This document shows, piece by piece, positions 1 to 64,000 of a stretch of DNA of 64,000 nt. Numbering within the stretch: the stretch's first letter is position 1; the number at the start of each line of letters is the position of its first letter. This DNA is from Polaromonas sp. JS666 (GTDB lineage Bacteria > Pseudomonadota > Gammaproteobacteria > Burkholderiales > Burkholderiaceae_C), in assembly GCF_000013865.1 (NCBI RefSeq), contig NC_007948.1, positions 4,641,001-4,705,000 on the forward strand, read 5' to 3'. The notes below the pieces were generated by a model, which did not search any database, had not been told where the DNA came from, and saw only the letters and a program-made list of their open reading frames with translations. A program made the position numbers and the translations under genes.

Positions 1-175
1 TGAAGCCGACCACATACCCGCCCAGCTTGAGGGTATTTATGCTCTCCAATGCCGCGGCCATGCCTTCACGGGTCGGGTACTTGCCCTGGCGCCGCGCAGC
101 CTCGACGATGACCTTCGCCGCAATGTGGCCTTCCAGCCAGATACTCGTCGATGGCGAATAACTTGGAACTCCGAC
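1..175 (-). pseudogene. C-terminal remnant of a LivJ-type amino-acid binding protein
   Basis: Read on the minus strand, this stretch encodes the C-terminal lobe of a branched-chain amino-acid type periplasmic binding protein (residues like EGHIAAKVIVEAARRQGK, then PTREGMAAALESI and LGGYVVGF). It is close in DNA and protein to the matching part of the intact gene at 13959-15110. The frame runs directly on from the RidA stop codon at 176-178 and has no start codon. The first two thirds of the gene are missing, so I read it as a truncated copy. The window edge hides its 3' end. An intact paralog has the same neighbourhood logic, and a complementary N-terminal stub follows the RidA gene at 32041. 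Function is unlikely unless it is translated by readthrough. Confidence 0.75.
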
Positions 176-538
176 TCAACCCAACGAGGCAATGACGGTC
201 ACCTCAACCAAGAGGTTTGCCGCTGCGAGTCGCGCCTCTACCGTAGTTCTCGCCGGTGCGGTGCGGGAGACAATCCACGATTCCCAGACTGCATTCATCG
301 CGGCGAAGTCGTCTATGTTCTTCAAATAGATGGTCGCTGAAAGGATCTGCTCGCGGTTACTGCCCGCCTCGGTTAACAGCGCGTCGACACGCGACAAGGT
401 TTCATGCATCTGAGCGGTGATGTCAGCGTTGGCATTGGCGCTGCTAGTGGCGGTCTGACCGCATAGGTAGACCAAGCCGCCATGCTGCACGATCTTGCTC
501 ATGCGTGCGTTGGTGTGCTTGCGTTCGATAGTGCTCAT
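176..538 (-). CDS. RidA family imine/enamine deaminase (cassette A)
   Basis: This 120-residue RidA/YjgF/UK114-family protein is cytoplasmic and by family knowledge hydrolyses reactive imines/enamines to keto acids and ammonia. Family features seen are the N-terminal HTNARMSKIVQHGGLVYLCG block, the central LSRVDALLTEAGSNREQIL helix and the TIYLKNIDDFAAMNAVW stretch. The ATG overlaps the stop of the dehydrogenase alpha gene as ATGA (535-538), so translation is probably coupled. Being last in an amine-dehydrogenase operon suggests it clears the imine product. The C-terminal substrate Arg of classical RidA is present as part of ARTTVEARL. Paralogs are at 18571-18939 and 31616-31984. The exact substrate is unknown. 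Confidence 0.93.
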   Translation of the reverse strand: MSTIERKHTNARMSKIVQHGGLVYLCGQTATSSANANADITAQMHETLSRVDALLTEAGSNREQILSATIYLKNIDDFAAMNAVWESWIVSRTAPARTTVEARLAAANLLVEVTVIASLG

Positions 539-1956
539 GTTGTTTCCATGGGTTCAGAGTTTTCGATGGTTGCCGTGTCGGCCAGTGCAGCAATAGATGC
601 CAGCGGCACCGGCTTCAGCGGCGACCGAATGTGATAGGCGCCGACCTCGCTTGGCGGCCTACCCAACTCCGTTGAGAGAATTTGGGTCACTGTCAGGCCA
701 CATACTCGGCCTTGGCACGGTCCCATACCACAGCGGCTGAAAAATTTGGTCTGATTTGGTCCCTGGCAGCCCAGGCGAGCCATCTCGCGGACGCGGCCAG
801 CCGTGACTTCCTCACAGCGGCAAACAACAGTCTCATCGGTAGGATCGGAAAGCCATTCGGGGGGGCGATACAGCGCGTCCAGGAAGGGCCGGATGCGTAG
901 CTGGCGTTTCAGCGTGCCGCGTGCGGACGCGGCGCGCTGTTCGCACTCCGTCACGTCTAGCCGACCCAAGGCCTGCGCAGCACCCAGCGCCGCGAGTGTG
1001 CCATTGGGTTCTGCTGCCTGTGCGCCGGCAATCGCCGCACCGTCACCGGCAACGCGAAAGCCCGCGAGCGAAGTTTCACCCCATGCATTGACTTGTGGGC
1101 GCCAGGCCAGTTGAACAAGGTCCCAATCATGGTCAACCCTTAGCAGGCGGCTGAGTTGGGTGTTGGGAACCACCCCGTGATGCAATAACACGACATCCGC
1201 GTGCAGAAGATGGTCAATACGATCGGCCTTGAACGCCAGCGCCTGAACTCGCTCGCCGCCCTCGACGCGCAAGGACGTCGCCGCAGCGAACATCGGAACG
1301 CCTGCTCGACGAAGACGCCACAGCATGCGCAGGCCTTTTGCCAAGTAGGCGTGTGCTCCCAGCGCAGCCGGCAGGTGGCGCAGGGCACGCCAGCGATTGG
1401 TTGACGGCGAAGTTTCGACGATGCCTGCCAGCGAGACTCCTGCATCCAGCAATTGACAGGCTACCAGCAGCAGCAGAGGCCCGCTCCCGGCAAGCACGAC
1501 GCGGCCGGAGGGAACGGCACTGGCACTCTTCAAAGCGATCTGAGCAGCGCCGGCGTTCAGTACACCGGGAAGCGTCCAGCCGGGGATCGGGGAGGCGCGC
1601 TCCATGGCACCGGTGGCGGCGATCAGCTGCGGCGCACGCACCTGAAATGACTGACCATCCTGTTGAGCGGTTACGGTAAGGTCGCGCGCAACGTCCCACA
1701 CCATCGCACCAAAGCGCAGCTCAACACCCGAGCGGCCGAGCCGAGCCGCCAACCCTTCCCCGTGCCGGTAATCGGGCCCGAGCAAGGCGGCTACGGATGG
1801 AGGTACTGCGGTGATGTTGCGGTAAATCTGCCCGCCCGGGCGCAACTGCTCGTCCAGCAGCAGTGTCTTCATTCCGAGCGATGCCGCCGTTAGCGCGGCC
1901 GACATGCCAGCTGGACCAGCACCGATGATCACGAGGTCGTGTGTCGACGCGCTCAT
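535..1956 (-). CDS. Amine/imino-acid dehydrogenase alpha subunit, FAD plus BFD-type [2Fe-2S] (cassette A)
   Basis: The 473-residue pyridine-nucleotide-disulfide-reductase type subunit belongs to the HcnB / opine oxidase A / D-hydroxyproline dehydrogenase alpha family. The N-terminal dinucleotide motif is VIIGAGPAGMSAA and a second Rossmann region is at RVVLAGSGPLLLL. Near the C-terminus a BFD-like iron-sulfur motif reads CRCEEVTAGRVREMARLGC followed by CGMGPCQGRVCG. Start: the ATG at 1956 overlaps the stop of the gamma gene as ATGA, and the family sequence begins there, although the frame stays open further upstream. It would assemble with the beta and gamma subunits encoded just before it to oxidise an amino-acid C-N bond. 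It is closest to the alpha subunit of cassette C and more distant from that of cassette B. Confidence 0.9.
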   Translation of the reverse strand: MSASTHDLVIIGAGPAGMSAALTAASLGMKTLLLDEQLRPGGQIYRNITAVPPSVAALLGPDYRHGEGLAARLGRSGVELRFGAMVWDVARDLTVTAQQDGQSFQVRAPQLIAATGAMERASPIPGWTLPGVLNAGAAQIALKSASAVPSGRVVLAGSGPLLLLVACQLLDAGVSLAGIVETSPSTNRWRALRHLPAALGAHAYLAKGLRMLWRLRRAGVPMFAAATSLRVEGGERVQALAFKADRIDHLLHADVVLLHHGVVPNTQLSRLLRVDHDWDLVQLAWRPQVNAWGETSLAGFRVAGDGAAIAGAQAAEPNGTLAALGAAQALGRLDVTECEQRAASARGTLKRQLRIRPFLDALYRPPEWLSDPTDETVVCRCEEVTAGRVREMARLGCQGPNQTKFFSRCGMGPCQGRVCGLTVTQILSTELGRPPSEVGAYHIRSPLKPVPLASIAALADTATIENSEPMETT

Positions 1957-2264
1957 TTCCCATCTCCCGCGCGGCGCGCGCCGGTGGGCAACCCCACCTG
2001 CATGCCGGCATTCACCCTGACCATGCAGGATTGCACGTTCTGCGCACCATCTACTTCGACCAGGCATTCGAAGCACACCCCCATGAGGCACAACGGCGCG
2101 CGCGGCTGACCCGATACGGGCGTTCGCCGGAATGGGACAATGCCCGCGTTAAGTAGTGCGGCTGCAATCGTCTCGCCCTCGCGGGCCGATATGCGCCGCC
2201 CTTCGACAAATATATCGACCACGGGCCGCTGCTCGTTTGCGGGAAGTAGCATCGTCCTAAACAT
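1953..2264 (-). CDS. Amine dehydrogenase gamma subunit, small [2Fe-2S] protein (cassette A)
   Basis: A 103-residue protein of the small ferredoxin-like subunit family found in heterotrimeric opine, hydroxyproline and cyanide-forming dehydrogenases (HcnA-like). The cluster-binding cysteines are visible as CLMGVCFEC with a fourth Cys about 12 residues on (NVQSC). Start chosen at the ATG at 2264 (MFRTMLLPANEQ), which overlaps the 3' end of the beta gene by 8 bases. The longer open frame upstream lies inside beta. Its stop overlaps the alpha start by ATGA. It probably passes electrons between the FAD centres of alpha and beta. Equivalent genes are at 20413-20769 and 29813-30124. Confidence 0.9.
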   Translation of the reverse strand: MFRTMLLPANEQRPVVDIFVEGRRISAREGETIAAALLNAGIVPFRRTPVSGQPRAPLCLMGVCFECLVEVDGAQNVQSCMVRVNAGMQVGLPTGARRAGDGK

Positions 2265-3372
2265 CGAAGCGCTCCGCTTTGAAGGTCCTGATTTCGGAAG
2301 GCTCAACGCCACCTCTCATCCAGTTCACGAGTGAACCCGCATGCATAGACGCCAAGGTGATTCCGCTGTGGCAGGTGACGAGGAACGCCCCTGGGCAATC
2401 GCTGGATGCCTGGTAGACCGGGAACCCGTCCGGGGTTAGCACACGCAGAGCGCCCCAGGCGCGGACTGCATTCACACTGGCCAGAATCGGAAAGTAGCGG
2501 CTAGCCTGACGCGCGATGCGCGCGACCTGCTCCACGGTCGTACCGTCGTTCAAACCCACGTCCTCGTGCGAATCCCCGATTTGCACCACACCTTCTGCGG
2601 TCTGACGCACGAGTTGCGACGGATGACGTAGAAAGGGTTGCACCCGCTCGGTGACCACGATTTGTCCCCGGTTGGGCATGACTGGCGCCTTCAGGCCGAC
2701 CATTGGCGCCAGGTCGCTATTCCCCAGGCCGGCGGCCAACACCACACGGTCGGCGACATGCTCGGTGCCACCGGCCCAAACGTGGAATGCGCCGGACCGG
2801 TGCTCGATCCGCTCACAATGAGTTCCGGCTATCATCTCGCCGCCACGCGACCTGAAGCCGTGTACGAGAGAACGCAAGAGTCGCATGGGACTGACATGGC
2901 CGTCCAAAGGGCTAAAAATCGCCCCTATCACTTCGGGTCCGACAAACGGCTCCATCTCGCGCAGGGCGCGGGGATCAAGCACTTCATACGGGTAGGGCCC
3001 GCCAATGGAGTCCCGTAGCAACTCAAGATCGGACACGCGGCGGGCCAGATCTTGCTCATCCAGGCACATCGTCACTCCGCCAATCTGCGAGAGTTCGACG
3101 TCAATCCCGGTTAATTCGGCCAACTCCCGTGCGAAGCCTGGCCAACACTGGACCGCAGCCCTGCTCCAGCGGGCATAGTCGATGTTGCCTAAACCCTTCC
3201 CTGACGCCCAGACAAGACCGAAATTGCCGCGCGCGGCGCGAAATGCGTCATCGCCTTCATCAAGCAGGCGCACCCGTTCGCCGGATGTGGCCAGGCCGTA
3301 TGCGATAGCCATGCCGACGACGCCGCCACCCACTACCAACGTATCAACGTCGCGAACTGTCTTCAACGTCAT
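2257..3372 (-). CDS. Amine dehydrogenase beta subunit, DAO-type FAD oxidoreductase (cassette A)
   Basis: This 371-residue D-amino-acid-oxidase-fold (GlpD/DadA-like) flavoprotein is the catalytic subunit type of opine and D-hydroxyproline dehydrogenases. The FAD motif VVGGGVVGMAIAYGLA starts at about residue 12. The RGNFGLVWASGKGLG stretch at about residue 48 recurs in all three paralogs here. The C-terminal FLVTCHSGITLASMHAG block is the second FAD-contacting region of the fold. The ATG directly follows the TAA of the ABC ATPase gene (3373) and the 3' end overlaps gamma, so it is operonic. The oxidised substrate is expected to be a secondary amine or cyclic imino acid. That is inferred from the family and context. 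Confidence 0.9.
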   Translation of the reverse strand: MTLKTVRDVDTLVVGGGVVGMAIAYGLATSGERVRLLDEGDDAFRAARGNFGLVWASGKGLGNIDYARWSRAAVQCWPGFARELAELTGIDVELSQIGGVTMCLDEQDLARRVSDLELLRDSIGGPYPYEVLDPRALREMEPFVGPEVIGAIFSPLDGHVSPMRLLRSLVHGFRSRGGEMIAGTHCERIEHRSGAFHVWAGGTEHVADRVVLAAGLGNSDLAPMVGLKAPVMPNRGQIVVTERVQPFLRHPSQLVRQTAEGVVQIGDSHEDVGLNDGTTVEQVARIARQASRYFPILASVNAVRAWGALRVLTPDGFPVYQASSDCPGAFLVTCHSGITLASMHAGSLVNWMRGGVEPSEIRTFKAERFDV

Positions 3373-4350
3373 TTAAGCAGCCACTGCATGACAGGCAACG
3401 GTGTGCCTTTCGGCAACCTCGAGCATCTTTGGCGTCTCTGAGCATTGCGGCATAGCGAGATGGCAACGCGGGGCAAAGCGGCACCCCGGGGGCGGATTGA
3501 CCGGTTTGGCAAGTTCGCCCATGATCTCAACCGGTTTCCGCCGGTAGGCAGGATCAGGCACTGGAACCGCCGCCACCAACGCGCGCGTATAAGGATGCCT
3601 TGGCGAATTCACGAGGTCGTGCGAGCTGGCTACTTCCACGAGCTGTCCGAGATACATCACCATCACCCGGTCGCAAAGATGAGTGAGGATTGAGAGGTCA
3701 TGCGACACGTAGAGGCATGAGAAATTGAGCCGGGTCGAGAGGTCGCGCAACAAGTCCATGACGCCCGCGCGAATTGATACGTCAAGCATGGAAACCGGCT
3801 CATCAGCAATCACCAATCTCGGTTCCGGAACCAGCGCGGACGCAATGCCGACGCGTTGACGCTCGCCGCCGCTCAACTGGTGTGGGTACCGCTGCGCGTA
3901 CCGCTCCGGGGGAAGCCCGACCAATGCCAACATTTCAGGAACACGACGCGCAATCTCGACCTCGTCCCACAGCTTGAGGGCGCGCGGCGCTTCGGCCACG
4001 ATGTCGAAGACCTTCAGCCGCGGGTTGAGCGAGTCGAAAGGATCCTGAAAGATCAGCTGAACTTGGGCGCGATAGCGAGCAAGCGCTGTCTTACTCAGAT
4101 GTGTGACGTCCTCTCCGTCAAACAGGATTTTCCCGCTCGTTGCATCGTCAAGCTTCGAGATGAGGTTGCAAGTGGTGGACTTGCCACAACCGGATTCGCC
4201 CACGATACCCAGTATCTCGCCTTCGCCAATAGAAAAGCTCACGTCTTCGACCGGTTTAATCCAGTTGGACGGTTGCCGACGCAGCACGGCGCCGAGATCG
4301 CGTCCGAGACTGAAGTGCTTTGTTAGGTGTTCTACGCTTAAGAGTGCCAT
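3373..4350 (-). CDS. ABC transporter ATPase, Dpp/OppF type
   Basis: A 325-residue oligopeptide-class ABC ATPase. Visible motifs are Walker [10 protein letters not shown], the signature LSGGERQRVGIASAL and Walker B RLVIADEPVSMLD, followed by a switch His region (YVSHDLSIL). The C-terminal extension PGCRFAPRCHLAMPQC is the cysteine-rich tail typical of DppD/DppF-like subunits. Its start overlaps the 3' end of the partner ATPase gene by 13 bases, so the two are translated together as the usual heterodimer. It energises uptake through the permeases at 5344-6279 and 7454-8431, with a family-5 binding protein supplying substrate. Confidence 0.95.
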   Translation of the reverse strand: MALLSVEHLTKHFSLGRDLGAVLRRQPSNWIKPVEDVSFSIGEGEILGIVGESGCGKSTTCNLISKLDDATSGKILFDGEDVTHLSKTALARYRAQVQLIFQDPFDSLNPRLKVFDIVAEAPRALKLWDEVEIARRVPEMLALVGLPPERYAQRYPHQLSGGERQRVGIASALVPEPRLVIADEPVSMLDVSIRAGVMDLLRDLSTRLNFSCLYVSHDLSILTHLCDRVMVMYLGQLVEVASSHDLVNSPRHPYTRALVAAVPVPDPAYRRKPVEIMGELAKPVNPPPGCRFAPRCHLAMPQCSETPKMLEVAERHTVACHAVAA

Positions 4351-5342
4351 GTCAACTTCTTCGCTGCGGCGGCGCGCATATATTCGATATCAGCCGTACG
4401 TATGCAGGCTGAAATGTGATCGGGTCCGACTTTGATGAGGGCTGGCCGCCGCGCATGACAAGTCTCAAGCGCGAACGGACACCGCTCGCCAAAGCCACAT
4501 CCTTTGGGAGGGTCCGACAAGTCTGGTGGCGACCCGGGTATGGAAATTAGCTCGCGCCCCAATTCAAGAATGCTGGGGAACGCATTCTTGAGGCCAAGGG
4601 TGTATGGATGCTGAGAAGCAGCGAACAGCGCCGTAGTCGGCGCACTTTCGACCATTCGTCCGGAATACATTACACCGACCCGATCTGCCGTTTCAGCAAT
4701 CACTCCGATGTCGTGCGTGATCAGCAGAATCGACGACTTGATCCGTTGGCGGATTTCCCGGATGCGGCCCAGAAGCCTTTCCTGAACCAGCACATCCAAA
4801 CCAGTGGTCGGCTCGTCCATCACCAGCAGCGCGGGCTCGAAGGCTAAGGCCATCGCGATCATCGCGCGTTGGCGCATGCCGCCCGAGAACTGGTGTGGGA
4901 ACCGGTCCATCAGCTCCGACTGAAGGCCGACGATGTCGAAAAGTTCGGCGACACGTTCGCGGGCCTTGCCCGCGGACGCTTTCGAGTGAGCGCGGATTGC
5001 CTCAACAATCTGTGCTCCCACGCGCTGCACCGGGTTGAGCGAGTTCTGCGCGCTCTGCGGCACCAACGCGATCTCGCGCATCAGAATCTCGCGCCGAAAG
5101 CGTGCCGGCGCCATCGTGAGCAAGTCGTGCTCCCGGAAGCGCAGCACATCCGCCTCGATCCGGGCGGTTGGCGGCAGCAGCCGCAACAAAGCCTTGACGA
5201 CCGTCGATTTTCCGCAACCGGACTCGCCGACCAGACCAAAGACTTCAGATTCGTTGATTGCCAGATCGAGTCCGTCGACGGCGCGCACATCTCCGTGGGC
5301 GCTCCGATAAGTCACTCGCAGATTGCGGGCTTCGAGCAACAT
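4338..5342 (-). CDS. ABC transporter ATPase, Dpp/OppD type
   Basis: A 334-residue ABC ATPase of the peptide/nickel class. Walker A is GESGCGKST, the signature is [15 protein letters not shown], Walker B is [12 protein letters not shown], and the oligopeptide-type C-terminal motif is [15 protein letters not shown]. Start chosen at the ATG at 5342 (MLLEARNL), one base after the TAA of the permease gene at 5344-5346. The open frame extends 11 codons further upstream, but that part lies inside the permease gene. It pairs with the ATPase at 3373-4350. The transported compound is probably a dipeptide-like or N-substituted amino acid, judged from the oxidase and enolase in the same operon. Confidence 0.95.
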
Positions 5343-5343
5343 G

Positions 5344-6279
5344 TTAGCGGTCCCCCAATCGTGGGTTAGCGACAACTTCGTAAGCGCGGCTCACGAACAC
5401 GAAGGCGCTGACGAGCAACACGATCGCTCCCGATGGCGCGATGAACCACCACCAGGCGCTGCGCGTGTAGCCTGATGCCCATAGGTCCTGCAGGATGCTG
5501 CCCCACGTTATCGCGTTGGGGTCACTGAAGCCCAGGAAGCTGGCAGAGGCTTCGGTCACAATCGCCCAGGCAATGTTGAACGAGGTGTAAAGCAGCAGCA
5601 GCGGCAGGATGTTAGGGGCAATGTGCCGATAGATGATGCGCATGTCGCTCGCGCCTCGTGCCTTTGCGAACGCTACAAATTGGCGCTGCTTGATCGCCAT
5701 CGTCTGGGCGCGGACTACGCGCGCGGATGTGCGCCAGACAATCACCACGATCGCCAGCATCACGAAGCCGATGGAACGCCCGAACAGAGAGATCAATACG
5801 ATGATGAAGGGAAGGAACGGCATGCCATAGACGATGTCGGTCAGCCGCATCAGCACGTTGTCCACGCGTCCGCCGTAGTAGCCGGAAATCAGTCCGATGT
5901 TGGCGCCGATGACAATGGAGATGAGCCCGCTGACGAGCCCGATGATCATGGTCGTGCGTGTCGCCACGATCATCTGTGAGAGGAGGTCACGCGCGAGATT
6001 GGTCGTGCCGAGCGGAAACTCCAAACTGGGACGCTGTAGCACGGCCATGCGTCCGTCGGCCATCCGTAGCGACTCGTAGGGATCGTGCGGGATCAGCCAC
6101 GGGCCGAACACTGCCACGAGCGCCGCGACAACGATCACCACAGCGCCGAAGCTACCCAGTCGGTCCGCTCGAATGACCCGCAAATTGTTGGCCAGCTCGC
6201 GGCGTAGCACGCCCGCCCAGCGCAGCGCCCGGCCTCCGGCAGGGGTCGCGGCGGGGGCCTTGAGAGATTTGCGGTTCAC
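5344..6279 (-). CDS. ABC transporter permease, DppC type
   Basis: A 311-residue inner-membrane permease of the binding-protein-dependent family. There is an N-terminal transmembrane segment (GAVVIVVAALVAVFGPWLI), then a LISIVIGANIGLISGYYGG region. The EAA-loop motif that contacts the ATPase reads EARG-like here (VAFAKARGASDMRIIYRHIAPN). Start is GTG at 6279, overlapping the TGA of the enolase gene (GTGA), so expression is probably coupled. The order permease B, enolase, permease C, ATPase D, ATPase F places a metabolic enzyme between the two permease genes, which is uncommon for Dpp-type operons. It forms the channel with 7454-8431. Confidence 0.93.
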   Translation of the reverse strand: MNRKSLKAPAATPAGGRALRWAGVLRRELANNLRVIRADRLGSFGAVVIVVAALVAVFGPWLIPHDPYESLRMADGRMAVLQRPSLEFPLGTTNLARDLLSQMIVATRTTMIIGLVSGLISIVIGANIGLISGYYGGRVDNVLMRLTDIVYGMPFLPFIIVLISLFGRSIGFVMLAIVVIVWRTSARVVRAQTMAIKQRQFVAFAKARGASDMRIIYRHIAPNILPLLLLYTSFNIAWAIVTEASASFLGFSDPNAITWGSILQDLWASGYTRSAWWWFIAPSGAIVLLVSAFVFVSRAYEVVANPRLGDR

Positions 6280-7457
6280 CGTTGTGCCCCAAGAATGAAG
6301 CTGTCCACTGCCAGGCGGCGAACGTGAGGCTCGTCAACCTGGATACCCAAGCCGGTAGTGCCGGGAAAGTGCACTACCCCATCGCGCACAAACGAAGAAA
6401 AATCGGTGGGATCCTCCGCGAGGCGCAAGGTGGACATGTAGGCGTGCCCAAAGTCAACAAGGTTTCCAATAGTCACGGCGTGCTGCAACGAAGCCGCCTG
6501 CGTGATACCGAACTCCAGCATCGAATTCATGTAGCAGCGAATCCCGAAGGCCTCTGCCACCGCGGCGATGCGTTGGGCACGCAGAGGCCCGCCGTTCTTG
6601 CTGCTCTTGATGCTGAAGACACTGGCGGCCCCGAGACTAGCGATGCGGGCGGCGTGCGCGAGTCCAACCACCGACTCGTCGGCTGATATCTGCAACGTGC
6701 TGCCACTCGCCAGCAGCGCCATACCCTCGAGGTCGTCCTTCACTACGGGCTGTTCGACGAACGCAAGTTGAGAGCCTCGGACCCCGTCCAGGAACTCTCG
6801 CGCTTCGTCACGGCTCCAGCCCTGGTTGGCGTCGGCGATGAGCGCTACACGTTTCCCGTAGCGGGCCTCGAGCGTAGCAACCCGCTGCACCTCATCACGC
6901 ACCGGTGACGTGCCCATCTTTAGCATGAAGCTCGAAAAACCTTGAGCCGCCCGCTCGTCGATCACGCGGATATCGTCCTCGGCGGTACCATTGTTGAGTG
7001 GCCACAGTACCGGAAGCGATTTGCGTAGCGTCCCACCCAGTAGCGTTGCAACAGGTACACGCAGCCGTTTTCCGAGGAGATCGAGCAGCGCCATGCTCAC
7101 CGCACCTTTGGCACAAAGGTGCTTGGGCAGCAGTGCGTCCAGTGCCGCATCAATGCGACCCGGTTGGGGATCAGCAGAAGCGAGCACCGCCGGCAACAGC
7201 ACGTCCTTAAGAGCCCTCGCGGCGTCACCGGACGACTCTCCAGTAAAGGCCTCGCTGGGATTGGCCTCTCCCCAACCCTCAACGCCGTCGGCGTCGGTCA
7301 ATTTGAGCAACACTGCGCGTGTTGTAGCCAACGTGCCGGTGGACAGCTTGTAGGGCGTAACGAACGCAGCTTCAATTTCGAACACCTCTGCTGCGATCAC
7401 CGGCGCCATCGCCACGGTACTGAGTCTTTCTGCCATTCTGTTTCTTTCGGTCGTCAT
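6276..7457 (-). CDS. Enolase-superfamily protein, muconate-cycloisomerase/amino-acid racemase subgroup
   Basis: A 393-residue mandelate racemase / muconate lactonizing enzyme family protein, expected in the cytoplasm with one Mg2+. Metal ligands are visible in order: ADANQGW (Asp), FVEQP (Glu) and SADES (Asp). The far-side catalytic Lys is in FSIKSSKNGG. The near-side motif is FMLKMG, whereas the subgroup normally has KxK, so the first Lys is Met and only the second is kept. Members of this subgroup include dipeptide epimerases, N-succinylamino-acid racemases and betaine epimerases. Here it sits between two Dpp-type permease genes and overlaps both (ATGA at 7454-7457, GTGA at 6276-6279). A racemase/epimerase feeding the dehydrogenase is the likely role. 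The precise reaction cannot be read. Confidence 0.85.
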   Translation of the reverse strand: MTTERNRMAERLSTVAMAPVIAAEVFEIEAAFVTPYKLSTGTLATTRAVLLKLTDADGVEGWGEANPSEAFTGESSGDAARALKDVLLPAVLASADPQPGRIDAALDALLPKHLCAKGAVSMALLDLLGKRLRVPVATLLGGTLRKSLPVLWPLNNGTAEDDIRVIDERAAQGFSSFMLKMGTSPVRDEVQRVATLEARYGKRVALIADANQGWSRDEAREFLDGVRGSQLAFVEQPVVKDDLEGMALLASGSTLQISADESVVGLAHAARIASLGAASVFSIKSSKNGGPLRAQRIAAVAEAFGIRCYMNSMLEFGITQAASLQHAVTIGNLVDFGHAYMSTLRLAEDPTDFSSFVRDGVVHFPGTTGLGIQVDEPHVRRLAVDSFILGAQR

Positions 7458-8431
7458 GTGGTTCCAAGCCGGATGCGTGGGTCGAGGAGGCTATAGGAGA
7501 GATCGGTGATGAAGTTCAAACCAATCACTACTGCTGCCATTAGGAAGAATGCCGCCTGAGCGACCGGGTAGTCGTGTTGCATTGCGGCGTCGACCATGGC
7601 CTTGCCCATCCCCGGCCACGAGAAGACGGTCTCGATCACGATCTGTCCGCCGATTGCAAAGCCCAGGATCAGCGAAGAAACCGTGACCACCGCCAACAGA
7701 GCGTTGCGCGCAGCGTGGCGAAACAGCACACGGACCGGACTCAGCCCCTTCGCACGGGCGAATTCGACGAAATCCGAACCCAGCACCTCGAGCATCGAAT
7801 CGCGCATCACCAGCATCGGCGTGGACAAATAGAGCGCGGTGATCGTGAGCGTTGGCAGGACCAGGTGTTCTAGAAAATCCTTCGAAGTGATGAGCGCCCA
7901 GGTGTTACCTGGGTCGGCGCCAGGCGTGAACATCCCTCCTGACGGGAAAATCTCGAACTGATAGCTCAGCCCCATAAGCAGTAGGATCCCGATCACGAAG
8001 GGCGGTGAGGCCTGAAAAACGAGCCCCAGAACGGTGGCGCCGTTATCGAGGGGGCCGCCGCGACGTGCCGCCATAAAAATGCCAAGCACAACGCCTAGAG
8101 AAATCGCCAAGACAAGTCCGGTGCTCATCAACAGCAGCGTATTGACCAGCCAGCCCCCTAGCAAACTAGCGACCGGCTGGCCGGTGGTGAAGGACCGGCC
8201 CCACTCAAGCGTTGCCGTGTTCTTCAGGTATATGATGAATTGTTGCCACACCGGAAGATCCAAACCAAACGCCTGCTTGAGGCGGTCCTGAGCTGCCGCA
8301 TCGAGGGCGGGGCTGATGATCTGCGCAGTTGGATCACCCGGCATCATCCGGAACAGCACGAAGAGAATCACCGCCACGCCCAATAGCGTGAGCAATGCCG
8401 ACAAGAGACGGCGCAGGATATACGCAGTCAT
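7454..8431 (-). CDS. ABC transporter permease, DppB type
   Basis: A 325-residue inner-membrane permease. The classical DppB N-terminus MTAYILRRLLSALLTLLGVA is followed by the family LFRMMPGDP motif. There are further membrane spans, and the EAA loop reads FVEFARAKGLSPVRVLFRHAARN. It ends in the DLSYSLLDPRIRLG tail typical of the family. It lies 64 bases downstream of the binding protein gene and overlaps the enolase gene by ATGA. A degenerate copy of its 5' end is found at about 10895-10972, in the same position relative to the second binding protein. Confidence 0.95.
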   Translation of the reverse strand: MTAYILRRLLSALLTLLGVAVILFVLFRMMPGDPTAQIISPALDAAAQDRLKQAFGLDLPVWQQFIIYLKNTATLEWGRSFTTGQPVASLLGGWLVNTLLLMSTGLVLAISLGVVLGIFMAARRGGPLDNGATVLGLVFQASPPFVIGILLLMGLSYQFEIFPSGGMFTPGADPGNTWALITSKDFLEHLVLPTLTITALYLSTPMLVMRDSMLEVLGSDFVEFARAKGLSPVRVLFRHAARNALLAVVTVSSLILGFAIGGQIVIETVFSWPGMGKAMVDAAMQHDYPVAQAAFFLMAAVVIGLNFITDLSYSLLDPRIRLGTT

Positions 8432-8495
8432 CGCGAGCCTCCCTGATGGCCGCGGTTTCGAGTAGGGGCGTCATCCGCCCACAATGCACCGTAGA

Positions 8496-10121
8496 TCATT
8501 TGCCGCGGGGAGAGAGCAATTTGCCTTGCGCGTCCCATCCGTAACCGGCCTTCGCAAGAATGTCGCGCGCCTTCTTCACGTCTTCAGCCGGAACCTTGAC
8601 AGCCGGGTTGTGCCAAAACGTGCTGATGGGCGAAATAATTGATGCGCCGGGATCGGCGTACCCGAGCAGGATCAGCTCCGAGATCATCTTGCGCGGCATC
8701 ACATGGTTGAGCGCCTGGCGGAAGGCGGGATCGTCGAAAGGCTTGATCTTGTTGTTGTACGCAAGGTGATAGAGGCCGTGGCTGGGATAGCCCTTGGCCA
8801 CTACGTTCTTCACGTTCTTTATACGATCGACAAGGGCTGGCGACAAGATGTAGCGTGAGCGGTCGCATTCCCCCTTCTCGATGGCGGCGGCCAACGCGTC
8901 ATGGCTGCCGTAAGTAATGCGGATGATGCCTGCGCACTTGGGTGGGTTGAAGTGCTCGCGGAACGCGGTGACCTTGAGTTCCGAACCGCGCCGCCAGTAG
9001 TCGAACTTGAACGGTCCGCTACCGACCGGCTTGTCGTTGGGGAATTTGAGCGGATCGTCAATGCCGACCTTCTCCGGGATGCCTTCCCAAATGTGTTTGG
9101 GGAGAAGAAACATCGTCGCCATCACGTTGGAGACAAAGGGAGCCGATGGATTTTCGAGTCGGATGCGCACCGTATTGGGGCTCGGGAGCTCCACCGCGAC
9201 GACATTATTGAGCGCGGCAAGGAAAAATGGCGCCTTCCACTTCTTGTGATAGTCGAAGGTGAACTTGACATCCTCGGCCGTCACTGGCTTACCGTCATGC
9301 CAGCGCATACCCGAGCGGATCGTCAGATCGATGGTTTTGTCATCCACCAACTTCATTCCGGAGGCTGCCCAAGGTACAGGTTTGCCGTCGGGCCCAAGGC
9401 GGAAAAGTCGGTCGTAGATCATGGAAAGCTCCATGAATTCCATGGAGTCATTGACCGCAACTGGATTCAGATGCTTGACGTCCGCATTCGAACCGGTGCG
9501 CGAGAATCCGTCGCCCGCCACTTCCATGTTGACGTCAGACCAAAAGCCGCCGATTCCCTCGCCGAGCTGCGGCACCAGGCCCTTGAGCTTGTCCGAACGA
9601 TGAGCCATCGTCATCTGCGTATAGGCCAGCACGGTTCCAGGCTGGTCCTGGAAGATGGTTTCCTGCGCTTCGAGCACCGGCTTCCTACGGTCGTCGATCT
9701 TCATCAAGCGGCTCTGCACGGTTGCCAGCGCGTCTACACGGTCGTTCTTGTAGCCCGCCCAGTTGAAGCCGCCGCGCTTATGCTCTGTGGAGTGGTGAAT
9801 GCTGCGAATGAAGAAGTCGGGGTCGATGCGGATGGCCGTACCCGGAAGAAAGACCAGGAACATCTCGAAGTCATGCTCGTTGATCACTTTCGTGATGCCC
9901 TGGTTGTAGTCGATGGGATTGGCTTCAACCTCCCACCCGAGCGACTTGCAGGACTGTGCGACAACCCGGGCAATCTCCGGGCGGGCCGGGTCGAACTGCG
10001 CCGTAGCTGTCAGAATTGAGCGCTTCGCAACTGGCGCCCCGGCTTGTTGCGCTTGCCCGATGCCAGCGGCGGCGGTTGCAGTAAGAGCTGCTGCGCCTTT
10101 GACGAAATCACGACGATCCAT
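8496..10121 (-). CDS. Family-5 solute-binding protein with circularly permuted domain order, copy 1
   Basis: A 541-residue exported binding protein for the Dpp-type importer. The N-terminus MDRRDFVKGAAALTATAAAG is a twin-arginine type signal. After it, residues about 35-185 look like the normal C-terminal third of SBP_bac_5 proteins (RPEIARVVAQSCKSLGWEV, then DPDFF, then GYKNDRVDAL and RKPVLEAQETIFQDQP). Residues about 212-290 look like the normal N-terminus (LNPVAVNDS, IYDRLFRLGPDGKPVP, MRWHDGKPVTAEDVKFTF). The middle follows (GSGPFKF, LAYNNKIKPFDDPAFRQAL). The protein stops at ARDILAKAGYGWDAQGKLL, where ordinary family members would continue into the segment now at the N-terminus. The same order occurs in the paralog at 11035-12660, so it is not an assembly slip. 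Gene context supports function as the receptor for cassette A. Confidence 0.9.
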   Translation of the reverse strand: MDRRDFVKGAAALTATAAAGIGQAQQAGAPVAKRSILTATAQFDPARPEIARVVAQSCKSLGWEVEANPIDYNQGITKVINEHDFEMFLVFLPGTAIRIDPDFFIRSIHHSTEHKRGGFNWAGYKNDRVDALATVQSRLMKIDDRRKPVLEAQETIFQDQPGTVLAYTQMTMAHRSDKLKGLVPQLGEGIGGFWSDVNMEVAGDGFSRTGSNADVKHLNPVAVNDSMEFMELSMIYDRLFRLGPDGKPVPWAASGMKLVDDKTIDLTIRSGMRWHDGKPVTAEDVKFTFDYHKKWKAPFFLAALNNVVAVELPSPNTVRIRLENPSAPFVSNVMATMFLLPKHIWEGIPEKVGIDDPLKFPNDKPVGSGPFKFDYWRRGSELKVTAFREHFNPPKCAGIIRITYGSHDALAAAIEKGECDRSRYILSPALVDRIKNVKNVVAKGYPSHGLYHLAYNNKIKPFDDPAFRQALNHVMPRKMISELILLGYADPGASIISPISTFWHNPAVKVPAEDVKKARDILAKAGYGWDAQGKLLSPRGK

Positions 10122-10223
10122 TCTTGTCTCCTTAAGTTTCCCAGGCCACCAAGCCCGATATGTGACAAGTCTATGAATGCAGACTTCACATGTCCATGTT
10201 GCAAGGAGTAACGTTATCTAGCC

Positions 10224-10238
10224 ATAACTGATGGTTAT
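10224..10238. promoter_or_regulatory. Candidate LysR operator in the divergent region of binding protein copy 1
   Basis: ATAAC-N5-GTTAT inverted repeat of the T-N11-A type, between the divergent binding protein gene (start 10121) and the LysR pseudogene (start 10269). The surrounding bases (GTTATC, then CCATAAC, then TGGTTA) are shared with the same position upstream of the intact pair at 12760-12774. That conservation in otherwise diverged spacer DNA supports a regulator site. Confidence 0.55.
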
Positions 10239-10268
10239 AGCGTAGACATGGCTCTAGGAGGTGGGCCG

Positions 10269-10527
10269 ATGAAGTCCGAACTCATTGAGGTCTCCAAGGC
10301 CAAGATCGAATCCGGCACAGTTATGGCAGCTACTCACTCTCTCAAGCTGTCTCAACCGGTGATGGCAAAGCAACGCGCGCAACTGCAAAGCGAGCTTTAT
10401 CTGACGCTATTCAAACAGCGAGATCGGCGCCTGGCGCCGACAGCAGAAGCGCGAGCCCCCATGGGCTGATGACCCACGCGTGGCGTGGTGTGATCGAGTT
10501 AGAAGAGAATGGGAGAGACAGATCGTG
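10269..10527 (+). pseudogene. Broken LysR-type regulator gene (N-terminal remnant)
   Basis: The frame from the ATG at 10269 encodes a LysR helix-turn-helix half (MKSELIEVSKAKIESGTV, then HSLKLSQPVMAKQRAQLQSE and RLAPTAEARAP). It matches the first 70 residues of the intact regulator at 12807-13775. The frame hits a stop at 10467-10469. In another frame the homology goes on for about 20 codons (HAWRGVIELEENGRDR) before it ends near 10527, so there is a frameshift followed by a truncation. It is divergent from the binding protein gene in the same way as the intact pair. No effector domain is left. It is a dead duplicate of the regulator at 12807. Confidence 0.85.
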
Positions 10528-10717
10528 AAGTGCATCGACGACTTGAATGGGCAAGGGCACCCAAATGTGGCTTTGCCATGGGCGCGCCCAGTTTCTTACG
10601 CTTTATGCGAGTGGCAGGCACTGCCCATGGAAGCCGCGTCGGGATCGAGCGCCTCCCACATTGCGTGATACAGCTCTTTTATTAAATCAGGGCAATTTCA
10701 GACCGATTCGGCATGCG
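10528..10717. other. Unassigned spacer between LysR and integrase remnants
   Basis: I see no convincing gene, RNA or repeat in this 190-base stretch. It separates the truncated LysR copy from the integrase-like remnant and is probably decayed mobile or duplicated DNA. Confidence 0.4.
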
Positions 10718-10880
10718 TCATTCGCCTAGTTCGTGACCGACCGCCAGCGGCCGGCGAGTTTCACGCCCTGCTCCCACACACCCTTGGGCCAGTCTCAGGG
10801 TACATACCGAGCGAGAACCGCTTTTCTTTGCCGGCGATCTGTACGTGGCATGCCGCCACTGTCCTCCTACCTGGGACAGT
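10718..10880 (-). pseudogene. Remnant of a P4-type tyrosine integrase (N-terminal arm-binding region)
   Basis: Minus-strand translation in three linked frames gives GGQWRHATYR, then IAGKEKRFSLGMYPET, then CVGAGRETRRPLAVGHELGE. This is the order and spacing of the N-terminal DUF4102 region of P4-like prophage and island integrases (W-YR, GKEKR-LG-YPE, then RE-AR-LLA-G-P-E). At least two frameshifts break it, and no catalytic domain is present nearby. It lies between the two duplicated binding protein units, so it may mark the recombination that built or broke the duplication. Confidence 0.6.
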
Positions 10881-10894
10881 TCCGGATACAGCCA

Positions 10895-10972
10895 TTTGCG
10901 AAAAGATGCCGACGCGATGAAAACGCCGGGCACAACGTCGAGGAAGAGGCGACGCGCGACGTACTCTGTCAT
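10895..10972 (-). pseudogene. 5' stub of a second DppB-type permease gene
   Basis: From the ATG at 10972 the minus strand reads MTEYVARRLFLDVVPGVFI, aligned with the start of the intact permease (MTAYILRRLLSALLTLLGVA) at 8431. The distance to the upstream binding protein gene is almost the same in both copies (62 versus 64 bases). Homology is lost after about 25 codons, where the integrase-like remnant begins. The duplicated unit therefore once included the start of the permease gene. Confidence 0.65.
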
Positions 10973-11034
10973 TGAACGCGCCGTGATATGAAGGCGTTCG
11001 AATGGAGGAGTCAGCAGCCGCAGTGGGGCTCAGG

Positions 11035-12660
11035 TCATTTGCCGCGGGGAGAGAGCAATTTGCCTTGCGCGTCCCATCCGTAACCGGCCTTCGCAAGAAT
11101 GTCGCGCGCCTTCTTCACGTCTTCGGCCGGAACCTTGACAGCCGGGTTGTGCCAGAACGCGTTGATGGGCGAGATGATTGATGCACCAGGATCAGCGTAT
11201 CCAAGCAGGATCAGTTCCGAGATCATCTTGCGCGGCATCACATGGTTGAGCGCCTGGCGAAAGACGGGATCGTCGAAAGGCTTGATCTTGTTGTTGTACG
11301 CCAGGTGATAGAGGCCGTGGCTGGGATAGCCCTTGGCTACTACGTTCTTCACCGCTTTCAGGCGATTGACGAGGGCTGGCGACACGATATAGCGTGAGCG
11401 GTCGCATTCCCCCTTCTCGATGGCAGCGGCCAAAGCGTCATGGCTGCCATAGACGACGCGGATGATGCCAGCGCACTTGGGCGGTTTAAAGTGCTCGCGG
11501 AACGCGGTGACCTTGAGTTCCGAGCCACGCCGCCAGTAGTCGAACTTGAACGGTCCGCTACCGACCGGCTTGTCGTTGGGGAATTTGAGCGGATCGTCAA
11601 TGCCGACCTTCTCCGGGATGCCTTCCCAAATGTGTTTGGGGAGAAGAAACATCGTCGCCATCACGTTGGAGACAAAGGGAGCCGATGGATTTTCGAGTCG
11701 GATGCGCACCGTATTGGGGCTCGGGAGCTCCACCGCGACGACATTATTGAGCGCGGCAAGGAAAAATGGCGCCTTCCACTTCTTGTGATAGTCGAAGGTG
11801 AACATGACGTCCTCGGCCGTCACTGGCTTGCCGTCATGCCAGCGCATATCCGAGCGGATCGTCAGCTCGATCGTTCTGTCGTTGATCAACTTCATTCCGG
11901 AGGCTGCCCACGGTACAGGTTTGCCATCCGGTCCGAGGCGAAAGAGTCGGTCATAGATCATGGAAAGCTCCATGAACTCACTCGTGTCGGTAACGGCGAG
12001 CGGATTCAGATGCTTCACATCCGCGTTTGAGCCCGTACGCGAGTAGCCATCGCCCGCTACTTCCATGTTGACGTCAGACCAAAAGCCGCCGATGCCCTCG
12101 CCGAGCTGCGGCACCAGGCCCTTGAGCTTGTCCGAACGATGAGCCATCGTCATCTGCGTATAGGCCAGCACGGTTCCAGGCTGGTCCTGGAAGATGACGT
12201 CCTGCGCTTCGAAGACTGGCTTCCAGCGATCGTTGAAGTTCATCATGCGGCTCTGCACGGCCGCAAGAGCATCCACCCGATCGTTCTTGTAGCCCGCCCA
12301 GTTGAAGCCGCCGCGCTTATGCTCTGTGGAGTGGTGAACGCTGCGAATGAAGAAGTCGGGGTCGATGCGGATGGCCGTACCCGGAAGAAAGACCAGGAAC
12401 ATCTCGAAGTCATGCTCGTTGATCACTTTCGTGATGCCCTGGTTGTAGTCGATGGGATTGGCTTCAACCTCCCACCCGAGCGACTTGCAGGACTGTGCGA
12501 CGACCCGGGCAATCTCCGGGCGGGCCGGGTCGAACTGCGCGGTAGCTGTCAGAATTGAGCGCTTCGCAACTGGCGCCCCGGCTTGTTGCGCTTGCCCGAT
12601 GCCGGCGGCGGCGGTTGCAGTAAGAGCTGCTGCGCCTTTGACGAAATCACGACGATCCAT
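11035..12660 (-). CDS. Family-5 solute-binding protein with circularly permuted domain order, copy 2
   Basis: A 541-residue paralog of the protein at 8496-10121 with the same twin-arginine signal and the same permuted order of family blocks. The C-terminal lobe comes first (about 35-185), the LNP...FRLGPDGKPVP...MRWHDGKPVTAEDV N-terminal lobe comes second, and the end is at LAKAGYGWDAQGKLL. Differences are clustered (for example MMNFNDRWKPVFEAQDVIF versus LMKIDDRRKPVLEAQETIF), while other stretches of hundreds of bases look identical to copy 1. No intact permease follows; only a stub is left at 10972. Copy 2 probably shares the cassette A importer with copy 1. The intact LysR regulator at 12807 is divergent from it. 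Confidence 0.9.
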   Translation of the reverse strand: MDRRDFVKGAAALTATAAAGIGQAQQAGAPVAKRSILTATAQFDPARPEIARVVAQSCKSLGWEVEANPIDYNQGITKVINEHDFEMFLVFLPGTAIRIDPDFFIRSVHHSTEHKRGGFNWAGYKNDRVDALAAVQSRMMNFNDRWKPVFEAQDVIFQDQPGTVLAYTQMTMAHRSDKLKGLVPQLGEGIGGFWSDVNMEVAGDGYSRTGSNADVKHLNPLAVTDTSEFMELSMIYDRLFRLGPDGKPVPWAASGMKLINDRTIELTIRSDMRWHDGKPVTAEDVMFTFDYHKKWKAPFFLAALNNVVAVELPSPNTVRIRLENPSAPFVSNVMATMFLLPKHIWEGIPEKVGIDDPLKFPNDKPVGSGPFKFDYWRRGSELKVTAFREHFKPPKCAGIIRVVYGSHDALAAAIEKGECDRSRYIVSPALVNRLKAVKNVVAKGYPSHGLYHLAYNNKIKPFDDPVFRQALNHVMPRKMISELILLGYADPGASIISPINAFWHNPAVKVPAEDVKKARDILAKAGYGWDAQGKLLSPRGK

Positions 12661-12759
12661 TCTTGCTCCTCAGTTGATCAGGCCCAAGCCCGTTATGCGA
12701 CAAGTCTATGAACGAAGATTCGGGGAAGTCCACGCCAAGCGTGGCTACGTTATCCACCC

Positions 12760-12774
12760 ATAACTTTTGGTTAC
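12760..12774. promoter_or_regulatory. Candidate LysR operator upstream of binding protein copy 2 and lysR
   Basis: ATAAC-N5-GTTAC imperfect inverted repeat of the LysR T-N11-A type, placed in the 146-base divergent spacer between the binding protein gene (start 12660) and the regulator gene (start 12807). The same motif with one base change occurs at 10224-10238 in front of copy 1. Confidence 0.55.
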
Positions 12775-12806
12775 TATTTGAGCCAGAACACGAAAAGGCA
12801 GTAGCT

Positions 12807-13775
12807 ATGAAATTTCGACTTATTGAGATCTTCAGGGCAATGATGGAATGCGGCACAGTTACAGCAGCAGCTCACTCGCTCAAGATCTCTCAGCCGGCGA
12901 TGACAAAGCAACTCACCCAGCTGCAAAGCGAGCTTGACTTAGTACTCTTCGAACAGCGCGGTGGACGTCTGGTGCCGACAGCAGAAGCGAGAGCCCTCAT
13001 TGGTTCGATGGATCGGGCATGGCGCAGCGTCATCGAGTTGAAGGAAGTTGCCAGAGATGTGCGCGACATGCGACGCGGCCGACTCACAGTAGTCGCTTCC
13101 CCGAGCTTCGCTCAGACGCTGATGGCCGATTTCGTCACTCAGTTCTCTCGTGAATCGAGCAAGGTCACAATCGCGTTGCACGCGCAATCTTCACCTCGTG
13201 TGATTGACTGGACAGCTGACGGACAGGCAGATGTCGGAATATCAATGATCCTTGCGCCCCGTCCCGGCGTGCACGTGGAGCCGCTGGGAAGTCTTGTTGG
13301 AGTTTGCGCGCTGCCAGTTGGCCACGCACTCGCTGCAAATAAGGTCATACGTGCGGAGGACCTCCATGGTCAGCGATTCATCTCATTAGCCGAGATTGAT
13401 GATGCGCGCTCCCGGGTCGAAGCTGCATTCGATGGGCAAGCGATAGAACGCGATATCGCTTTGACAACACCACAATCCGCAGTGGCATTAGCGCTTGTCA
13501 CGCATGGCGCCGGCGTGGCGGTCATTGACGAGGCCACAGCGACGATGGCTGACCTGACTCGGGTGGCCATCCGCCCATTCTTGCCTACGGTGAGCTTTGA
13601 AGTCTATATGTACCATCCCGCGAATAGGGTGCCTTCACAGTTGCATGAGCGGTTTGTGCGAAAGTTTCGGACATGGTTTAAAGGCCGCCGTGCGATCGCG
13701 AGAGCCACCATCACCACATCGTTGTCGCAAATATCTGCATCCCGCGCGGACTCGGCTCGTGCACGCGGCAAATAA
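12807..13775 (+). CDS. LysR-type transcriptional regulator
   Basis: A 322-residue LysR-family regulator. The winged helix-turn-helix is at about residues 2-60 (FRLIEIFRAMMECGTVTAAA, HSLKISQPAMTKQLTQLQSE). The periplasmic-binding-type effector domain follows (RGRLTVVASPSFAQTLMADF, ending in the AVALALVTHGAGVAVIDEAT region). Start chosen at the ATG at 12807, which aligns with the LysR consensus, although the frame is open 33 codons upstream through the operator. It is divergent from the family-5 binding protein gene, so it is the likely regulator of that gene and perhaps of cassette A. A decayed duplicate is at 10269. Confidence 0.93.
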   Translation: MKFRLIEIFRAMMECGTVTAAAHSLKISQPAMTKQLTQLQSELDLVLFEQRGGRLVPTAEARALIGSMDRAWRSVIELKEVARDVRDMRRGRLTVVASPSFAQTLMADFVTQFSRESSKVTIALHAQSSPRVIDWTADGQADVGISMILAPRPGVHVEPLGSLVGVCALPVGHALAANKVIRAEDLHGQRFISLAEIDDARSRVEAAFDGQAIERDIALTTPQSAVALALVTHGAGVAVIDEATATMADLTRVAIRPFLPTVSFEVYMYHPANRVPSQLHERFVRKFRTWFKGRRAIARATITTSLSQISASRADSARARGK

Positions 13776-13958
13776 ATTTCGTGGATGCCAGATCGGCTGT
13801 GGTCATCAAGCGCACGCTCTGCGCAAGATAGTCTTCGGCTATGACGGAAAAACCAACGGTGAGCAGCATCACTAATTGGCTTATCGCTACAGGTCAGCGC
13901 CCAGGCTTGACGAAGAAATCCACAATGCGGCTTTCAGCAAGCGCTGCCAGAATCTCAT

Positions 13959-15110
13959 TCATTGGCGAATCTTACCGGTATCGCTGATGATCGTAAGTTC
14001 CACGAACTTCGAGCCACTTCGCATGCCAGGCTTGAAGCCGACTACATACCCGCCCAGGTTGAGACTATCGATGCTCTCCAGCGCTGCGGCCATGCCTTCG
14101 CGGGTCGGTCGCTTCCCCTGGCGCCGCACGGCTTCAATAATGACCTTCGCCGCAATGTAGCCTTCCATCATGACGTAGCTCACCGGTACATCCAACTTAC
14201 CGTCTTTGGCCACTGCCTCATTGAGCTCTTTCGCCAGCCTAGAAGAGTGATACGGACTGGGCACAACCTGCGCAATGGCCACTCCCTGCATAACGCTCGA
14301 GACGAAGGCCAGGCGGTTTTCCGCAATCCGCTTCGTCACGCGCTCCATATCGGCGCCCGAATGTATGAAAATTTGTGCGGAGCCGCCGTCCGCGCGGTAT
14401 CGTTCAATAAAGCGCGCACCAGCTGCACCACTGCACACCAGAATGATCGCCTGAGGCTTTGCCTTGACGAATGTATCAATCGCGTCGGCTACGCGCGTGG
14501 TGCCCGCTTCATAGGATGCTTTCGAGACAATTGTGGCATTGCCCTTCTTAGCAATTTCTTCGGTTACGGCTATTAGCGCAGCTGCACCAGGGCCTTCCTC
14601 GTAGAGGAGACCCAGGCGCGTCACTCCTATTGCCGCCAGATGCTCGGTGATCTTACTAAGCTCAGTACGGAAATTTGCCCTTACGTTGTAGAGCTGAGGG
14701 ATCTCAACGCCGATTTCAGCAGCGCGGTAGCCCACCAAGGCGAGCTTTTCCTTTTCCAGAAAGCCCGCAATCACAAGTTCAGAGATGTTGCGGTTGCCAA
14801 AATAGCCGGCCAACACCATCGGCTGATTCTCGGTGAGCAATTGGCGGGTGATAGCGACCGTATCCTCTGGCCCGCCACCGTCATCCTTACTCACCAACTC
14901 GAAGGTATGCCCATTCACGCCGCCGGCCCTATTGATGTCGTTAAAGAGGAACTGCATACCGGCAGCGTACGCACGCCCCTGGCTGGCCTCGGGCCCAGAT
15001 AGCGGCGCTACCTGCCCAACAACGATTTGCGTGGCCTGCACCGATGGAGTAGCCAAAATCGCGGCGCAGCTTAAGAAAGCTGGCATTGCCAGCTTGAAGA
15101 TGTGTTTCAT
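13959..15110 (-). CDS. LivJ-type amino-acid ABC transporter binding protein (orphan)
   Basis: A 383-residue periplasmic binding protein of the branched-chain/amide type (Peripla_BP_6). The Sec signal peptide ends near SVQA, then TQIVVGQVAPLSGPEASQGR starts the mature fold. The hinge and ligand region AGYFGNRNISELVIAGFLE and the C-terminal PTREGMAAALESIDSLNLGG are typical. No LivH/M/G/F genes are in the window, so it must use a distant transporter or act in sensing. Truncated relatives are at the window start (C-terminal part) and at 32041 (N-terminal part). All three lie next to the amine-oxidation cassettes. Confidence 0.9.
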   Translation of the reverse strand: MKHIFKLAMPAFLSCAAILATPSVQATQIVVGQVAPLSGPEASQGRAYAAGMQFLFNDINRAGGVNGHTFELVSKDDGGGPEDTVAITRQLLTENQPMVLAGYFGNRNISELVIAGFLEKEKLALVGYRAAEIGVEIPQLYNVRANFRTELSKITEHLAAIGVTRLGLLYEEGPGAAALIAVTEEIAKKGNATIVSKASYEAGTTRVADAIDTFVKAKPQAIILVCSGAAGARFIERYRADGGSAQIFIHSGADMERVTKRIAENRLAFVSSVMQGVAIAQVVPSPYHSSRLAKELNEAVAKDGKLDVPVSYVMMEGYIAAKVIIEAVRRQGKRPTREGMAAALESIDSLNLGGYVVGFKPGMRSGSKFVELTIISDTGKIRQ

Positions 15111-15181
15111 CTAGGTGATAGGAAATTGTGGGAAATGTGATCCAGCTGCCCCTTCGAAGAAGGAAAGAACCGGAGAGAAAA

Positions 15182-16210
15182 TCAACGCTCAATCGTGCGG
15201 TTCCAGCGATTGGTCCATTCGGCACGTTTCTGGTTCACGACATCCCAGTCGACTCGGACAAGTTTTTTAATAAAGTCCGGTCCGTAAGGCACGTTTTGGG
15301 CGCGTTCTCCTTCGAGTTTTGTCTTGCTGTTGGTAGGCCCCCAGCCTTCCGTGGCAAGCCACTGCTGCACTTGTGGTGAAACCAAGTGCTGCACGAAGGC
15401 CTGAGAATGCTCCATCGCATTGTTTTGCACGACCGGGCATGCCGCGGTGACTAAGGCAACAGCACCCTCCTTCGGGTACACAAACTCAAGCGGGAAGCCG
15501 GTCTTTTTCAATGCGTAGGCGCGGCTGCTACCCCATATTGCGACATCCACGTCGCGGTTATGGAACATTTCGGCAAGTGCTGCGGGTGACGAAGACCAGC
15601 TCAGCACATTGGGAACCAGCTTCTTGCCGATGGCATCGAAGCCGGGCTCAATATTTTTTTCGCTCCCGCCGTTCACGCGTGCGAACATGAGCAGGGTGTG
15701 AACCCCATAGGTACCAGACAAAGACGACGTCGTGAACCGTTGCTTGTATTTCGGATCCGTCAGATCATTCCAGGACTTTGGAGCGGCCCAGCCCTTTTTC
15801 TCAAACGCGGCCTTGTTGTAGGCAATGCCTGTGGCAACCAAACCCACACCGATGGCTTTACCGCCAAAACGGGCCGCTTCGTAGACGTCGGAATAGACCG
15901 GTGCTTTGGTCAGCGTTTCGCAGTAACCATACTGGATGGCCTGGTACATGGGGCCATCGTCGACGATGACGACATTCATCTCTTGCCTGCCGCGCTGAGC
16001 TTGCAACTTGGCGAGCACGTCGGTAGAGTTTCCTGGAATGTAGGTAACCTTGACCTTGCGGGTTGCCTCAAACGCAGGAATGATCCTTTCCTGGAACAGT
16101 TTTTGCGCACTACCACCAGGGCCAGCCACGTAAAGGTTGGGCTGTTGCGCCATTGCATGACCTGCGCCACACAATGCCAGAACAAAACAGGATATCTGTA
16201 GTCGTTTCAT
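15182..16210 (-). CDS. Iron/polyamine-type ABC binding protein, paralog without transporter
   Basis: A 342-residue periplasmic binding protein of the PotD/AfuA class (SBP_bac_1/8 type). Start chosen at the ATG at 16210 (MKRLQISCFVLAL), which gives a Sec signal ending at GHAMA before QQPNLYVAGPGGSAQKLF. It is closely related along its whole length to the binding protein of the cassette B importer (24793-25824), including the VVIVDDGPMYQAIQYGYC and LSGTYGVHTLLMFARVNGG stretches and the end VNQKRAEWTNRWNRTIER. No permease or ATPase is adjacent. It may serve the same importer with a different specificity. Confidence 0.9.
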   Translation of the reverse strand: MKRLQISCFVLALCGAGHAMAQQPNLYVAGPGGSAQKLFQERIIPAFEATRKVKVTYIPGNSTDVLAKLQAQRGRQEMNVVIVDDGPMYQAIQYGYCETLTKAPVYSDVYEAARFGGKAIGVGLVATGIAYNKAAFEKKGWAAPKSWNDLTDPKYKQRFTTSSLSGTYGVHTLLMFARVNGGSEKNIEPGFDAIGKKLVPNVLSWSSSPAALAEMFHNRDVDVAIWGSSRAYALKKTGFPLEFVYPKEGAVALVTAACPVVQNNAMEHSQAFVQHLVSPQVQQWLATEGWGPTNSKTKLEGERAQNVPYGPDFIKKLVRVDWDVVNQKRAEWTNRWNRTIER

Positions 16211-16300
16211 GATTCCCCGCCACATAAAAGAACCCCTGCCAGGACAGGTAAGGGAGTAGCTTCAAGCGGTGTCTTACGACACCAGCGGCACCACGAATGC

Positions 16301-16380
16301 AGTGCTTGGCTACTGTAGTGAGGGAGTCAATGGCTGGTCAAATAGAAATATAAGATCGGTCTATTCGAAGACGATATAAG
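16301..16380 (-). promoter_or_regulatory. Conserved upstream region of the PotD-like binding protein gene
   Basis: This 80-base stretch lies between the lysR gene (16420) and the binding protein gene (16210). It keeps blocks also found at 25920-25999 upstream of the paralogous gene: AGTGCTT, TACTGTAG, GGTCAAATAGA, then CTATTC and CGATATA at near equal spacing. Conservation in non-coding DNA suggests a shared promoter/operator. No single site can be assigned. Confidence 0.5.
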
Positions 16381-16419
16381 GGGGCGGGTGTACCCTAACC
16401 TCGAGAACGCAGAGCAGGT

Positions 16420-17331
16420 TCATTTTCCTTGTAGTGCTTCGCACTCTTCGCGTGCGATCTGACGTAATACTTCTGAAAATTTCGCGACCAGGCGGTTGGC
16501 CGGTCGACCTTTCGGAATGATCAGAATGCCTTCATACGGCAGTGCGGGATCAAAAGGCCGTGTCACGACAGGCGCCGACCGGTAATCCTGTACGGCAAGC
16601 GGATTGACGATACTTATGCCCATGCCCAGCCCCACGAGCGACCAGATGATGGAGCTGTAGGACGTTTCGATATTTATTATTCGCTTCACCCCCGCTTGAT
16701 CGAAAATTCGGTCGACGCTTTTACGCAGTTCGTCAGGCTTGGCTGACGAGATGAAGGTCTCGCCTTCAAGATCCATCGGAGTGAGACGCTTCTTCTCCGC
16801 CAGTCGGTGGTTTTCCGGCATCAGGCAAACGCCATCTATCCGGTATAAAACGTCCGGCTCAGTTGAAATGTCCTGGCGTGACAGCTGCGAAACGATGCCC
16901 AAATCACAGAAATGCGAATCCACCCACTGCGAAATGACCGACGAGTGGCCCATGTGAATGGAGATGCCGACTTCGGGATGATCTTGGGCGAACCTCTTTA
17001 TTGCGCGCGGCAGAAGTCCGAATGCAATCGTGGACACCGCGGCAATTCTCAGTTCGCCGGTGCCAAAACGCCTAATTTTGTCTGCAGTTTCATCTAGCCT
17101 CTCCAAACCCAGGAAGCTGCGTTGAACCTCGGTGAAAAAAGTGAGCCCCTCCTCCGTTGGGGTCAACTTGCCTGGGGATCTTTCGAAAAGGAGGAGGCCG
17201 ATGGCTTTTTCAAGCTGAGATATCAACCGGCTGACATTGGGCTGCGAAGTGTGAAGAACGCGCGCCGCTGCCGTGGTGGAGCCGGAGAGCACAACCGCAC
17301 GAAAGGCTTCAACCTGCGAGAGGTTCATCAT
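16420..17331 (-). CDS. LysR-type transcriptional regulator (cassette B side)
   Basis: A 303-residue LysR regulator with the helix-turn-helix at residues about 5-65 (VEAFRAVVLSGSTTAAARVL, TSQPNVSRLISQLEKAIGL) and an effector domain starting at GELRIAAVST. A ribosome site AAGGAG lies 8 bases before the ATG. It sits between the enolase gene and the PotD-like binding protein gene on the same strand, and probably controls one or both. The very 3' end of this gene is also present as a stub at 26037-26090 upstream of the paralogous binding protein, showing that the lysR end and the binding protein were duplicated as one piece. Confidence 0.92.
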   Translation of the reverse strand: MMNLSQVEAFRAVVLSGSTTAAARVLHTSQPNVSRLISQLEKAIGLLLFERSPGKLTPTEEGLTFFTEVQRSFLGLERLDETADKIRRFGTGELRIAAVSTIAFGLLPRAIKRFAQDHPEVGISIHMGHSSVISQWVDSHFCDLGIVSQLSRQDISTEPDVLYRIDGVCLMPENHRLAEKKRLTPMDLEGETFISSAKPDELRKSVDRIFDQAGVKRIINIETSYSSIIWSLVGLGMGISIVNPLAVQDYRSAPVVTRPFDPALPYEGILIIPKGRPANRLVAKFSEVLRQIAREECEALQGK

Positions 17332-17442
17332 TGTGTAGGCTCCTTGTAACGTGCAACAGGCAATTTAATCGCCTAATTGGATGAATATCAAGAGGAGCCG
17401 GGAAACCGCAGGTCGCTACACCACACGGCTGGCCCTTGGATT

Positions 17443-18570
17443 TCAGGGCCGGGCGGACCCGCTGGTAGTTGCCAATCGCTTCAGGGCCTTTTCATCTACC
17501 TCAACGCCCAAACCAGGCCGCGTGCCGACATTAAAGCCGTCACCATCCAGCAGCAAGTTGACCGACATGAATTCATCTCTAACAGCCGGCACGCCGTTGG
17601 CATAGGTTTCGAGCATCACCGCGTTGGGAATAGCCGCGCACACCTGCACGCTCGCAGCTGTGGCGATGGGGCCTACCGGGTTATGGGGCGCAACACCTAT
17701 TCCATAAATCTCAGCCAACACGGCAATTTTTCGCATCTCGGTGATGCCACCAACACGAATAACGGAAGGCTGCACAATTCCCACTGCCTGGCGTTCAATC
17801 ACCGCGCGAAACTCCTGTCTTCCCGCGAGCCGCTCACCTGTCGCAAGACGAACGGGAGACTGCCGCGCCAAGCCAGAGAGCACCTCGAGGTTCTCAGCCA
17901 TCACCGGTTCTTCGACAAAAAGCAGGTTATATGGAGCCACCTGCATACAAAACTGCGCCGCGGCCGCTCGGTCAAGCCGTCGCCATAAGTCCACCATCAG
18001 ATCGATGTTGGGGCCAACTACCGCACGCACAGCCGCAACCTCGTCGACGGCTCGTTGAACTTCAATAGGCCTCACGGCCCAGTTCTGCTCATGCTGCGGA
18101 AGGAAGCGGAAGGGATACCACTTCAATGCCGTTGCCCCTTCTGAGACAGCAATCCGAGCGAGGTCGACAAGGTCCGCGCCCTTAGCGATGTCGCGCCACC
18201 ATTGATTCAGATATGCACGCACGCGCATCCGGTAAGGCCCACCTAAAAGCTGATGAACTGGTAGACCGGCTGATTTTCCGGCAATGTCCCACAGTGCCTG
18301 ATCTATAGCGCTGAGGGCGGCCAGATCGGCTGGCCCCCCGCGCCAGAAGATCCGGTCGTGAAGATCTGCCCAAATTCGCTCGACACCAATGGCACTGCGG
18401 CCTTTGAGGTATTGGGCAGCAGCGTCGATGCCTGCGCACACCTGGCCGGATCGGTAATCGAGGGTGGCCTCGCCGACACCGGTGATGCCGTCGTCTGTTT
18501 CGACAACGACCATCGTGAAGTCCTTGAAGGGCGTGGGAACCACATACCAACGGATATCTGCGATCTTCAT
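17443..18570 (-). CDS. Enolase-superfamily protein, mandelate-racemase/sugar-acid-dehydratase-like, with altered catalytic dyad
   Basis: A 375-residue enolase-superfamily member. Metal ligands are in LMVDLWRR (Asp), LFVEEP (Glu) and ATGERL (Glu). The general-base region reads ALKWYPF and the catalytic His region VAPHNPVGP. The His normally pairs with an Asp in a QPD motif. Here the motif is QPSVIRVGGIT, so the Asp is a Ser, checked in the DNA near 17760-17790. A standard dehydratase or racemase mechanism may therefore be altered. It directly follows the RidA gene (RidA stop 18571, this ATG 18570). In context it may epimerise or otherwise prepare the substrate of the cassette B dehydrogenase. 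Confidence 0.85.
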   Translation of the reverse strand: MKIADIRWYVVPTPFKDFTMVVVETDDGITGVGEATLDYRSGQVCAGIDAAAQYLKGRSAIGVERIWADLHDRIFWRGGPADLAALSAIDQALWDIAGKSAGLPVHQLLGGPYRMRVRAYLNQWWRDIAKGADLVDLARIAVSEGATALKWYPFRFLPQHEQNWAVRPIEVQRAVDEVAAVRAVVGPNIDLMVDLWRRLDRAAAAQFCMQVAPYNLLFVEEPVMAENLEVLSGLARQSPVRLATGERLAGRQEFRAVIERQAVGIVQPSVIRVGGITEMRKIAVLAEIYGIGVAPHNPVGPIATAASVQVCAAIPNAVMLETYANGVPAVRDEFMSVNLLLDGDGFNVGTRPGLGVEVDEKALKRLATTSGSARP

Positions 18571-18939
18571 TTATGCAGAACCTTTTCCTGCTGCGGCCGT
18601 TACGATGATCTCTACCAGTACGTCCGGTGCACCCAGCTCGCACTGGGCAGTGGCACGCGTGGAAGCGGCGCCGGGCGCTGTCCATGCATCCCAGACTTCA
18701 TTCATGCCTGCGAAATCGTTCTTGAGGTCCTTGATCCAGATCTGTGCGGTGAGTAGGCGGCTCTTATCTGTGCCGACCTCGGCAAGAAACTTCTCAATCT
18801 TTGCCAGGGTCTGGCGGGTCTGGCCACGAATATCCTGGCTGCGGTCGTCGGCCGTCATGCCGCCTACAAAAACCATGCCGTTGTAAACCACGGTACGGCT
18901 ACGGCGCTGATCGGTGGCAATGCGTGTGATGTCGCTCAT
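18571..18939 (-). CDS. RidA family imine/enamine deaminase (cassette B)
   Basis: A 122-residue RidA-family protein, about one domain long as usual. Visible are the QRRSRTVVYNGMVFVGGM N-terminal strand block, LAKIEKFLAEVGTDKSRLL and QIWIKDLKNDFAGMNEVWDAW. The substrate Arg region is STRATAQCEL. It has a clear AAGGAG ribosome site before the ATG. A terminator-like hairpin (18961-18990) separates it from the dehydrogenase alpha gene upstream, so it may be expressed with the enolase gene at a different level from the dehydrogenase. It is the most divergent of the three RidA copies here. Confidence 0.93.
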   Translation of the reverse strand: MSDITRIATDQRRSRTVVYNGMVFVGGMTADDRSQDIRGQTRQTLAKIEKFLAEVGTDKSRLLTAQIWIKDLKNDFAGMNEVWDAWTAPGAASTRATAQCELGAPDVLVEIIVTAAAGKGSA

Positions 18940-18960
18940 CTGAATCTCCTTTGTTTGAGT

Positions 18961-18990
18961 TAAAAAATCCCACGCAGGTCACTGCGTGGT
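18961..18990 (-). terminator. Rho-independent terminator or attenuator between dehydrogenase alpha and RidA (cassette B)
   Basis: On the minus strand the stem CCACGCA, a six-base loop and TGCGTGG are followed by GATTTTTTAA. It lies 57 bases after the alpha stop and before the RidA ribosome site, so it could set the ratio between dehydrogenase and RidA/enolase. Confidence 0.75.
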
Positions 18991-19046
18991 TCTACTTGCT
19001 TCGCAAGGTGGCACCCCTATGTCGGACGCCCTCCTTTTCTAAACGG

Positions 19047-20423
19047 CTAGCCGGCCAACTCACCTATCGTCACTGGCTTGACGGGAGGCCGAATACGGTA
19101 GTACCCCACTTCCTGCGGAGGCAGGCCACGGCTATCAGCAATGAGCTCAGTAACAGTCAAGCCACACAGCCGTCCCTGGCAAGGCCCCATCCCACATCGC
19201 CCAAACGCCTTGGTCTGGTTGGGGCCCTGGCAGCCGAGTTCGACATACTTTCTGATCTGGCCCGCAGTGACCTCTTCACAGCGACAAACGATGACGGAGT
19301 CTTCCTGCGGGATACGCTGCACCTCCGGCGGGCGATAGAGTGCATCAAGGAATGGCCTGATGTGCAGCTGATTTCGCAACTCTTTTCGCACGGCATTTTC
19401 GCGATCATCGCGGTCGGCCCCTTCAAGATGGCCAAGCCTGCCGGCAACCGCGACAGCTGCCAGCCGCCCTTGCGAAGCCGAAGCCTTGGCGCCCACAATC
19501 CCGCGGCTATCGCCTGCGATATAAATGCCGCTTTCTTCGATCTGGCCGTACTCGTCTGTTTCCGGTTCCCAGCACAACTGGGCCTCACTCCAATGGTGCT
19601 TGGCCCTGAGCGACCAGCTAAGCTGAGTGTTAGGCACCACCCCTTGATGCAAAAGCACGAGCGATGATTCGATGCGGTGGGACCGACCTTTATGGGTGAA
19701 GCACATCGCTTCAGCGTGGTCAGTGCCCTGGATCGAAAGGGCTTTCGCACCTGCATAGACTGGGACCCCATGCTGGCGCAGATGGCTAAGCATGCGCATG
19801 CCTTTGCGCAGATCGCGCCATCCGCGTAGTGCGCCTCCGATGTGGGCCACTGCCCTCAAATAATCACCGCGCTGGGTGGTGTGCACCACCGCCTTCAGTT
19901 TCACCCCTGCCTGCAGATACTGGCTAGCCAGGAGATAGAGCAAGGGGCCGCATCCTGCCAGCACGACCGGCTCGCTCGGTAACGCGCCAGCACTCTTGTA
20001 CAAAATCTGCGCTGCACCCGCGCCCATAACTCCAGGCAGCGTCCAACCGGGTATAGGGAACGGCCGCTCCATCGCACCGCTGGCCAGAATAATGTTGCGC
20101 GCTTGCAGAACTTGATTGGCGCCTTGGCGAACATAGTTCACCTTCAGGTCGCGGCCAACATTCCACACCGCGGCACCCGCGATATGCTGAGCGCCGCTTT
20201 TGGCGAATGCGCGGGTCAACTCGGTCCCTGCAGCGTAGTCTTCACCGAGCACCGACTTTCTTTTTTTGCTGGCAGCGTCTACAGCGCGGTAGATCTGTCC
20301 GCCTGACGCGATTTGCTCATCCAGCAGGGCCACGCTCAGCCCCCATCTACGCGCTTCACACGCTGCGGCCAATCCGGCCGGGCCCGCGCCCACGATGACA
20401 AGATCAACGACATTAGCGTCCAT
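19047..20423 (-). CDS. Amine/imino-acid dehydrogenase alpha subunit (cassette B)
   Basis: A 458-residue FAD/NAD-type subunit with motif LVIVGAGPAGLAAACEARRW, second Rossmann region PVVLAGCGPLLYLLASQ and C-terminal BFD-like cluster motif CRCEEVTAGQIRKYVELGC then CGMGPCQGRLCG. Start chosen at the ATG at 20423 (MDANVVDLVIVG), where homology begins. It overlaps the 3' end of the gamma gene (20413). It is more distant from the alpha subunits of A and C than those two are from each other, so it may have a different substrate or an older split. Confidence 0.9.
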   Translation of the reverse strand: MDANVVDLVIVGAGPAGLAAACEARRWGLSVALLDEQIASGGQIYRAVDAASKKRKSVLGEDYAAGTELTRAFAKSGAQHIAGAAVWNVGRDLKVNYVRQGANQVLQARNIILASGAMERPFPIPGWTLPGVMGAGAAQILYKSAGALPSEPVVLAGCGPLLYLLASQYLQAGVKLKAVVHTTQRGDYLRAVAHIGGALRGWRDLRKGMRMLSHLRQHGVPVYAGAKALSIQGTDHAEAMCFTHKGRSHRIESSLVLLHQGVVPNTQLSWSLRAKHHWSEAQLCWEPETDEYGQIEESGIYIAGDSRGIVGAKASASQGRLAAVAVAGRLGHLEGADRDDRENAVRKELRNQLHIRPFLDALYRPPEVQRIPQEDSVIVCRCEEVTAGQIRKYVELGCQGPNQTKAFGRCGMGPCQGRLCGLTVTELIADSRGLPPQEVGYYRIRPPVKPVTIGELAG

Positions 20424-20769
20424 GGTTTTCTCCTTCCGTGGAAATTTCCAGGGCAGACGCACCTTGTTGCCGTCTGACAATCATTCCCTCACGAACAGGG
20501 ATCAGACAGGCTTGGCGGCTGGGCATGCCGTCCACTTCGACCAGGCAGTCGAAACACACGCCCATCATGCAATAGGCTGCTCGCGGAGCCGAGGTGACTG
20601 GAGTAGTGCGGAACGGCCCTACCCCGTTTAGCAGCAAGGCTGCGGCAATACTGACACCCGCGGGAGCGGTAATCGTGCGGTCATCGAATCGCAGCGTGAC
20701 CGGGTCTGAAGGGGAATCCCCGTTCGATGTAAATAGCGCAGGGCAAGGAGAAGTGGTTTTAGTGTGCAT
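20413..20769 (-). CDS. Amine dehydrogenase gamma subunit, small [2Fe-2S] protein (cassette B)
   Basis: A 118-residue ferredoxin-like subunit. The cluster cysteines are seen as CMMGVCFDCLVEVDG plus a downstream Cys (RQACL). It is about 15 residues longer than the A and C versions because of an N-terminal extension (MHTKTTSPCPALF). Start chosen at the ATG at 20769, which overlaps the 3' end of the beta gene. Its own end overlaps the alpha start. Confidence 0.88.
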   Translation of the reverse strand: MHTKTTSPCPALFTSNGDSPSDPVTLRFDDRTITAPAGVSIAAALLLNGVGPFRTTPVTSAPRAAYCMMGVCFDCLVEVDGMPSRQACLIPVREGMIVRRQQGASALEISTEGENHGR

Positions 20770-21895
20770 TTGAAAAGCTCCGGTTGGGGTCCAGAAATCG
20801 TTCCCCTGCAAATACTTCGAAGGCATCAGGCGCGGCACCCAGCCCGGCCACCCAAGGTCCAATCACGTGAGCATGGGCGGCCGCTAGCGATACGCCGCTA
20901 TGACTGGTCGCCACGAATGCGCCTGGACACGACACCGACTCTTGGTAGATCGGCAGGCCATCCGGTGTCAGTACCCGCAAGGCACCCCAGGCGCGGACGA
21001 GGCGCACGCTGGAAAGAATGGGAAAGGTAGTCACCGCGCGTTTGGCGATCCATTCAACGGCAGAGACTGTGGTGCTGTCATCCAGTCCGACGTCTTCGAC
21101 CGAATAACCCAACTGGACACTGCCTTCGTTGGTTTGCCTTGCCTTGTTGGTGGGATAGGGCAAAAAAGGCTTGAGCCTTTCGGTAATGAGAACTTGCCCT
21201 CTGTTCGGCAAAACCGGTGCATGCAGGCCGACCTGAGGAGCGAGTTCGTTGTTGCCCAAGCCAGCGGCGAGTACAACGCGCGGGGCGTGCCAGCTCTTTC
21301 CGTCCTTGCTCTTGATTTCAAAGCCAGTGCCTTTCTCCTGGTATGTGATTTGCGCGACATCAACACTAGAGACCACTCGCGCACCGCGTGCCTTAAGGCC
21401 GGCATGGAGGGCGTGCAAGAGCATGAGCGGATTAGCATGACCGTCTAGCGGGCAGTAGCTGCCTCCCGCGACCGTAGGACCAATGGCCGGAAGGCGCGCC
21501 TTGAGCGCGGCGTGGTCGAGCATTTCATAGGGAATGCCCCCTACTGAGCTATTGATTCGTTCCAGCATGGCCTCACGCGCCTGCATCTCGGCTTCGCTAA
21601 AACCAATCCAGAAGCCTCCGGGCTGGTGCAGGGCTACGTCAACACCGGTGAGTTCGAGCAACTCTTTGGCCAGCGCGGGCCAAAATGTCAGAGCGTCACG
21701 GCTCCAGCGCGCATAGCGCGGCACCTTGTCGCCTTTGCTCTGCACCCACACCAGACCAAAATTTCCGCGTGAGGCGCGATGTGCGATATCGCCTTGGTCA
21801 AGCAGGGTCACGGGGGCGCCGGCCCGGGCGGCCCCGTAGGCGATGGCAGCGCCGACCAAGCCCCCGCCAATCACTACCAATTCTTGTGTTTGCAT
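20759..21895 (-). CDS. Amine dehydrogenase beta subunit, DAO-type FAD oxidoreductase (cassette B)
   Basis: A 378-residue DAO-fold flavoprotein with FAD motif LVVIGGGLVGAAIAYGAA at the N-terminus. The RGNFGLVWVQSKGD block is shared with the other beta subunits, and the C-terminal FVATSHSGVSLAAAHA block is present. A ribosome site AAGGAGAAC precedes the ATG. It starts the dehydrogenase part of cassette B after a 100-base gap from the permease gene. It is the probable catalytic subunit for the imported amine. Confidence 0.9.
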   Translation of the reverse strand: MQTQELVVIGGGLVGAAIAYGAARAGAPVTLLDQGDIAHRASRGNFGLVWVQSKGDKVPRYARWSRDALTFWPALAKELLELTGVDVALHQPGGFWIGFSEAEMQAREAMLERINSSVGGIPYEMLDHAALKARLPAIGPTVAGGSYCPLDGHANPLMLLHALHAGLKARGARVVSSVDVAQITYQEKGTGFEIKSKDGKSWHAPRVVLAAGLGNNELAPQVGLHAPVLPNRGQVLITERLKPFLPYPTNKARQTNEGSVQLGYSVEDVGLDDSTTVSAVEWIAKRAVTTFPILSSVRLVRAWGALRVLTPDGLPIYQESVSCPGAFVATSHSGVSLAAAHAHVIGPWVAGLGAAPDAFEVFAGERFLDPNRSFSNAH

Positions 21896-21995
21896 GATGT
21901 TCTCCTTGCCTGCGATGTGGGGCTTTGGCGTTCGTCGGGACGAGCGCCGTCCTTCACAGGCTTGGCCTGTTAATGTTTCTGTTAAAGAGAAAGGG

Positions 21996-22802
21996 TTACT
22001 TCTTGCCGATCAGCACACGGTCTAGTCCAACCACCCGGTCCAGCAAGACCATCAGGATCAAGGTGCCGACAATCAGCACGGTAGATATTGATGCGACGAG
22101 CGGATCGGTGATCTGCGAGATGCGGTGGTAAATGGCGACTGGCAGCGTGGTCGTTCCCGGTGTGGCAACAAAGATCGTCATGGTGACTTCGTCAAAGCTC
22201 TGTATGAAAGCCAGCATCCAGCCACCTGCTACGCCAGGCATGATGAGCGGCAATAGAACGCGCCTGAATGTGGTCAGGCGGGACGCGCCTAGCGACATCG
22301 CAGCCATCTCCGCGTCGCGATCCATACCGATCAGGGCTGCGAGGGTTAACCGCAGTGAATAGGGAAGCACAATCACCGCGTGTGTCAGCATCAAGGCGAT
22401 GACTGAGCCACTCCAGCCGGTCAGCGAGAAGAACCGCAGAAACGCCACACCCATCACGATGTGCGGGATCATTAGCGGCGACATGAGGAATGCCATCAGT
22501 GTCTCGCGTCCGCGGAAGCGATGGCGGGCAATGGCGATCGCGCCAGGCAACGCCAACGCTGCAGCAATCGTGGCCGAGCCAAGCCCTAACCAAACGGACA
22601 ACCAGAATGCGTCGATGATGTCCGGGGTATTCAAAATCGCCTCAAACCACCGCAGCGACGCGCCATCAAACGGCAACGAAATATAGTCTTTGTCGGTGAA
22701 CGAGACCAACGCCACCACGATGAGCGGCGCGACGATAAAAATCACAAAGCACGCGTGATACAGCAAGGCCAGCCAGCCGTTTCTTCCGATCTCGCCTTTC
22801 AT
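21996..22802 (-). CDS. ABC transporter permease, PotC/AfuB-like
   Basis: A 268-residue inner-membrane permease of the spermidine/putrescine-iron type with about six hydrophobic segments (ACFVIFIVAPLIVVALVSF first). The EAA-type loop is AAMSLGASRLTTFRRVLLPLIMPG. The ATG overlaps the TGA of the partner permease gene (ATGA at 22799-22802). It forms the channel with the 22799-23671 product. Confidence 0.93.
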   Translation of the reverse strand: MKGEIGRNGWLALLYHACFVIFIVAPLIVVALVSFTDKDYISLPFDGASLRWFEAILNTPDIIDAFWLSVWLGLGSATIAAALALPGAIAIARHRFRGRETLMAFLMSPLMIPHIVMGVAFLRFFSLTGWSGSVIALMLTHAVIVLPYSLRLTLAALIGMDRDAEMAAMSLGASRLTTFRRVLLPLIMPGVAGGWMLAFIQSFDEVTMTIFVATPGTTTLPVAIYHRISQITDPLVASISTVLIVGTLILMVLLDRVVGLDRVLIGKK

Positions 22803-23671
22803 GATGCGAATACCTGTTTAAAGCGGCGCTCAAGCATGCGGTTGCAACCCACAATAATGACGACATTGGCCAAAAGAAGTAGCACTGCGATAGCCGCCCC
22901 CAGCGGCCAGTTCATCGAGTTGAGGAACTCGTCGTAGGTGGCCGTGGCGACCACCTTGACACGACGGCCGCCAATAATCGATGGCGTGGCAAAGGCCGAG
23001 GCGGCGAGTGCAAAAACAATGATGCTTCCCGAAAGCACGCCAGGCAGCAATTGCGGAAACACGATACGCAAAAACGAAGTCGACGGCGTTGCCCCTAAGG
23101 ATCGACCGGCGTGTTCTACCTGCGGATCCAGCTTTTGCAGCGCACTCCATACTGCAATGACCATGAAGGGCACAAACACGTGCGTCAAAGCAATCACGAC
23201 ACCCAACATCGAAAAGAGAAAACGTATGGGTCCGTCGATGACGCCAAGGCTTTGCAGGGCATTATTGATCATGCCTTGGCTGCCCAGCAGAATCGACCAG
23301 CCAAGTGTGCGTACGACCACCGATATCAGAAGCGGCCCGAGGATGACGACAAGGAATAGACCACGCCAGGGCGCCTGCATGCGAGCCAGGATGAGCGTTT
23401 CCGGCACGCCAAGCAGCACACACAGCGCCGTGACACCCAAGGCCATGAGGCCGGTTCGGACGAATATCTGGTGGTAATAGCTGTCTGTGAGTATTTCCGC
23501 ATAGTTGGCCAGGGTGTAATTGGGCTGAATGCCGCGCATGCCGTCGAAAGCATTGAACGACAGCACTGCGGTCAGCGCCAGGGGCACCAACAAGATGCCT
23601 ACAAACAGCAGGAGCGCAGGCGAGGACAGTACCCAGGGTGCACTGGGACGGGGTGACAGGGCATCAGCCAT
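22799..23671 (-). CDS. ABC transporter permease, PotB-like
   Basis: A 290-residue permease. Start chosen at the ATG at 23671 (MADALSPRPS), which overlaps the ATPase stop by a few bases. The frame is open 12 codons upstream inside the ATPase gene. Visible are the LLVPLALTAVLSFNAFDGM first membrane region and the EAA-type loop HAGRSLGATPSTSFLRIVFPQLLPG. It is part of the four-gene importer ATPase, permease B, permease C and binding protein. Confidence 0.92.
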   Translation of the reverse strand: MADALSPRPSAPWVLSSPALLLFVGILLVPLALTAVLSFNAFDGMRGIQPNYTLANYAEILTDSYYHQIFVRTGLMALGVTALCVLLGVPETLILARMQAPWRGLFLVVILGPLLISVVVRTLGWSILLGSQGMINNALQSLGVIDGPIRFLFSMLGVVIALTHVFVPFMVIAVWSALQKLDPQVEHAGRSLGATPSTSFLRIVFPQLLPGVLSGSIIVFALAASAFATPSIIGGRRVKVVATATYDEFLNSMNWPLGAAIAVLLLLANVVIIVGCNRMLERRFKQVFAS

Positions 23672-24734
23672 GGGCACGCTCGCTGGGGATGGCACGCAGG
23701 TCGTCATCGCGCCAGACCAGGCCGATGTTCTCGCCTTCTCCGGGAAGGTGGTCGCCCAGATTTGTCGATGTCAGACGCAGCGTACCCAGTACGCTTTCGA
23801 TTTCGTAGAGCCAATGGTTGCCAAGAAAAAGCCGGGTGGTCACCTTGCCTGGCAGGTTGCCTTGCCCTGCTGCAGCCAAACGCAAGCGCTCTGGCCGGAT
23901 GTAAACGCCGACCTCCCCACTGATATTGGTTCCTGCGTGCGGGATTCGCATGGTGCAGGGGCCTGCCTGAACGATCGCGCAGTGTTCGCGCATTTCAGTA
24001 ACCCGGCCCGGAATGACATTGGTTTGGCCCAGGAAGCTGGATGCAAAGCCGGAGGCCGGTCGGTCATACACCTCGAAAGGTGTCCCGAGCTGTGCGATCT
24101 TGCCCTCGCTCATCACGGCGATACGGTCGCTCATCGTCATGGCTTCGACTTGGTCGTGCGTCACGAGAATGGTTGTGATGCCGAGCTGCCGCTGAAGGCC
24201 ACGCAGCTCAACATGCATTTCGCCGCGCAGCTTGGCATCCAGATTGGACATGGGCTCGTCCAGCAACAGCACCTGGGGACGTATCGCCAGGGCGCGGGCA
24301 ATCGCGACTCGCTGACGTTGACCGCCCGAAAGTTCACGCGGATATCGCTTGCCGAGGCCACCCAGTCGGACCAGCTCCAAGGATTCCTCAATACGGCTGG
24401 CCGCCTGCGGGCGAGCGAGCTTTCGCATTTCCAGGCCGAAGCCGATGTTCTCGGCGACGGTCATATGGGGAAACAGCGCGTAGCTCTGGAACACCAAACC
24501 CATGTCCCGCTTTTCGGGGCGAACCTCGGTGATGTCTTTGCCATTCAGATGGACGCGGCCTGAAGTTGAAACCACAAACCCGGCGACCATTTGCAGGGTC
24601 GTTGTCTTGCCGCACCCTGATGGGCCAAGTAAAGAAATGAATTCGCCGCGCTCGACGTCCAGATTCAACTCGCGTACGACGTGCGAGTCGCCGCCGTACG
24701 TCTTGGACAAAGCTCGGAGTGATAAAAAGCTCAT
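23664..24734 (-). CDS. ABC transporter ATPase, PotA-like
   Basis: A 356-residue ATPase with Walker A GPSGCGKTT, Q-loop FQSYALFPHMTV, signature LSGGQRQRVAIARAL, Walker B VLLLDEPMSNLD and switch THDQVEAMT. The C-terminal TOBE-type domain (IRPERLRLAAAGQG) is typical of PotA/FbpC/UgpC proteins. The start lies 58 bases after the binding protein gene. It drives the PotBC-like permeases encoded downstream. Confidence 0.95.
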   Translation of the reverse strand: MSFLSLRALSKTYGGDSHVVRELNLDVERGEFISLLGPSGCGKTTTLQMVAGFVVSTSGRVHLNGKDITEVRPEKRDMGLVFQSYALFPHMTVAENIGFGLEMRKLARPQAASRIEESLELVRLGGLGKRYPRELSGGQRQRVAIARALAIRPQVLLLDEPMSNLDAKLRGEMHVELRGLQRQLGITTILVTHDQVEAMTMSDRIAVMSEGKIAQLGTPFEVYDRPASGFASSFLGQTNVIPGRVTEMREHCAIVQAGPCTMRIPHAGTNISGEVGVYIRPERLRLAAAGQGNLPGKVTTRLFLGNHWLYEIESVLGTLRLTSTNLGDHLPGEGENIGLVWRDDDLRAIPSERAHG

Positions 24735-24792
24735 GGGACATGTGGGGACAGGGTCCCCCTCCAGAAAGGGAATAAAAGCGGGTACAAAAGGA

Positions 24793-25824
24793 TCAACGTT
24801 CTATGGTGCGGTTCCAGCGGTTGGTCCATTCGGCGCGCTTCTGGTTCACGACATCCCAGTCGACCTTGGCAAGCTTCTTGATGAAGTCCGGCCCGTACGG
24901 CACGTTTTTGGCAATTTCTCCCTCGAGCTTGGTTTTGCTATTGGTGGGGCCAAAGCCCTCTTCAGCTAGCCATTGCTGCACTTGCGGTGAAACCAGGTGC
25001 TGCACGAAGGCCTGAGACTGTTCCGGCGCACTGTTTTGCACGACCGGGCAGGCCGCCAGCACCAGGGCTGCAGCCCCCTCCTTCGGATAAACGAACTCGA
25101 TCGGGAAGCCGGTCTTTTTCAATGCATATACGCGACTACTACCCCAGATCGCCACGTCCACATCGCGATTCTGGAACATCTCGGCGAGCTTGGCCGGCGA
25201 TGAAGACCAGCTCAACACATTGGGGGCCAGTTTTTTTCCAATGACGTCAAAACCGGGCTCGATATTTTTTTCACTTCCGCCGTTCGCGCGCGCAAACATA
25301 ACCAAGGTGTGAACGCCGTAGGTGCCAGACAATGACGATGTCGTGAAGCGCTGGTTGTACTTTGGGTCGGTCAGGTCTTGCCATGACACCGGCGCCTTCC
25401 AGCCTTTTTTCGCGAACGCCTCTTTGTTGTAGGCGATACCCGTGGCGACCAAGCCCACACCGATGGCGTTACCACCAAAACGGGCCGTTTCGTAAACGTC
25501 GGAATAGACGGGAGCGTTTGTAAGAGGTTGGCAGTAACCATACTGGATGGCCTGGTACATCGGACCGTCGTCAACTATGACCACATTCATCTCCTGCTTG
25601 CCACGTTGGGCTTGCAACTTGGCGACCAGTTCGCTGGATATACCAGGAACATAGGTGATCTTGACTTTGTGGGTGGCCTCAAAGGCAGGAATGATTCTTT
25701 CTTGGAATAGCTTTTGCGCACTGCCACCAGGACCACCCACATAAAGGGTGGGCTGTTGCGCCACCGAATGGCCCGCGCCAATTAATGCAAGAGCAAAACA
25801 GAATGCTTTAATTTGTCTCATCAT
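24793..25824 (-). CDS. Iron/polyamine-type ABC binding protein of cassette B importer
   Basis: A 343-residue periplasmic binding protein with a Sec signal (MMRQIKAFCFALALIGAGHS, cleavage after VA) and mature start QQPTLYVGGPGGSAQKLF. It is first in the importer operon (binding protein, ATPase, permease B, permease C), followed by the beta, gamma and alpha dehydrogenase genes, all on the minus strand. The family includes ferric iron, putrescine and 2-aminoethylphosphonate receptors. An organic amine ligand fits the downstream dehydrogenase best, but that is inference. It has a close paralog at 15182-16210. Confidence 0.93.
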   Translation of the reverse strand: MMRQIKAFCFALALIGAGHSVAQQPTLYVGGPGGSAQKLFQERIIPAFEATHKVKITYVPGISSELVAKLQAQRGKQEMNVVIVDDGPMYQAIQYGYCQPLTNAPVYSDVYETARFGGNAIGVGLVATGIAYNKEAFAKKGWKAPVSWQDLTDPKYNQRFTTSSLSGTYGVHTLVMFARANGGSEKNIEPGFDVIGKKLAPNVLSWSSSPAKLAEMFQNRDVDVAIWGSSRVYALKKTGFPIEFVYPKEGAAALVLAACPVVQNSAPEQSQAFVQHLVSPQVQQWLAEEGFGPTNSKTKLEGEIAKNVPYGPDFIKKLAKVDWDVVNQKRAEWTNRWNRTIER

Positions 25825-26036
25825 TTCACCGCTTTATAGAATTTGTGGGTCCCTACCAGGGCTGGCGGGGAAAGTAGCCTCACGCTGGGTTCTAAGCCAT
25901 CAACCAGTTCACAACGTGTAGTGCTTAGTTACTGTAGCGATGGGGTCTATATCAGGTCAAATAGATATAAAGGGCCGCCCTATTCAATGGCGATATAGGA
26001 GGGAAAACCCTATGCTTCGCAGAAGCACTGAACGAG
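25825..26036 (-). promoter_or_regulatory. Promoter region of cassette B importer, conserved with 16301-16380
   Basis: Non-coding stretch upstream of the binding protein gene. Bases 25920-25999 keep the same ordered blocks as the region upstream of the paralog (GTGCTTAG, TACTGTAG, GGTCAAATAGA, CTATTC, CGATATA). These are likely promoter and LysR-binding elements; exact sites cannot be assigned. Confidence 0.5.
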
Positions 26037-26090
26037 TTCATGCCTCCCGCAGCGCTTCGCATTCTTCTCACGAGAGCATTGTGAGACGCT
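26037..26090 (-). pseudogene. 3' stub of a LysR gene
   Basis: The stretch resembles the last 50 or so bases of the lysR gene at 16420-17331 (GCGCTTCGCATTCTTCTC versus TGCTTCGCACTCTTCGCG) and sits at the same place upstream of the paralogous binding protein gene. Only the end remains, so it marks the edge of a duplication that copied the lysR 3' end, the spacer and the binding protein gene. Confidence 0.55.
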
Positions 26091-26323
26091 AGGTGTTGGT
26101 AGAGACGAACTATTCCTATCCGAAACCACTTGGTTCACGAGCGCGTATAGCTGCTTCACTTGAATGACGTGCAGGGGCTACTAGATGGCTACGTAATTGA
26201 AGACATGATTTCCAAGGGGCGCGCCTTTCTTTTACCCATCTCTGTTTCCTCTTACTCAAATCGGAACAGTGGTATGCGGTGTCTATCGCCAAATTGGAGA
26301 GTAACGATGCCGCTCCTGACAAT
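26091..26323. other. Unassigned spacer
   Basis: A 230-base AT-richer stretch between the LysR stub and the intact LysR gene at 26324. Short open frames exist on both strands, but none has a good ribosome site or recognisable domain. I see nothing else here. Confidence 0.4.
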
Positions 26324-27238
26324 TCATCGCTGTTTGAACTGACGGATTTCCTCTTTAAGGTCCTTTACGAAGGCCTCAGCCAGCATTAGTCTGGCGCCAG
26401 GGTAAGGAAAGATAATGGCCGATCGCGATGTAAGTTCTTCCTTGACTGGCCGCACAACGACGTTCGGCCCCGAAAAGGATTCCGCAGCCCAATGGGACAC
26501 TAGTGTGATCCCTGCTCCGGCAGCTGCGAATGCGCACGCGATGTTGGAGTGTGGCGTTTCCAGGACAACGTGCGGAGCCACTCCCAGCTTAGAAAAAGCG
26601 TCGTCGATTTGATAGCGCAGGAAGCTGTGCTGAGACAGCAGGACCATCCGCTCGCCGGCCAAGTCCTTCACCGAGATCTGCTTCTTGCTTGCCAGCCGAT
26701 GGCCGGCCGGGATGACGGCCACCGACCGTGCTGGCGCCAGCGGCTCAACGGAGATCGACGGACGCGCCATGGGCAGCTCAATGAGGCCGATATCAAATTG
26801 ACGTGTGGCCACCAGGTCGGCGACCTGCCGCGACGGCAGACTTTGCACGAACACAGAAACGTTTGGTCGCGACGACAGGAACCTCGTAGTCACGCGGGGC
26901 AGCAGCGATTGAGACAGTGAGGGCAGGGTCGCGATACGCAGTTCCCCTGCGCGCTGAAAACGGATGTCCTGGGCTACCTGCGCGAGTCGGTCCAAGCTGC
27001 CATAGATCGGCTCGGCTTCCCGGTAGAACGCATGGCCTTCAGGCGTTGCGACCAGCTTGCGCCCCTTACGTTCGAAGAGCTTGTATCCGATACGTGCTTC
27101 CAGTAGGCTGATGGCGCGACTGACCACCGGCTGGGTGACGTTCATGTGGCGCGCTGCCGCTACGACGGTGCCCGTGCGCATAACCGAATAGAACGATTCG
27201 ACTTGCCGAAGATTCAAGGTAGGTTTCATATATAGCAT
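26324..27238 (-). CDS. LysR-type transcriptional regulator (cassette C side)
   Basis: A 304-residue LysR regulator with helix-turn-helix LRQVESFYSVMRTGTVVAAA and HMNVTQPVVSRAISLLEARI, and an effector domain from GELRIATLPSLSQ. The ATG at 27229 (MKPTLNLRQ) is an equally likely start, because no strong ribosome site precedes either. It is divergent from the Bug-type binding protein gene (27337), the usual arrangement for LysR control of that gene and probably of cassette C downstream. Confidence 0.92.
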   Translation of the reverse strand: MLYMKPTLNLRQVESFYSVMRTGTVVAAARHMNVTQPVVSRAISLLEARIGYKLFERKGRKLVATPEGHAFYREAEPIYGSLDRLAQVAQDIRFQRAGELRIATLPSLSQSLLPRVTTRFLSSRPNVSVFVQSLPSRQVADLVATRQFDIGLIELPMARPSISVEPLAPARSVAVIPAGHRLASKKQISVKDLAGERMVLLSQHSFLRYQIDDAFSKLGVAPHVVLETPHSNIACAFAAAGAGITLVSHWAAESFSGPNVVVRPVKEELTSRSAIIFPYPGARLMLAEAFVKDLKEEIRQFKQR

Positions 27239-27336
27239 TTGAGCATAAGGTATGGCGAACTTTCAAATTGTTTGTTGGGGAAGAGCGGCATACGATTCGA
27301 TGCATACACCTGCAACAGACTTAAAAGGAGACGTTC

Positions 27337-28395
27337 ATGCCCCCTATCCAACATATGCCTTTCGCAAGCTTCCCGGCTTTGGTCGCCACCGCACTCGGCG
27401 CCATGCGCACCGCCGGAACGCGAAAAGTGGGCCGAACAGCTGCAATGGCGGCGCTCGCCTTCAGCACCGTTTTTGGGGCCACCTGCGTACAGGCACAGGC
27501 TTACCCGAATCGCCCCATCAAATTGATTGTCGGATTCCCACCCGGCGGATCTTCAGACGCGACGGCACGATTGCTCGCCACTGCGCTCAGCGAAAAGCTC
27601 GGGCAACCGGTCGTGGTGGAAAACAAGGCCGGCGCGAACACCGTCATCGCAACCCAATACGTTCGCAGCCAGCCTGCTGATGGCTACACCCTTTTCTCGG
27701 TGTCGTCGTCATTCGCAATTAACCCGGCGCTGCAAAAGCTCAACTACAACATCTACAAGGACTTCACTCCAGTTGCGCTGCTCGGCGTCATCCCTTTGTG
27801 GCTCGTCACTCCCAATCAAGTTCCCGTGAAATCTGTTGGGGAACTGGTTTCGCTGGCGAAAGCTCAGCCAGGGAAGCTGGCCTATGCGAGCTACGGCGCC
27901 GGCAGTGCGGGACACCTGGCCTCTGAGCTACTGCTCTCCATGACCAAGACGAACATGATTCACGTGCCTTACAAAGGCACCGGGCCAGCTATCGTCGACG
28001 TGATCGGTGGCCAAGTCACCATGATGATGCCGACCGTTGCGTCCTCGCTTAGTCTGGTCAAGGAAGGAAAGCTGCGAGCGATCGCAGTGTCCAGCAGCAA
28101 ACGGGTCTCTGCCGTTCCGGATGTCCCGACGATTGCCGAGTCTGGCGTGCCCGGATTCGAACTGGTCGCTTGGGAGTCCATTCAGGTTGCTGCCGGAACC
28201 CCGCCAGCGATCGTCTTCCGGCTCAACACCGCCATCCGCGACATCGTTGCCTCTCCCGACTTTCGAGAGAAGTTGATCAAACTTGGAATCGAACCGGAAA
28301 CGAAGATGGCGTCGAACGATGTGGCGAAGTTCATCCGCAGCGAAGCGGAGAAGTTTGAGAAGATCATTCGCGAACGCAACATCAAGGCCGAGTGA
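27337..28395 (+). CDS. Bug/TctC-type tripartite tricarboxylate transporter binding protein (orphan)
   Basis: A 352-residue periplasmic protein of the Bug family common in Burkholderiales. The start at 27337 follows AAAAGGAG closely. A long N-terminal region precedes the hydrophobic signal (AAMAALAFSTVFGATCVQAQ). The mature protein begins AYPNRPIKLIVGFPPGGSSD, the family hallmark. It continues with VVENKAGANTVIATQYV, then MIHVPYKGTGPAIVDVIGGQ, then VPTIAESGVPGFE. No TctA/TctB membrane genes are in the window, as often seen for orphan Bug proteins. It stands in front of cassette C, where A and B have ABC importers. Confidence 0.93.
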   Translation: MPPIQHMPFASFPALVATALGAMRTAGTRKVGRTAAMAALAFSTVFGATCVQAQAYPNRPIKLIVGFPPGGSSDATARLLATALSEKLGQPVVVENKAGANTVIATQYVRSQPADGYTLFSVSSSFAINPALQKLNYNIYKDFTPVALLGVIPLWLVTPNQVPVKSVGELVSLAKAQPGKLAYASYGAGSAGHLASELLLSMTKTNMIHVPYKGTGPAIVDVIGGQVTMMMPTVASSLSLVKEGKLRAIAVSSSKRVSAVPDVPTIAESGVPGFELVAWESIQVAAGTPPAIVFRLNTAIRDIVASPDFREKLIKLGIEPETKMASNDVAKFIRSEAEKFEKIIRERNIKAE

Positions 28396-28413
28396 TCTCG
28401 CCGTAAGGAACAT

Positions 28414-28447
28414 GGCCTGGATCACTCAAGGATCCAGGCCGTTTTTT
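28414..28447 (+). terminator. Rho-independent terminator after the Bug gene
   Basis: Stem GGCCTGGATC, loop ACTCAAG, stem GATCCAGGCC, then GTTTTTT. It lies 18 bases after the stop codon and separates the Bug gene from the cassette C dehydrogenase genes. Confidence 0.92.
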
Positions 28448-28573
28448 CTAAGAGCGCCTAAACGTTCTAGAGCGCCTTCCTATGCCGGACGAAGTCGAGC
28501 CGATCTCGTCAGCGGCAACTGCGGCTGACTTGTCGCCGTTAGACCTTTCGAAGTTGTTCAGAAGAATCCAATC
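28448..28573 (+). promoter_or_regulatory. Spacer upstream of cassette C dehydrogenase operon
   Basis: About 125 bases between the terminator and the small open frame at 28574. The dehydrogenase operon needs its own promoter because of the terminator before it, so the promoter most likely lies here. I cannot point to a clear -35/-10 pair. Confidence 0.35.
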
Positions 28574-28714
28574 ATGTCTACTTTCACTGTCTTGCCTTGG
28601 GCGTACGCGCTTGCAGTCCTCACGCAAGCCCACCTGCTGGCTGCCGTGACCCCGCTGCTACCGCGCCTTCCTCATGGCGACTCTTTTTTATCTCACGCGG
28701 GGGAAGACCGATGA
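28574..28714 (+). CDS. Possible 46-residue leader peptide or gene remnant
   Basis: An ATG-initiated frame encodes MSTFTVLPWAYALAVLTQAH and continues with a hydrophobic then charged tail. Its TGA overlaps the ATG of the beta subunit gene (ATGA at 28711-28714), the same coupling style used inside the cassettes. The ribosome site is weak (AGAAGA). It may be a leader, a remnant of a membrane protein gene, or chance. No homology is recognised. Confidence 0.3.
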   Translation: MSTFTVLPWAYALAVLTQAHLLAAVTPLLPRLPHGDSFLSHAGEDR

Positions 28715-29829
28715 CTGGCCATCGTCACATCGACACCCTCGTGGTGGGCGGCGGCGTGGTGGGCATGTCCATCGCTTATGGATTCGCCCGCGCCGGTGAG
28801 GCCGTGTGCGTGCTCGATGGCAGCGACGACGCCTTTCGCGCATCACGCGGCAATTTCGGCCTGATCTGGGTGCAGAACAAGGGTCTTGGCCGTCCTGCTT
28901 ATGCGCGCTGGACGATGCAAGCGGCACGCACATGGCAGTCCTTGGCCACCGAGCTGCAAGAGCTGACCGGGGTCGACGTTGAGCTGCGCCAGCCCGGAGG
29001 GCTGAGCATGAGTTTCGATGAGAAGGTGCTGGCTGCGTCCAGCGAAAAGCTGAACGCACTCGGCAAGGAGCTCGGCATCGTCTACCCGTATGAGCGACTG
29101 GATGCTGACGGTCTGCGCAAGCTGACGCCGGAAATAGGCCCAGACGTGGTTGGCGCGATCTATTGCCCGTTGGACGGGCATGTCAGCCCATTGCGGACAC
29201 TTCGCGCTTTGGTTCAAGGCTTCGGGGTCCGCGGAGGCCAGTTGGTCTCCGGCGTGAATGTCGATCGTGTCGAACGTCGTGGTGGCGAGTTCCGTGTGCA
29301 CGCTGGCAACAAGGTCTACACAGCGGGCCGTGTGGTGCTGGCTGCGGGCTTGGCTAACCGCGAGCTCGCGCCGCAAGTTGGCCTGAAGGCGCCGATACGG
29401 CCGGTGCGCGGCCAACTCCTTGTGAGCGAGCGCGTCCAACCCTTTCTTCACTACCCCTGCCACTACGTCCGGCAAACGGGCGAGGGTGTGGTGCAGATTG
29501 GCGACTCCAAGGAAGAGGTCGGCCTGGACGACAGCACCACGCTGGGCGAGTTGGCGCGCATCGCCGCGCGCGCGACGCGCACCTTTCCGATGCTGGCCAA
29601 CGTCAACATCGTGCGTACCTGGGGGGCGCTACGGGTGATGAGTCCCGACGGCTATCCCATCTACCAGGCCTCCACCGAATGCCCCGGCGCCTTCGTTGTG
29701 ACCTGCCACAGCGGGATCACGCTCGCGCCCGCCCATGCCGGCCCTTTGGTGGATTGGATGCGAACCGGCACCGAACCGGCGGAAATCCGGGGTTTCAAAG
29801 CGGAGCGTTTCGATGTTCAAACCAATTGA
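28711..29829 (+). CDS. Amine dehydrogenase beta subunit, DAO-type FAD oxidoreductase (cassette C)
   Basis: A 372-residue DAO-fold flavoprotein. The FAD motif is LVVGGGVVGMSIAYGFA, the shared block RGNFGLIWVQNKGLG comes next, and the C-terminal FVVTCHSGITLAPAHAG block is present. Start chosen at the ATG at 28711 (MTGHRHIDTLVVGGG), which matches the paralogs and follows GGGGGAAG. It is very similar to the cassette A beta protein. Its 3' end overlaps gamma by 17 bases. It is the catalytic amine oxidoreductase subunit by family. Confidence 0.92.
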   Translation: MTGHRHIDTLVVGGGVVGMSIAYGFARAGEAVCVLDGSDDAFRASRGNFGLIWVQNKGLGRPAYARWTMQAARTWQSLATELQELTGVDVELRQPGGLSMSFDEKVLAASSEKLNALGKELGIVYPYERLDADGLRKLTPEIGPDVVGAIYCPLDGHVSPLRTLRALVQGFGVRGGQLVSGVNVDRVERRGGEFRVHAGNKVYTAGRVVLAAGLANRELAPQVGLKAPIRPVRGQLLVSERVQPFLHYPCHYVRQTGEGVVQIGDSKEEVGLDDSTTLGELARIAARATRTFPMLANVNIVRTWGALRVMSPDGYPIYQASTECPGAFVVTCHSGITLAPAHAGPLVDWMRTGTEPAEIRGFKAERFDVQTN

Positions 29830-30124
29830 TCTTCCCGCTGCAGAGCAGCAAAAAGCCGTGCTCATCCGCGTGGAGGGCCGCGAGGTCCATGCCCGCGAAG
29901 GCCAGACCCTGGCCATGGCCCTGCTGGGCGCAGGGGTCGTCCCATTTCGCCGCACGGCCGTGTCCGGTGCGCCGCGCGCGCCGCTGTGCCTGATGGGTGT
30001 GTGTTTCGATTGCCTGGTCGAAGTGGATGGCTCGCAGAATGTGCAGTCTTGCCTCGTCGAGGTGCGCGAAGGCATGCAGGTGCGGCTTCCCTCCGGCGCG
30101 CGGCGCGCAGGGGGTGCAGCATGA
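29813..30124 (+). CDS. Amine dehydrogenase gamma subunit, small [2Fe-2S] protein (cassette C)
   Basis: A 103-residue ferredoxin-like subunit with cluster cysteines CLMGVCFDCLVEVDG and VQSCL. Its ATG at 29813 lies inside the end of beta and its TGA overlaps the alpha start (ATGA at 30121-30124). It is nearly co-linear with the cassette A gamma subunit. Electron transfer between the two flavoprotein subunits is the expected role. Confidence 0.92.
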   Translation: MFKPIDLPAAEQQKAVLIRVEGREVHAREGQTLAMALLGAGVVPFRRTAVSGAPRAPLCLMGVCFDCLVEVDGSQNVQSCLVEVREGMQVRLPSGARRAGGAA

Positions 30125-31605
30125 ATGGCCCCCACGAGCTGAGCGAGGTGGACGACGCCAACGCGGGAGCAGATTTCACCCATGACCTCGTCATCATCGG
30201 CTCCGGCCCGGCCGGCATGTCCGCGGCGGTGATGGCATCCGCCTGCGGCCTTCGGAGCGTGGTGCTCGACGAGCAGCCACGCGCCGGCGGCCAGATCTAC
30301 CGGAACGTGACGGTGGCACCGCCCACTGTGGCCAGTCTGCTGGGCCCGGACTACCGCCACGGCGCCACCCTGGCCCAGCGCTTCGCTGCCTCTGGCGCCG
30401 AGGTACACCACGACACGCTGGTGTGGGACGTGGCACGCGATCTGACGGTGACGGCCCAGCAGTCAGGCCGGTCCTTCCATGTGCGGGCGCCTCAGCTGTT
30501 GGTGGCCAGCGGCGCCATGGAGCGCCCTTCTCCGTTGCCAGGGTGGACCCTGCCAGGTGTGCTCAATGCCGGAGCGGCGCAGATCGCCCTCAAGACGGCC
30601 GCGCAGGTACCCGACGGGCGCGTGATTCTGATCGGAGGTGGTCCGCTGCTGTTGCTGGTGGCTTGCCAACTGCTGCAGGCCGGTGCGCGGATCGCTGGCA
30701 TCGTTGAAACATCACCGGCTTCCAACCGTGCACGGGCGATGCGCCATGTGCTGGGCGCGCTGGCTGCGCCGGCATTGCTGGCAAAGGGCTTGCGCATGCT
30801 GTGGCGGCTGCGGCGCGCGGGCGTGCCCATGTTCAAACAGGCTACAGACGTGCGCATCGAAGGCGTGGAAGGGGCCGAGGACACGGACGTCAACCAGCGC
30901 GTGCAGGCCGTGTCCTTCACCGCCGGTGGCACGGCCCACCGGCTGGAGGCCGACGTGGCGCTCCTTCACCACGGTGTAGTTCCCAACACCCAGATCAGCC
31001 GGCTTTTGCGCGTGGACCATGCCTGGAGCGACGCGCAATTGGCGTGGCAACCGCAGGTAGATGCGTGGGGCCAGACCTCGTTGACGGGGTTTCGCATGGC
31101 CGGCGACGGTGCGGCCATTGCCGGTGCGCTGGCCGCCGAAGCCAGCGGCGCCATCGCCACCATCGGGGCGGCCGTGGCGCTGGGCAAGCTGGACACTGCA
31201 CGGGCGCAGCAGCTGGCCCAATCCTGGCGTGCCCGGCTCGCGCGGCAAACGGGCATTCGCCCTTTCCTCGATGCGCTCTACCGGCCGCCCGAATGGCTCA
31301 CCGACTGTGCCGACGAGACAGTGGTATGCCGCTGCGAAGAAGTGACCGCCGGCCGCGTGCGGGAGATGGCGCGCCTGGGCTGTGAAGGCCCTAACCAGAC
31401 CAAGTTCTTCAGCCGCTGCGGCATGGGCCCTTGCCAGGGCCGCATGTGCGGCATCACCGTCACCCAGGTACTGGTCAAGGCGCTGAACCGCACGCCCGCA
31501 CAAGTGGGCGCCTACCGCATTCGTGCGCCGCTCAAGCCCGTCAGCCTGGGCTCGCTCGCCGCATTGGCCCAGCCGGCTGCACCCGCCAAACCATCATCGC
31601 ATTAA
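30121..31605 (+). CDS. Amine/imino-acid dehydrogenase alpha subunit (cassette C)
   Basis: A 494-residue subunit with LVIIGSGPAGMSAAVMASACG near residue 22, RVILIGGGPLLLLVACQLLQ and the C-terminal CRCEEVTAGRVREMARLGC then CGMGPCQGRMCG cluster motif. Compared with cassette A it has an extra N-terminal stretch (MNGPHELSEVDDANAGADF) and a short insertion around EGVEGAEDTDVNQRVQA. Start chosen at 30121 because of the ATGA overlap with gamma. It is the closest paralog of the alpha subunit at 535-1956. Confidence 0.92.
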   Translation: MNGPHELSEVDDANAGADFTHDLVIIGSGPAGMSAAVMASACGLRSVVLDEQPRAGGQIYRNVTVAPPTVASLLGPDYRHGATLAQRFAASGAEVHHDTLVWDVARDLTVTAQQSGRSFHVRAPQLLVASGAMERPSPLPGWTLPGVLNAGAAQIALKTAAQVPDGRVILIGGGPLLLLVACQLLQAGARIAGIVETSPASNRARAMRHVLGALAAPALLAKGLRMLWRLRRAGVPMFKQATDVRIEGVEGAEDTDVNQRVQAVSFTAGGTAHRLEADVALLHHGVVPNTQISRLLRVDHAWSDAQLAWQPQVDAWGQTSLTGFRMAGDGAAIAGALAAEASGAIATIGAAVALGKLDTARAQQLAQSWRARLARQTGIRPFLDALYRPPEWLTDCADETVVCRCEEVTAGRVREMARLGCEGPNQTKFFSRCGMGPCQGRMCGITVTQVLVKALNRTPAQVGAYRIRAPLKPVSLGSLAALAQPAAPAKPSSH

Positions 31606-31615
31606 GAACAACACC

Positions 31616-31984
31616 ATGACAGACATCCAGCGCCACCACACGAACGCCCGCATCAGCAAGATTGTGCGGCACGGCGGCCTCCTATACCTTTGTGGCCAGA
31701 CCGCTAAGGGCAGCCCGAGCGCGGCCGGCGACATTTCCGCGCAGACGACGGAGGTGCTTTCCCGCGTCGATGCCTTGCTGGCAGAAGGAGGTAGCGACCG
31801 CACCCGGCTGCTGACGGTCACGATTTACCTGCGCGATATCGCCGATTTCGCAGCGATGAACGTCGTGTGGGAAGCATGGCTCGCAGGAATGCAGGCGGGC
31901 GCACCAGCCCGGACCACAGTCGAAGCCGCGCTGGCAACGGAAAGCCTGCGTGTGGAAATGACCGTGGTCGCCGCAGCAGGCTGA
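31616..31984 (+). CDS. RidA family imine/enamine deaminase (cassette C)
   Basis: A 122-residue RidA protein with RHHTNARISKIVRHGGLLYLCG, VLSRVDALLAEGGSDRTRLL and TIYLRDIADFAAMNVVWEAW. The ATG at 31616 follows alpha by 10 bases. It is close to the cassette A copy. A LivJ-type gene start follows 56 bases downstream but is cut off, so RidA is the last intact gene of cassette C. Confidence 0.94.
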   Translation: MTDIQRHHTNARISKIVRHGGLLYLCGQTAKGSPSAAGDISAQTTEVLSRVDALLAEGGSDRTRLLTVTIYLRDIADFAAMNVVWEAWLAGMQAGAPARTTVEAALATESLRVEMTVVAAAG

Positions 31985-32040
31985 CCATTGATCGATACGC
32001 ACGTCAGTCAGCATCCGCAGCACAAAAGGAAGCGCTCACC

Positions 32041-32166
32041 ATGCGCAACCGTTGCTTGTCGTCGGATGTTGCCAAAATCCTGATGGCCCTGGCGGTGGGT
32101 GGCTTTGTGGTGGGAGCCAGTCCGATACTCGCCGCAGAGATCGTAGTGGGCCAGGTCGGCCCCATG
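32041..32166 (+). pseudogene. N-terminal remnant of a LivJ-type binding protein gene
   Basis: From the ATG at 32041, after AAAGGAAG, the frame encodes a signal peptide and the first mature residues (AVGGFVVGASPILAAEIVVG, then QVGPM). This matches the start of the intact LivJ-type protein at 15110 (TQIVVGQVAPLSGP). Homology stops abruptly near 32166, where a foreign minus-strand gene begins. The rest of the binding protein is missing. Confidence 0.8.
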
Positions 32167-32324
32167 ACCCGATTCCCATCACCAAAAATCGAGTTATAGC
32201 CCGCGTCGAAGCCGATGGACGTCATTTGTTCGAAACCGAGCTCGCTACGCTGGACTTCTTTGCCACATCGATCGCACCGGATCTGATGGACTACGCTCAC
32301 TGCTTCAATACCGTTGAGTTGCAT
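32166..32324 (-). pseudogene. 5' part of a small zinc-ribbon protein gene, truncated
   Basis: From the ATG at 32324, with a good CAGGAG site, the minus strand encodes MQLNGIEAVSVVHQIRCDRC followed by GKEVQRSELGFEQMTSIGFD and AGYNSIFGDGNRV. The CxxC starts a zinc ribbon whose second Cys pair would be expected soon after. I recall small proteins with this N-terminus in many proteobacteria, of unknown function. The frame runs into the LivJ remnant at about 32166, so the C-terminal half is lost. The junction is a deletion or insertion edge. Confidence 0.6.
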
Positions 32325-32425
32325 CGAATACTCCTGGTGAAATAACAAACGACTGCGTGCACGCCCGTTTAATGCCTGCTTAGCCACCACTGGACGAAAT
32401 CCGATAGATCGGCATGCATGGAGTC

Positions 32426-32445
32426 GACAGCACTTAAGTGCTGTC
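32426..32445. repeat. Perfect 20-base palindrome at the end of the HAD gene
   Basis: GACAGCACTTAAGTGCTGTC is a perfect inverted repeat overlapping the last codons and stop of the HAD-type gene (stop at 32434-32436). No T-run follows, so a strong terminator is unlikely. A protein-binding site is possible. Confidence 0.6.
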
Positions 32446-32973
32446 CGATGTTCGGACTACCCTTGGGCCCCGGAGAACCAGCGCCTTGTGAATGCCTCCA
32501 TCCACACCCACCAGGTAGGGGAGATAGTCATCTACAAAGGCTACCGGCTTCAGCCGATCCAGCACGTCGGCTTTCGGACTGCGCCCTCCCAGGGAATGCG
32601 CGGTAGCAAACACCCTCTCAATAGGGAAGTCGTGCTGGCGCAAATTCCGGAGCCGAGCATCCGCAAGATCTTCTGCTAACGCCGTCACGCAGACCAGGTC
32701 GTAACCCTGATTGCGTAAGCGATGGCAGGCTTCGACAGCAGAGGCCAGTGGCGGAATCGTGCTCCAGAAATCGACATCGAAGCAAGCCCGGAACTGCTCC
32801 AGCTTTTCTCCGCTAAGCTTTTCGACATCCCATCGATCCATTGCCCAGTAAGCCTGGATGTCTCGTTCCGCGGGATACCTGCCAGTCGCTCTCTCCCAGG
32901 CCTTGGCGTAGGCCAGGTTGTAGTCCAGCAGGACTCCGTCACCGTCAAGGGCAATAAGAGGTCGTGGATCCAC
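32434..32973 (-). CDS. HAD-superfamily hydrolase-like protein
   Basis: A 179-residue protein with a HAD-type motif I at the N-terminus (PLIALDGDGVLLDYNLAYAK; DGDGV in place of the usual DxDGT/V) and a late motif FVDDYLPYLVG consistent with motif IV. The middle (LVCVTALAEDLADARLRNL) fits motif II with Thr. It is probably a small phosphatase, substrate unknown. It is one of three minus-strand passenger genes between the LivJ junction and the transposition module. Confidence 0.75.
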   Translation of the reverse strand: MDPRPLIALDGDGVLLDYNLAYAKAWERATGRYPAERDIQAYWAMDRWDVEKLSGEKLEQFRACFDVDFWSTIPPLASAVEACHRLRNQGYDLVCVTALAEDLADARLRNLRQHDFPIERVFATAHSLGGRSPKADVLDRLKPVAFVDDYLPYLVGVDGGIHKALVLRGPRVVRTSDST

Positions 32974-32985
32974 AGCTAAAACCCC

Positions 32986-33204
32986 TTAGACCGAAAACTT
33001 CGCGGGCACTTCAATGCCAGGAAAGAGCCCATCTTTGACGTCGTGCCTTTCGATCACCATCTGGAGGTTGAGGTTGGTTTCCCTTGCGCAGGGGAAGCGA
33101 AGCGGGAGCGTGCATTTCTCCGAAAAATCACCAGCGACAACGGGCGTCTGGATGAACTCGCCCGCCCATCGCAAAGTACGGGCTCGCTCTGTCGGTGTGG
33201 TCAT
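32986..33204 (-). CDS. Small BPSL0761-like protein of unknown function
   Basis: A 72-residue protein starting MTTPTERARTLRWAGEFIQ. The N-terminal (M)TTPxERxRxLxxAxEF pattern resembles the BPSL0761 family often seen in accessory DNA of Burkholderiales, but the rest (VIERHDVKDGLFPGIEVPAK) is not recognised. AAAGGAG lies 7 bases before the ATG at 33204; a GTG one codon earlier is an alternative start. It is divergent from the transposition module. Confidence 0.6.
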   Translation of the reverse strand: MTTPTERARTLRWAGEFIQTPVVAGDFSEKCTLPLRFPCARETNLNLQMVIERHDVKDGLFPGIEVPAKFSV

Positions 33205-33310
33205 CACCGCTCTCCTTTTTGCGCATCCCGGTCTAATTTCAATGAGTAAGGCCAGATCGAGTAACGTTTTCAGATTCGCCGGTACGCCACCTTAAAACCC
33301 TCGCGATCAG

Positions 33311-33340
33311 AGTGGTGTATGAGATATCTAATAGACCACT
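33311..33340. promoter_or_regulatory. Candidate operator for the XRE regulator
   Basis: AGTGGT and ACCACT arms are placed exactly symmetrically around the central palindrome AGATATCT (33322-33329). The site lies about 70 bases before the XRE gene and between divergent genes, where a repressor controlling the transposition genes would be expected. It could also be part of a transposon end. Confidence 0.45.
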
Positions 33341-33411
33341 AAAAAGTATTCAATTTCGTGAAATATCGACCTATTGCACCATTTTAATGAAGTAATGTAT
33401 TATTTCAAGTG

Positions 33412-33831
33412 ATGACTGCGCAACTAAACGCCGCGGCGCGGCGACCACTACCTTCCCCATTCGACCTTCCGGCCCGGAGGTTTGGTGAGCTCTTGTTTAG
33501 TTTCAGAGAAGACGTCGCAGTCAGCCAGGCAGAGCTGTCTCGAGTTGCACGGCTGTCAAAGTCATACGTCTCCTCCATCGAAAATTCCCGCTTACGGCCG
33601 CCACCTATCGATACAGTCCGACGCATAGCGGCGGCTATCGGCTTGGGTGCGGAAAAAACCATTGCGTTGGAACGGGCCGCAACGCAAGAGCGCGCATGCG
33701 AGGTACGTATATCGGAGTTCTTGCCCGCGCACGTACGCGTAGTGGCTATGCGTCTTGTTGCGCAAGCTGACACGCTCACTCAAGACACAACCCAAAGACT
33801 GCTTGAACTATTGGAGGAATCTGAAATGTAA
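33412..33831 (+). CDS. XRE-family helix-turn-helix regulator of the transposition module
   Basis: A 139-residue protein with a Cro/C1-type helix-turn-helix at about residues 25-85 (FGELLFSFREDVAVSQAELS, RVARLSKSYVSSIENSRLRP, PIDTVRRIAAAIGL). A C-terminal helical tail follows (ending TQRLLELLEESEM) that may mediate dimerisation. A GTG directly before the ATG is an alternative start. The gene precedes the transposase gene on the same strand with a 275-base gap containing a hairpin. Its base composition is lower in GC than the chromosome to the right. It is a likely repressor of the transposition genes. Confidence 0.85.
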   Translation: MTAQLNAAARRPLPSPFDLPARRFGELLFSFREDVAVSQAELSRVARLSKSYVSSIENSRLRPPPIDTVRRIAAAIGLGAEKTIALERAATQERACEVRISEFLPAHVRVVAMRLVAQADTLTQDTTQRLLELLEESEM

Positions 33832-33917
33832 ACCGACCAATCAACCCCTCGCGAGGTCAATTGGCCGAGTACAAGGACAAACAATTCAGCACTAGTAATC
33901 TGAATACTAAGTTTCTC

Positions 33918-33939
33918 CGAAGCCTCAGTCAAGGCTTCG
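33918..33939 (+). terminator. Hairpin after the XRE gene
   Basis: Perfect 8-base stem CGAAGCCT, loop CAGTCA, stem AGGCTTCG, 86 bases after the XRE stop. Only TT follows, so it is a weak terminator at best. It may limit readthrough from the regulator gene into the transposase gene. Confidence 0.4.
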
Positions 33940-33990
33940 TTCACCTCAAAAGCTGAACACAACGCGCGCTGCGCGTTGAAGGAGAAGCTC

Positions 33991-34116
33991 GTGCTAAAAA
34001 AATCCATCCTCATCTCGGTGAGAGGCGACAGCGTGCATCCGAAGATTAACGGGGCCAGATCATGCGTCATGGTCGAGCACAGGCACCAATCAATACGTCC
34101 CCGCCATGTTCAATGA
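33991..34116 (+). CDS. Possible 41-residue leader ORF overlapping the transposase start
   Basis: A GTG-initiated frame (VLKKSILISVRGDSVHPKIN and on) with a strong GAAGGAG site 6 bases before it. Its TGA (34114-34116) lies just past the ATG of the transposase gene (34106), which has no ribosome site of its own. This fits a leader that loads ribosomes for the transposase by translational coupling. No homology is recognised. The run of seven A at its start is notable. Confidence 0.4.
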   Translation: MLKKSILISVRGDSVHPKINGARSCVMVEHRHQSIRPRHVQ

Positions 34117-36736
34117 TCAAGCCCTGCGGCAGTATTTTGAGGCGAGGGCTCTTGGAACAACTGCACGCAATGTCATTCTCAAGATTAGAGAGAGCGATCC
34201 CGTTCGGAATGTGAGTAACCGGGCGGGGAACATGGCCGGCACTCATGCTAGTTCCAAAATGCAGCGCACGATCCAATGGGAATCATGGTCGGGCGAGCGA
34301 GCGTTGGCGGTACTCTGGGAATTTGATCCCGATGCCTTAGAGTTTTGGGATCAAACGTACGATCTCAAAATTACTTATACGCTCCCTACAGGGCGAAGGA
34401 CAGGCCTTCGAACGGTGCCGGATTACCTGCTTCTAGCAAAAAATTTCTGCGGGTTCGTTGACTTCAAAACCTCAGCAGAGTTGCGAGAACTGGCAGTCGA
34501 TCAGCCAACGCGCTACGTGCAGATTGCCGATGGCAAGTGGGATCAACCGCCGGCACGAGAGGCAAGTCAAAGCTTAGGCCTTGACTACCAACTTCTCTCC
34601 GATCTGGACATACCGCACGTGTTGGTGCGAAACCTTGAATTCTTGCGTCCTCGCATGCTGCATGGACTAAGCACGCCGGAGACATCAATCGATGCATTGA
34701 AACAGTCACTTATCGAGCAAAAGAAGATCGTTCTTTCCGAGGCCATCAACATGGTCGGTGACCCCAATATCATTTACTGGGGGCATTTCTGGAGTCATTG
34801 GTTTCTTAGCCTCAATACCGAGCCTCTTGCACATCCAGATTCATCCTGCGTCTATCTCGATAAGTTGGCGAGAGATACGTTCGGTGCAGTCGAACGCTGC
34901 TATCAACCGCTGCTATCCACCACACTAGATGCCGACTCGATTCCTGATCGAGCTTTTATCCGCTGGGACAACAGCCTCTTTCAACTGCTGAATCGCAGCA
35001 CGACCCATGTCTATCTGCAACCCGGAAATGGTCCACTGGTAACTATTCTCAGGCGTGACTTTGCCGGATTGGTTTCCTCTAACGCAATTACCGCGAATGT
35101 TCCTGCGCGCCTACTAATCGCCTCCGGACTGGACATTCTGAAGTCCTCGACGTCGAGTTCTCAAATGCGCGCTTTGGAAAAGTTAAAAATTCTTGAGCGC
35201 CATTGGAGTGGTGAACAGGTCATTGGAGATGTTGTCGCAGAGCGAACACTGCGAGACTGGGTCGCGTGCTTTCGAGGGGCAGAAGAAGAATACGGCAACG
35301 GGTTTCTTGGCCTCATCAACAAGAACCACCTGAAAGGCAACCGCACCGCACGCACTAGCAAAGAGGAGCTTGCGCTTGTTGAGGAGGCATTCGAATGGCT
35401 CAAAGTGGAAGTAGCGCGCCCACCTGCGGCCGGATATGCAGTCTATGTCGCATCTTGCCATGAGGCAGCAATTATTCCTCGATCAGAGAATTCTTTCATG
35501 AAGCTGTGGGGGAAAAATGATAAGTATGAGGAAACCCTGACCCGGGAAGGCAAGCGAGCCGCTTACCCACATAAGGCACCTCACCACAAAAATCCACAGT
35601 CGATATTACAAGGCCCCCCCGAAGGCGACAGTCCATTCAATCAAGTGCACGTCGACCATACCCAGTTAGATTTTTTTTGCCGACGGGAAAATTCTTCTGC
35701 GCTGCTGGGAAAACCCTGGTTGAGTCTTGCCATCGATGCGTGCACCCGGTTAGTGCTTGGGTGGTGGCTGTCCATGTTGGCCCCCAGCACAGCATCCGTT
35801 CTGATGGTGCTTCGAGACATGGTGAGGCGTCATGGAAAGCTTCCGCTTTACACCATCACCGACAGCGGCAAAGATTTCTCCGCCACTCGCGTGAAGCAGT
35901 TTCTCGCCAGCCACCGCTGCGGACATGGCTTCCGACCAGCTGGGGAACCACGCTTTGGCAATCCGGTGGAACGGCTGAATCTCGACATCTCTATGCATTT
36001 TTCTCAAGTCGTGTATGGGAGCAACAAAATATTTAAAACGCCCCGGATGAGCTCGGCAACGCACGACCCCAGAAATCTTGCCTACCTTACGATGGGTTCG
36101 AGCGCGAGCAAGCTTGAGGAGCTCTTCTTCGACCTGTATCCACAGCGGCCGCACTCCGGTTTGGGCGAGTCTCCGGATAGCAAACTGCGATCCGCAGCCA
36201 TCATGCAAGGAACTTCATGGGGAGTACCAACCCGTTTTGACGACCGTCTTCTTTTTCAAACGCTTGCAACACCGCACAAGCATGGCGGTTTGGTAAGGCA
36301 GCGCGACGGCATTCGCTTAAACGGGCACAACTATTTCTCGCCATTGCTGGTTGGCGGCGGCAATGGGAGGCATATGCGAGAGCTACCTCTCTACGATCCT
36401 GAAGATCCTACCTACATCCAGGCGCGTGTAGATTCGCAATGGACAAGATGCGATTTGCTTGACTCACAGAGAAAGCGCTTGCCCTCGTCCGACCTTAAAT
36501 ACTATTTGTCGGAAAAGATTTTCCTCAATCGACACAGCACAAATAAGGACGACATCAGAGCGTACCAGGCAAGCCTGGGGAGTTTTTATAAACGCACTGA
36601 CGAAGACCGAGATCGAGACGCCATTGACAGTCTCGACGCGAGTCCTGCGGATCCTCCTGTGCAGCCTGATACTCCAGCACTCCCTTTTCCGCCCATTCAG
36701 GCAGCCCCCGTTTCCAAGAGGCCGCGTCATGAATAG
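34106..36736 (+). CDS. Fused TnsA-TnsB transposase of a Tn7-like element
   Basis: An 876-residue protein joining two Tn7 functions. The N-terminal part (about 30-180) is a TnsA-type PD-(D/E)xK endonuclease: SWSGERALAVLWEFDPDALE, then VPDYLLL with Asp106 and VDFKTS with Asp119 and Lys121. It would cut the 5' ends of the transposon. The C-terminal part is a TnsB/TniA-type DDE transposase: HVDHTQLDF (Asp517), TITDSGKDF (Asp586) and NPVERLN (Glu622), the last two 35 residues apart, all three acidic residues present. A Mu-type C-terminal beta-barrel region follows. The stop overlaps the mini-tnsC start by 8 bases (ATGAATAG). The fusion should give cut-and-paste movement. Similar TnsAB fusions are known in some Tn7-like and CRISPR-associated transposons. 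Confidence 0.92.
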   Translation: MFNDQALRQYFEARALGTTARNVILKIRESDPVRNVSNRAGNMAGTHASSKMQRTIQWESWSGERALAVLWEFDPDALEFWDQTYDLKITYTLPTGRRTGLRTVPDYLLLAKNFCGFVDFKTSAELRELAVDQPTRYVQIADGKWDQPPAREASQSLGLDYQLLSDLDIPHVLVRNLEFLRPRMLHGLSTPETSIDALKQSLIEQKKIVLSEAINMVGDPNIIYWGHFWSHWFLSLNTEPLAHPDSSCVYLDKLARDTFGAVERCYQPLLSTTLDADSIPDRAFIRWDNSLFQLLNRSTTHVYLQPGNGPLVTILRRDFAGLVSSNAITANVPARLLIASGLDILKSSTSSSQMRALEKLKILERHWSGEQVIGDVVAERTLRDWVACFRGAEEEYGNGFLGLINKNHLKGNRTARTSKEELALVEEAFEWLKVEVARPPAAGYAVYVASCHEAAIIPRSENSFMKLWGKNDKYEETLTREGKRAAYPHKAPHHKNPQSILQGPPEGDSPFNQVHVDHTQLDFFCRRENSSALLGKPWLSLAIDACTRLVLGWWLSMLAPSTASVLMVLRDMVRRHGKLPLYTITDSGKDFSATRVKQFLASHRCGHGFRPAGEPRFGNPVERLNLDISMHFSQVVYGSNKIFKTPRMSSATHDPRNLAYLTMGSSASKLEELFFDLYPQRPHSGLGESPDSKLRSAAIMQGTSWGVPTRFDDRLLFQTLATPHKHGGLVRQRDGIRLNGHNYFSPLLVGGGNGRHMRELPLYDPEDPTYIQARVDSQWTRCDLLDSQRKRLPSSDLKYYLSEKIFLNRHSTNKDDIRAYQASLGSFYKRTDEDRDRDAIDSLDASPADPPVQPDTPALPFPPIQAAPVSKRPRHE

Positions 36737-36983
36737 TTCCACGATTGCACGCTTGGTCAAGCATGGGGAAAATTCTGATCCTCGAGTCGTCCAGTTTCGG
36801 GAGTATTTCATACTACATGAGCGCTTCCAGAACATCCTCGATGAGGTCGCTGAGCGCCTCCAATTTGGAGGCCGGCAATCGATGACACCCATTATCGGCC
36901 CGACTGGCAGTGGCAAAACCGCCGTCGCACAAAAGTTTAAATATCAATTCGACAACTACGCATCGGATATTCCTCATGAATAG
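36729..36983 (+). CDS. Mini-TnsC, truncated by tandem duplication
   Basis: An 84-residue product of a 247-base tandem duplication of the start of tnsC. It keeps the N-terminal region (MNSSTIARLVKHGENSDPRV) and Walker A GPTGSGKTAVAQ but stops at IPHE before Walker B. The repeat unit carries the ATGAATAG overlap, so the transposase stop/mini start junction and the mini stop/tnsC start junction have the same coupling. By eye about a dozen base differences separate the copies. It could be a short TnsC-like regulator or a neutral by-product. Deletion back to one copy would recreate the standard tnsAB-tnsC junction. Confidence 0.7.
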   Translation: MNSSTIARLVKHGENSDPRVVQFREYFILHERFQNILDEVAERLQFGGRQSMTPIIGPTGSGKTAVAQKFKYQFDNYASDIPHE

Positions 36984-38100
36984 TTCCGCGATTGCACGCT
37001 TGGTCAAGCATGGGAAAAATTCTGATCCTCGAGTCGTCCAGTTTCGGGAGGATCTCGTACTACATGAGCGCTTCCAGGACGTCCTCGATGAGGCCGCTGA
37101 GCGCATCCAATTTGGAGGCCGGCAATCGATGACAGCCATTATCGGCCCGACTGGCAGTGGCAAAACCGCCGTCGCACAAGAGTTTAAATATCAATTCGAC
37201 AACTACGCATCGGCTATTCCAACGGACAGACGTCCATCGTTGCTATATATGGAGCTGGCCTCGTCAGAGGTAGGCGCCTTTAACTGGAAAGGAGATTTCT
37301 ATCAACCGGCACTGGAGATACTCCAAGAGCCCTGCGCGAGAAGCAAGATCGACATCGAAAAAATTCGAGCTCAGACCCTTGCAGGAAACACTCGGCAAAT
37401 TTTCTCAAAAGCCCCTGCGACAAATCGCGACTACCGAAATCTCTTATATGACGCGTTAGATCGCGCACGCACATTGGCTTTTCTTATTGATGAGGCTGAC
37501 CACTTTCGCAGACCCATGTCCAAAGATGGGGTATTTCGCCAGTACAACAACATCAAGAGCCGCAGCAATTCCTGCGACACGCACTTCGTGCTGCTGGGCA
37601 CGACCGATATTCGCGATATCTTCAGGCAAAGCGGCCAGATCAGTCGCCGGGTCTATCCCGTGTGGTTATCGCCATATAGCCGGGCAGAAATTTCGGCCTT
37701 CACCGCGGCGGCGGCAGCGCTTGTTGAAAAATTGCCTATCCCCGTCAATTTTAGTGTGGCGTCCAAAATTGAGGACCTTTTGGACGGTACTTTTGGCCTC
37801 TTCGGGATTCTCTACGAGTGGTTCGAACGTGCCCTTATCAAGTGTCTCGCTCAGAATAAGGGAAGGTTGACATGGGCAATCATGTGCGAGGAAAGACTGC
37901 ATGAAATGCAACTAGATGGCATTTTGACGGAGCTTATAAATTTTCAAATTTTCGAACGGGAGATCAAAGCATTCATTCAGCAAAAAAAGACGTTTCTCTT
38001 CCCGGTTAACTCGTCAGCGGATGCTTCAGCATCTTCAACGGCAAAACGCGGAACCAACCCTGGTGCACGCAACCCGATACGCGACGCAGTGCCCCTATGA
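36976..38100 (+). CDS. TnsC/TniB-type AAA+ ATPase
   Basis: A 374-residue AAA+ regulator of Tn7-like transposition. It is expected to polymerise on target DNA, receive the target choice from TniQ and activate the transposase. Walker A GPTGSGKT is at residues 57-64, Walker B TLAFLIDEADHF around residues 166-177, and the sensor-type stretch VLLGTTDIRDIF lies downstream. Start chosen at the ATG at 36976, which overlaps the mini-TnsC stop (8 bases). The open frame 22 codons upstream lies in the duplicated copy. It ends with a TGA overlapping the TniQ ATG (ATGA at 38097-38100). Confidence 0.92.
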   Translation: MNSSAIARLVKHGKNSDPRVVQFREDLVLHERFQDVLDEAAERIQFGGRQSMTAIIGPTGSGKTAVAQEFKYQFDNYASAIPTDRRPSLLYMELASSEVGAFNWKGDFYQPALEILQEPCARSKIDIEKIRAQTLAGNTRQIFSKAPATNRDYRNLLYDALDRARTLAFLIDEADHFRRPMSKDGVFRQYNNIKSRSNSCDTHFVLLGTTDIRDIFRQSGQISRRVYPVWLSPYSRAEISAFTAAAAALVEKLPIPVNFSVASKIEDLLDGTFGLFGILYEWFERALIKCLAQNKGRLTWAIMCEERLHEMQLDGILTELINFQIFEREIKAFIQQKKTFLFPVNSSADASASSTAKRGTNPGARNPIRDAVPL

Positions 38101-39401
38101 CGCGGGTCAGCATCATCCCGGCCTCCTCAAGTATCCCGGCGCTTAGCTCGCTCAAGCCTCGGCAGCGGGGCCCGGGATCAATTGAGGCACTTTCAAGTCA
38201 TCTGATAGCGCTTGCCGAACATCACAGTTGCTCACCATATACGCTCATTCACCAGGTTCTTATTCCTCCTTCAGAACAGTTGAGTTTGCGCTGGAGAAGA
38301 GTTCGATTCAACGAGTCCCAACTTGTCAATGGCTATCTTGATGTTGCTCAATACTTGTCAGAAGCGGTAATGAAGTGCAGCCACCGGACAGACATCACGA
38401 ACTTGACTCTTATTGGGATGCAGTCATTCTGTGATCCAGTTGGAAAACATGTTTTACGACGCGTGAGGCCTTGGTGCCCTGAGTGCTACCGAGAGGCGCG
38501 AGCCCACGACATACAGCCCTGGGATCCTCTTTACACCTATGTCACTACAACCGCGGTTTGTGTTTGGCATCAGGTGGCGCTTCGCACAGAGTGTGAAAGG
38601 TGCGGGCGTCCCCAGAGATTTGTCCCGAAGCTTCCCTTTCTCGATTTATGCGAGAGATGCGGGGCCGATCTGGCCATGCAGGGCAGCCCACCACTGAGGA
38701 CTGGCCGTACACCTAATGACGAATTATGGTTTTCGAGGGCGGCAATGCACTTGATCGAAACGCTTCAGAGCGGCGTGCAACTTTCGGCACATAACTTTGC
38801 CAAAAATATCCAACTACTCATAGACGAACATTTCGGTGGCAATCGACAACAGTTTGCCAAGAAACTTGGAGTCGCGGGATCAGGTCCGAAGAACTGGATC
38901 GACCGGGGTTCACACCCCAGTTGGGCGTCGGTTGCTGATCTGGGCTTTCGGATGGAGATCCCTCCCGCTCAACTCGCAACCGCTGATCTGCCGATGACGG
39001 ACCCAACTTATTGGCGCTATGCAAACCGATTGCTCCTCGACGCGCCTCACATCCGTCCGGCCGCCGAAACGCTTGATGCAGCTCGGGAGGCCTTGAACTC
39101 TGCGATCAAAATGGCCCGTGCCAACCCCACCTTACTGCCTGAAAGTATTGAGGCGGTCACCAAGAAAGCTGGCGTGCGTCGGGATCTTCTCAAGCGCCAT
39201 TTTCCAGACGAATTTGCAACGCTGGCAGGGCTAAGATCCAGCGCCGCAAAATCTCTAGCGCTAAGAAATGCTGCTGAACGTAGCGAAAGATTGGCGTCCG
39301 CAATGCAGGACATAGCCACCAGCGGGAAAATGCCCACCTCGCATCGCCTGAAGCTCCAATCAGGGATAAAGATATCGGATTTAATCCCAAGGCGTAATTA
39401 A
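38097..39401 (+). CDS. TniQ/TnsD-type target-selection protein
   Basis: A 434-residue TniQ-family protein. The zinc-ribbon cysteines and histidine are visible as C127xxC130, C155xxH158, C166xxC169 and C185xxC188. The C-terminal half has an XRE-like helix-turn-helix stretch (RQQFAKKLGVAGSGPKNWID) and further helices. In Tn7 the TnsD protein binds a chromosomal site and recruits TnsC; in other elements TniQ links to a guide complex. No CRISPR or cas genes were found, so direct DNA recognition is most likely. It is the last gene before a tRNA-Phe gene 295 bases away, which makes that tRNA a candidate target. Confidence 0.9.
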   Translation: MTRVSIIPASSSIPALSSLKPRQRGPGSIEALSSHLIALAEHHSCSPYTLIHQVLIPPSEQLSLRWRRVRFNESQLVNGYLDVAQYLSEAVMKCSHRTDITNLTLIGMQSFCDPVGKHVLRRVRPWCPECYREARAHDIQPWDPLYTYVTTTAVCVWHQVALRTECERCGRPQRFVPKLPFLDLCERCGADLAMQGSPPLRTGRTPNDELWFSRAAMHLIETLQSGVQLSAHNFAKNIQLLIDEHFGGNRQQFAKKLGVAGSGPKNWIDRGSHPSWASVADLGFRMEIPPAQLATADLPMTDPTYWRYANRLLLDAPHIRPAAETLDAAREALNSAIKMARANPTLLPESIEAVTKKAGVRRDLLKRHFPDEFATLAGLRSSAAKSLALRNAAERSERLASAMQDIATSGKMPTSHRLKLQSGIKISDLIPRRN

Positions 39402-39629
39402 GGGCTCCGGCTTACCGAGATGCCTGAACACTCATATGGGACCGCCGCTTGAATACACCCCCTGAACACCCTCAGTGGGATCGTCTGGCGTGCTTTGGCG
39501 GCTTCAGCGGCCGCCGTGGGACCGCTCATTCAGGCATTAGCTCCGCTCGAGCCGGCCAGTAAAACTGGCCCTGCAAACCTCAGCACGGTGTATTGACCAA
39601 GCATAAGTTTGCACAATCTCTCCCCAAAG
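39402..39629. repeat. Candidate transposon end with related repeats
   Basis: Non-coding DNA after tniQ. Two related direct repeats are seen, TGAACACTCATATGGGACCG at 39425-39444 and TGAACACCCTCAGTGGGATC at 39463-39482. The partial motif TGGGACCG recurs at 39517-39524. ATGCCTGAA at 39420-39428 is inverted as TTCAGGCAT at 39529-39537. A hairpin GGCCAGT-AAA-ACTGGCC is at 39554-39570. GCATAAGTTTGCACAA (39601) and GCATAAAGCCGCACAA (39629) form a further related pair. Multiple short repeats are what TnsB-binding ends look like. The exact terminus is not identified. Confidence 0.45.
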
Positions 39630-39658
39630 CATAAAGCCGCACAAGTGGCGGCTTTATG
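39630..39658 (-). terminator. Terminator of tRNA-Phe
   Basis: Perfect 11-base stem CATAAAGCCGC / GCGGCTTTATG with a 7-base loop, 38 bases after the 3' end of the tRNA on its strand. The GCCGC-GCGGC stem ending in TTT is a common terminator form. Confidence 0.7.
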
Positions 39659-39696
39659 GGTTCCCTGACACCATCGCGTGGATGGGTTTTCAAATT

Positions 39697-39772
39697 TGGT
39701 GGCCTGGGGCGGAATCGAACCACCGACACAAGGATTTTCAATCCTCTGCTCTACCGACTGAGCTACCGGGCC
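39697..39772 (-). tRNA. tRNA-Phe (GAA)
   Basis: A 76-base tRNA on the minus strand: acceptor GGCCCGG, anticodon loop TTGAAAA with anticodon GAA, T arm GGTTCGATTCC, and encoded CCA. It sits exactly between the Tn7-like module and the core ntrX gene, so it is the likely border of the accessory region. No second copy of its 3' end is visible in the window. Confidence 0.97.
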
Positions 39773-39829
39773 TGAGCCTAAGATTATATATCAGCCGCGG
39801 GCACCCCTAAAAAGCCGCTGGCCTGCTAC

Positions 39830-40507
39830 TCAACCGGCGCGCTTGCCGCGTGTGAGATCGACGCCCAATTGCTTCAGCTTGCGGTAGAGATGGGTGCGTT
39901 CCAGACCTGTTTTCTCGGCCACGCGGGTCATGGAGCCGCCCTCTTTGGCGAGATGAAATTCAAAGTAGGCTTTTTCAAACTCGTCACGCGCATCGCGCAG
40001 CGGTTTTTCAAGCAGGAAGCTTTGTGTGGCCTGCGGCCCCAGGTCAATCGGTACGGGCAAGATGCCGCCCGTCATGACGGTTTCTACCGTGAGGTCCACC
40101 GAATGCACGGTCGCGTGGTTCAGCACGGTGGGCTTGCGGGCCGCAGTTTTGGTGAGGCCCTGCTCCACGGCCTTGAGCAGTTTTTGCAGGGTGATGGGTT
40201 TTTCAAGAAACGCCATGGCACCGATCTTGGTGGCCTCTACCGCAGTGTCTATGGTGGCGTGGCCGCTCATCATGATGACGGGCATGCTGAGCAGGCCGCT
40301 GGACGACCACTCCTTGAGCAGCGTCACGCCATCGGTGTCGGGCATCCAGATGTCGAGCAACACCAGGTCGGGCCGGGTGCGCGAACGGGCGGCGCGAGCC
40401 TGTGCTGCGTTTTCAGCCAGTTCGACTTGATGCCCTTCGTCATTGAGAATTTCCGAGAGAAGGTCGCGTATGCCCAGCTCGTCGTCGACCACCAGAATAT
40501 TTGCCAT
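39830..40507 (-). CDS. ntrX: NtrX-like response regulator without AAA+ domain
   Basis: A 225-residue regulator with an N-terminal receiver (MANILVVDDELGIRDLLSEI; phospho-acceptor Asp in LVLLDIWMP; conserved Lys in FLEKPI). A C-terminal Fis-type helix-turn-helix follows (TRVAEKTGLERTHLYRKLKQ). It lacks the sigma-54 AAA+ domain of classical NtrX/NtrC, the short form I associate with Burkholderiales. It is downstream of its kinase gene with a 68-base gap and forms a two-component pair, probably sensing nitrogen or redox state. Confidence 0.88.
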   Translation of the reverse strand: MANILVVDDELGIRDLLSEILNDEGHQVELAENAAQARAARSRTRPDLVLLDIWMPDTDGVTLLKEWSSSGLLSMPVIMMSGHATIDTAVEATKIGAMAFLEKPITLQKLLKAVEQGLTKTAARKPTVLNHATVHSVDLTVETVMTGGILPVPIDLGPQATQSFLLEKPLRDARDEFEKAYFEFHLAKEGGSMTRVAEKTGLERTHLYRKLKQLGVDLTRGKRAG

Positions 40508-40575
40508 GATTGAATTGCTGCCCTGCCAGTTGTTGCCGATGCGGAGTGTCGTTGAATGTGTTACTGAATGTGTTG

Positions 40576-42873
40576 TTAAACCACAACTGCAAATGATAAC
40601 GACACTTGTGCCCCTTGCACCACACCGTCCACCACACGGTTGGAAATATCGATGCGCGCGCCGTGTTCATCTGCAATCTTTTTGACAACAGCAAGACCCA
40701 GGCCAGTGCCTTTGACCTTGGTGGTCACGTAGGGCTCAAACGCCCGCTCGAGGATGTACTCGGGAAAGCCGGTGCCGTTGTCGCGCACGCTCAGGCGCAC
40801 ACGCTTCGAGGTGTCGGAGTATTCGGTTTTCAGGGTGACACGGCCATCCGGCCTGCCTTCCTGTGCGTCCTGCGCGTTTTGCAGCAGGTTGTGAATGACC
40901 TGGCGCAGCTGCTGGCCGTCACCCTGAATCAGCGGGGCCTTGGGATCCAGCTCGGCATAAACGGGCACCACCGCGTTCTCGCCGACGTACAGCTGGATCA
41001 CATCGTTGACCAGCGCATTGAGGTCTATGGGCTTGAGTTCAGCGGCGGGCAGGCGGGCGTAGTCGCGAAACTCGTTGACGAGGCGCTTCATGGCGTCCAC
41101 CTGGTCCACGATGGTCTTGACGGATTTGGTCAGCAGCGCCTGCTCCGTCTCACCGACCTTGCCCGTGAGCTTCATTTCAAGGCGCTCGGCCGACAGCTGG
41201 ATGGGCGTGAGGGGGTTCTTGATTTCATGCGCCAGCCGGCGTGCGACTTCGCCCCAGGCTTGCGCGCGCTGGGCCGACACCATTTCGGAGATGTCGTCGA
41301 ACACCAGCAAAAACTCTTCGGTGCCGGGCATCTTGGCGCCGCGTGCAATCAGGGTGATGGCGTTGTCGGGCGCACCGGGCACGGCGGCCTTGAGTTCAAA
41401 CGATTGCTGCCAATGCTCCAGCCCATGCGGTGCGTTGTTGTTGAGGTAGTCGGCAAACTGGGCCAGCACGTCCTTGGCGAACACCTCCAGGCCCGGCACT
41501 TCGCCGAGGGACTTGCCGTGGTAGACGGCCAGCGGCGCGCGCAGGATGCGGGTCACGCCCGGGTTGCTGGACTGGATGCGGCCGCGCACGTCGAGCACGA
41601 TCACGCCCGCGGTGAGGTTGTCCAGGATGGTTTGCAGGTTGGCGCGCGCGGCGTCGACCTGGTTCATGCTTTGCTGCACCGCAGAGCGGGCATCGGCCAG
41701 CTGCTGCGTCATGTCGGCAAATGAACGGGTCAGGCCGCCGAGTTCGTCCTTGCCCTGCAGCGCGGCCTTGGGTGTCAGGTCGCCCTGGGCGACCTGCCTC
41801 ACGCCTTCGGCCAGCACCAGCAGCGGCTTGGCCAGCTGGTTGCCCAGCAAGACCGCCAGCAGTACGGCACCAAACACCGCCAGAAAGAGGCTGAGCGTGA
41901 GGGTGCCGATATACATCTTGCGCAGCCCGCTGCGCGCCAGTGCGCGCTCCTGGTATTCGCGGTTGGCCTCCTGCACGGCAATGGCGTTGGCCACCAGGCT
42001 CGCGGGCAATACCTCGGTCACCTGCAAAAAGCGCGACTCTCCCAGTACGTTGACATTCGGGTTGTTGACCACGGCGATGGCCTTGACGCGCGGCGGCGTA
42101 TTGGCCGCCGCTGCCGCCGCGCCGGCACTGGCCGCCCCGCTGCCGGCCAGCTCACCGGTGCCGCCGGGGGACACCTCGTCCAGGCCTTCGATCTGGGTGA
42201 TGACGCGCAGGGTGCGCGCGCTGCGCAGTTGCTGCGCCGAGGGGCGTTCCGGCTTGAGCAAAAAACGCGATTCGCCGGCACTCGCAATCACCTGGCCTGA
42301 CGCGCTCCAGAGCACCACATCGCTGGCCGTGAGCTGGTCACGCAGGCGCTCCAGCGCCAGGCCGGCCATGGCATCGGGGGTTTCTGACAGTTGCGTGGCG
42401 GCCTGCTTCGTCTTGTTGGCCAGGTCGGCCGCCAGGGTGTCCAGCGTGACACGGCCCAGGTTCAGGCCGGCCGCCAGCGCCCCTTCGACCTCCACGTCAA
42501 ACCAGCTCTCGATGGAACGGGACACGAACTGGTAGGACACAACATAAATCATCAGGCCAGGCAGCAGGCCCACCAGCGCGAAGATGGCCGCCAGCTTGAC
42601 GAGCAGGCGGCTGCCGAAACGGCCACGGTGCAGCCGCAGCGCCAGGCGCAGCACGATCCAGCCGATCACCAGCAGCAGCAGCACGGCCACGGCCACGTTC
42701 AGGACAAAAAGCAGCGCGTAATTGCGTTCGTAGAGCTCGCGATTGCCGGTGGCCTGGGTCAGCAGGAACATCAACACCAAACCGAGGGCGGCCATGGTTC
42801 CCACACCCACGCCCACGGTCCAGCGGAAGGCCTTGCTGCTTTTGATCGAATCCACGTTGCGCGGACCGCTCAC
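40576..42873 (-). CDS. ntrY: NtrY-like sensor histidine kinase
   Basis: A 765-residue membrane kinase. Transmembrane segments lie near the N-terminus (VGVGTMAALGLVLMFLL, LLFVLNVAVAVLLLLVIGWI, LAAIFALVGLLPGLMIYVV). Then come an extracytoplasmic domain, a further membrane span, a HAMP-like region, a PAS region and HisKA with HEIKNPLTPIQLSAERL. The HATPase motifs are HNLLQNAQDA, DNGTGFP and GTGLGLAVVKKI. Start chosen at the GTG at 42873, which overlaps the stop of the DUF4390 gene (GTGA). An upstream ATG lies inside that gene. Confidence 0.9.
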   Translation of the reverse strand: MSGPRNVDSIKSSKAFRWTVGVGVGTMAALGLVLMFLLTQATGNRELYERNYALLFVLNVAVAVLLLLVIGWIVLRLALRLHRGRFGSRLLVKLAAIFALVGLLPGLMIYVVSYQFVSRSIESWFDVEVEGALAAGLNLGRVTLDTLAADLANKTKQAATQLSETPDAMAGLALERLRDQLTASDVVLWSASGQVIASAGESRFLLKPERPSAQQLRSARTLRVITQIEGLDEVSPGGTGELAGSGAASAGAAAAAANTPPRVKAIAVVNNPNVNVLGESRFLQVTEVLPASLVANAIAVQEANREYQERALARSGLRKMYIGTLTLSLFLAVFGAVLLAVLLGNQLAKPLLVLAEGVRQVAQGDLTPKAALQGKDELGGLTRSFADMTQQLADARSAVQQSMNQVDAARANLQTILDNLTAGVIVLDVRGRIQSSNPGVTRILRAPLAVYHGKSLGEVPGLEVFAKDVLAQFADYLNNNAPHGLEHWQQSFELKAAVPGAPDNAITLIARGAKMPGTEEFLLVFDDISEMVSAQRAQAWGEVARRLAHEIKNPLTPIQLSAERLEMKLTGKVGETEQALLTKSVKTIVDQVDAMKRLVNEFRDYARLPAAELKPIDLNALVNDVIQLYVGENAVVPVYAELDPKAPLIQGDGQQLRQVIHNLLQNAQDAQEGRPDGRVTLKTEYSDTSKRVRLSVRDNGTGFPEYILERAFEPYVTTKVKGTGLGLAVVKKIADEHGARIDISNRVVDGVVQGAQVSLSFAVVV

Positions 42874-43544
42874 TTGGCGACCTCGGTGCTGCCGGCTGCG
42901 GGTGCCGCCGGCTCCAGCCTCAGCCTTTCCTTGAGTTGCGCGGAAACAGCCCACTCGCGTTGGCCGGCCACGCCGATCTGGAAGGGGCGTGGCAGCTGCG
43001 ACAGGTCGAGCCGGAAGCTGAATTCGAGCTTGTGCGTGGCATCGAGATCGACATCGGAGGTCTCGGCGATTTTCCAGCGGGCCACGCGCTGGATGGCCGA
43101 CAGGGCTTCGGGCAGGGTGTCGTAGTTCTGGTTCAGCGTAGCGCGCAGGCCGGCCGAGTTGCTGATCAGGCCCGAAGCCATGTTGACGCGCCAGCGCCGG
43201 GTCAGGGGCTGGTAGGCCAGGCGTATGGTGCGGGCAGCGCTGGCCACCCGCGGATCCGTCCAGTACCAGCGATCACGGTAGATGTCGGCCTCGAGCACAA
43301 AAAACATCGGGATACCCTTGAGCAGGGCGTCTTCCACCACCGGTGGTATGTCAAACCGGACCAGCGCCGACAGGTGGATGCCGTTATCGGCGCGTTCGAC
43401 GCGCAGTTGGGATATCTCGGTGGCCGACGCCGCCCCTGCCCCGCAGGCCAGCAGCGCGCACAGGCAAAAACCCAGCAGGAAGCGCGCAACGGTGCTAAGG
43501 GTTGCGTTTTTCAAGAATGGCGTAATAAAAACCGTCGTGCTCAC
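42870..43544 (-). CDS. DUF4390 family exported protein
   Basis: A 224-residue protein with an N-terminal hydrophobic signal (TVARFLLGFCLCALLACGAG) and the DUF4390 core (VRFDIPPVVEDALLKGIPMF, WKIAETSDVDLDATHKLEFS). The family has no established function but regularly sits between rsmB and ntrY in betaproteobacteria. Its start overlaps the 3' end of rsmB by 50 bases. Its stop overlaps the ntrY start. Confidence 0.88.
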   Translation of the reverse strand: MSTTVFITPFLKNATLSTVARFLLGFCLCALLACGAGAASATEISQLRVERADNGIHLSALVRFDIPPVVEDALLKGIPMFFVLEADIYRDRWYWTDPRVASAARTIRLAYQPLTRRWRVNMASGLISNSAGLRATLNQNYDTLPEALSAIQRVARWKIAETSDVDLDATHKLEFSFRLDLSQLPRPFQIGVAGQREWAVSAQLKERLRLEPAAPAAGSTEVAK

Positions 43545-44832
43545 GCATCAAATTGTCCGGGAAGACTGTCGCTTCGGCCCCACTTTGGGGCAGCAAATGC
43601 CCTGGCGATGGCATTAATAAAGCATCTGTGTGGTGTGCAACAAACGTTTGTATCTGGTTGTCGCCTTCCGCCCGGAAAACCGAGCAGGTGCAATACAACA
43701 GCCGGCCACCCGGCTTGAGCAGCGGCCACAGCGCCTGGAGCAAATGCGCCTGGATGCCGGCCAGCTGGGCAATGTCGGTCGGCCGGCGCAGCCAGCGCAC
43801 GTCGGGATGGCGCCGCACAATGCCCGAGGCAGTACAAGGCGCGTCGAGCAGGATGCCGTCGTAAGGCTGGCCGTCCCACCAGTCCTGCGGGCGGCCTGCA
43901 TCGGCCACCTCGATGTGCGCCTGCAGGCCCAGGCGCCCCAGGTTTTGTGCGATGCGCGTGCAACGGCGGGCGTCGATGTCGAGCGCGGTGACCTCGCAGT
44001 CGGCCAGCTCCAGCAGGTGGGCGGTTTTACCGCCGGGCGCGGCGCAGGCGTCCAGGATCCTCGGGCGCGCCCCCTGCCCGTCGCCGGTGTTCAGCCCCTC
44101 GAGCAACAGCGGCGCGGCGAGCTGCGCAGCGGCATCCTGTACCGAAAAATGCCCCTCGGCAAAACCCGGCAGCGACGGCACAGGCTGGGCGCTGGCCAGG
44201 ATCACACCCTGTTTTCCCACCGGGGTCGCTGCAATATTCACAGCAGACAGTGCCAGCAAATACTGGGCTTGCGTCGTCTTTCGTTCGTTGACCCGCAGAA
44301 TCAGCGGTGCCCGGGAGTTGTTGGCCTGCAGGATGGCCTGCCATTGGCCGGGGTGATCCTTGCGCACCCGGTCTATCCACCACTGCGGGTGGTTCCAGAC
44401 GGCCTGGGGACTTTTTTCGCTGCGCGCCACCAGGTCGTCCCGCTCGCGCAGGAAGCGCCGCAGGCAGCCATTGATGAAACTGGCCTGGTGCTGCGTGGCG
44501 TCGCCGCGCTTGGCCGCTTCCACCGCCTGGTCAACCAGGGTGTGCGCGGTGTAGGGCGCATCGTGCTCCGTCCAGATCAGCGCCAGGGCCACGCACAGCA
44601 AGGCATCGGCCTCGGGTGGCGGTGGGCGTTTGGCCAGTTGCTGGCGCAGCGCTTCGGCGCGGCCCAGCCAGCGCAGCGTGTGAAAGCCCAGCGACTGGAC
44701 GCCGGGCCGCAGTGCGGCATCGACGTCTTCAAGCGCGGCTGTCATGGACTGGCCATCGCGCACGGCCATCAAAAGGGAAGCAGCCCCCTGAAGCTGGCGC
44801 CACAGGGGAATTGGGGTCGGGTTGTCTTGCAT
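43495..44832 (-). CDS. rsmB: 16S rRNA (cytosine-967-C5)-methyltransferase RsmB
   Basis: A 445-residue RNA m5C methyltransferase. An N-terminal NusB-like domain (LIWTEHDAPYTAHTLVDQAV) is followed by the SAM-binding Rossmann core (ILDACAAPGGKTAHLLEL). The first catalytic cysteine motif is LLDAPCTASGIVRRHPDVRW and the second is LLYCTCSVF. Start chosen at the ATG at 44832 (MQDNPTPIPLW). The length fits the family. Confidence 0.95.
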   Translation of the reverse strand: MQDNPTPIPLWRQLQGAASLLMAVRDGQSMTAALEDVDAALRPGVQSLGFHTLRWLGRAEALRQQLAKRPPPPEADALLCVALALIWTEHDAPYTAHTLVDQAVEAAKRGDATQHQASFINGCLRRFLRERDDLVARSEKSPQAVWNHPQWWIDRVRKDHPGQWQAILQANNSRAPLILRVNERKTTQAQYLLALSAVNIAATPVGKQGVILASAQPVPSLPGFAEGHFSVQDAAAQLAAPLLLEGLNTGDGQGARPRILDACAAPGGKTAHLLELADCEVTALDIDARRCTRIAQNLGRLGLQAHIEVADAGRPQDWWDGQPYDGILLDAPCTASGIVRRHPDVRWLRRPTDIAQLAGIQAHLLQALWPLLKPGGRLLYCTCSVFRAEGDNQIQTFVAHHTDALLMPSPGHLLPQSGAEATVFPDNLMREHDGFYYAILEKRNP

Positions 44833-44859
44833 CGGGGTATTAGACCAGCCCCCACGGTT

Positions 44860-45043
44860 GCTCACTGCGTGTAGCGCCCTGCCCCCCGAGGGGGCCGCCC
44901 GCCTGTGGCCCGGCAAAGCCGGTTCCACGGCTCATGCTGGGTTTAAGAGTTCAGGGGACACTACCAGCGGGGGCCGCGGGACTGGCTCTGCCAGACCGCA
45001 GGCGCCGCCCCCTTGAGGGGGGAACAGGCTACACGCAGTGAGC
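44860..45043. repeat. MITE-like element with terminal inverted repeats
   Basis: A 184-base non-coding element between rsmB and the sulfide dehydrogenase gene. It is bounded by the perfect 15-base inverted repeat GCTCACTGCGTGTAG / CTACACGCAGTGAGC, and the inverted similarity continues imperfectly over about 35 bases (GCCCCCCGAGGGGG versus CCCCCTTGAGGGGG). The internal block GGGCCGCGGGACTGGCTYTG plus CCAGACCGCAGGCGC recurs at 48081-48115. The rest of the rsmB-fccB spacer (45044-45137) holds nothing else I recognise. Confidence 0.65.
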
Positions 45044-45137
45044 CTGGACGGGGTGCCTTATATACATGCCTGCGGCCCGGCGAAGCCGGTTCCGCGGCCC
45101 CTGCTTGCACTTCGGGAGAGCCCCTCGGGAGCCGGTC

Positions 45138-46430
45138 TCAGGCCAAGGTATCTGCCCAGATATTGCTGGCCCAGCTCAGCGCGTAAACGCCTTCAAGCTC
45201 GGTAGGCCCGGCGCTGACACCGCCGGAGCCGGCCACGATTTTGAAGGTTTTTTCAGCGGCCACATACTCGTGCACGCTGGCCACGTGGATCACATTCTTG
45301 TTGTCGACGAAGCTGTAGCAGGTGTTGGTGAGCATGGGCGCGGGGTTCACGTCCCAGCCGGAGAGCTGCGCCACAATCGCGGCGGCAGCCACCTTGCCAT
45401 GGTTGTTGGCCATGTGGCCGCTCTTGGGCATGGCAGGCGCCACCTGGATGGCGTCACCCAGCACGTGCACGTCTTTCGCAGCGGTCGACTCAAAGCTCAG
45501 GTAATTGACGCCGCACCAGCGGTTGTTGGCCTGGTTGTTGAGCCCCGCCAGCACGGCAATCGCGCCTGCACGCATGGGCGGCAACACGTTCAGCACGTTG
45601 GCCTTGACATCGTCCTGCACATCAAACTTGATGAGGCCCGCCTTCGCATCGACCGCAGTGACCTTGTGCTGGCCGCGGTACTCGACCATGCCCTTGTACT
45701 GCTCGGCCCAGACCTTCTTGAACAGGGGGCCCTTGGAAGTGACATCGGGGTTGGCGTCCAGGATCAGCACCTTGCTGCGCGGCTTGGCGGCCTTGAAGTA
45801 GCCGGCAATGACCGACGCACGCTCATACGGCCCGGGCGGGCAGCGGTAGGGAGCTTCGGGAATCGTGATGGCATACACGCCGCCGTCGGGCATGGCTTCG
45901 AGTTGCCGGCGCAGCGCCACGGTTTCGGCGCCGGCCTTCCAGGCCTGAAGAATCTGGCCGGAGGCATTGGCTTCCTTCAGGCCTTGCACGCTGCCCAGCA
46001 ACAGCTCCACACCGGGCGAGACGACCAGCTTGTCATAGGCGATGGTGGCGCCGCTCCCAAGCGTGACGGTCTTGCGGACGGTATCGATGGCGCTAGCGTA
46101 ATCCTTGACGACAGTGATGCCGTGGTTTCTGGACAGGCCCGTGTAGGGCGTCGTGAGGTCACCGAGCTGCTTGCCGCCGCTGAGCACCAGGTTGGAGATG
46201 GGGCAAGAGATGAAGACGTCCTGCGGCTCGATCAGCACCACATCAATCTTGTTGGCCGACAGCAGGCGCACATACTTGGCGGCCGTGGCCCCGCCGTAGC
46301 CGCCGCCAATCACCACCACCCGGGCTTTGGAAGGAGTGCCGGAGGTGCTGGCGCAGCCGGCCAGGCCCAGCAGCCCCACTGCGGCCGTCGATTGCAGGAA
46401 GGAACGGCGTTTGAAATGAGAGGTATTCAT
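45138..46430 (-). CDS. fccB: Flavocytochrome c sulfide dehydrogenase flavoprotein subunit (FccB-like)
   Basis: A 430-residue exported flavoprotein. The N-terminus KRRSFLQSTAAVGLLGLAGC combines a twin-arginine motif with a lipobox-like LAGC. FAD motif VVVIGGGYGGATAAKYVRLL follows. FISCPISNLVLSGG contains the conserved redox Cys region of the family. GDAIQVAPAMPKSGHMANNH is the second FAD region. It oxidises sulfide in the periplasm with a partner cytochrome, encoded just upstream (46451-46789). Confidence 0.9.
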   Translation of the reverse strand: MNTSHFKRRSFLQSTAAVGLLGLAGCASTSGTPSKARVVVIGGGYGGATAAKYVRLLSANKIDVVLIEPQDVFISCPISNLVLSGGKQLGDLTTPYTGLSRNHGITVVKDYASAIDTVRKTVTLGSGATIAYDKLVVSPGVELLLGSVQGLKEANASGQILQAWKAGAETVALRRQLEAMPDGGVYAITIPEAPYRCPPGPYERASVIAGYFKAAKPRSKVLILDANPDVTSKGPLFKKVWAEQYKGMVEYRGQHKVTAVDAKAGLIKFDVQDDVKANVLNVLPPMRAGAIAVLAGLNNQANNRWCGVNYLSFESTAAKDVHVLGDAIQVAPAMPKSGHMANNHGKVAAAAIVAQLSGWDVNPAPMLTNTCYSFVDNKNVIHVASVHEYVAAEKTFKIVAGSGGVSAGPTELEGVYALSWASNIWADTLA

Positions 46431-46450
46431 GGTGTTCGGTCCTGGCTGGC

Positions 46451-46789
46451 TTATTTCTTCCGGGCGGCGAAGTAGGCCGCCAGCGACTCGATCTGCGCAT
46501 CGCTATAGCCTTTGCTGATCTGGTGCATCACGGTGGCCGGGCGGGTGCCTGCCTGGAAGGCCTTCAGCTGGGCAGTGATGTAATTCCTGTCGAGCCCCGC
46601 CAGTGAGGTGACGCTGGAGCCGTCGACCACCTTGCCGTTGGTGCCGTGGCAGTTGGCACAGGTCGCGGCCAGGCTCGCGGCGTACAGCGCCTCCTGGGGG
46701 CCGGGAGCCTGCGCCCACGCGCTTCCCGGCGGGCAGAACGCAAGGCACAGCAGGGACATCGTGAGGCTTGTGGCGGTTTTATTTTTCAT
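46451..46789 (-). CDS. c-type cytochrome, FccA-like
   Basis: A 112-residue monoheme cytochrome c with a Sec signal (MSLLCLAFCPPGSAWAQA), heme motif CANCH at about residue 43 and distal Met candidates in ATVMHQISKGYSDAQIESLA. It lies 20 bases upstream of the flavoprotein gene and is the expected electron acceptor. A diheme FccA is usual in some bacteria; this one has one heme motif. Confidence 0.9.
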   Translation of the reverse strand: MKNKTATSLTMSLLCLAFCPPGSAWAQAPGPQEALYAASLAATCANCHGTNGKVVDGSSVTSLAGLDRNYITAQLKAFQAGTRPATVMHQISKGYSDAQIESLAAYFAARKK

Positions 46790-46941
46790 GGCTTCTCCTG
46801 ACGTTGCGACCAGCTGACAATTTAACGCGGTACCACCCGCACCCTATAGGGAGTATCCAGTACCTGGTGCGGTGTACACGCCCCGCATTCGAATCATGGG
46901 CCGCGTGCACATTCACAAGTCATGGCTTGTACTGGCCGGAT

Positions 46942-47949
46942 TCAGAAGATGGCGTCGGGCCGCGTGACCGCCTCATCGTCACACCGCGCCGGCAGCGCGA
47001 CCATGGGGCGGCCATAGATGCGGAGAATGCGCTCGGACAGAGGCGGGTGGGTGGCAAACCAGCGGGTCTGCGGGTTCGCGTTGATCAACAGCATGTGCTG
47101 TACCGCCGGGTGCAGACTGCGCCGCATGCCCAGGCCCTGCGCCTGCTCGCCCGCCACCTTGCGCAGCACGCCGCCCAGGCCATCTCTGCTGCGCGTGAAC
47201 TGCACGGCCCGCGCATCGGCCAGATACTCGCGCTGACGCGACACCGCGGCCTTCAGCATCCGCCCCGCCAGCCAGCCGAGGGAGCCGGTGGCCATGATCG
47301 CGAAGCCCGGCAAGGCCATGAAGGAACGGCGGCCGTCGTCATCGGTCTCGCACATGCTGCGGCCCAGATTGAAAATCATCTCCAGCCCGAACACCATGCC
47401 GCCCAGCCGCATGTTCAGTCGGGTATCACCCTCGCGCAGGTGGCTGAATTCGTGGGCCACCAGACCCTGCAGTTCATCACGCGTCAGCTTGTCGAGGGCG
47501 CCGCGCGTGACGGCCACGACCGCGTCGTCCTCGTCCCAGCCGGTGGCAAAGGCGTTGATGCCCTCTTCCCGGTCCAGCACCATGGGCACCGGCGGCTTCA
47601 TGCTGGCGGCAATCGCCAGTTCGCTGACGATGTTGCACAGCTTCTGTTCTGCCGCGCGGCTGGACGGCCAGGCCTCGCGCGCACCGGCGCGGCGTGCCAG
47701 CTTTTCACCGCCGCCCTGCAAGGCCGAGGTCTCCAGCCACCAGCCGCCCAGCACGAACAGCAGGGTCATGCCGGTGTTGACGGCAAAGAAATAGGCCGGG
47801 TAGCCACTGAAGCCCGGCGTCACCAGCCGCCAGCTCAGGGCCAGCGCGGCATTGACAGCCAGCACCAGCGCCAGCACCGTCAGGCCAAAGAGCAGCAGCA
47901 GCCGCGTGGTCTGCGCGCGGGCTGCTTCCTGCCGTTCAAAGAAACGCAT
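46942..47949 (-). CDS. M48 family (HtpX-like) zinc metallopeptidase
   Basis: A 335-residue membrane protease. Two N-terminal transmembrane segments (LLLLFGLTVLALVLAVNAAL, YFFAVNTGMTLLFVLGGWWL) precede the HEFSH zinc motif (LVAHEFSHLREGD). The third ligand Glu is in the region around REYLADARAVQFTRS. The C-terminal FATHPPLSERILRIYG block is typical. It is followed, after a repeat-rich spacer, by lemA, a frequent neighbour of M48 peptidases. Membrane protein quality control is the likely role. Confidence 0.9.
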   Translation of the reverse strand: MRFFERQEAARAQTTRLLLLFGLTVLALVLAVNAALALSWRLVTPGFSGYPAYFFAVNTGMTLLFVLGGWWLETSALQGGGEKLARRAGAREAWPSSRAAEQKLCNIVSELAIAASMKPPVPMVLDREEGINAFATGWDEDDAVVAVTRGALDKLTRDELQGLVAHEFSHLREGDTRLNMRLGGMVFGLEMIFNLGRSMCETDDDGRRSFMALPGFAIMATGSLGWLAGRMLKAAVSRQREYLADARAVQFTRSRDGLGGVLRKVAGEQAQGLGMRRSLHPAVQHMLLINANPQTRWFATHPPLSERILRIYGRPMVALPARCDDEAVTRPDAIF

Positions 47950-48025
47950 TCATATTCCCACGGGTCACCTCACCCTTCGATACCTCAAGGCGATCGGGGA
48001 GACCTACGGAGGCTCCAAACCAGCC

Positions 48026-48130
48026 AGGGCCGCGGGAGCTACACGCAGTGAGCGAGCGTGGGGGCTCTTCATCCCAGCAGGGGCCGCGGGACTGGCTTTG
48101 CCAGACCGCAGGCGCAGCGGCCCCCGAGGG
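48026..48130. repeat. Second copy of the MITE-like repeat, rearranged
   Basis: Spacer between lemA and the M48 gene. It shares CTACACGCAGTGAGC (48039-48053) and GGGCCGCGGGACTGGCTTTG plus CCAGACCGCAGGCGC (48081-48115) with the element at 44860-45043, but in a different order and without a clear second terminus. The flanking 48131-48255 is GC-rich with small inverted repeats and no gene. Confidence 0.6.
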
Positions 48131-48255
48131 GCTGGAGCCCGCGGCTCCAAAGCTGCCTGCGCAGCTTTGGACGGGCGACAGAAGCGAAGCGTCTCGCGAG
48201 CCGCGGCCTGCAAGGCCTCGCGCAGTACGCGAAGCGACAAGCGTGGGGGCCATAA

Positions 48256-48849
48256 CTACATCTGGATGCGGACGGCCTGGCGCTCGGCCGCGCTCTCCGT
48301 CGCGCGCAGCATGGCCGAAGGCGCAAAACCAAACACGCGGGCGATCAGCACGGCCGGGAATTGCCCCTGTGCGTTGTTGTAGTCCAGCACCGCATCGTTA
48401 TAGGCCTGCCGCGCAAAGCCGACCTTGTTCTCGGTACTGGTGAGTTCTTCGCTCAGGTCGCGGATGGTCTGGTCGGCTTTCAGCTCGGGGTAGGCCTCGG
48501 CCACCGCGAACAGCTGCCCGAGGCTGCTGTCCAGGGCCTGCTCGGCGGCGGCCAGCGTGGTCACGGCGGCGGCATTGGCCGGGCGGCTTCGTACCGCATC
48601 GCTGGCGGTACGTGCCTGGTTGCGCGCGGCCATCACCGCCTCCAGCGTACTCTGCTCGTGCTGCAGGTATTTTTTGGCGGCCTCCACCAGATTGGGAATG
48701 AGGTCATAGCGCCGCTTGAGTTGCACGTCGATCTGGCCGAAGGCGTTGGCGATGAGATTCTTCAGGCGCACCAGTCGGTTGTACGCCCCCACCGCCCAGC
48801 AGACCAGCAGGGCGAGCACGGCGATGGACACCAGGTTACTGAGGGACAT
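48256..48849 (-). CDS. lemA: LemA family protein
   Basis: A 197-residue membrane-anchored helical protein. There is an N-terminal transmembrane segment (LVSIAVLALLVCWAVGAYNR), then the family block LIANAFGQIDVQLKRRYDLI, PNLVEAAKKYLQHEQ, and the C-terminal FAVAEAYPELKADQTIRDLS with LDYNNAQGQFPAVLIARVFG. Its function is not well defined. It commonly sits beside M48 peptidases, as here. The start has a GGAAG site. Confidence 0.92.
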   Translation of the reverse strand: MSLSNLVSIAVLALLVCWAVGAYNRLVRLKNLIANAFGQIDVQLKRRYDLIPNLVEAAKKYLQHEQSTLEAVMAARNQARTASDAVRSRPANAAAVTTLAAAEQALDSSLGQLFAVAEAYPELKADQTIRDLSEELTSTENKVGFARQAYNDAVLDYNNAQGQFPAVLIARVFGFAPSAMLRATESAAERQAVRIQM

Positions 48850-49093
48850 GGATCTTCCTTGAAGCAGAGTGATGGGTAGGCGAACCCGGGGGCCAGGCCA
48901 GCGCTTGCCGCGAGGTTACCTGTTTTTTCCTGGATCGGCAGAACCTCTGTCGTTGCCATCCTTTTACTATCATTTTTATAGCGAATTACCAGGGAAATAT
49001 TTGAGCAAAAGCCTGCTTTCCCCTGAATGATTGACAAACCAACCACCCCATGATTCCCTGGCCTTCAGCGGGGCGGTGCAAGCCGAGGCGGCC
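48850..49093. other. Spacer between lemA and the rpoC terminator
   Basis: About 245 bases, probably holding the lemA promoter. AT-rich bases near 48960-48990 could be a promoter core, but no pair of boxes is clear. No gene or RNA is seen. Confidence 0.4.
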
Positions 49094-49126
49094 AAAAAAA
49101 ACCCCCTACCCTTGTGAGGTGGGGGG
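49094..49126 (-). terminator. Rho-independent terminator of the rpoBC operon
   Basis: On the minus strand the stem CCCCCCACC / GGTAGGGGG (one mismatch) is followed by eight T. It lies 36 bases downstream of the rpoC stop. Confidence 0.93.
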
Positions 49127-49161
49127 CATGATGCTTTTCGGGGCATCAGGGCTTGTGCAGC

Positions 49162-52100
49162 TTACTCGGTTGCAGGACTGTCGCCGCCCGCATCGGCAGG
49201 TGCCGTGGCTGTCGCAGCCTCCAGTTCAGCGGCTTCAGCTTCGGCAATGGCACGGCGCTCGGCGTCGTCCATCAGGTCCTTGGCTTTGCGTGCCTCGTGG
49301 TAGGCCATGCCGGTACCGGCTGGAATCAGGCGGCCGACGATCACGTTTTCCTTCAGACCGCGCAGCTCGTCGCGCTTGCCCATGATGGCAGCCTCGGTGA
49401 GCACGCGGGTGGTTTCCTGGAAGGAAGCCGCGGAAATGAACGAATCGGTCGACAGCGAGGCCTTGGTGATACCGAGCAGCAGGTTGCTGAAGGTTGCCGG
49501 GATCTTGCCCTCGGCGCGCAAGGCGTCGTTGGCATCCAGCATGGCCGAACGCTCAACCTGCTCACCGGCGATGTAGCTGGAGTCGCCCACGTTTTCGACG
49601 ACGACACGGCGCAGCATCTGGCGAACAATCACTTCGATGTGCTTGTCGTTGATCTTCACGCCCTGCAGGCGGTAAACGTCCTGCACTTCGTCGACGATGT
49701 AGCGGGCCAGCTCTTCCATGCCCAGCAAACGCAGGATGTCTTGCGGGTCGGCCGGGCCGTCCACAATCGACTCGCCCTTGTTCACCACCTGGCCTTCGTG
49801 CACGAGAATGTTCTTCTCCTTGGGCACGAGGTCTTCCCAGACTTTGCCGTCCGGATCGGTGATCTGCAGGCGAACCTTGCCTTTGGTCTCTTTACCGAAC
49901 GACACGGTACCGGTCATCTCGGCCAGCGTGCCCTTGTCTTTCGGCGTACGGGCTTCGAACAGCTCGGCCACGCGCGGCAGACCGCCGGTAATGTCGCGGG
50001 TCTTCTGGCCTTCGACCGGGATACGGGCCAGCACTTCGCCGGGGCCCACGTCCTGGCCGTCGCGCACCTGAACCAGCGCACCCACCTGGAAGCCGATCGT
50101 CACCGAGTGATCGGTGCCGGGGATCTTGACTTCGTTGCCGGTCGCGTCGATCAGTTTGACCTGGGGACGAATCACCTTGGTCGCGCCGCGGCGTTTCGGA
50201 TCGATCACCACCAGGGTGGACAGACCCGTCACATCGTCAACCTGCTTGGCCACGGTGACGCCTTCTTCCACATTCTCGAACAGCACCTTGCCGGCGAATT
50301 CGGTAATGATGGGGCGCGTCAGCGGATCCCAGTTGGCCAGGATGGCGCCAGCCTTGATGGTCTGGTCGGCCTTGACCGTCAATGTGGCACCGTACGGCAC
50401 CTTGTGACGCTCACGCTCGCGGCCGTGCTCGTCATGGATGACGATCTCGCCGGAACGGGCAATCACCACCAGTTCGCCCTTGCCGTTGGTCACATAACGC
50501 ATCGGGGCATTGAAACCGATCACGCCGTTGGACTTGGCTTCGACGCTGGAGGCAATCGCCGCACGCGACGCAGCACCGCCGATGTGGAAGGTACGCATGG
50601 TCAGCTGCGTGCCGGGCTCACCAATCGACTGGGCGGCGATGATACCGACCGCCTCACCGATGTTGATCAGGCCACCGCGGCCCAGATCGCGGCCGTAGCA
50701 CTTGGCGCACAGGCCGAAGCGGGTTTCGCAGGTCAGGGCCGTGCGCACTTTCACTTCGTCGACGCCGGCCGCTTCGAGTTCGTCGATCAGGTCTTCGTCC
50801 AGCATGGCACCGGCTTTGGCCAGAACCGAGCGGTTCTCGGGATGCAGCACATCTTCCACCGCGGTGCGGCCGAGGATACGTTCGCGCAGCGATTCGATCA
50901 CCTCACCACCCTCGACGATGGCGCGCATCAGCGAGCCCTCTTGCGTGCCGCAGTCGTCTTCGGTCACCACCAGATCCTGCACCACGTCGCACAGGCGACG
51001 CGTCAGGTAGCCGGAGTTGGCCGTTTTCAGCGCGGTGTCAGCCAAACCCTTACGGGCACCGTGGGTGGAGATGAAGTACTCCAGCACGTTCAGGCCTTCG
51101 CGGAAGTTCGCGGTAATCGGCGTCTCGATGATGGAGCCGTCAGGCTTGGCCATCAGACCCCGCATACCGGCCACCTGGCGAATCTGCGCGGCAGAACCGC
51201 GGGCGCCGGAGTCGGCCATCATGTAGATGGAGTTGAAGGATTCCTGCTCGACTTCCTTGCCGTGGCGGTCGATGACTTTTTCTTTCGAAAGCTGGGCCAT
51301 CATGACCTTGGAGACTTCGTCGCCGGACTTGCCCCAGATGTCAACCACCTTGTTGTAGCGCTCGCCGGATGTCACCAGGCCCGAGACATACTGCTGCTCG
51401 ATCTCTTTGACTTCCTTCTGGGCACGCGAAATGATGTCGTGCTTTTCCTTGGGCACCAGCATGTCGTCGATACAGATGGAGATGCCGGCCTTGGTGGCCA
51501 GGCGGAAGCCCGACTGCAGCAGCTTGTCGGCAAACACCACCGTCTCTTTCAGGCCGCACTTGCGGAAAGACACGTTGATCAGCTTGGAGATTTCCTTTTT
51601 CTTCAACGCCTTGTTGATGTTAGAGAAAGGCAGGCCCTTGGGCAGGATTTCAGACAGCAGCGCACGGCCACCGGTGGTTTCCCACAGCTTGGTCGACGGG
51701 ATGAACTCGCCGGTCTCCTTGTTCTTGGTCCATTCGGTCAGGCGCACGCTGATCCTGGCGTTCAGGTCCAGTTCGCCCGCATCGAATGCACGGCGCACCT
51801 CACCGGTGTCCGAGAACACGAGGCCTTCACCCTTGCCGTTGGTACGGTCGCGGGTCGTGTAGTACAGGCCCAGCACCACGTCTTGCGACGGAACAATGGA
51901 GGGCTCGCCGTTGGCCGGGAACAGGATGTTGTTCGAAGCCAGCATCAGCGTGCGGGCTTCCATCTGCGCTTCCACCGACAGCGGCACGTGAACGGCCATC
52001 TGGTCACCGTCAAAGTCGGCGTTGAAGGCCGAGCAGACGAGCGGGTGCAGCTGGATGGCCTTGCCTTCGATCAGGATGGGTTCAAAGGCCTGGATACCGA

Positions 52101-53388
52101 GACGGTGCAGCGTAGGCGCACGGTTCAGCATCACGGGGTGCTCCTTGATAACCTCTTCCAGGATGTCCCACACCACTGGCGTGCCGGATTCGACTTCCTT
52201 CTTGGCCGCCTTGATGGTGGTCGCGATGCCCATGGCTTCGAGACGCGAGAAGATGAAAGGCTTGAACAGCTCGAGCGCCATCAGCTTGGGCAAGCCGCAC
52301 TGGTGCAGCTTGAGCGTCGGGCCCATGGTGATCACGGAACGGCCGGAGTAGTCGACGCGCTTGCCCAGCAAGTTCTGGCGGAAACGGCCTGACTTGCCCT
52401 TGATCATGTCGGCCAGCGACTTCAGCGCGCGCTTGTTGGCGCCCGTCATGGCCTTGCCACGGCGGCCGTTGTCCAGCAGCGAATCCACCGCTTCCTGCAG
52501 CATGCGCTTTTCATTGCGGGCAATGATCTCGGGAGCCTTGAGCTCCAGCAGACGGCGCAGGCGGCTGTTGCGGTTGATGACGCGGCGGTACAGGTCGTTC
52601 AGGTCGGAGGTCGCGAAGCGGCCGCCGTCCAGCGGCACCAGCGGACGCAGGTCCGGCGGCAGCACAGGCAGCACGTCCAGCACCATCCACTCGGGCTTGA
52701 TGCCGGACTTCTTGAACGCTTCCATCAATTTCAAACGCTTGGCGTTTTTCTTGATCTTGATTTCGGAACCGGTCAGGTCGTTGCGCAGCTTGTCGATCTC
52801 GACGTCGAGGTCGAGCCCTTCGAGCAGGTCCTTGATGCCTTCGGCGCCCATCTTGGCGACGTACTCATCACCGTATTCCTTGCGCTTGGCGTCGTAGTCG
52901 TCTTCCGACATGATGCTGAATTTCTTCAGCGGGGTCATGCCGGGGTCGGTCACCACGTAAGCTTCGAAGTACAGCACGCGCTCGATGTCGCGCAGCGTCA
53001 TGTCGAGCACCAGGCCCAGACGCGACGGCAGCGACTTCAGGAACCAGATGTGCGCGCAGGGAGCGGCCAGGTCGATGTGACCCATGCGCTCACGGCGGAC
53101 CTTGGTCTGCGTGACTTCAACGCCGCACTTCTCGCAGATGACGCCGCGGTGCTTGAGGCGCTTGTACTTGCCGCACAGGCATTCGTAGTCCTTGATGGGG
53201 CCAAAGATCTTGGCGCAAAAAAGACCGTCGCGCTCTGGCTTGAAGGTGCGGTAGTTGATGGTTTCAGGCTTTTTGACTTCGCCGAAAGACCACGAACGGA
53301 TCTTCTCGGGCGAGGCCATGCCGATCTTGATGGCATCGAAATGCTCATCCGGCGTGAATTGCTTGAACAGGTCGAGTAATGATTTCAT
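49162..53388 (-). CDS. rpoC: RNA polymerase beta' subunit
   Basis: The 1408-residue RpoC has the usual betaproteobacterial length. The N-terminal zinc finger reads [20 protein letters not shown], the Mg2+-binding active-site motif is [14 protein letters not shown], and the bridge/trigger helix region is near [19 protein letters not shown] and further on. The second zinc site is around [16 protein letters not shown]. It is 26 bases downstream of rpoB in the same operon. The C-terminus has an Ala-rich tail ([17 protein letters not shown]). Confidence 0.99.
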
Positions 53389-53414
53389 GAGTTAAATCCT
53401 TTTCTTTCCTGTAA

Positions 53415-57527
<4,113 letters not shown>

Positions 57528-57679
57528 GAGTTCTCCGCTTTGATGGGCTCTGGCGACTCTCGTGCCCGAATACACCACGTATTCAGGCAGGCTTGGTGGT
57601 TGGCCACTACCAACCATGGCGGACGGTGACGCATTGCACGTCACCCGAACCAAGGCGTTTTCTGCAGTCGGGGTTCAGA

Positions 57680-57723
57680 AAACACTGGAAAAAGGACTGA
57701 TCTCAATCATTTTTCCAGTGTTT
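57680..57723 (-). promoter_or_regulatory. Long hairpin in the rplL-rpoB spacer
   Basis: A perfect 14-base stem AAACACTGGAAAAA / TTTTTCCAGTGTTT with a 16-base loop between rplL and rpoB. In Escherichia coli this spacer holds an attenuator and an RNase III processing site, and a long stem here fits such a role. The remaining spacer bases show nothing else. Confidence 0.55.
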
Positions 57724-57823
57724 CTACGGGTACACCGAAAATGGCTTTAGCCGCTTTCAATGCACCGGGAGCATCGCAAAATCAGCTTTTTTACCTGCCT
57801 TGCGGCGTACTCCTTGAAACACG

Positions 57824-57858
57824 AAAGGCTGGAAGCCCGACGGGGTCTTCCAGCCTTT
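57824..57858 (-). terminator. Attenuator-type terminator after rplL
   Basis: Perfect 12-base stem AAAGGCTGGAAG / CTTCCAGCCTTT with an 11-base loop, 14 bases downstream of the rplL stop. Partial termination here would lower rpoBC relative to ribosomal protein mRNA, as in other bacteria. Confidence 0.75.
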
Positions 57859-57872
57859 GCAAACACAAGCAA

Positions 57873-58250
57873 TTACTTGAGTTCGACTTTCGCGCCAGCG
57901 TCTTCGAGCTTCTTCTTGGCAGCGTCTGCGTCAGCCTTGGGTGCGGCTTCCTTGACGTTCTTCGGAGCGCCGTCCACCAGGTCCTTGGCTTCTTTCAGGC
58001 CCAGACCGGTGATTTCGCGAACCGCTTTAATCACGGACACCTTGTTGGCGCCAGCTTCGAGCAGAACGACGTTGAATTCGGTCTTCTCTTCAGCAGCAGC
58101 AGCGGCACCGCCACCACCAGCAGCAGCGGGAGCGGCCATGGCGGCAGCGCTCACACCAAATTTCTCTTCGATGGCTTTCACCAGGTCGTTGAGTTCGAGG
58201 ACCGTCATGCTATCCAGCGCGGTCAAAAATGCGTCTTTATCGAATGCCAT
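57873..58250 (-). CDS. rplL: Ribosomal protein bL12 (L7/L12)
   Basis: A 125-residue protein. The N-terminal dimerisation helix ([20 protein letters not shown]), an Ala-rich hinge ([19 protein letters not shown]) and the C-terminal factor-binding domain ([20 protein letters not shown]) are all present. It lies 29 bases after rplJ. Confidence 0.99.
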
Positions 58251-58279
58251 TTTGATTTCCTAAAAAAGTTGGGTACAAA

Positions 58280-58810
58280 TTACGCTGCTACAGCTTCTGC
58301 TGGCGCTGGGGTTTCGGCTGCGCCGCCACCCTTTTTCGCCGCCAGCGCGCCCAGCACAACGGCCGTACGCGACATGGGCGACATCAGCAAGCCACACACC
58401 TGGGCCAGCAACACTTCCTTGGAAGGAATGTTGGCCAGTTGCTTCACGCCGTTCACGTCCAGGAATTTGCCAGCAAATGCACCACCGCGAATCACCAGCT
58501 TGTCGTTGGTTTTCGCGAAGTCAGCCACTACTTTTGCAGCAGCTACAGCATCTGTGGAAAAGCCGTAGATCAGCGGTCCGGTCATCTGGTCGGACACGAC
58601 TTCAAATGCGCTACCAGCCACGGCACGGCGAGCCAGGGTGTTCTTCAGAACACTCAGGTTCACGCCTTTGTCGCGGGCTTGGCTGCGCAGCTTGGTCATG
58701 TCAGCGACCGTGATGCCACGGTATTCCGCCATCACGAGCGTTTGAGCTTTAGCGGCGAGGCCGGTCACTTCATCAATGACGGCTTGTTTCTCACTGCGGT
58801 TGAGACTCAA
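58280..58810 (-). CDS. rplJ: Ribosomal protein uL10
   Basis: A 176-residue stalk base protein ([40 protein letters not shown], the [17 protein letters not shown] region). It binds bL12 dimers through the C-terminal helix. It is preceded by a 258-base leader where autogenous control by L10 is expected. Confidence 0.99.
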
Positions 58811-59068
58811 GGTCTACTCCTTAAAAATGTGCTTTCAGGTTTTCAGCTTGCGCTGTCGGCCGTTCAGCACGCTCATATTCAGCGACCAACTGTTTCAGAT
58901 TCTTTTCAAACCATCTGCAGCGGGACCGCCATCTGCGTTGGCTGTCTTTCGATTAAGTGCCAGCCTTACAGCCGACACACCAACGGTCTTGGATGACCTG
59001 CCGGAGCCCGAGAACTCCGGCAGCCCACCACATTGAACCGCCCTTGCGGGCCGTTCAAATTTTTGCGA
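58811..59068 (-). promoter_or_regulatory. rplJ leader and rplA-rplJ spacer (probable L10 leader RNA)
   Basis: Non-coding 258 bases between rplA and rplJ. Hairpins seen are GAACGGCCCGCAAGGGCGGTTC just after rplA (59038-59059) and GCCGGAGTTCTCGGGCTCCGGC further on (about 59000-59021). The part nearest rplJ is where an L10-L12 binding leader is known in many bacteria. I infer that element from position and did not fold it. Confidence 0.5.
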
Positions 59069-59764
59069 TTACGCCGCGATGGTTTGCGTGTCGACGCGAA
59101 CGCCCACACCCATCGTTGACGAAACCGCGACTTTCTTCAAATACACGCCTTTGCTCGAAGCAGGCTTGGCTTTTTGCAGCGCATCGATCAATGCAGCCAG
59201 GTTGCCTTGCAGCTTGGCGGTATCAAACGAACGGCGGCCAATGGTGCCGTGCACGATACCGGCCTTGTCGACACGGAACTGGACCTGGCCGGCTTTCGCG
59301 TTTTTCACGGCGGTCGCCACATCGGGCGTCACGGTGCCAACCTTGGGGTTGGGCATCAGGCCGCGCGGGCCCAGGATCTGGCCCAGCGTACCCACGATGC
59401 GCATCGCATCGGGGGAGGCAATCACCACGTCAAAGTCCATCTTGCCGGCCTTGATTTCGGCGGCAAGGTCGTCCATGCCGACGATGTCTGCGCCGGCTGC
59501 CTTGGCCTCTTCAGCCTTGGCGCCCTGGGCAAACACGGCCACACGCTTGGTTTTGCCGGTGCCGTTAGGTAACACGACGGCGCCGCGAACGACCTGGTCG
59601 GATTTCTTGGCATCAATGCCGAGCTGCACAGCCACGTCGATGGACTCATCGAACTTGGCGACGGCGAATTCCTTCACGAGACCGATGGCGTCGGACAGGG
59701 CGTACAGCTTGTTGCTGTCGATCTTGTCACCGATGGTTTTTTGGCGCTTGGTCAGCTTGCTCAT
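59069..59764 (-). CDS. rplA: Ribosomal protein uL1
   Basis: A 231-residue uL1 ([20 protein letters not shown]; the conserved [20 protein letters not shown] block; C-terminal [15 protein letters not shown]). The ATG overlaps the rplK stop as ATGA (59761-59764). Confidence 0.99.
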
Positions 59765-60195
59765 ACAACACCCTCCACCGTCACACCCATGGAGCGGGCG
59801 GAACCGGCAATAGTACGGACGGCGGCGTCGAGATCGGCGGCCGTCATGTCTTTCATTTTGGTCTTGGCAATTTCTTCCAGCTGGGCGCGGGTGATCTTGC
59901 CGACTTTCGCGGTATGCGGCGTGGCAGAGCCCTTGTCGAGCTTGATGGCCTTCTTGATCAGCGTGACAGCCGGAGGCGTCTTGATGATGAAGGTGAAGCT
60001 TTTGTCTGCGTACGCGGTGATCACCACGGGCAATGGCAGGCCTGGCTCAACACCCTGGGTCTGGGCATTGAATGCCTTGCAGAATTCCATGATGTTCAAG
60101 CCGCGCTGACCCAGTGCCGGGCCGATCGGGGGGGACGGGTTGGCCTTGCCAGCTGGTACTTGCAGCTTGACGAAGCCGACGATTTTTTTCGCCAT
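59761..60195 (-). CDS. rplK: Ribosomal protein uL11
   Basis: A 144-residue uL11 starting [20 protein letters not shown] with the [20 protein letters not shown] signature. Start chosen at 60195 after AAGGAGAAAAGT; an in-frame start 7 codons earlier would include that ribosome site. Confidence 0.99.
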
Positions 60196-60337
60196 ACTTT
60201 TCTCCTTGCGGGTCATAACGCCGGAGCACTGTCAACAACAGGCCCAGGCTCCCCGGGGGTTACACAACTCAATCAAGACTCCGAAGAACCTTCCGCGCCG
60301 AGTTGCAAAGCGCAGGACTTTTAAGGCCGACCGAAAT

Positions 60338-60937
60338 TCAGGTTTTTTCGATCTGGCTGAATTCCAGCTCAACCGGCGTCGCGCGGCCGAAAATCGTGAC
60401 CGAGACGCGCACCTTGTTCTTGTCGTAGTTGACCTCTTCCACCGTGCCATTGAAGTCGGTGAACGGACCATCCTTGACGCGGACATATTCGCCCGTTTCA
60501 AACTCAACCTTGTGACGCGGCTTCTCGGTACCGACCTGCATCTGGCTGACGATCTTCTGGACGTCTTCCTCGGAAATCGGGGCCGGGCGGTTCTTGGCGC
60601 CGCCGACAAAACCGGTGACCTTGTTGGTGTGCTTCACCAAGTGCCAGGTCTCGTCATCCATGACCATTTCGACCAGCACATAGCCCGGAAAGAAACGGCG
60701 CTCTGTGGTTTTCTTCTGGCCGTTCTTGATCTCGACCACTTCTTCAGTGGGCACCAGGAAACGGCCGAACTTGGCCTGCATGCCGGCGCGATTGATACGC
60801 TCCAGAATGTTGCGCTCGACCGCCTTTTCCATACCGGAATAGGCATGCACGACATACCACTGCATGCCGGGGGTCGGCGTGAGGGACGTACCCGCCGCCA
60901 CTTCGCTGACTACCGTGCCGTTCATATCGCTCATCAT
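60338..60937 (-). CDS. nusG: Transcription termination/antitermination factor NusG
   Basis: A 199-residue NusG with the NGN domain ([40 protein letters not shown]) and C-terminal KOW domain ([20 protein letters not shown]). The ATG at 60937 overlaps the secE stop as ATGA. The second ATG directly after it is an alternative. The 142-base spacer to rplK holds no gene. Confidence 0.98.
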
Positions 60938-61317
60938 CTTTTCCATCCCAGGATCAGGTCGTAAAACACCCATTCGAGCGTTTTGTCAGTCAACCACAAA
61001 AACAACGCCATCACCACCACGAAGCCGAACACGTAGGCCGTCATCTGAATGGCCTCCTTGCGGGCCGGCCAGACGACTTTTTTGACTTCGCGCCAGGAAT
61101 CACGCCCAAAGGCCACAAACTGCTTGCCGGGCTCCGAGGTCAGAAACACCACTACCGCCGCAACCAGACCCGCGACCAGAGCACCCCACTGGGCGACCTG
61201 ACCCTGCTTGCTCAACAGGTAAAAACCCGCCAGCGACGCCAGAACCAGGGCGACGGCCAAGCCCAGCTTGGCTTTGTCGGCGGTGGTGCTAACGGTTTCA
61301 ACTTGAGAAGAGGCCAT
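60934..61317 (-). CDS. secE: Preprotein translocase subunit SecE
   Basis: A 127-residue three-span form ([34 protein letters not shown] and the C-terminal [18 protein letters not shown]). The family block [19 protein letters not shown] precedes the last span. It is an essential SecYEG component, upstream of and overlapping nusG. Confidence 0.98.
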
Positions 61318-61454
61318 GGTTGCCGGATTTCCTGTTCAATCTTCATGCGTCTTTGCAGACGCTTAAGCCCACCGGGAGTTTTTGACTCCTGGCGGGCCTT
61401 GTTTGCTATCTTTTCAAACCACCTGCGGCTTCACATCTCTACGCATCAGCCGGG

Positions 61455-61530
61455 TGGCAGGGGCAGTAGGAATCGAACCTACAACCTTCGGTTTTGGAGA
61501 CCGACGCTCTGCCAATTGAGCTATACCCCT
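61455..61530 (-). tRNA. tRNA-Trp (CCA)
   Basis: A 76-base tRNA: acceptor AGGGGTA / TGCCCCT, anticodon loop CTCCAAA with anticodon CCA, T arm GGTTCGATTCC, encoded CCA. It lies between tuf and secE, the classical position. Confidence 0.98.
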
Positions 61531-61548
61531 CCATCAAACCTTCAAAAC

Positions 61549-62739
<1,191 letters not shown>

Positions 62740-62819
62740 TTTCAACTCCGAAAAGTTACAAAACCAGTTAACGCCTACAGCCGGCAACCGCGCACAGCGC
62801 GCCGCGCCGACTCAAAATG

Positions 62820-62894
<75 letters not shown>

Positions 62895-62961
62895 TGAACT
62901 CAATCTATCTATCACTGCAACTCGCCACAAGACCGACCGGCCGAACCATAAAAAAGCTTTA

Positions 62962-63035
62962 TGGAGCGGGAGACGGGAATCGAACCCGCGTCATTAGCTT
63001 GGAAGGCTAGGGTTCTACCATTGAACTACTCCCGC
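62962..63035 (-). tRNA. tRNA-Gly (TCC)
   Basis: A 74-base tRNA: acceptor GCGGGAG / CTCCCGC, anticodon loop CTTCCAA with anticodon TCC, T arm GGGTTCGATTCCC, encoded CCA. Confidence 0.97.
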
Positions 63036-63148
63036 GCAGCTCTGCCAAATCGACTCGCACCCAAACATTGCAACAAATCCCACAACACAAAGCATGCTTT
63101 ACAGCACTTGCCCCGCATCGGCCCGCTTGCCAAAAATCAACAAAAATC

Positions 63149-63234
63149 TGGTGGATGAGGCTGGATTCGAACCAGCGTAGGCGTTAGCCAACAGATTTAC
63201 AGTCTGCCCCCTTTAGCCACTCGGGCACCCATCC
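63149..63234 (-). tRNA. tRNA-Tyr (GTA)
   Basis: An 86-base class II tRNA with a long variable arm: acceptor GGATGGG / CTCATCC, anticodon GTA in CTGTAAA, encoded CCA. It is the first of the tRNA cluster Tyr-Gly-Thr-(tuf)-Trp. Confidence 0.97.
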
Positions 63235-63457
63235 ATCAAGCGAACCTCGGATTATGCCACGGTTTTATGTCGCCGGGAATCCCGAGTGACTGCAAAAACC
63301 TTCAAAAAGCACCGTCTGCCCCGCCTTGAATGCGCTGGCAGGTTGCAGGCTACCAGTATCCGCCCTCTTTCAAACATCTGCAGCAATGAGGGTCAGAACG
63401 CTCACCCGACAGTGTGCACCAACTTATAAAACCCCATCACCGAAAAGTTGCTGCGAG
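63235..63457. other. Spacer between ung and the tRNA cluster
   Basis: A 220-base spacer that must contain the promoter of the tRNA-Tyr-Gly-Thr-tuf unit. I see no clear boxes, gene or repeat. Confidence 0.4.
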
Positions 63458-64000
63458 TCAGATCACCGTCCAAGGCAGCCCGCCCCCATCGAGCCCGCCA
63501 ACCGCCTGCGAAAAATGCCCGCAGCCGATAAAAGGCAATGGCGGCCGCAGCGCCGACAACGGTGACGGGTGGTTGGCCACCAGCACCTTGTGGCGGCCAA
63601 CGTCGATCAGCGCACGCTTGCTTTGGGCATGCGCCCCCCACAGCATGAACACCACCGGATGGTCGCCCTGCGAAACCTGCCGGATCACCGCATCCGTCAG
63701 GACCTCCCAGCCGCGCCCCGCATGGCTGGCCGGCAGCCCCTCCTCCACCGTCAGGCAGGTGTTGAGCAGCAGCACGCCGTGGGTCGCCCAACGCACCAGG
63801 CTGCCGCCGGGCACCGGAAACGCCGGCGGTGGCGTGCCCAGGTCGCGCTGCAGCTCCTTGAAGATATTGCGTAATGACGGCGGCAGGGGCACGCCCGGCG
63901 CCACCGAAAAGGCCAGCCCTTCCGCCTGGCCGCGGCCGTGATAGGGGTCCTGGCCGAGGATGACCACGCGCACCTGCTCCGGCGACGTGAGTTCCAGCGC
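63458..64000 (-). CDS. ung: Uracil-DNA glycosylase, partial at window edge
   Basis: The C-terminal 180 residues of family-1 uracil-DNA glycosylase. The catalytic water-activating motif [13 protein letters not shown], the uracil-pocket [12 protein letters not shown] and the catalytic HPSPLSA loop are present. The N-terminus and start lie beyond the window end. It removes uracil from DNA in base excision repair. Confidence 0.97.

Follow-up and report, generated by a model that had tools for sequence, protein, structure and literature searches.

In the 64,000-nucleotide stretch of Polaromonas DNA analysed here (the window), two tandem genes encode solute-binding proteins of family 5 that are equal in length (541 aa) and share 94% amino acid identity. 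The genes at this locus are as follows:

538..2067, minus strand: FAD/NAD oxidoreductase with a sarcosine-oxidase A3 domain (domain searches)
2260..3372, minus strand: FAD-dependent amine/glycine-oxidase-like enzyme (DAO; family searches)
3376..4389, minus strand: second importer ATPase (stop-to-stop frame; by eye, from a Walker A motif and close likeness to the L009 gene)
4338..5375, minus strand: importer ATPase, OppD/DppD-like (family search)
5344..6279, minus strand: Dpp/Opp-type permease, C subunit (family search)
6276..7457, minus strand: enolase-superfamily enzyme, muconate-cycloisomerase-like (family searches)
7454..8431, minus strand: Dpp/Opp-type permease, B subunit (best Opp2B, 245.5 bits, below the cut-off of 350)
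8496..10121, minus strand: copy 1 of the probable permuted family-5 solute-binding protein, 541 aa (first gene of the importer operon)
11035..12660, minus strand: copy 2 of the probable permuted family-5 solute-binding protein, 541 aa (PF00496 in swapped order)
12708..13775, plus strand: divergent gene that looks by eye like a LysR-type regulator

As a preliminary description of this DNA had noted, permeases and ATPases follow copy 1, and such co-encoded Dpp/Opp-type partners are the gene context of a cluster C importer. A permease match adjoins the receptor gene in all 15 loci compared, and an enolase-superfamily gene was matched in 13 of them; the two loci without an enolase-type gene are Clostridial. 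We take the oxidoreductase at 538..2067 to be HcnB-like. An apparent truncated LysR remnant lies between the tandem copies.

Chain order and joints

Both copies belong to the SBP_bac_5 family by whole-protein score (PF00496; 212.3 and 209 bits, cut-off 32.4). Each gives two PF00496 stretches in swapped order instead of a single match in canonical order, and for this reason they are filed here as a permuted variant of the family. The segments are:

10038..10121, minus strand: copy 1, residues 1-28, twin-arginine signal (TIGR01409, PF10518)
9507..10016, minus strand: copy 1, residues 36-205, ordinary closing segment, now in front (PF00496, AppA, hhalign, PDB profile search)
9486..9527, minus strand: copy 1, residues 199-212, putative junction between the former C-terminus and the former start of the mature protein (exact boundaries inferred)
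8499..9488, minus strand: copy 1, residues 212-541, ordinary opening segment, now at the end (Pfam, hhalign, VIA alignments)
12046..12555, minus strand: copy 2, ordinary closing segment, now in front (Pfam, alignment)
11038..12027, minus strand: copy 2, ordinary opening segment, now at the end (PF00496)

The signal of copy 1 scores 22.4 bits with TIGR01409 (cut-off 16.7) and 22.6 bits with PF10518, marginally under the cut-off of 22.7. The best PF00496 stretch places residues 247-534 on profile positions 1-285 of 368, while the N-terminal segment alone matches positions 290-364 (17.5 bits, E 0.0023; under the family cut-off by itself). The eight motifs from which the preliminary description had read this order are present in copy 1 as it reported, at residues 47, 100, 123 and 151 and then at 218, 240, 274 and 522; six of the eight are identical and at the same positions in copy 2, with the other two present as variants. 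The order is common to both copies. A custom HMM of ordinary members recovered the same swapped order, and no continuous match in normal order was obtained with either this HMM or PF00496. On AppA (1xoc), query residues 255-532 align to chain residues 72-348 and query residues 35-174 to chain residues 361-495, the second stretch with E 1.1e-5. In hhalign against a reference of 20 ordinary members (572 columns), the second part of the permuted protein occupies columns 92-401 (E 8e-65), whereas the moved segment falls on columns 414-562 (prob 99.5, E 5e-23). At the level of sequence, the swapped order of both 541-residue proteins is real and beyond chance.

A profile of the moved segment, built from 15 rows and searched against the PDB at E ≤ 1e-3, matched 34 sequences, always in the C-terminal part (at least residue 335; best E 2.3e-12), and in E. 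coli DppA the matched region is 359-488. All but one of these 34 sequences are named as peptide, nickel, heme, oligosaccharide or family-5 binding proteins; the remaining one is called "putative uncharacterized". As the preliminary description had argued, the N-terminal ~170 residues correspond to the family's own C-terminal part in both the hhalign and PDB profile searches. Neither of the outcomes that it had set down as refutations occurred. Among the PDB rows considered (the best 60 of 93, plus another 24), the best stretches run in ordinary order, with no permuted chain among the matches listed. A pairwise comparison with a receptor of the same genome (L006) gave a less tidy picture than the clean two-part one, with a BLASTP alignment across query residues 107-489; tblastn with the same gene covered query residues 213-491.

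The earlier proposal that the halves fit end to end is borne out in profile terms, where the opening part stops at position 285 and the moved part starts at 290. Across 241 proteins, the custom HMM places a median step of 11 positions between the halves (range -35 to 163), with the shortest opening match ending already at position 230. At the other joint, the two hhalign matches are separated by 17 residues (196-212), and the custom HMM leaves a median of 37 residues unmatched (range 12-60) in the same 241 proteins. The ordinary receptor L056 terminates at a position equivalent to the junction stretch 199-212. Neither joint shows a large loss or overlap, and the segments are complete. With both segments homologous to the reference and their order swapped, as in a circular permutation, we conclude that both genes very probably encode natural permutants of family-5 (cluster C) solute-binding proteins. 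In each chain the export signal is followed by the segment that closes ordinary members, then by a junction of ~10-20 residues, then by the segment that opens them, and the chain ends close to where ordinary members enter the moved segment.

Predicted fold

An AlphaFold2 model of the whole chain has a pLDDT of 92.6, with 10-residue means of 89-98 over residues 31-200. In the listed VIA alignments, the matched part of the model begins at residue 175 or later and runs to 541, mostly spanning 198-541, and Foldseek returned TM-scores of 0.40-0.52 by query length among the 50 matches listed. The protein would fold into the usual two-lobed receptor, with the extra domain of cluster C members, and hold its ligand between the lobes. 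The cut would fall inside lobe II, placing the new termini there, and the old termini of lobe I would be joined.

Folded alone from the 15-row alignment, the moved segment reaches a pLDDT of only 56.8, and its fold is therefore supported only within the whole chain. This low value, together with the Pfam score of the isolated segment below the cut-off, might suggest a truncated family-5 protein carrying an unrelated N-terminal domain. That explanation is scarcely credible: the same residues are modelled confidently in the whole chain, and the segment profile matches family-5 C-terminal parts at E 2e-12 in the PDB and 5e-23 in hhalign. We rejected a separate unrelated domain because these profile matches contradict it.

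Distribution and origin

A homologue search, proposed in the preliminary description as a check, gathered 244 proteins, of which 241 are permuted in this way and three are short fragments. The permuted proteins come from several bacterial phyla and from haloarchaea, and since more than 200 bacterial and archaeal relatives share the order, it represents a real variant and not a quirk of one genome. The two halves have dN/dS values of 0.17 and 0.12 and are thus under purifying selection. An assembly artefact or a decaying gene could be imagined, given that the copies form a tandem duplication with the apparent LysR remnant between them, yet it is exceedingly unlikely, and we rejected it because the order recurs in many sources, other genomes hold conserved operons and dN/dS is low.

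In the tree of each half, all permuted rows fall on one side of a single branch (SH-aLRT 99), a grouping that is partly built in, as the permuted proteins were collected by similarity to permuted queries. In the opening-half tree, the ordinary receptors L056 and L081 stand next to the permuted rows as long branches meeting. The opening half consequently has no clear nearest ordinary relative, which leaves some room for a chimera whose halves never shared an ancestral protein, the closing part of one family-5 receptor having been joined in front of the opening part of another. Also in keeping with a chimera, L079 is the top-ranked ordinary protein for the opening half (171.5 bits) but reaches 33.5 bits for the moved half, and L025, second for the moved half (56.5 bits), reaches 51.6 bits for the opening half; the authors of PMC4990184 raise the same possibility for their protein, TpMglB-2. 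We nevertheless consider a chimera improbable: L080 (171.3 and 53.5 bits for the opening and moved halves) and L082 (158.5 and 60.1 bits) are near-top ordinary scorers for both halves, one common cut point fits the halves, and the trees of both contain the identical single split. Under circular permutation, a single origin is probable, in which an ordinary gene would have been duplicated in tandem and fused, with its outer parts lost afterwards; the permuted order would then probably have spread by descent and horizontal transfer. No doubled, half-way form was present among 322 classified sequences, a weak result since the searches covered the best 120 matches each and restricted lengths.

The variant of this very common transporter part is real, widespread and apparently overlooked. 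A minority of the source entries carry a name, and those names are generic (e.g. "ABC transporter substrate-binding protein") and leave the order unmentioned, which exposes a blind spot of annotation.

Putative ligand and relation to known systems

The bound ligand would be passed to the Dpp/Opp-type permeases and ATPases encoded alongside the receptor. Operons with enolase-superfamily and FAD amine-oxidase-like or octopine-dehydrogenase-type enzymes hint at an opine-like N-substituted amino acid, a tentative guess from neighbouring genes. It is weakened by the enolase-less Clostridial loci, by the L023 locus, where the neighbours are instead a creatininase and a gamma-glutamyltransferase, and by the window, which contains no octopine-dehydrogenase-type gene in its 64,000 nt.

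A DppA-type dipeptide receptor was also considered and judged unlikely. The DppA equivalog scores are 56 and 58 bits against a cut-off of 1005, though permuted order by itself would depress them. According to PMC8519434, Asp436 and Arg383 of DppA hold the ends of the dipeptide. Asp436 aligns approximately with Thr95, in a column that is non-acidic in all 15 rows and lies beside a two-residue gap of unsure place. Arg383 presumably corresponds to Ala41, a position extrapolated just beyond the alignment edge.

Family 5 ranks with the largest and most thoroughly studied receptor families in bacterial import, and its chain order is usually assumed. With a natural permutant this widespread, one could readily test how far receptor function depends on chain order, on the folding path and on where the membrane tether is attached; the natural termini could also guide sensor design. 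Compared with ordinary family-5/cluster C receptors (DppA, AppA, NikZ, NikA; PF00496), the permuted proteins are homologous in both halves, with like importer partners and a like predicted fold of the major part, but differ in their swapped halves, their likely lobe II termini and the joining of the old termini. A more ambitious classification, which we regard as doubtful, would recognise a "Cluster Cc" of ancient, single-origin permuted cluster C receptors in two domains of life, with an export signal or lipid anchor on lobe II in place of lobe I that alters tether and docking geometry and with one proteobacterial branch specialised for opine-like amino-acid derivatives.

Circular permutation among solute-binding proteins has precedents. 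TpMglB-2 (Tp0684), designated "Type Ic / Cluster Bc" in PMC4990184, is likewise a natural permutation of an ABC-importer binding protein within a group of relatives, and is reported there to bind its sugar. It is a cluster B (Type I) sugar receptor of another fold class and would represent an independent event; Pfam searches of the Polaromonas copies at E ≤ 10 gave SBP_bac_5 and the TAT signal alone, with no cluster B family, setting them apart from TpMglB-2 by Pfam families. No permuted family-5 receptor is reported among the titles and abstract openings listed in searches of open-licence PMC papers, in line with the preliminary description, which knew of none; the passages of PMC2588589 and PMC12311786 that combine the terms are irrelevant to family-5 permutation. 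Glycine-betaine- and molybdate-binding proteins, which are not of family 5, are also related by circular permutation, found by structure comparison (CPSARST) at <24% identity according to PMC2395249. Natural permutation in binding proteins is thus already known from other clusters, and the family-5 example had no counterpart in the searches of open-licence papers.

Chain order of the two receptors

Two receptor genes of family 5 (SBP_bac_5, PF00496) lie in the window:

8496-10121, minus strand: receptor copy 1, ORF of 541 residues
11035-12660, minus strand: receptor copy 2, ORF of 541 residues

Their proteins are 94% identical, and each carries an N-terminal twin-arginine signal (TIGR01409, 22.4 and 22.5 bits, cut-off 16.7; PF10518, 22.6 and 22.7 bits, cut-off 22.7). 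The motif order quoted in the preliminary description, with closing blocks ahead of opening ones, is borne out in copy 1, where the eight motifs fall at residues 47, 100, 123 and 151, then 218, 240, 274 and 522; six of the eight looked up are identical in copy 2 and the other two are variants. A tandem duplication (8493-10505 and 11032-13043; 2020 aligned positions, 89% identical) takes in the receptor gene together with the 5′ portion of the divergent LysR-like gene; its inner LysR copy appears to be a truncated remnant.

The Pfam SBP_bac_5 profile matched two stretches, the best being residues 247-534 on profile positions 1-285 of 368. The two halves fit end to end, as had been proposed: the match stops at 285 and resumes in the N-terminal segment (the moved half), which covers positions 290-364 when submitted alone. 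Because this lone match is weak (17.5 bits, under the 32.4 cut-off), the segment was tested further. Among PDB sequences, the single protein aligned to AppA with residues 255-532 on 72-348 and residues 35-174 on 361-495 (E 1.1e-5 for the second stretch). A 15-row profile of the segment matched 34 PDB sequences at E ≤ 1e-3, all from residue 335 or later and named as peptide, nickel, heme, oligosaccharide or family-5 binding proteins, with one “putative uncharacterized”; on E. coli DppA it covered residues 359-488. An hhalign comparison with 20 ordinary members placed the segment at columns 414-562 of 572 (prob 99.5, E 5e-23), with the second part at columns 92-401 (E 8e-65).

Searching the same genome with P0001, a permuted query, gave 13 further family-5 places, with the match always starting at residue 203 or later; of six fetched, five have the ordinary order and one has no match to the moved half. 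BLASTP to one own-genome receptor (L006) produced a single alignment from query residue 107 to 489, which we take for over-extension because tblastn spanned 213-491 of the same gene. The permutation is nearly certain, and the presumed fold of the permuted receptor is well supported. Both halves are maintained: dN/dS, from our own Nei-Gojobori script, is 0.13 between the copies (moved half 0.17, other half 0.12) and 0.14 for each copy against a Paralcaligenes gene.

Distribution and origin

Against 5.8 billion proteins, P0001 had 1434 matches and a distant Clostridial member 932 (both E ≤ 1e-10); about 8000 candidates were scored per search, and the chain order given here is that of the best 120 of each. 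Of 244 proteins collected, an HMM built from 23 ordinary members assigned 241 to the permuted order and none to the ordinary one, the remaining three (P0051, P0089, P0170) being fragments of 367-419 residues. With permuted-half profiles and locus ORFs added, 265 of 322 sequences were permuted (the 244 proteins and 21 locus ORFs, seven of these ORFs being repeats), with 249 distinct opening segments among them; 56 were ordinary and one was unclassified. Opening-half profile scores were at least 278 bits for permuted versus at most 172 for ordinary sequences. Named sources include Polaromonas, Paralcaligenes, Desulfacinum, Roseibium, Aliihoeflea and Clostridiaceae among bacteria, and the haloarchaea Halorarum, Halomarina, Halalkalicoccus and Natronococcus. 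One permuted protein of 632 residues (P0174) has a precomputed PF06808 match besides SBP_bac_5, and a Thermoplasmata archaeon (L025:7001-11641) has a 1547-residue open frame, read stop to stop, in which about 1000 residues of other sequence precede an ordinary-order family-5 region.

The permuted receptor is rare per genome. Each of seven genomes reached via permuted loci had a single match at 486-593 bits, its other matches (4-18 per genome) scoring ≤160 bits; all 23 of these lower-scoring matches that were fetched (L056-L078) are ordinary. At the cut-offs used, no permuted receptor was found in 298 other Pseudomonadota or 273 other genomes of the window's class (centre genomes aside), nor in 195 further genomes from the class to which the Clostridial genome G299 belongs, where four additional matches (L079-L082) are ordinary.

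Trees were built for each half from 57 permuted rows (thinned from 251 via 106) and 30 ordinary rows (picked from 56 by score and coverage). In both, one branch parts permuted from ordinary sequences (SH-aLRT 99); in the opening-half tree, the ordinary L056 and L081 stand next to the permuted group, both on long branches. The route of origin is inferred. As the permuted set was gathered with permuted sequences as queries, the order may have arisen a second time elsewhere in family 5.

Operon, export and ligand

Downstream of copy 1 follow a B permease, an enolase-superfamily enzyme (closest solved relatives, muconate cycloisomerases), a C permease, two ATPases and two FAD enzymes. Across 15 related loci (L009-L023; several cut by contig ends, and L021 holding the second receptor segment only, so that chain order is not seen there), the B permease was matched in all 15, the enolase-type gene in 13 (missing from the two Clostridial loci), a DAO-type oxidase in six and the second FAD enzyme in five. 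Octopine-dehydrogenase-type genes, called by PF02317 in L012 and elsewhere by BLAST to the L012 gene, occur in four (L011, L012, L013, L015), adjoining the permuted receptor; a search of the window for such a gene gave no match. Two such genes are present in each of L011, L012 and L015, within the operon and next to it, the second being 34-36% identical to the L012 gene. Elsewhere in the window, judged by eye, a further FAD/NAD oxidoreductase-like ORF (19047-20480, minus strand) resembles that at 538-2067; a second LysR-like ORF (16420-17331) lies close by, as does an enolase-superfamily-like ORF (17443-18570).

By simple regular-expression motifs, a twin-arginine motif is present in 95 of 120 complete permuted proteins within P0001-P0122 versus 3 of 56 ordinary ORFs, the latter read stop to stop. 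The five haloarchaeal members inspected carry twin-arginine and lipobox motifs and the two Clostridial members a lipobox; the lipobox assignment looks doubtful for P0056 and P0184. Whatever the export route, the anchor or signal would in any case be carried on the other lobe.

Octopine dehydrogenases and FAD opine-oxidase-like enzymes both work on secondary amines, and for this reason our guess at the ligand is an opine-like amino-acid derivative. Ligands probably differ between branches, since the neighbours in Clostridial locus L023 are a creatininase and a gamma-glutamyltransferase. PMC8519434 gives Asp436 of DppA a role in dipeptide binding; this residue aligns with Thr95, beside a gap, in a column that is non-acidic in all 15 rows of our alignment A3, which argues mildly against a DppA-like dipeptide receptor.

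Relation to known permuted binding proteins

Natural permutation is described for the cluster B protein TpMglB-2 (PMC4990184) and for glycine-betaine binders relative to molybdate binders (PMC2395249). Among the open-licence PMC papers listed in searches, there was no permuted family-5, DppA or oligopeptide-binding protein, and we therefore rate permutation of solute-binding proteins as already known and its occurrence in family 5 as new. TpMglB-2 is naturally permuted like the window receptor, but belongs to cluster B rather than family 5.
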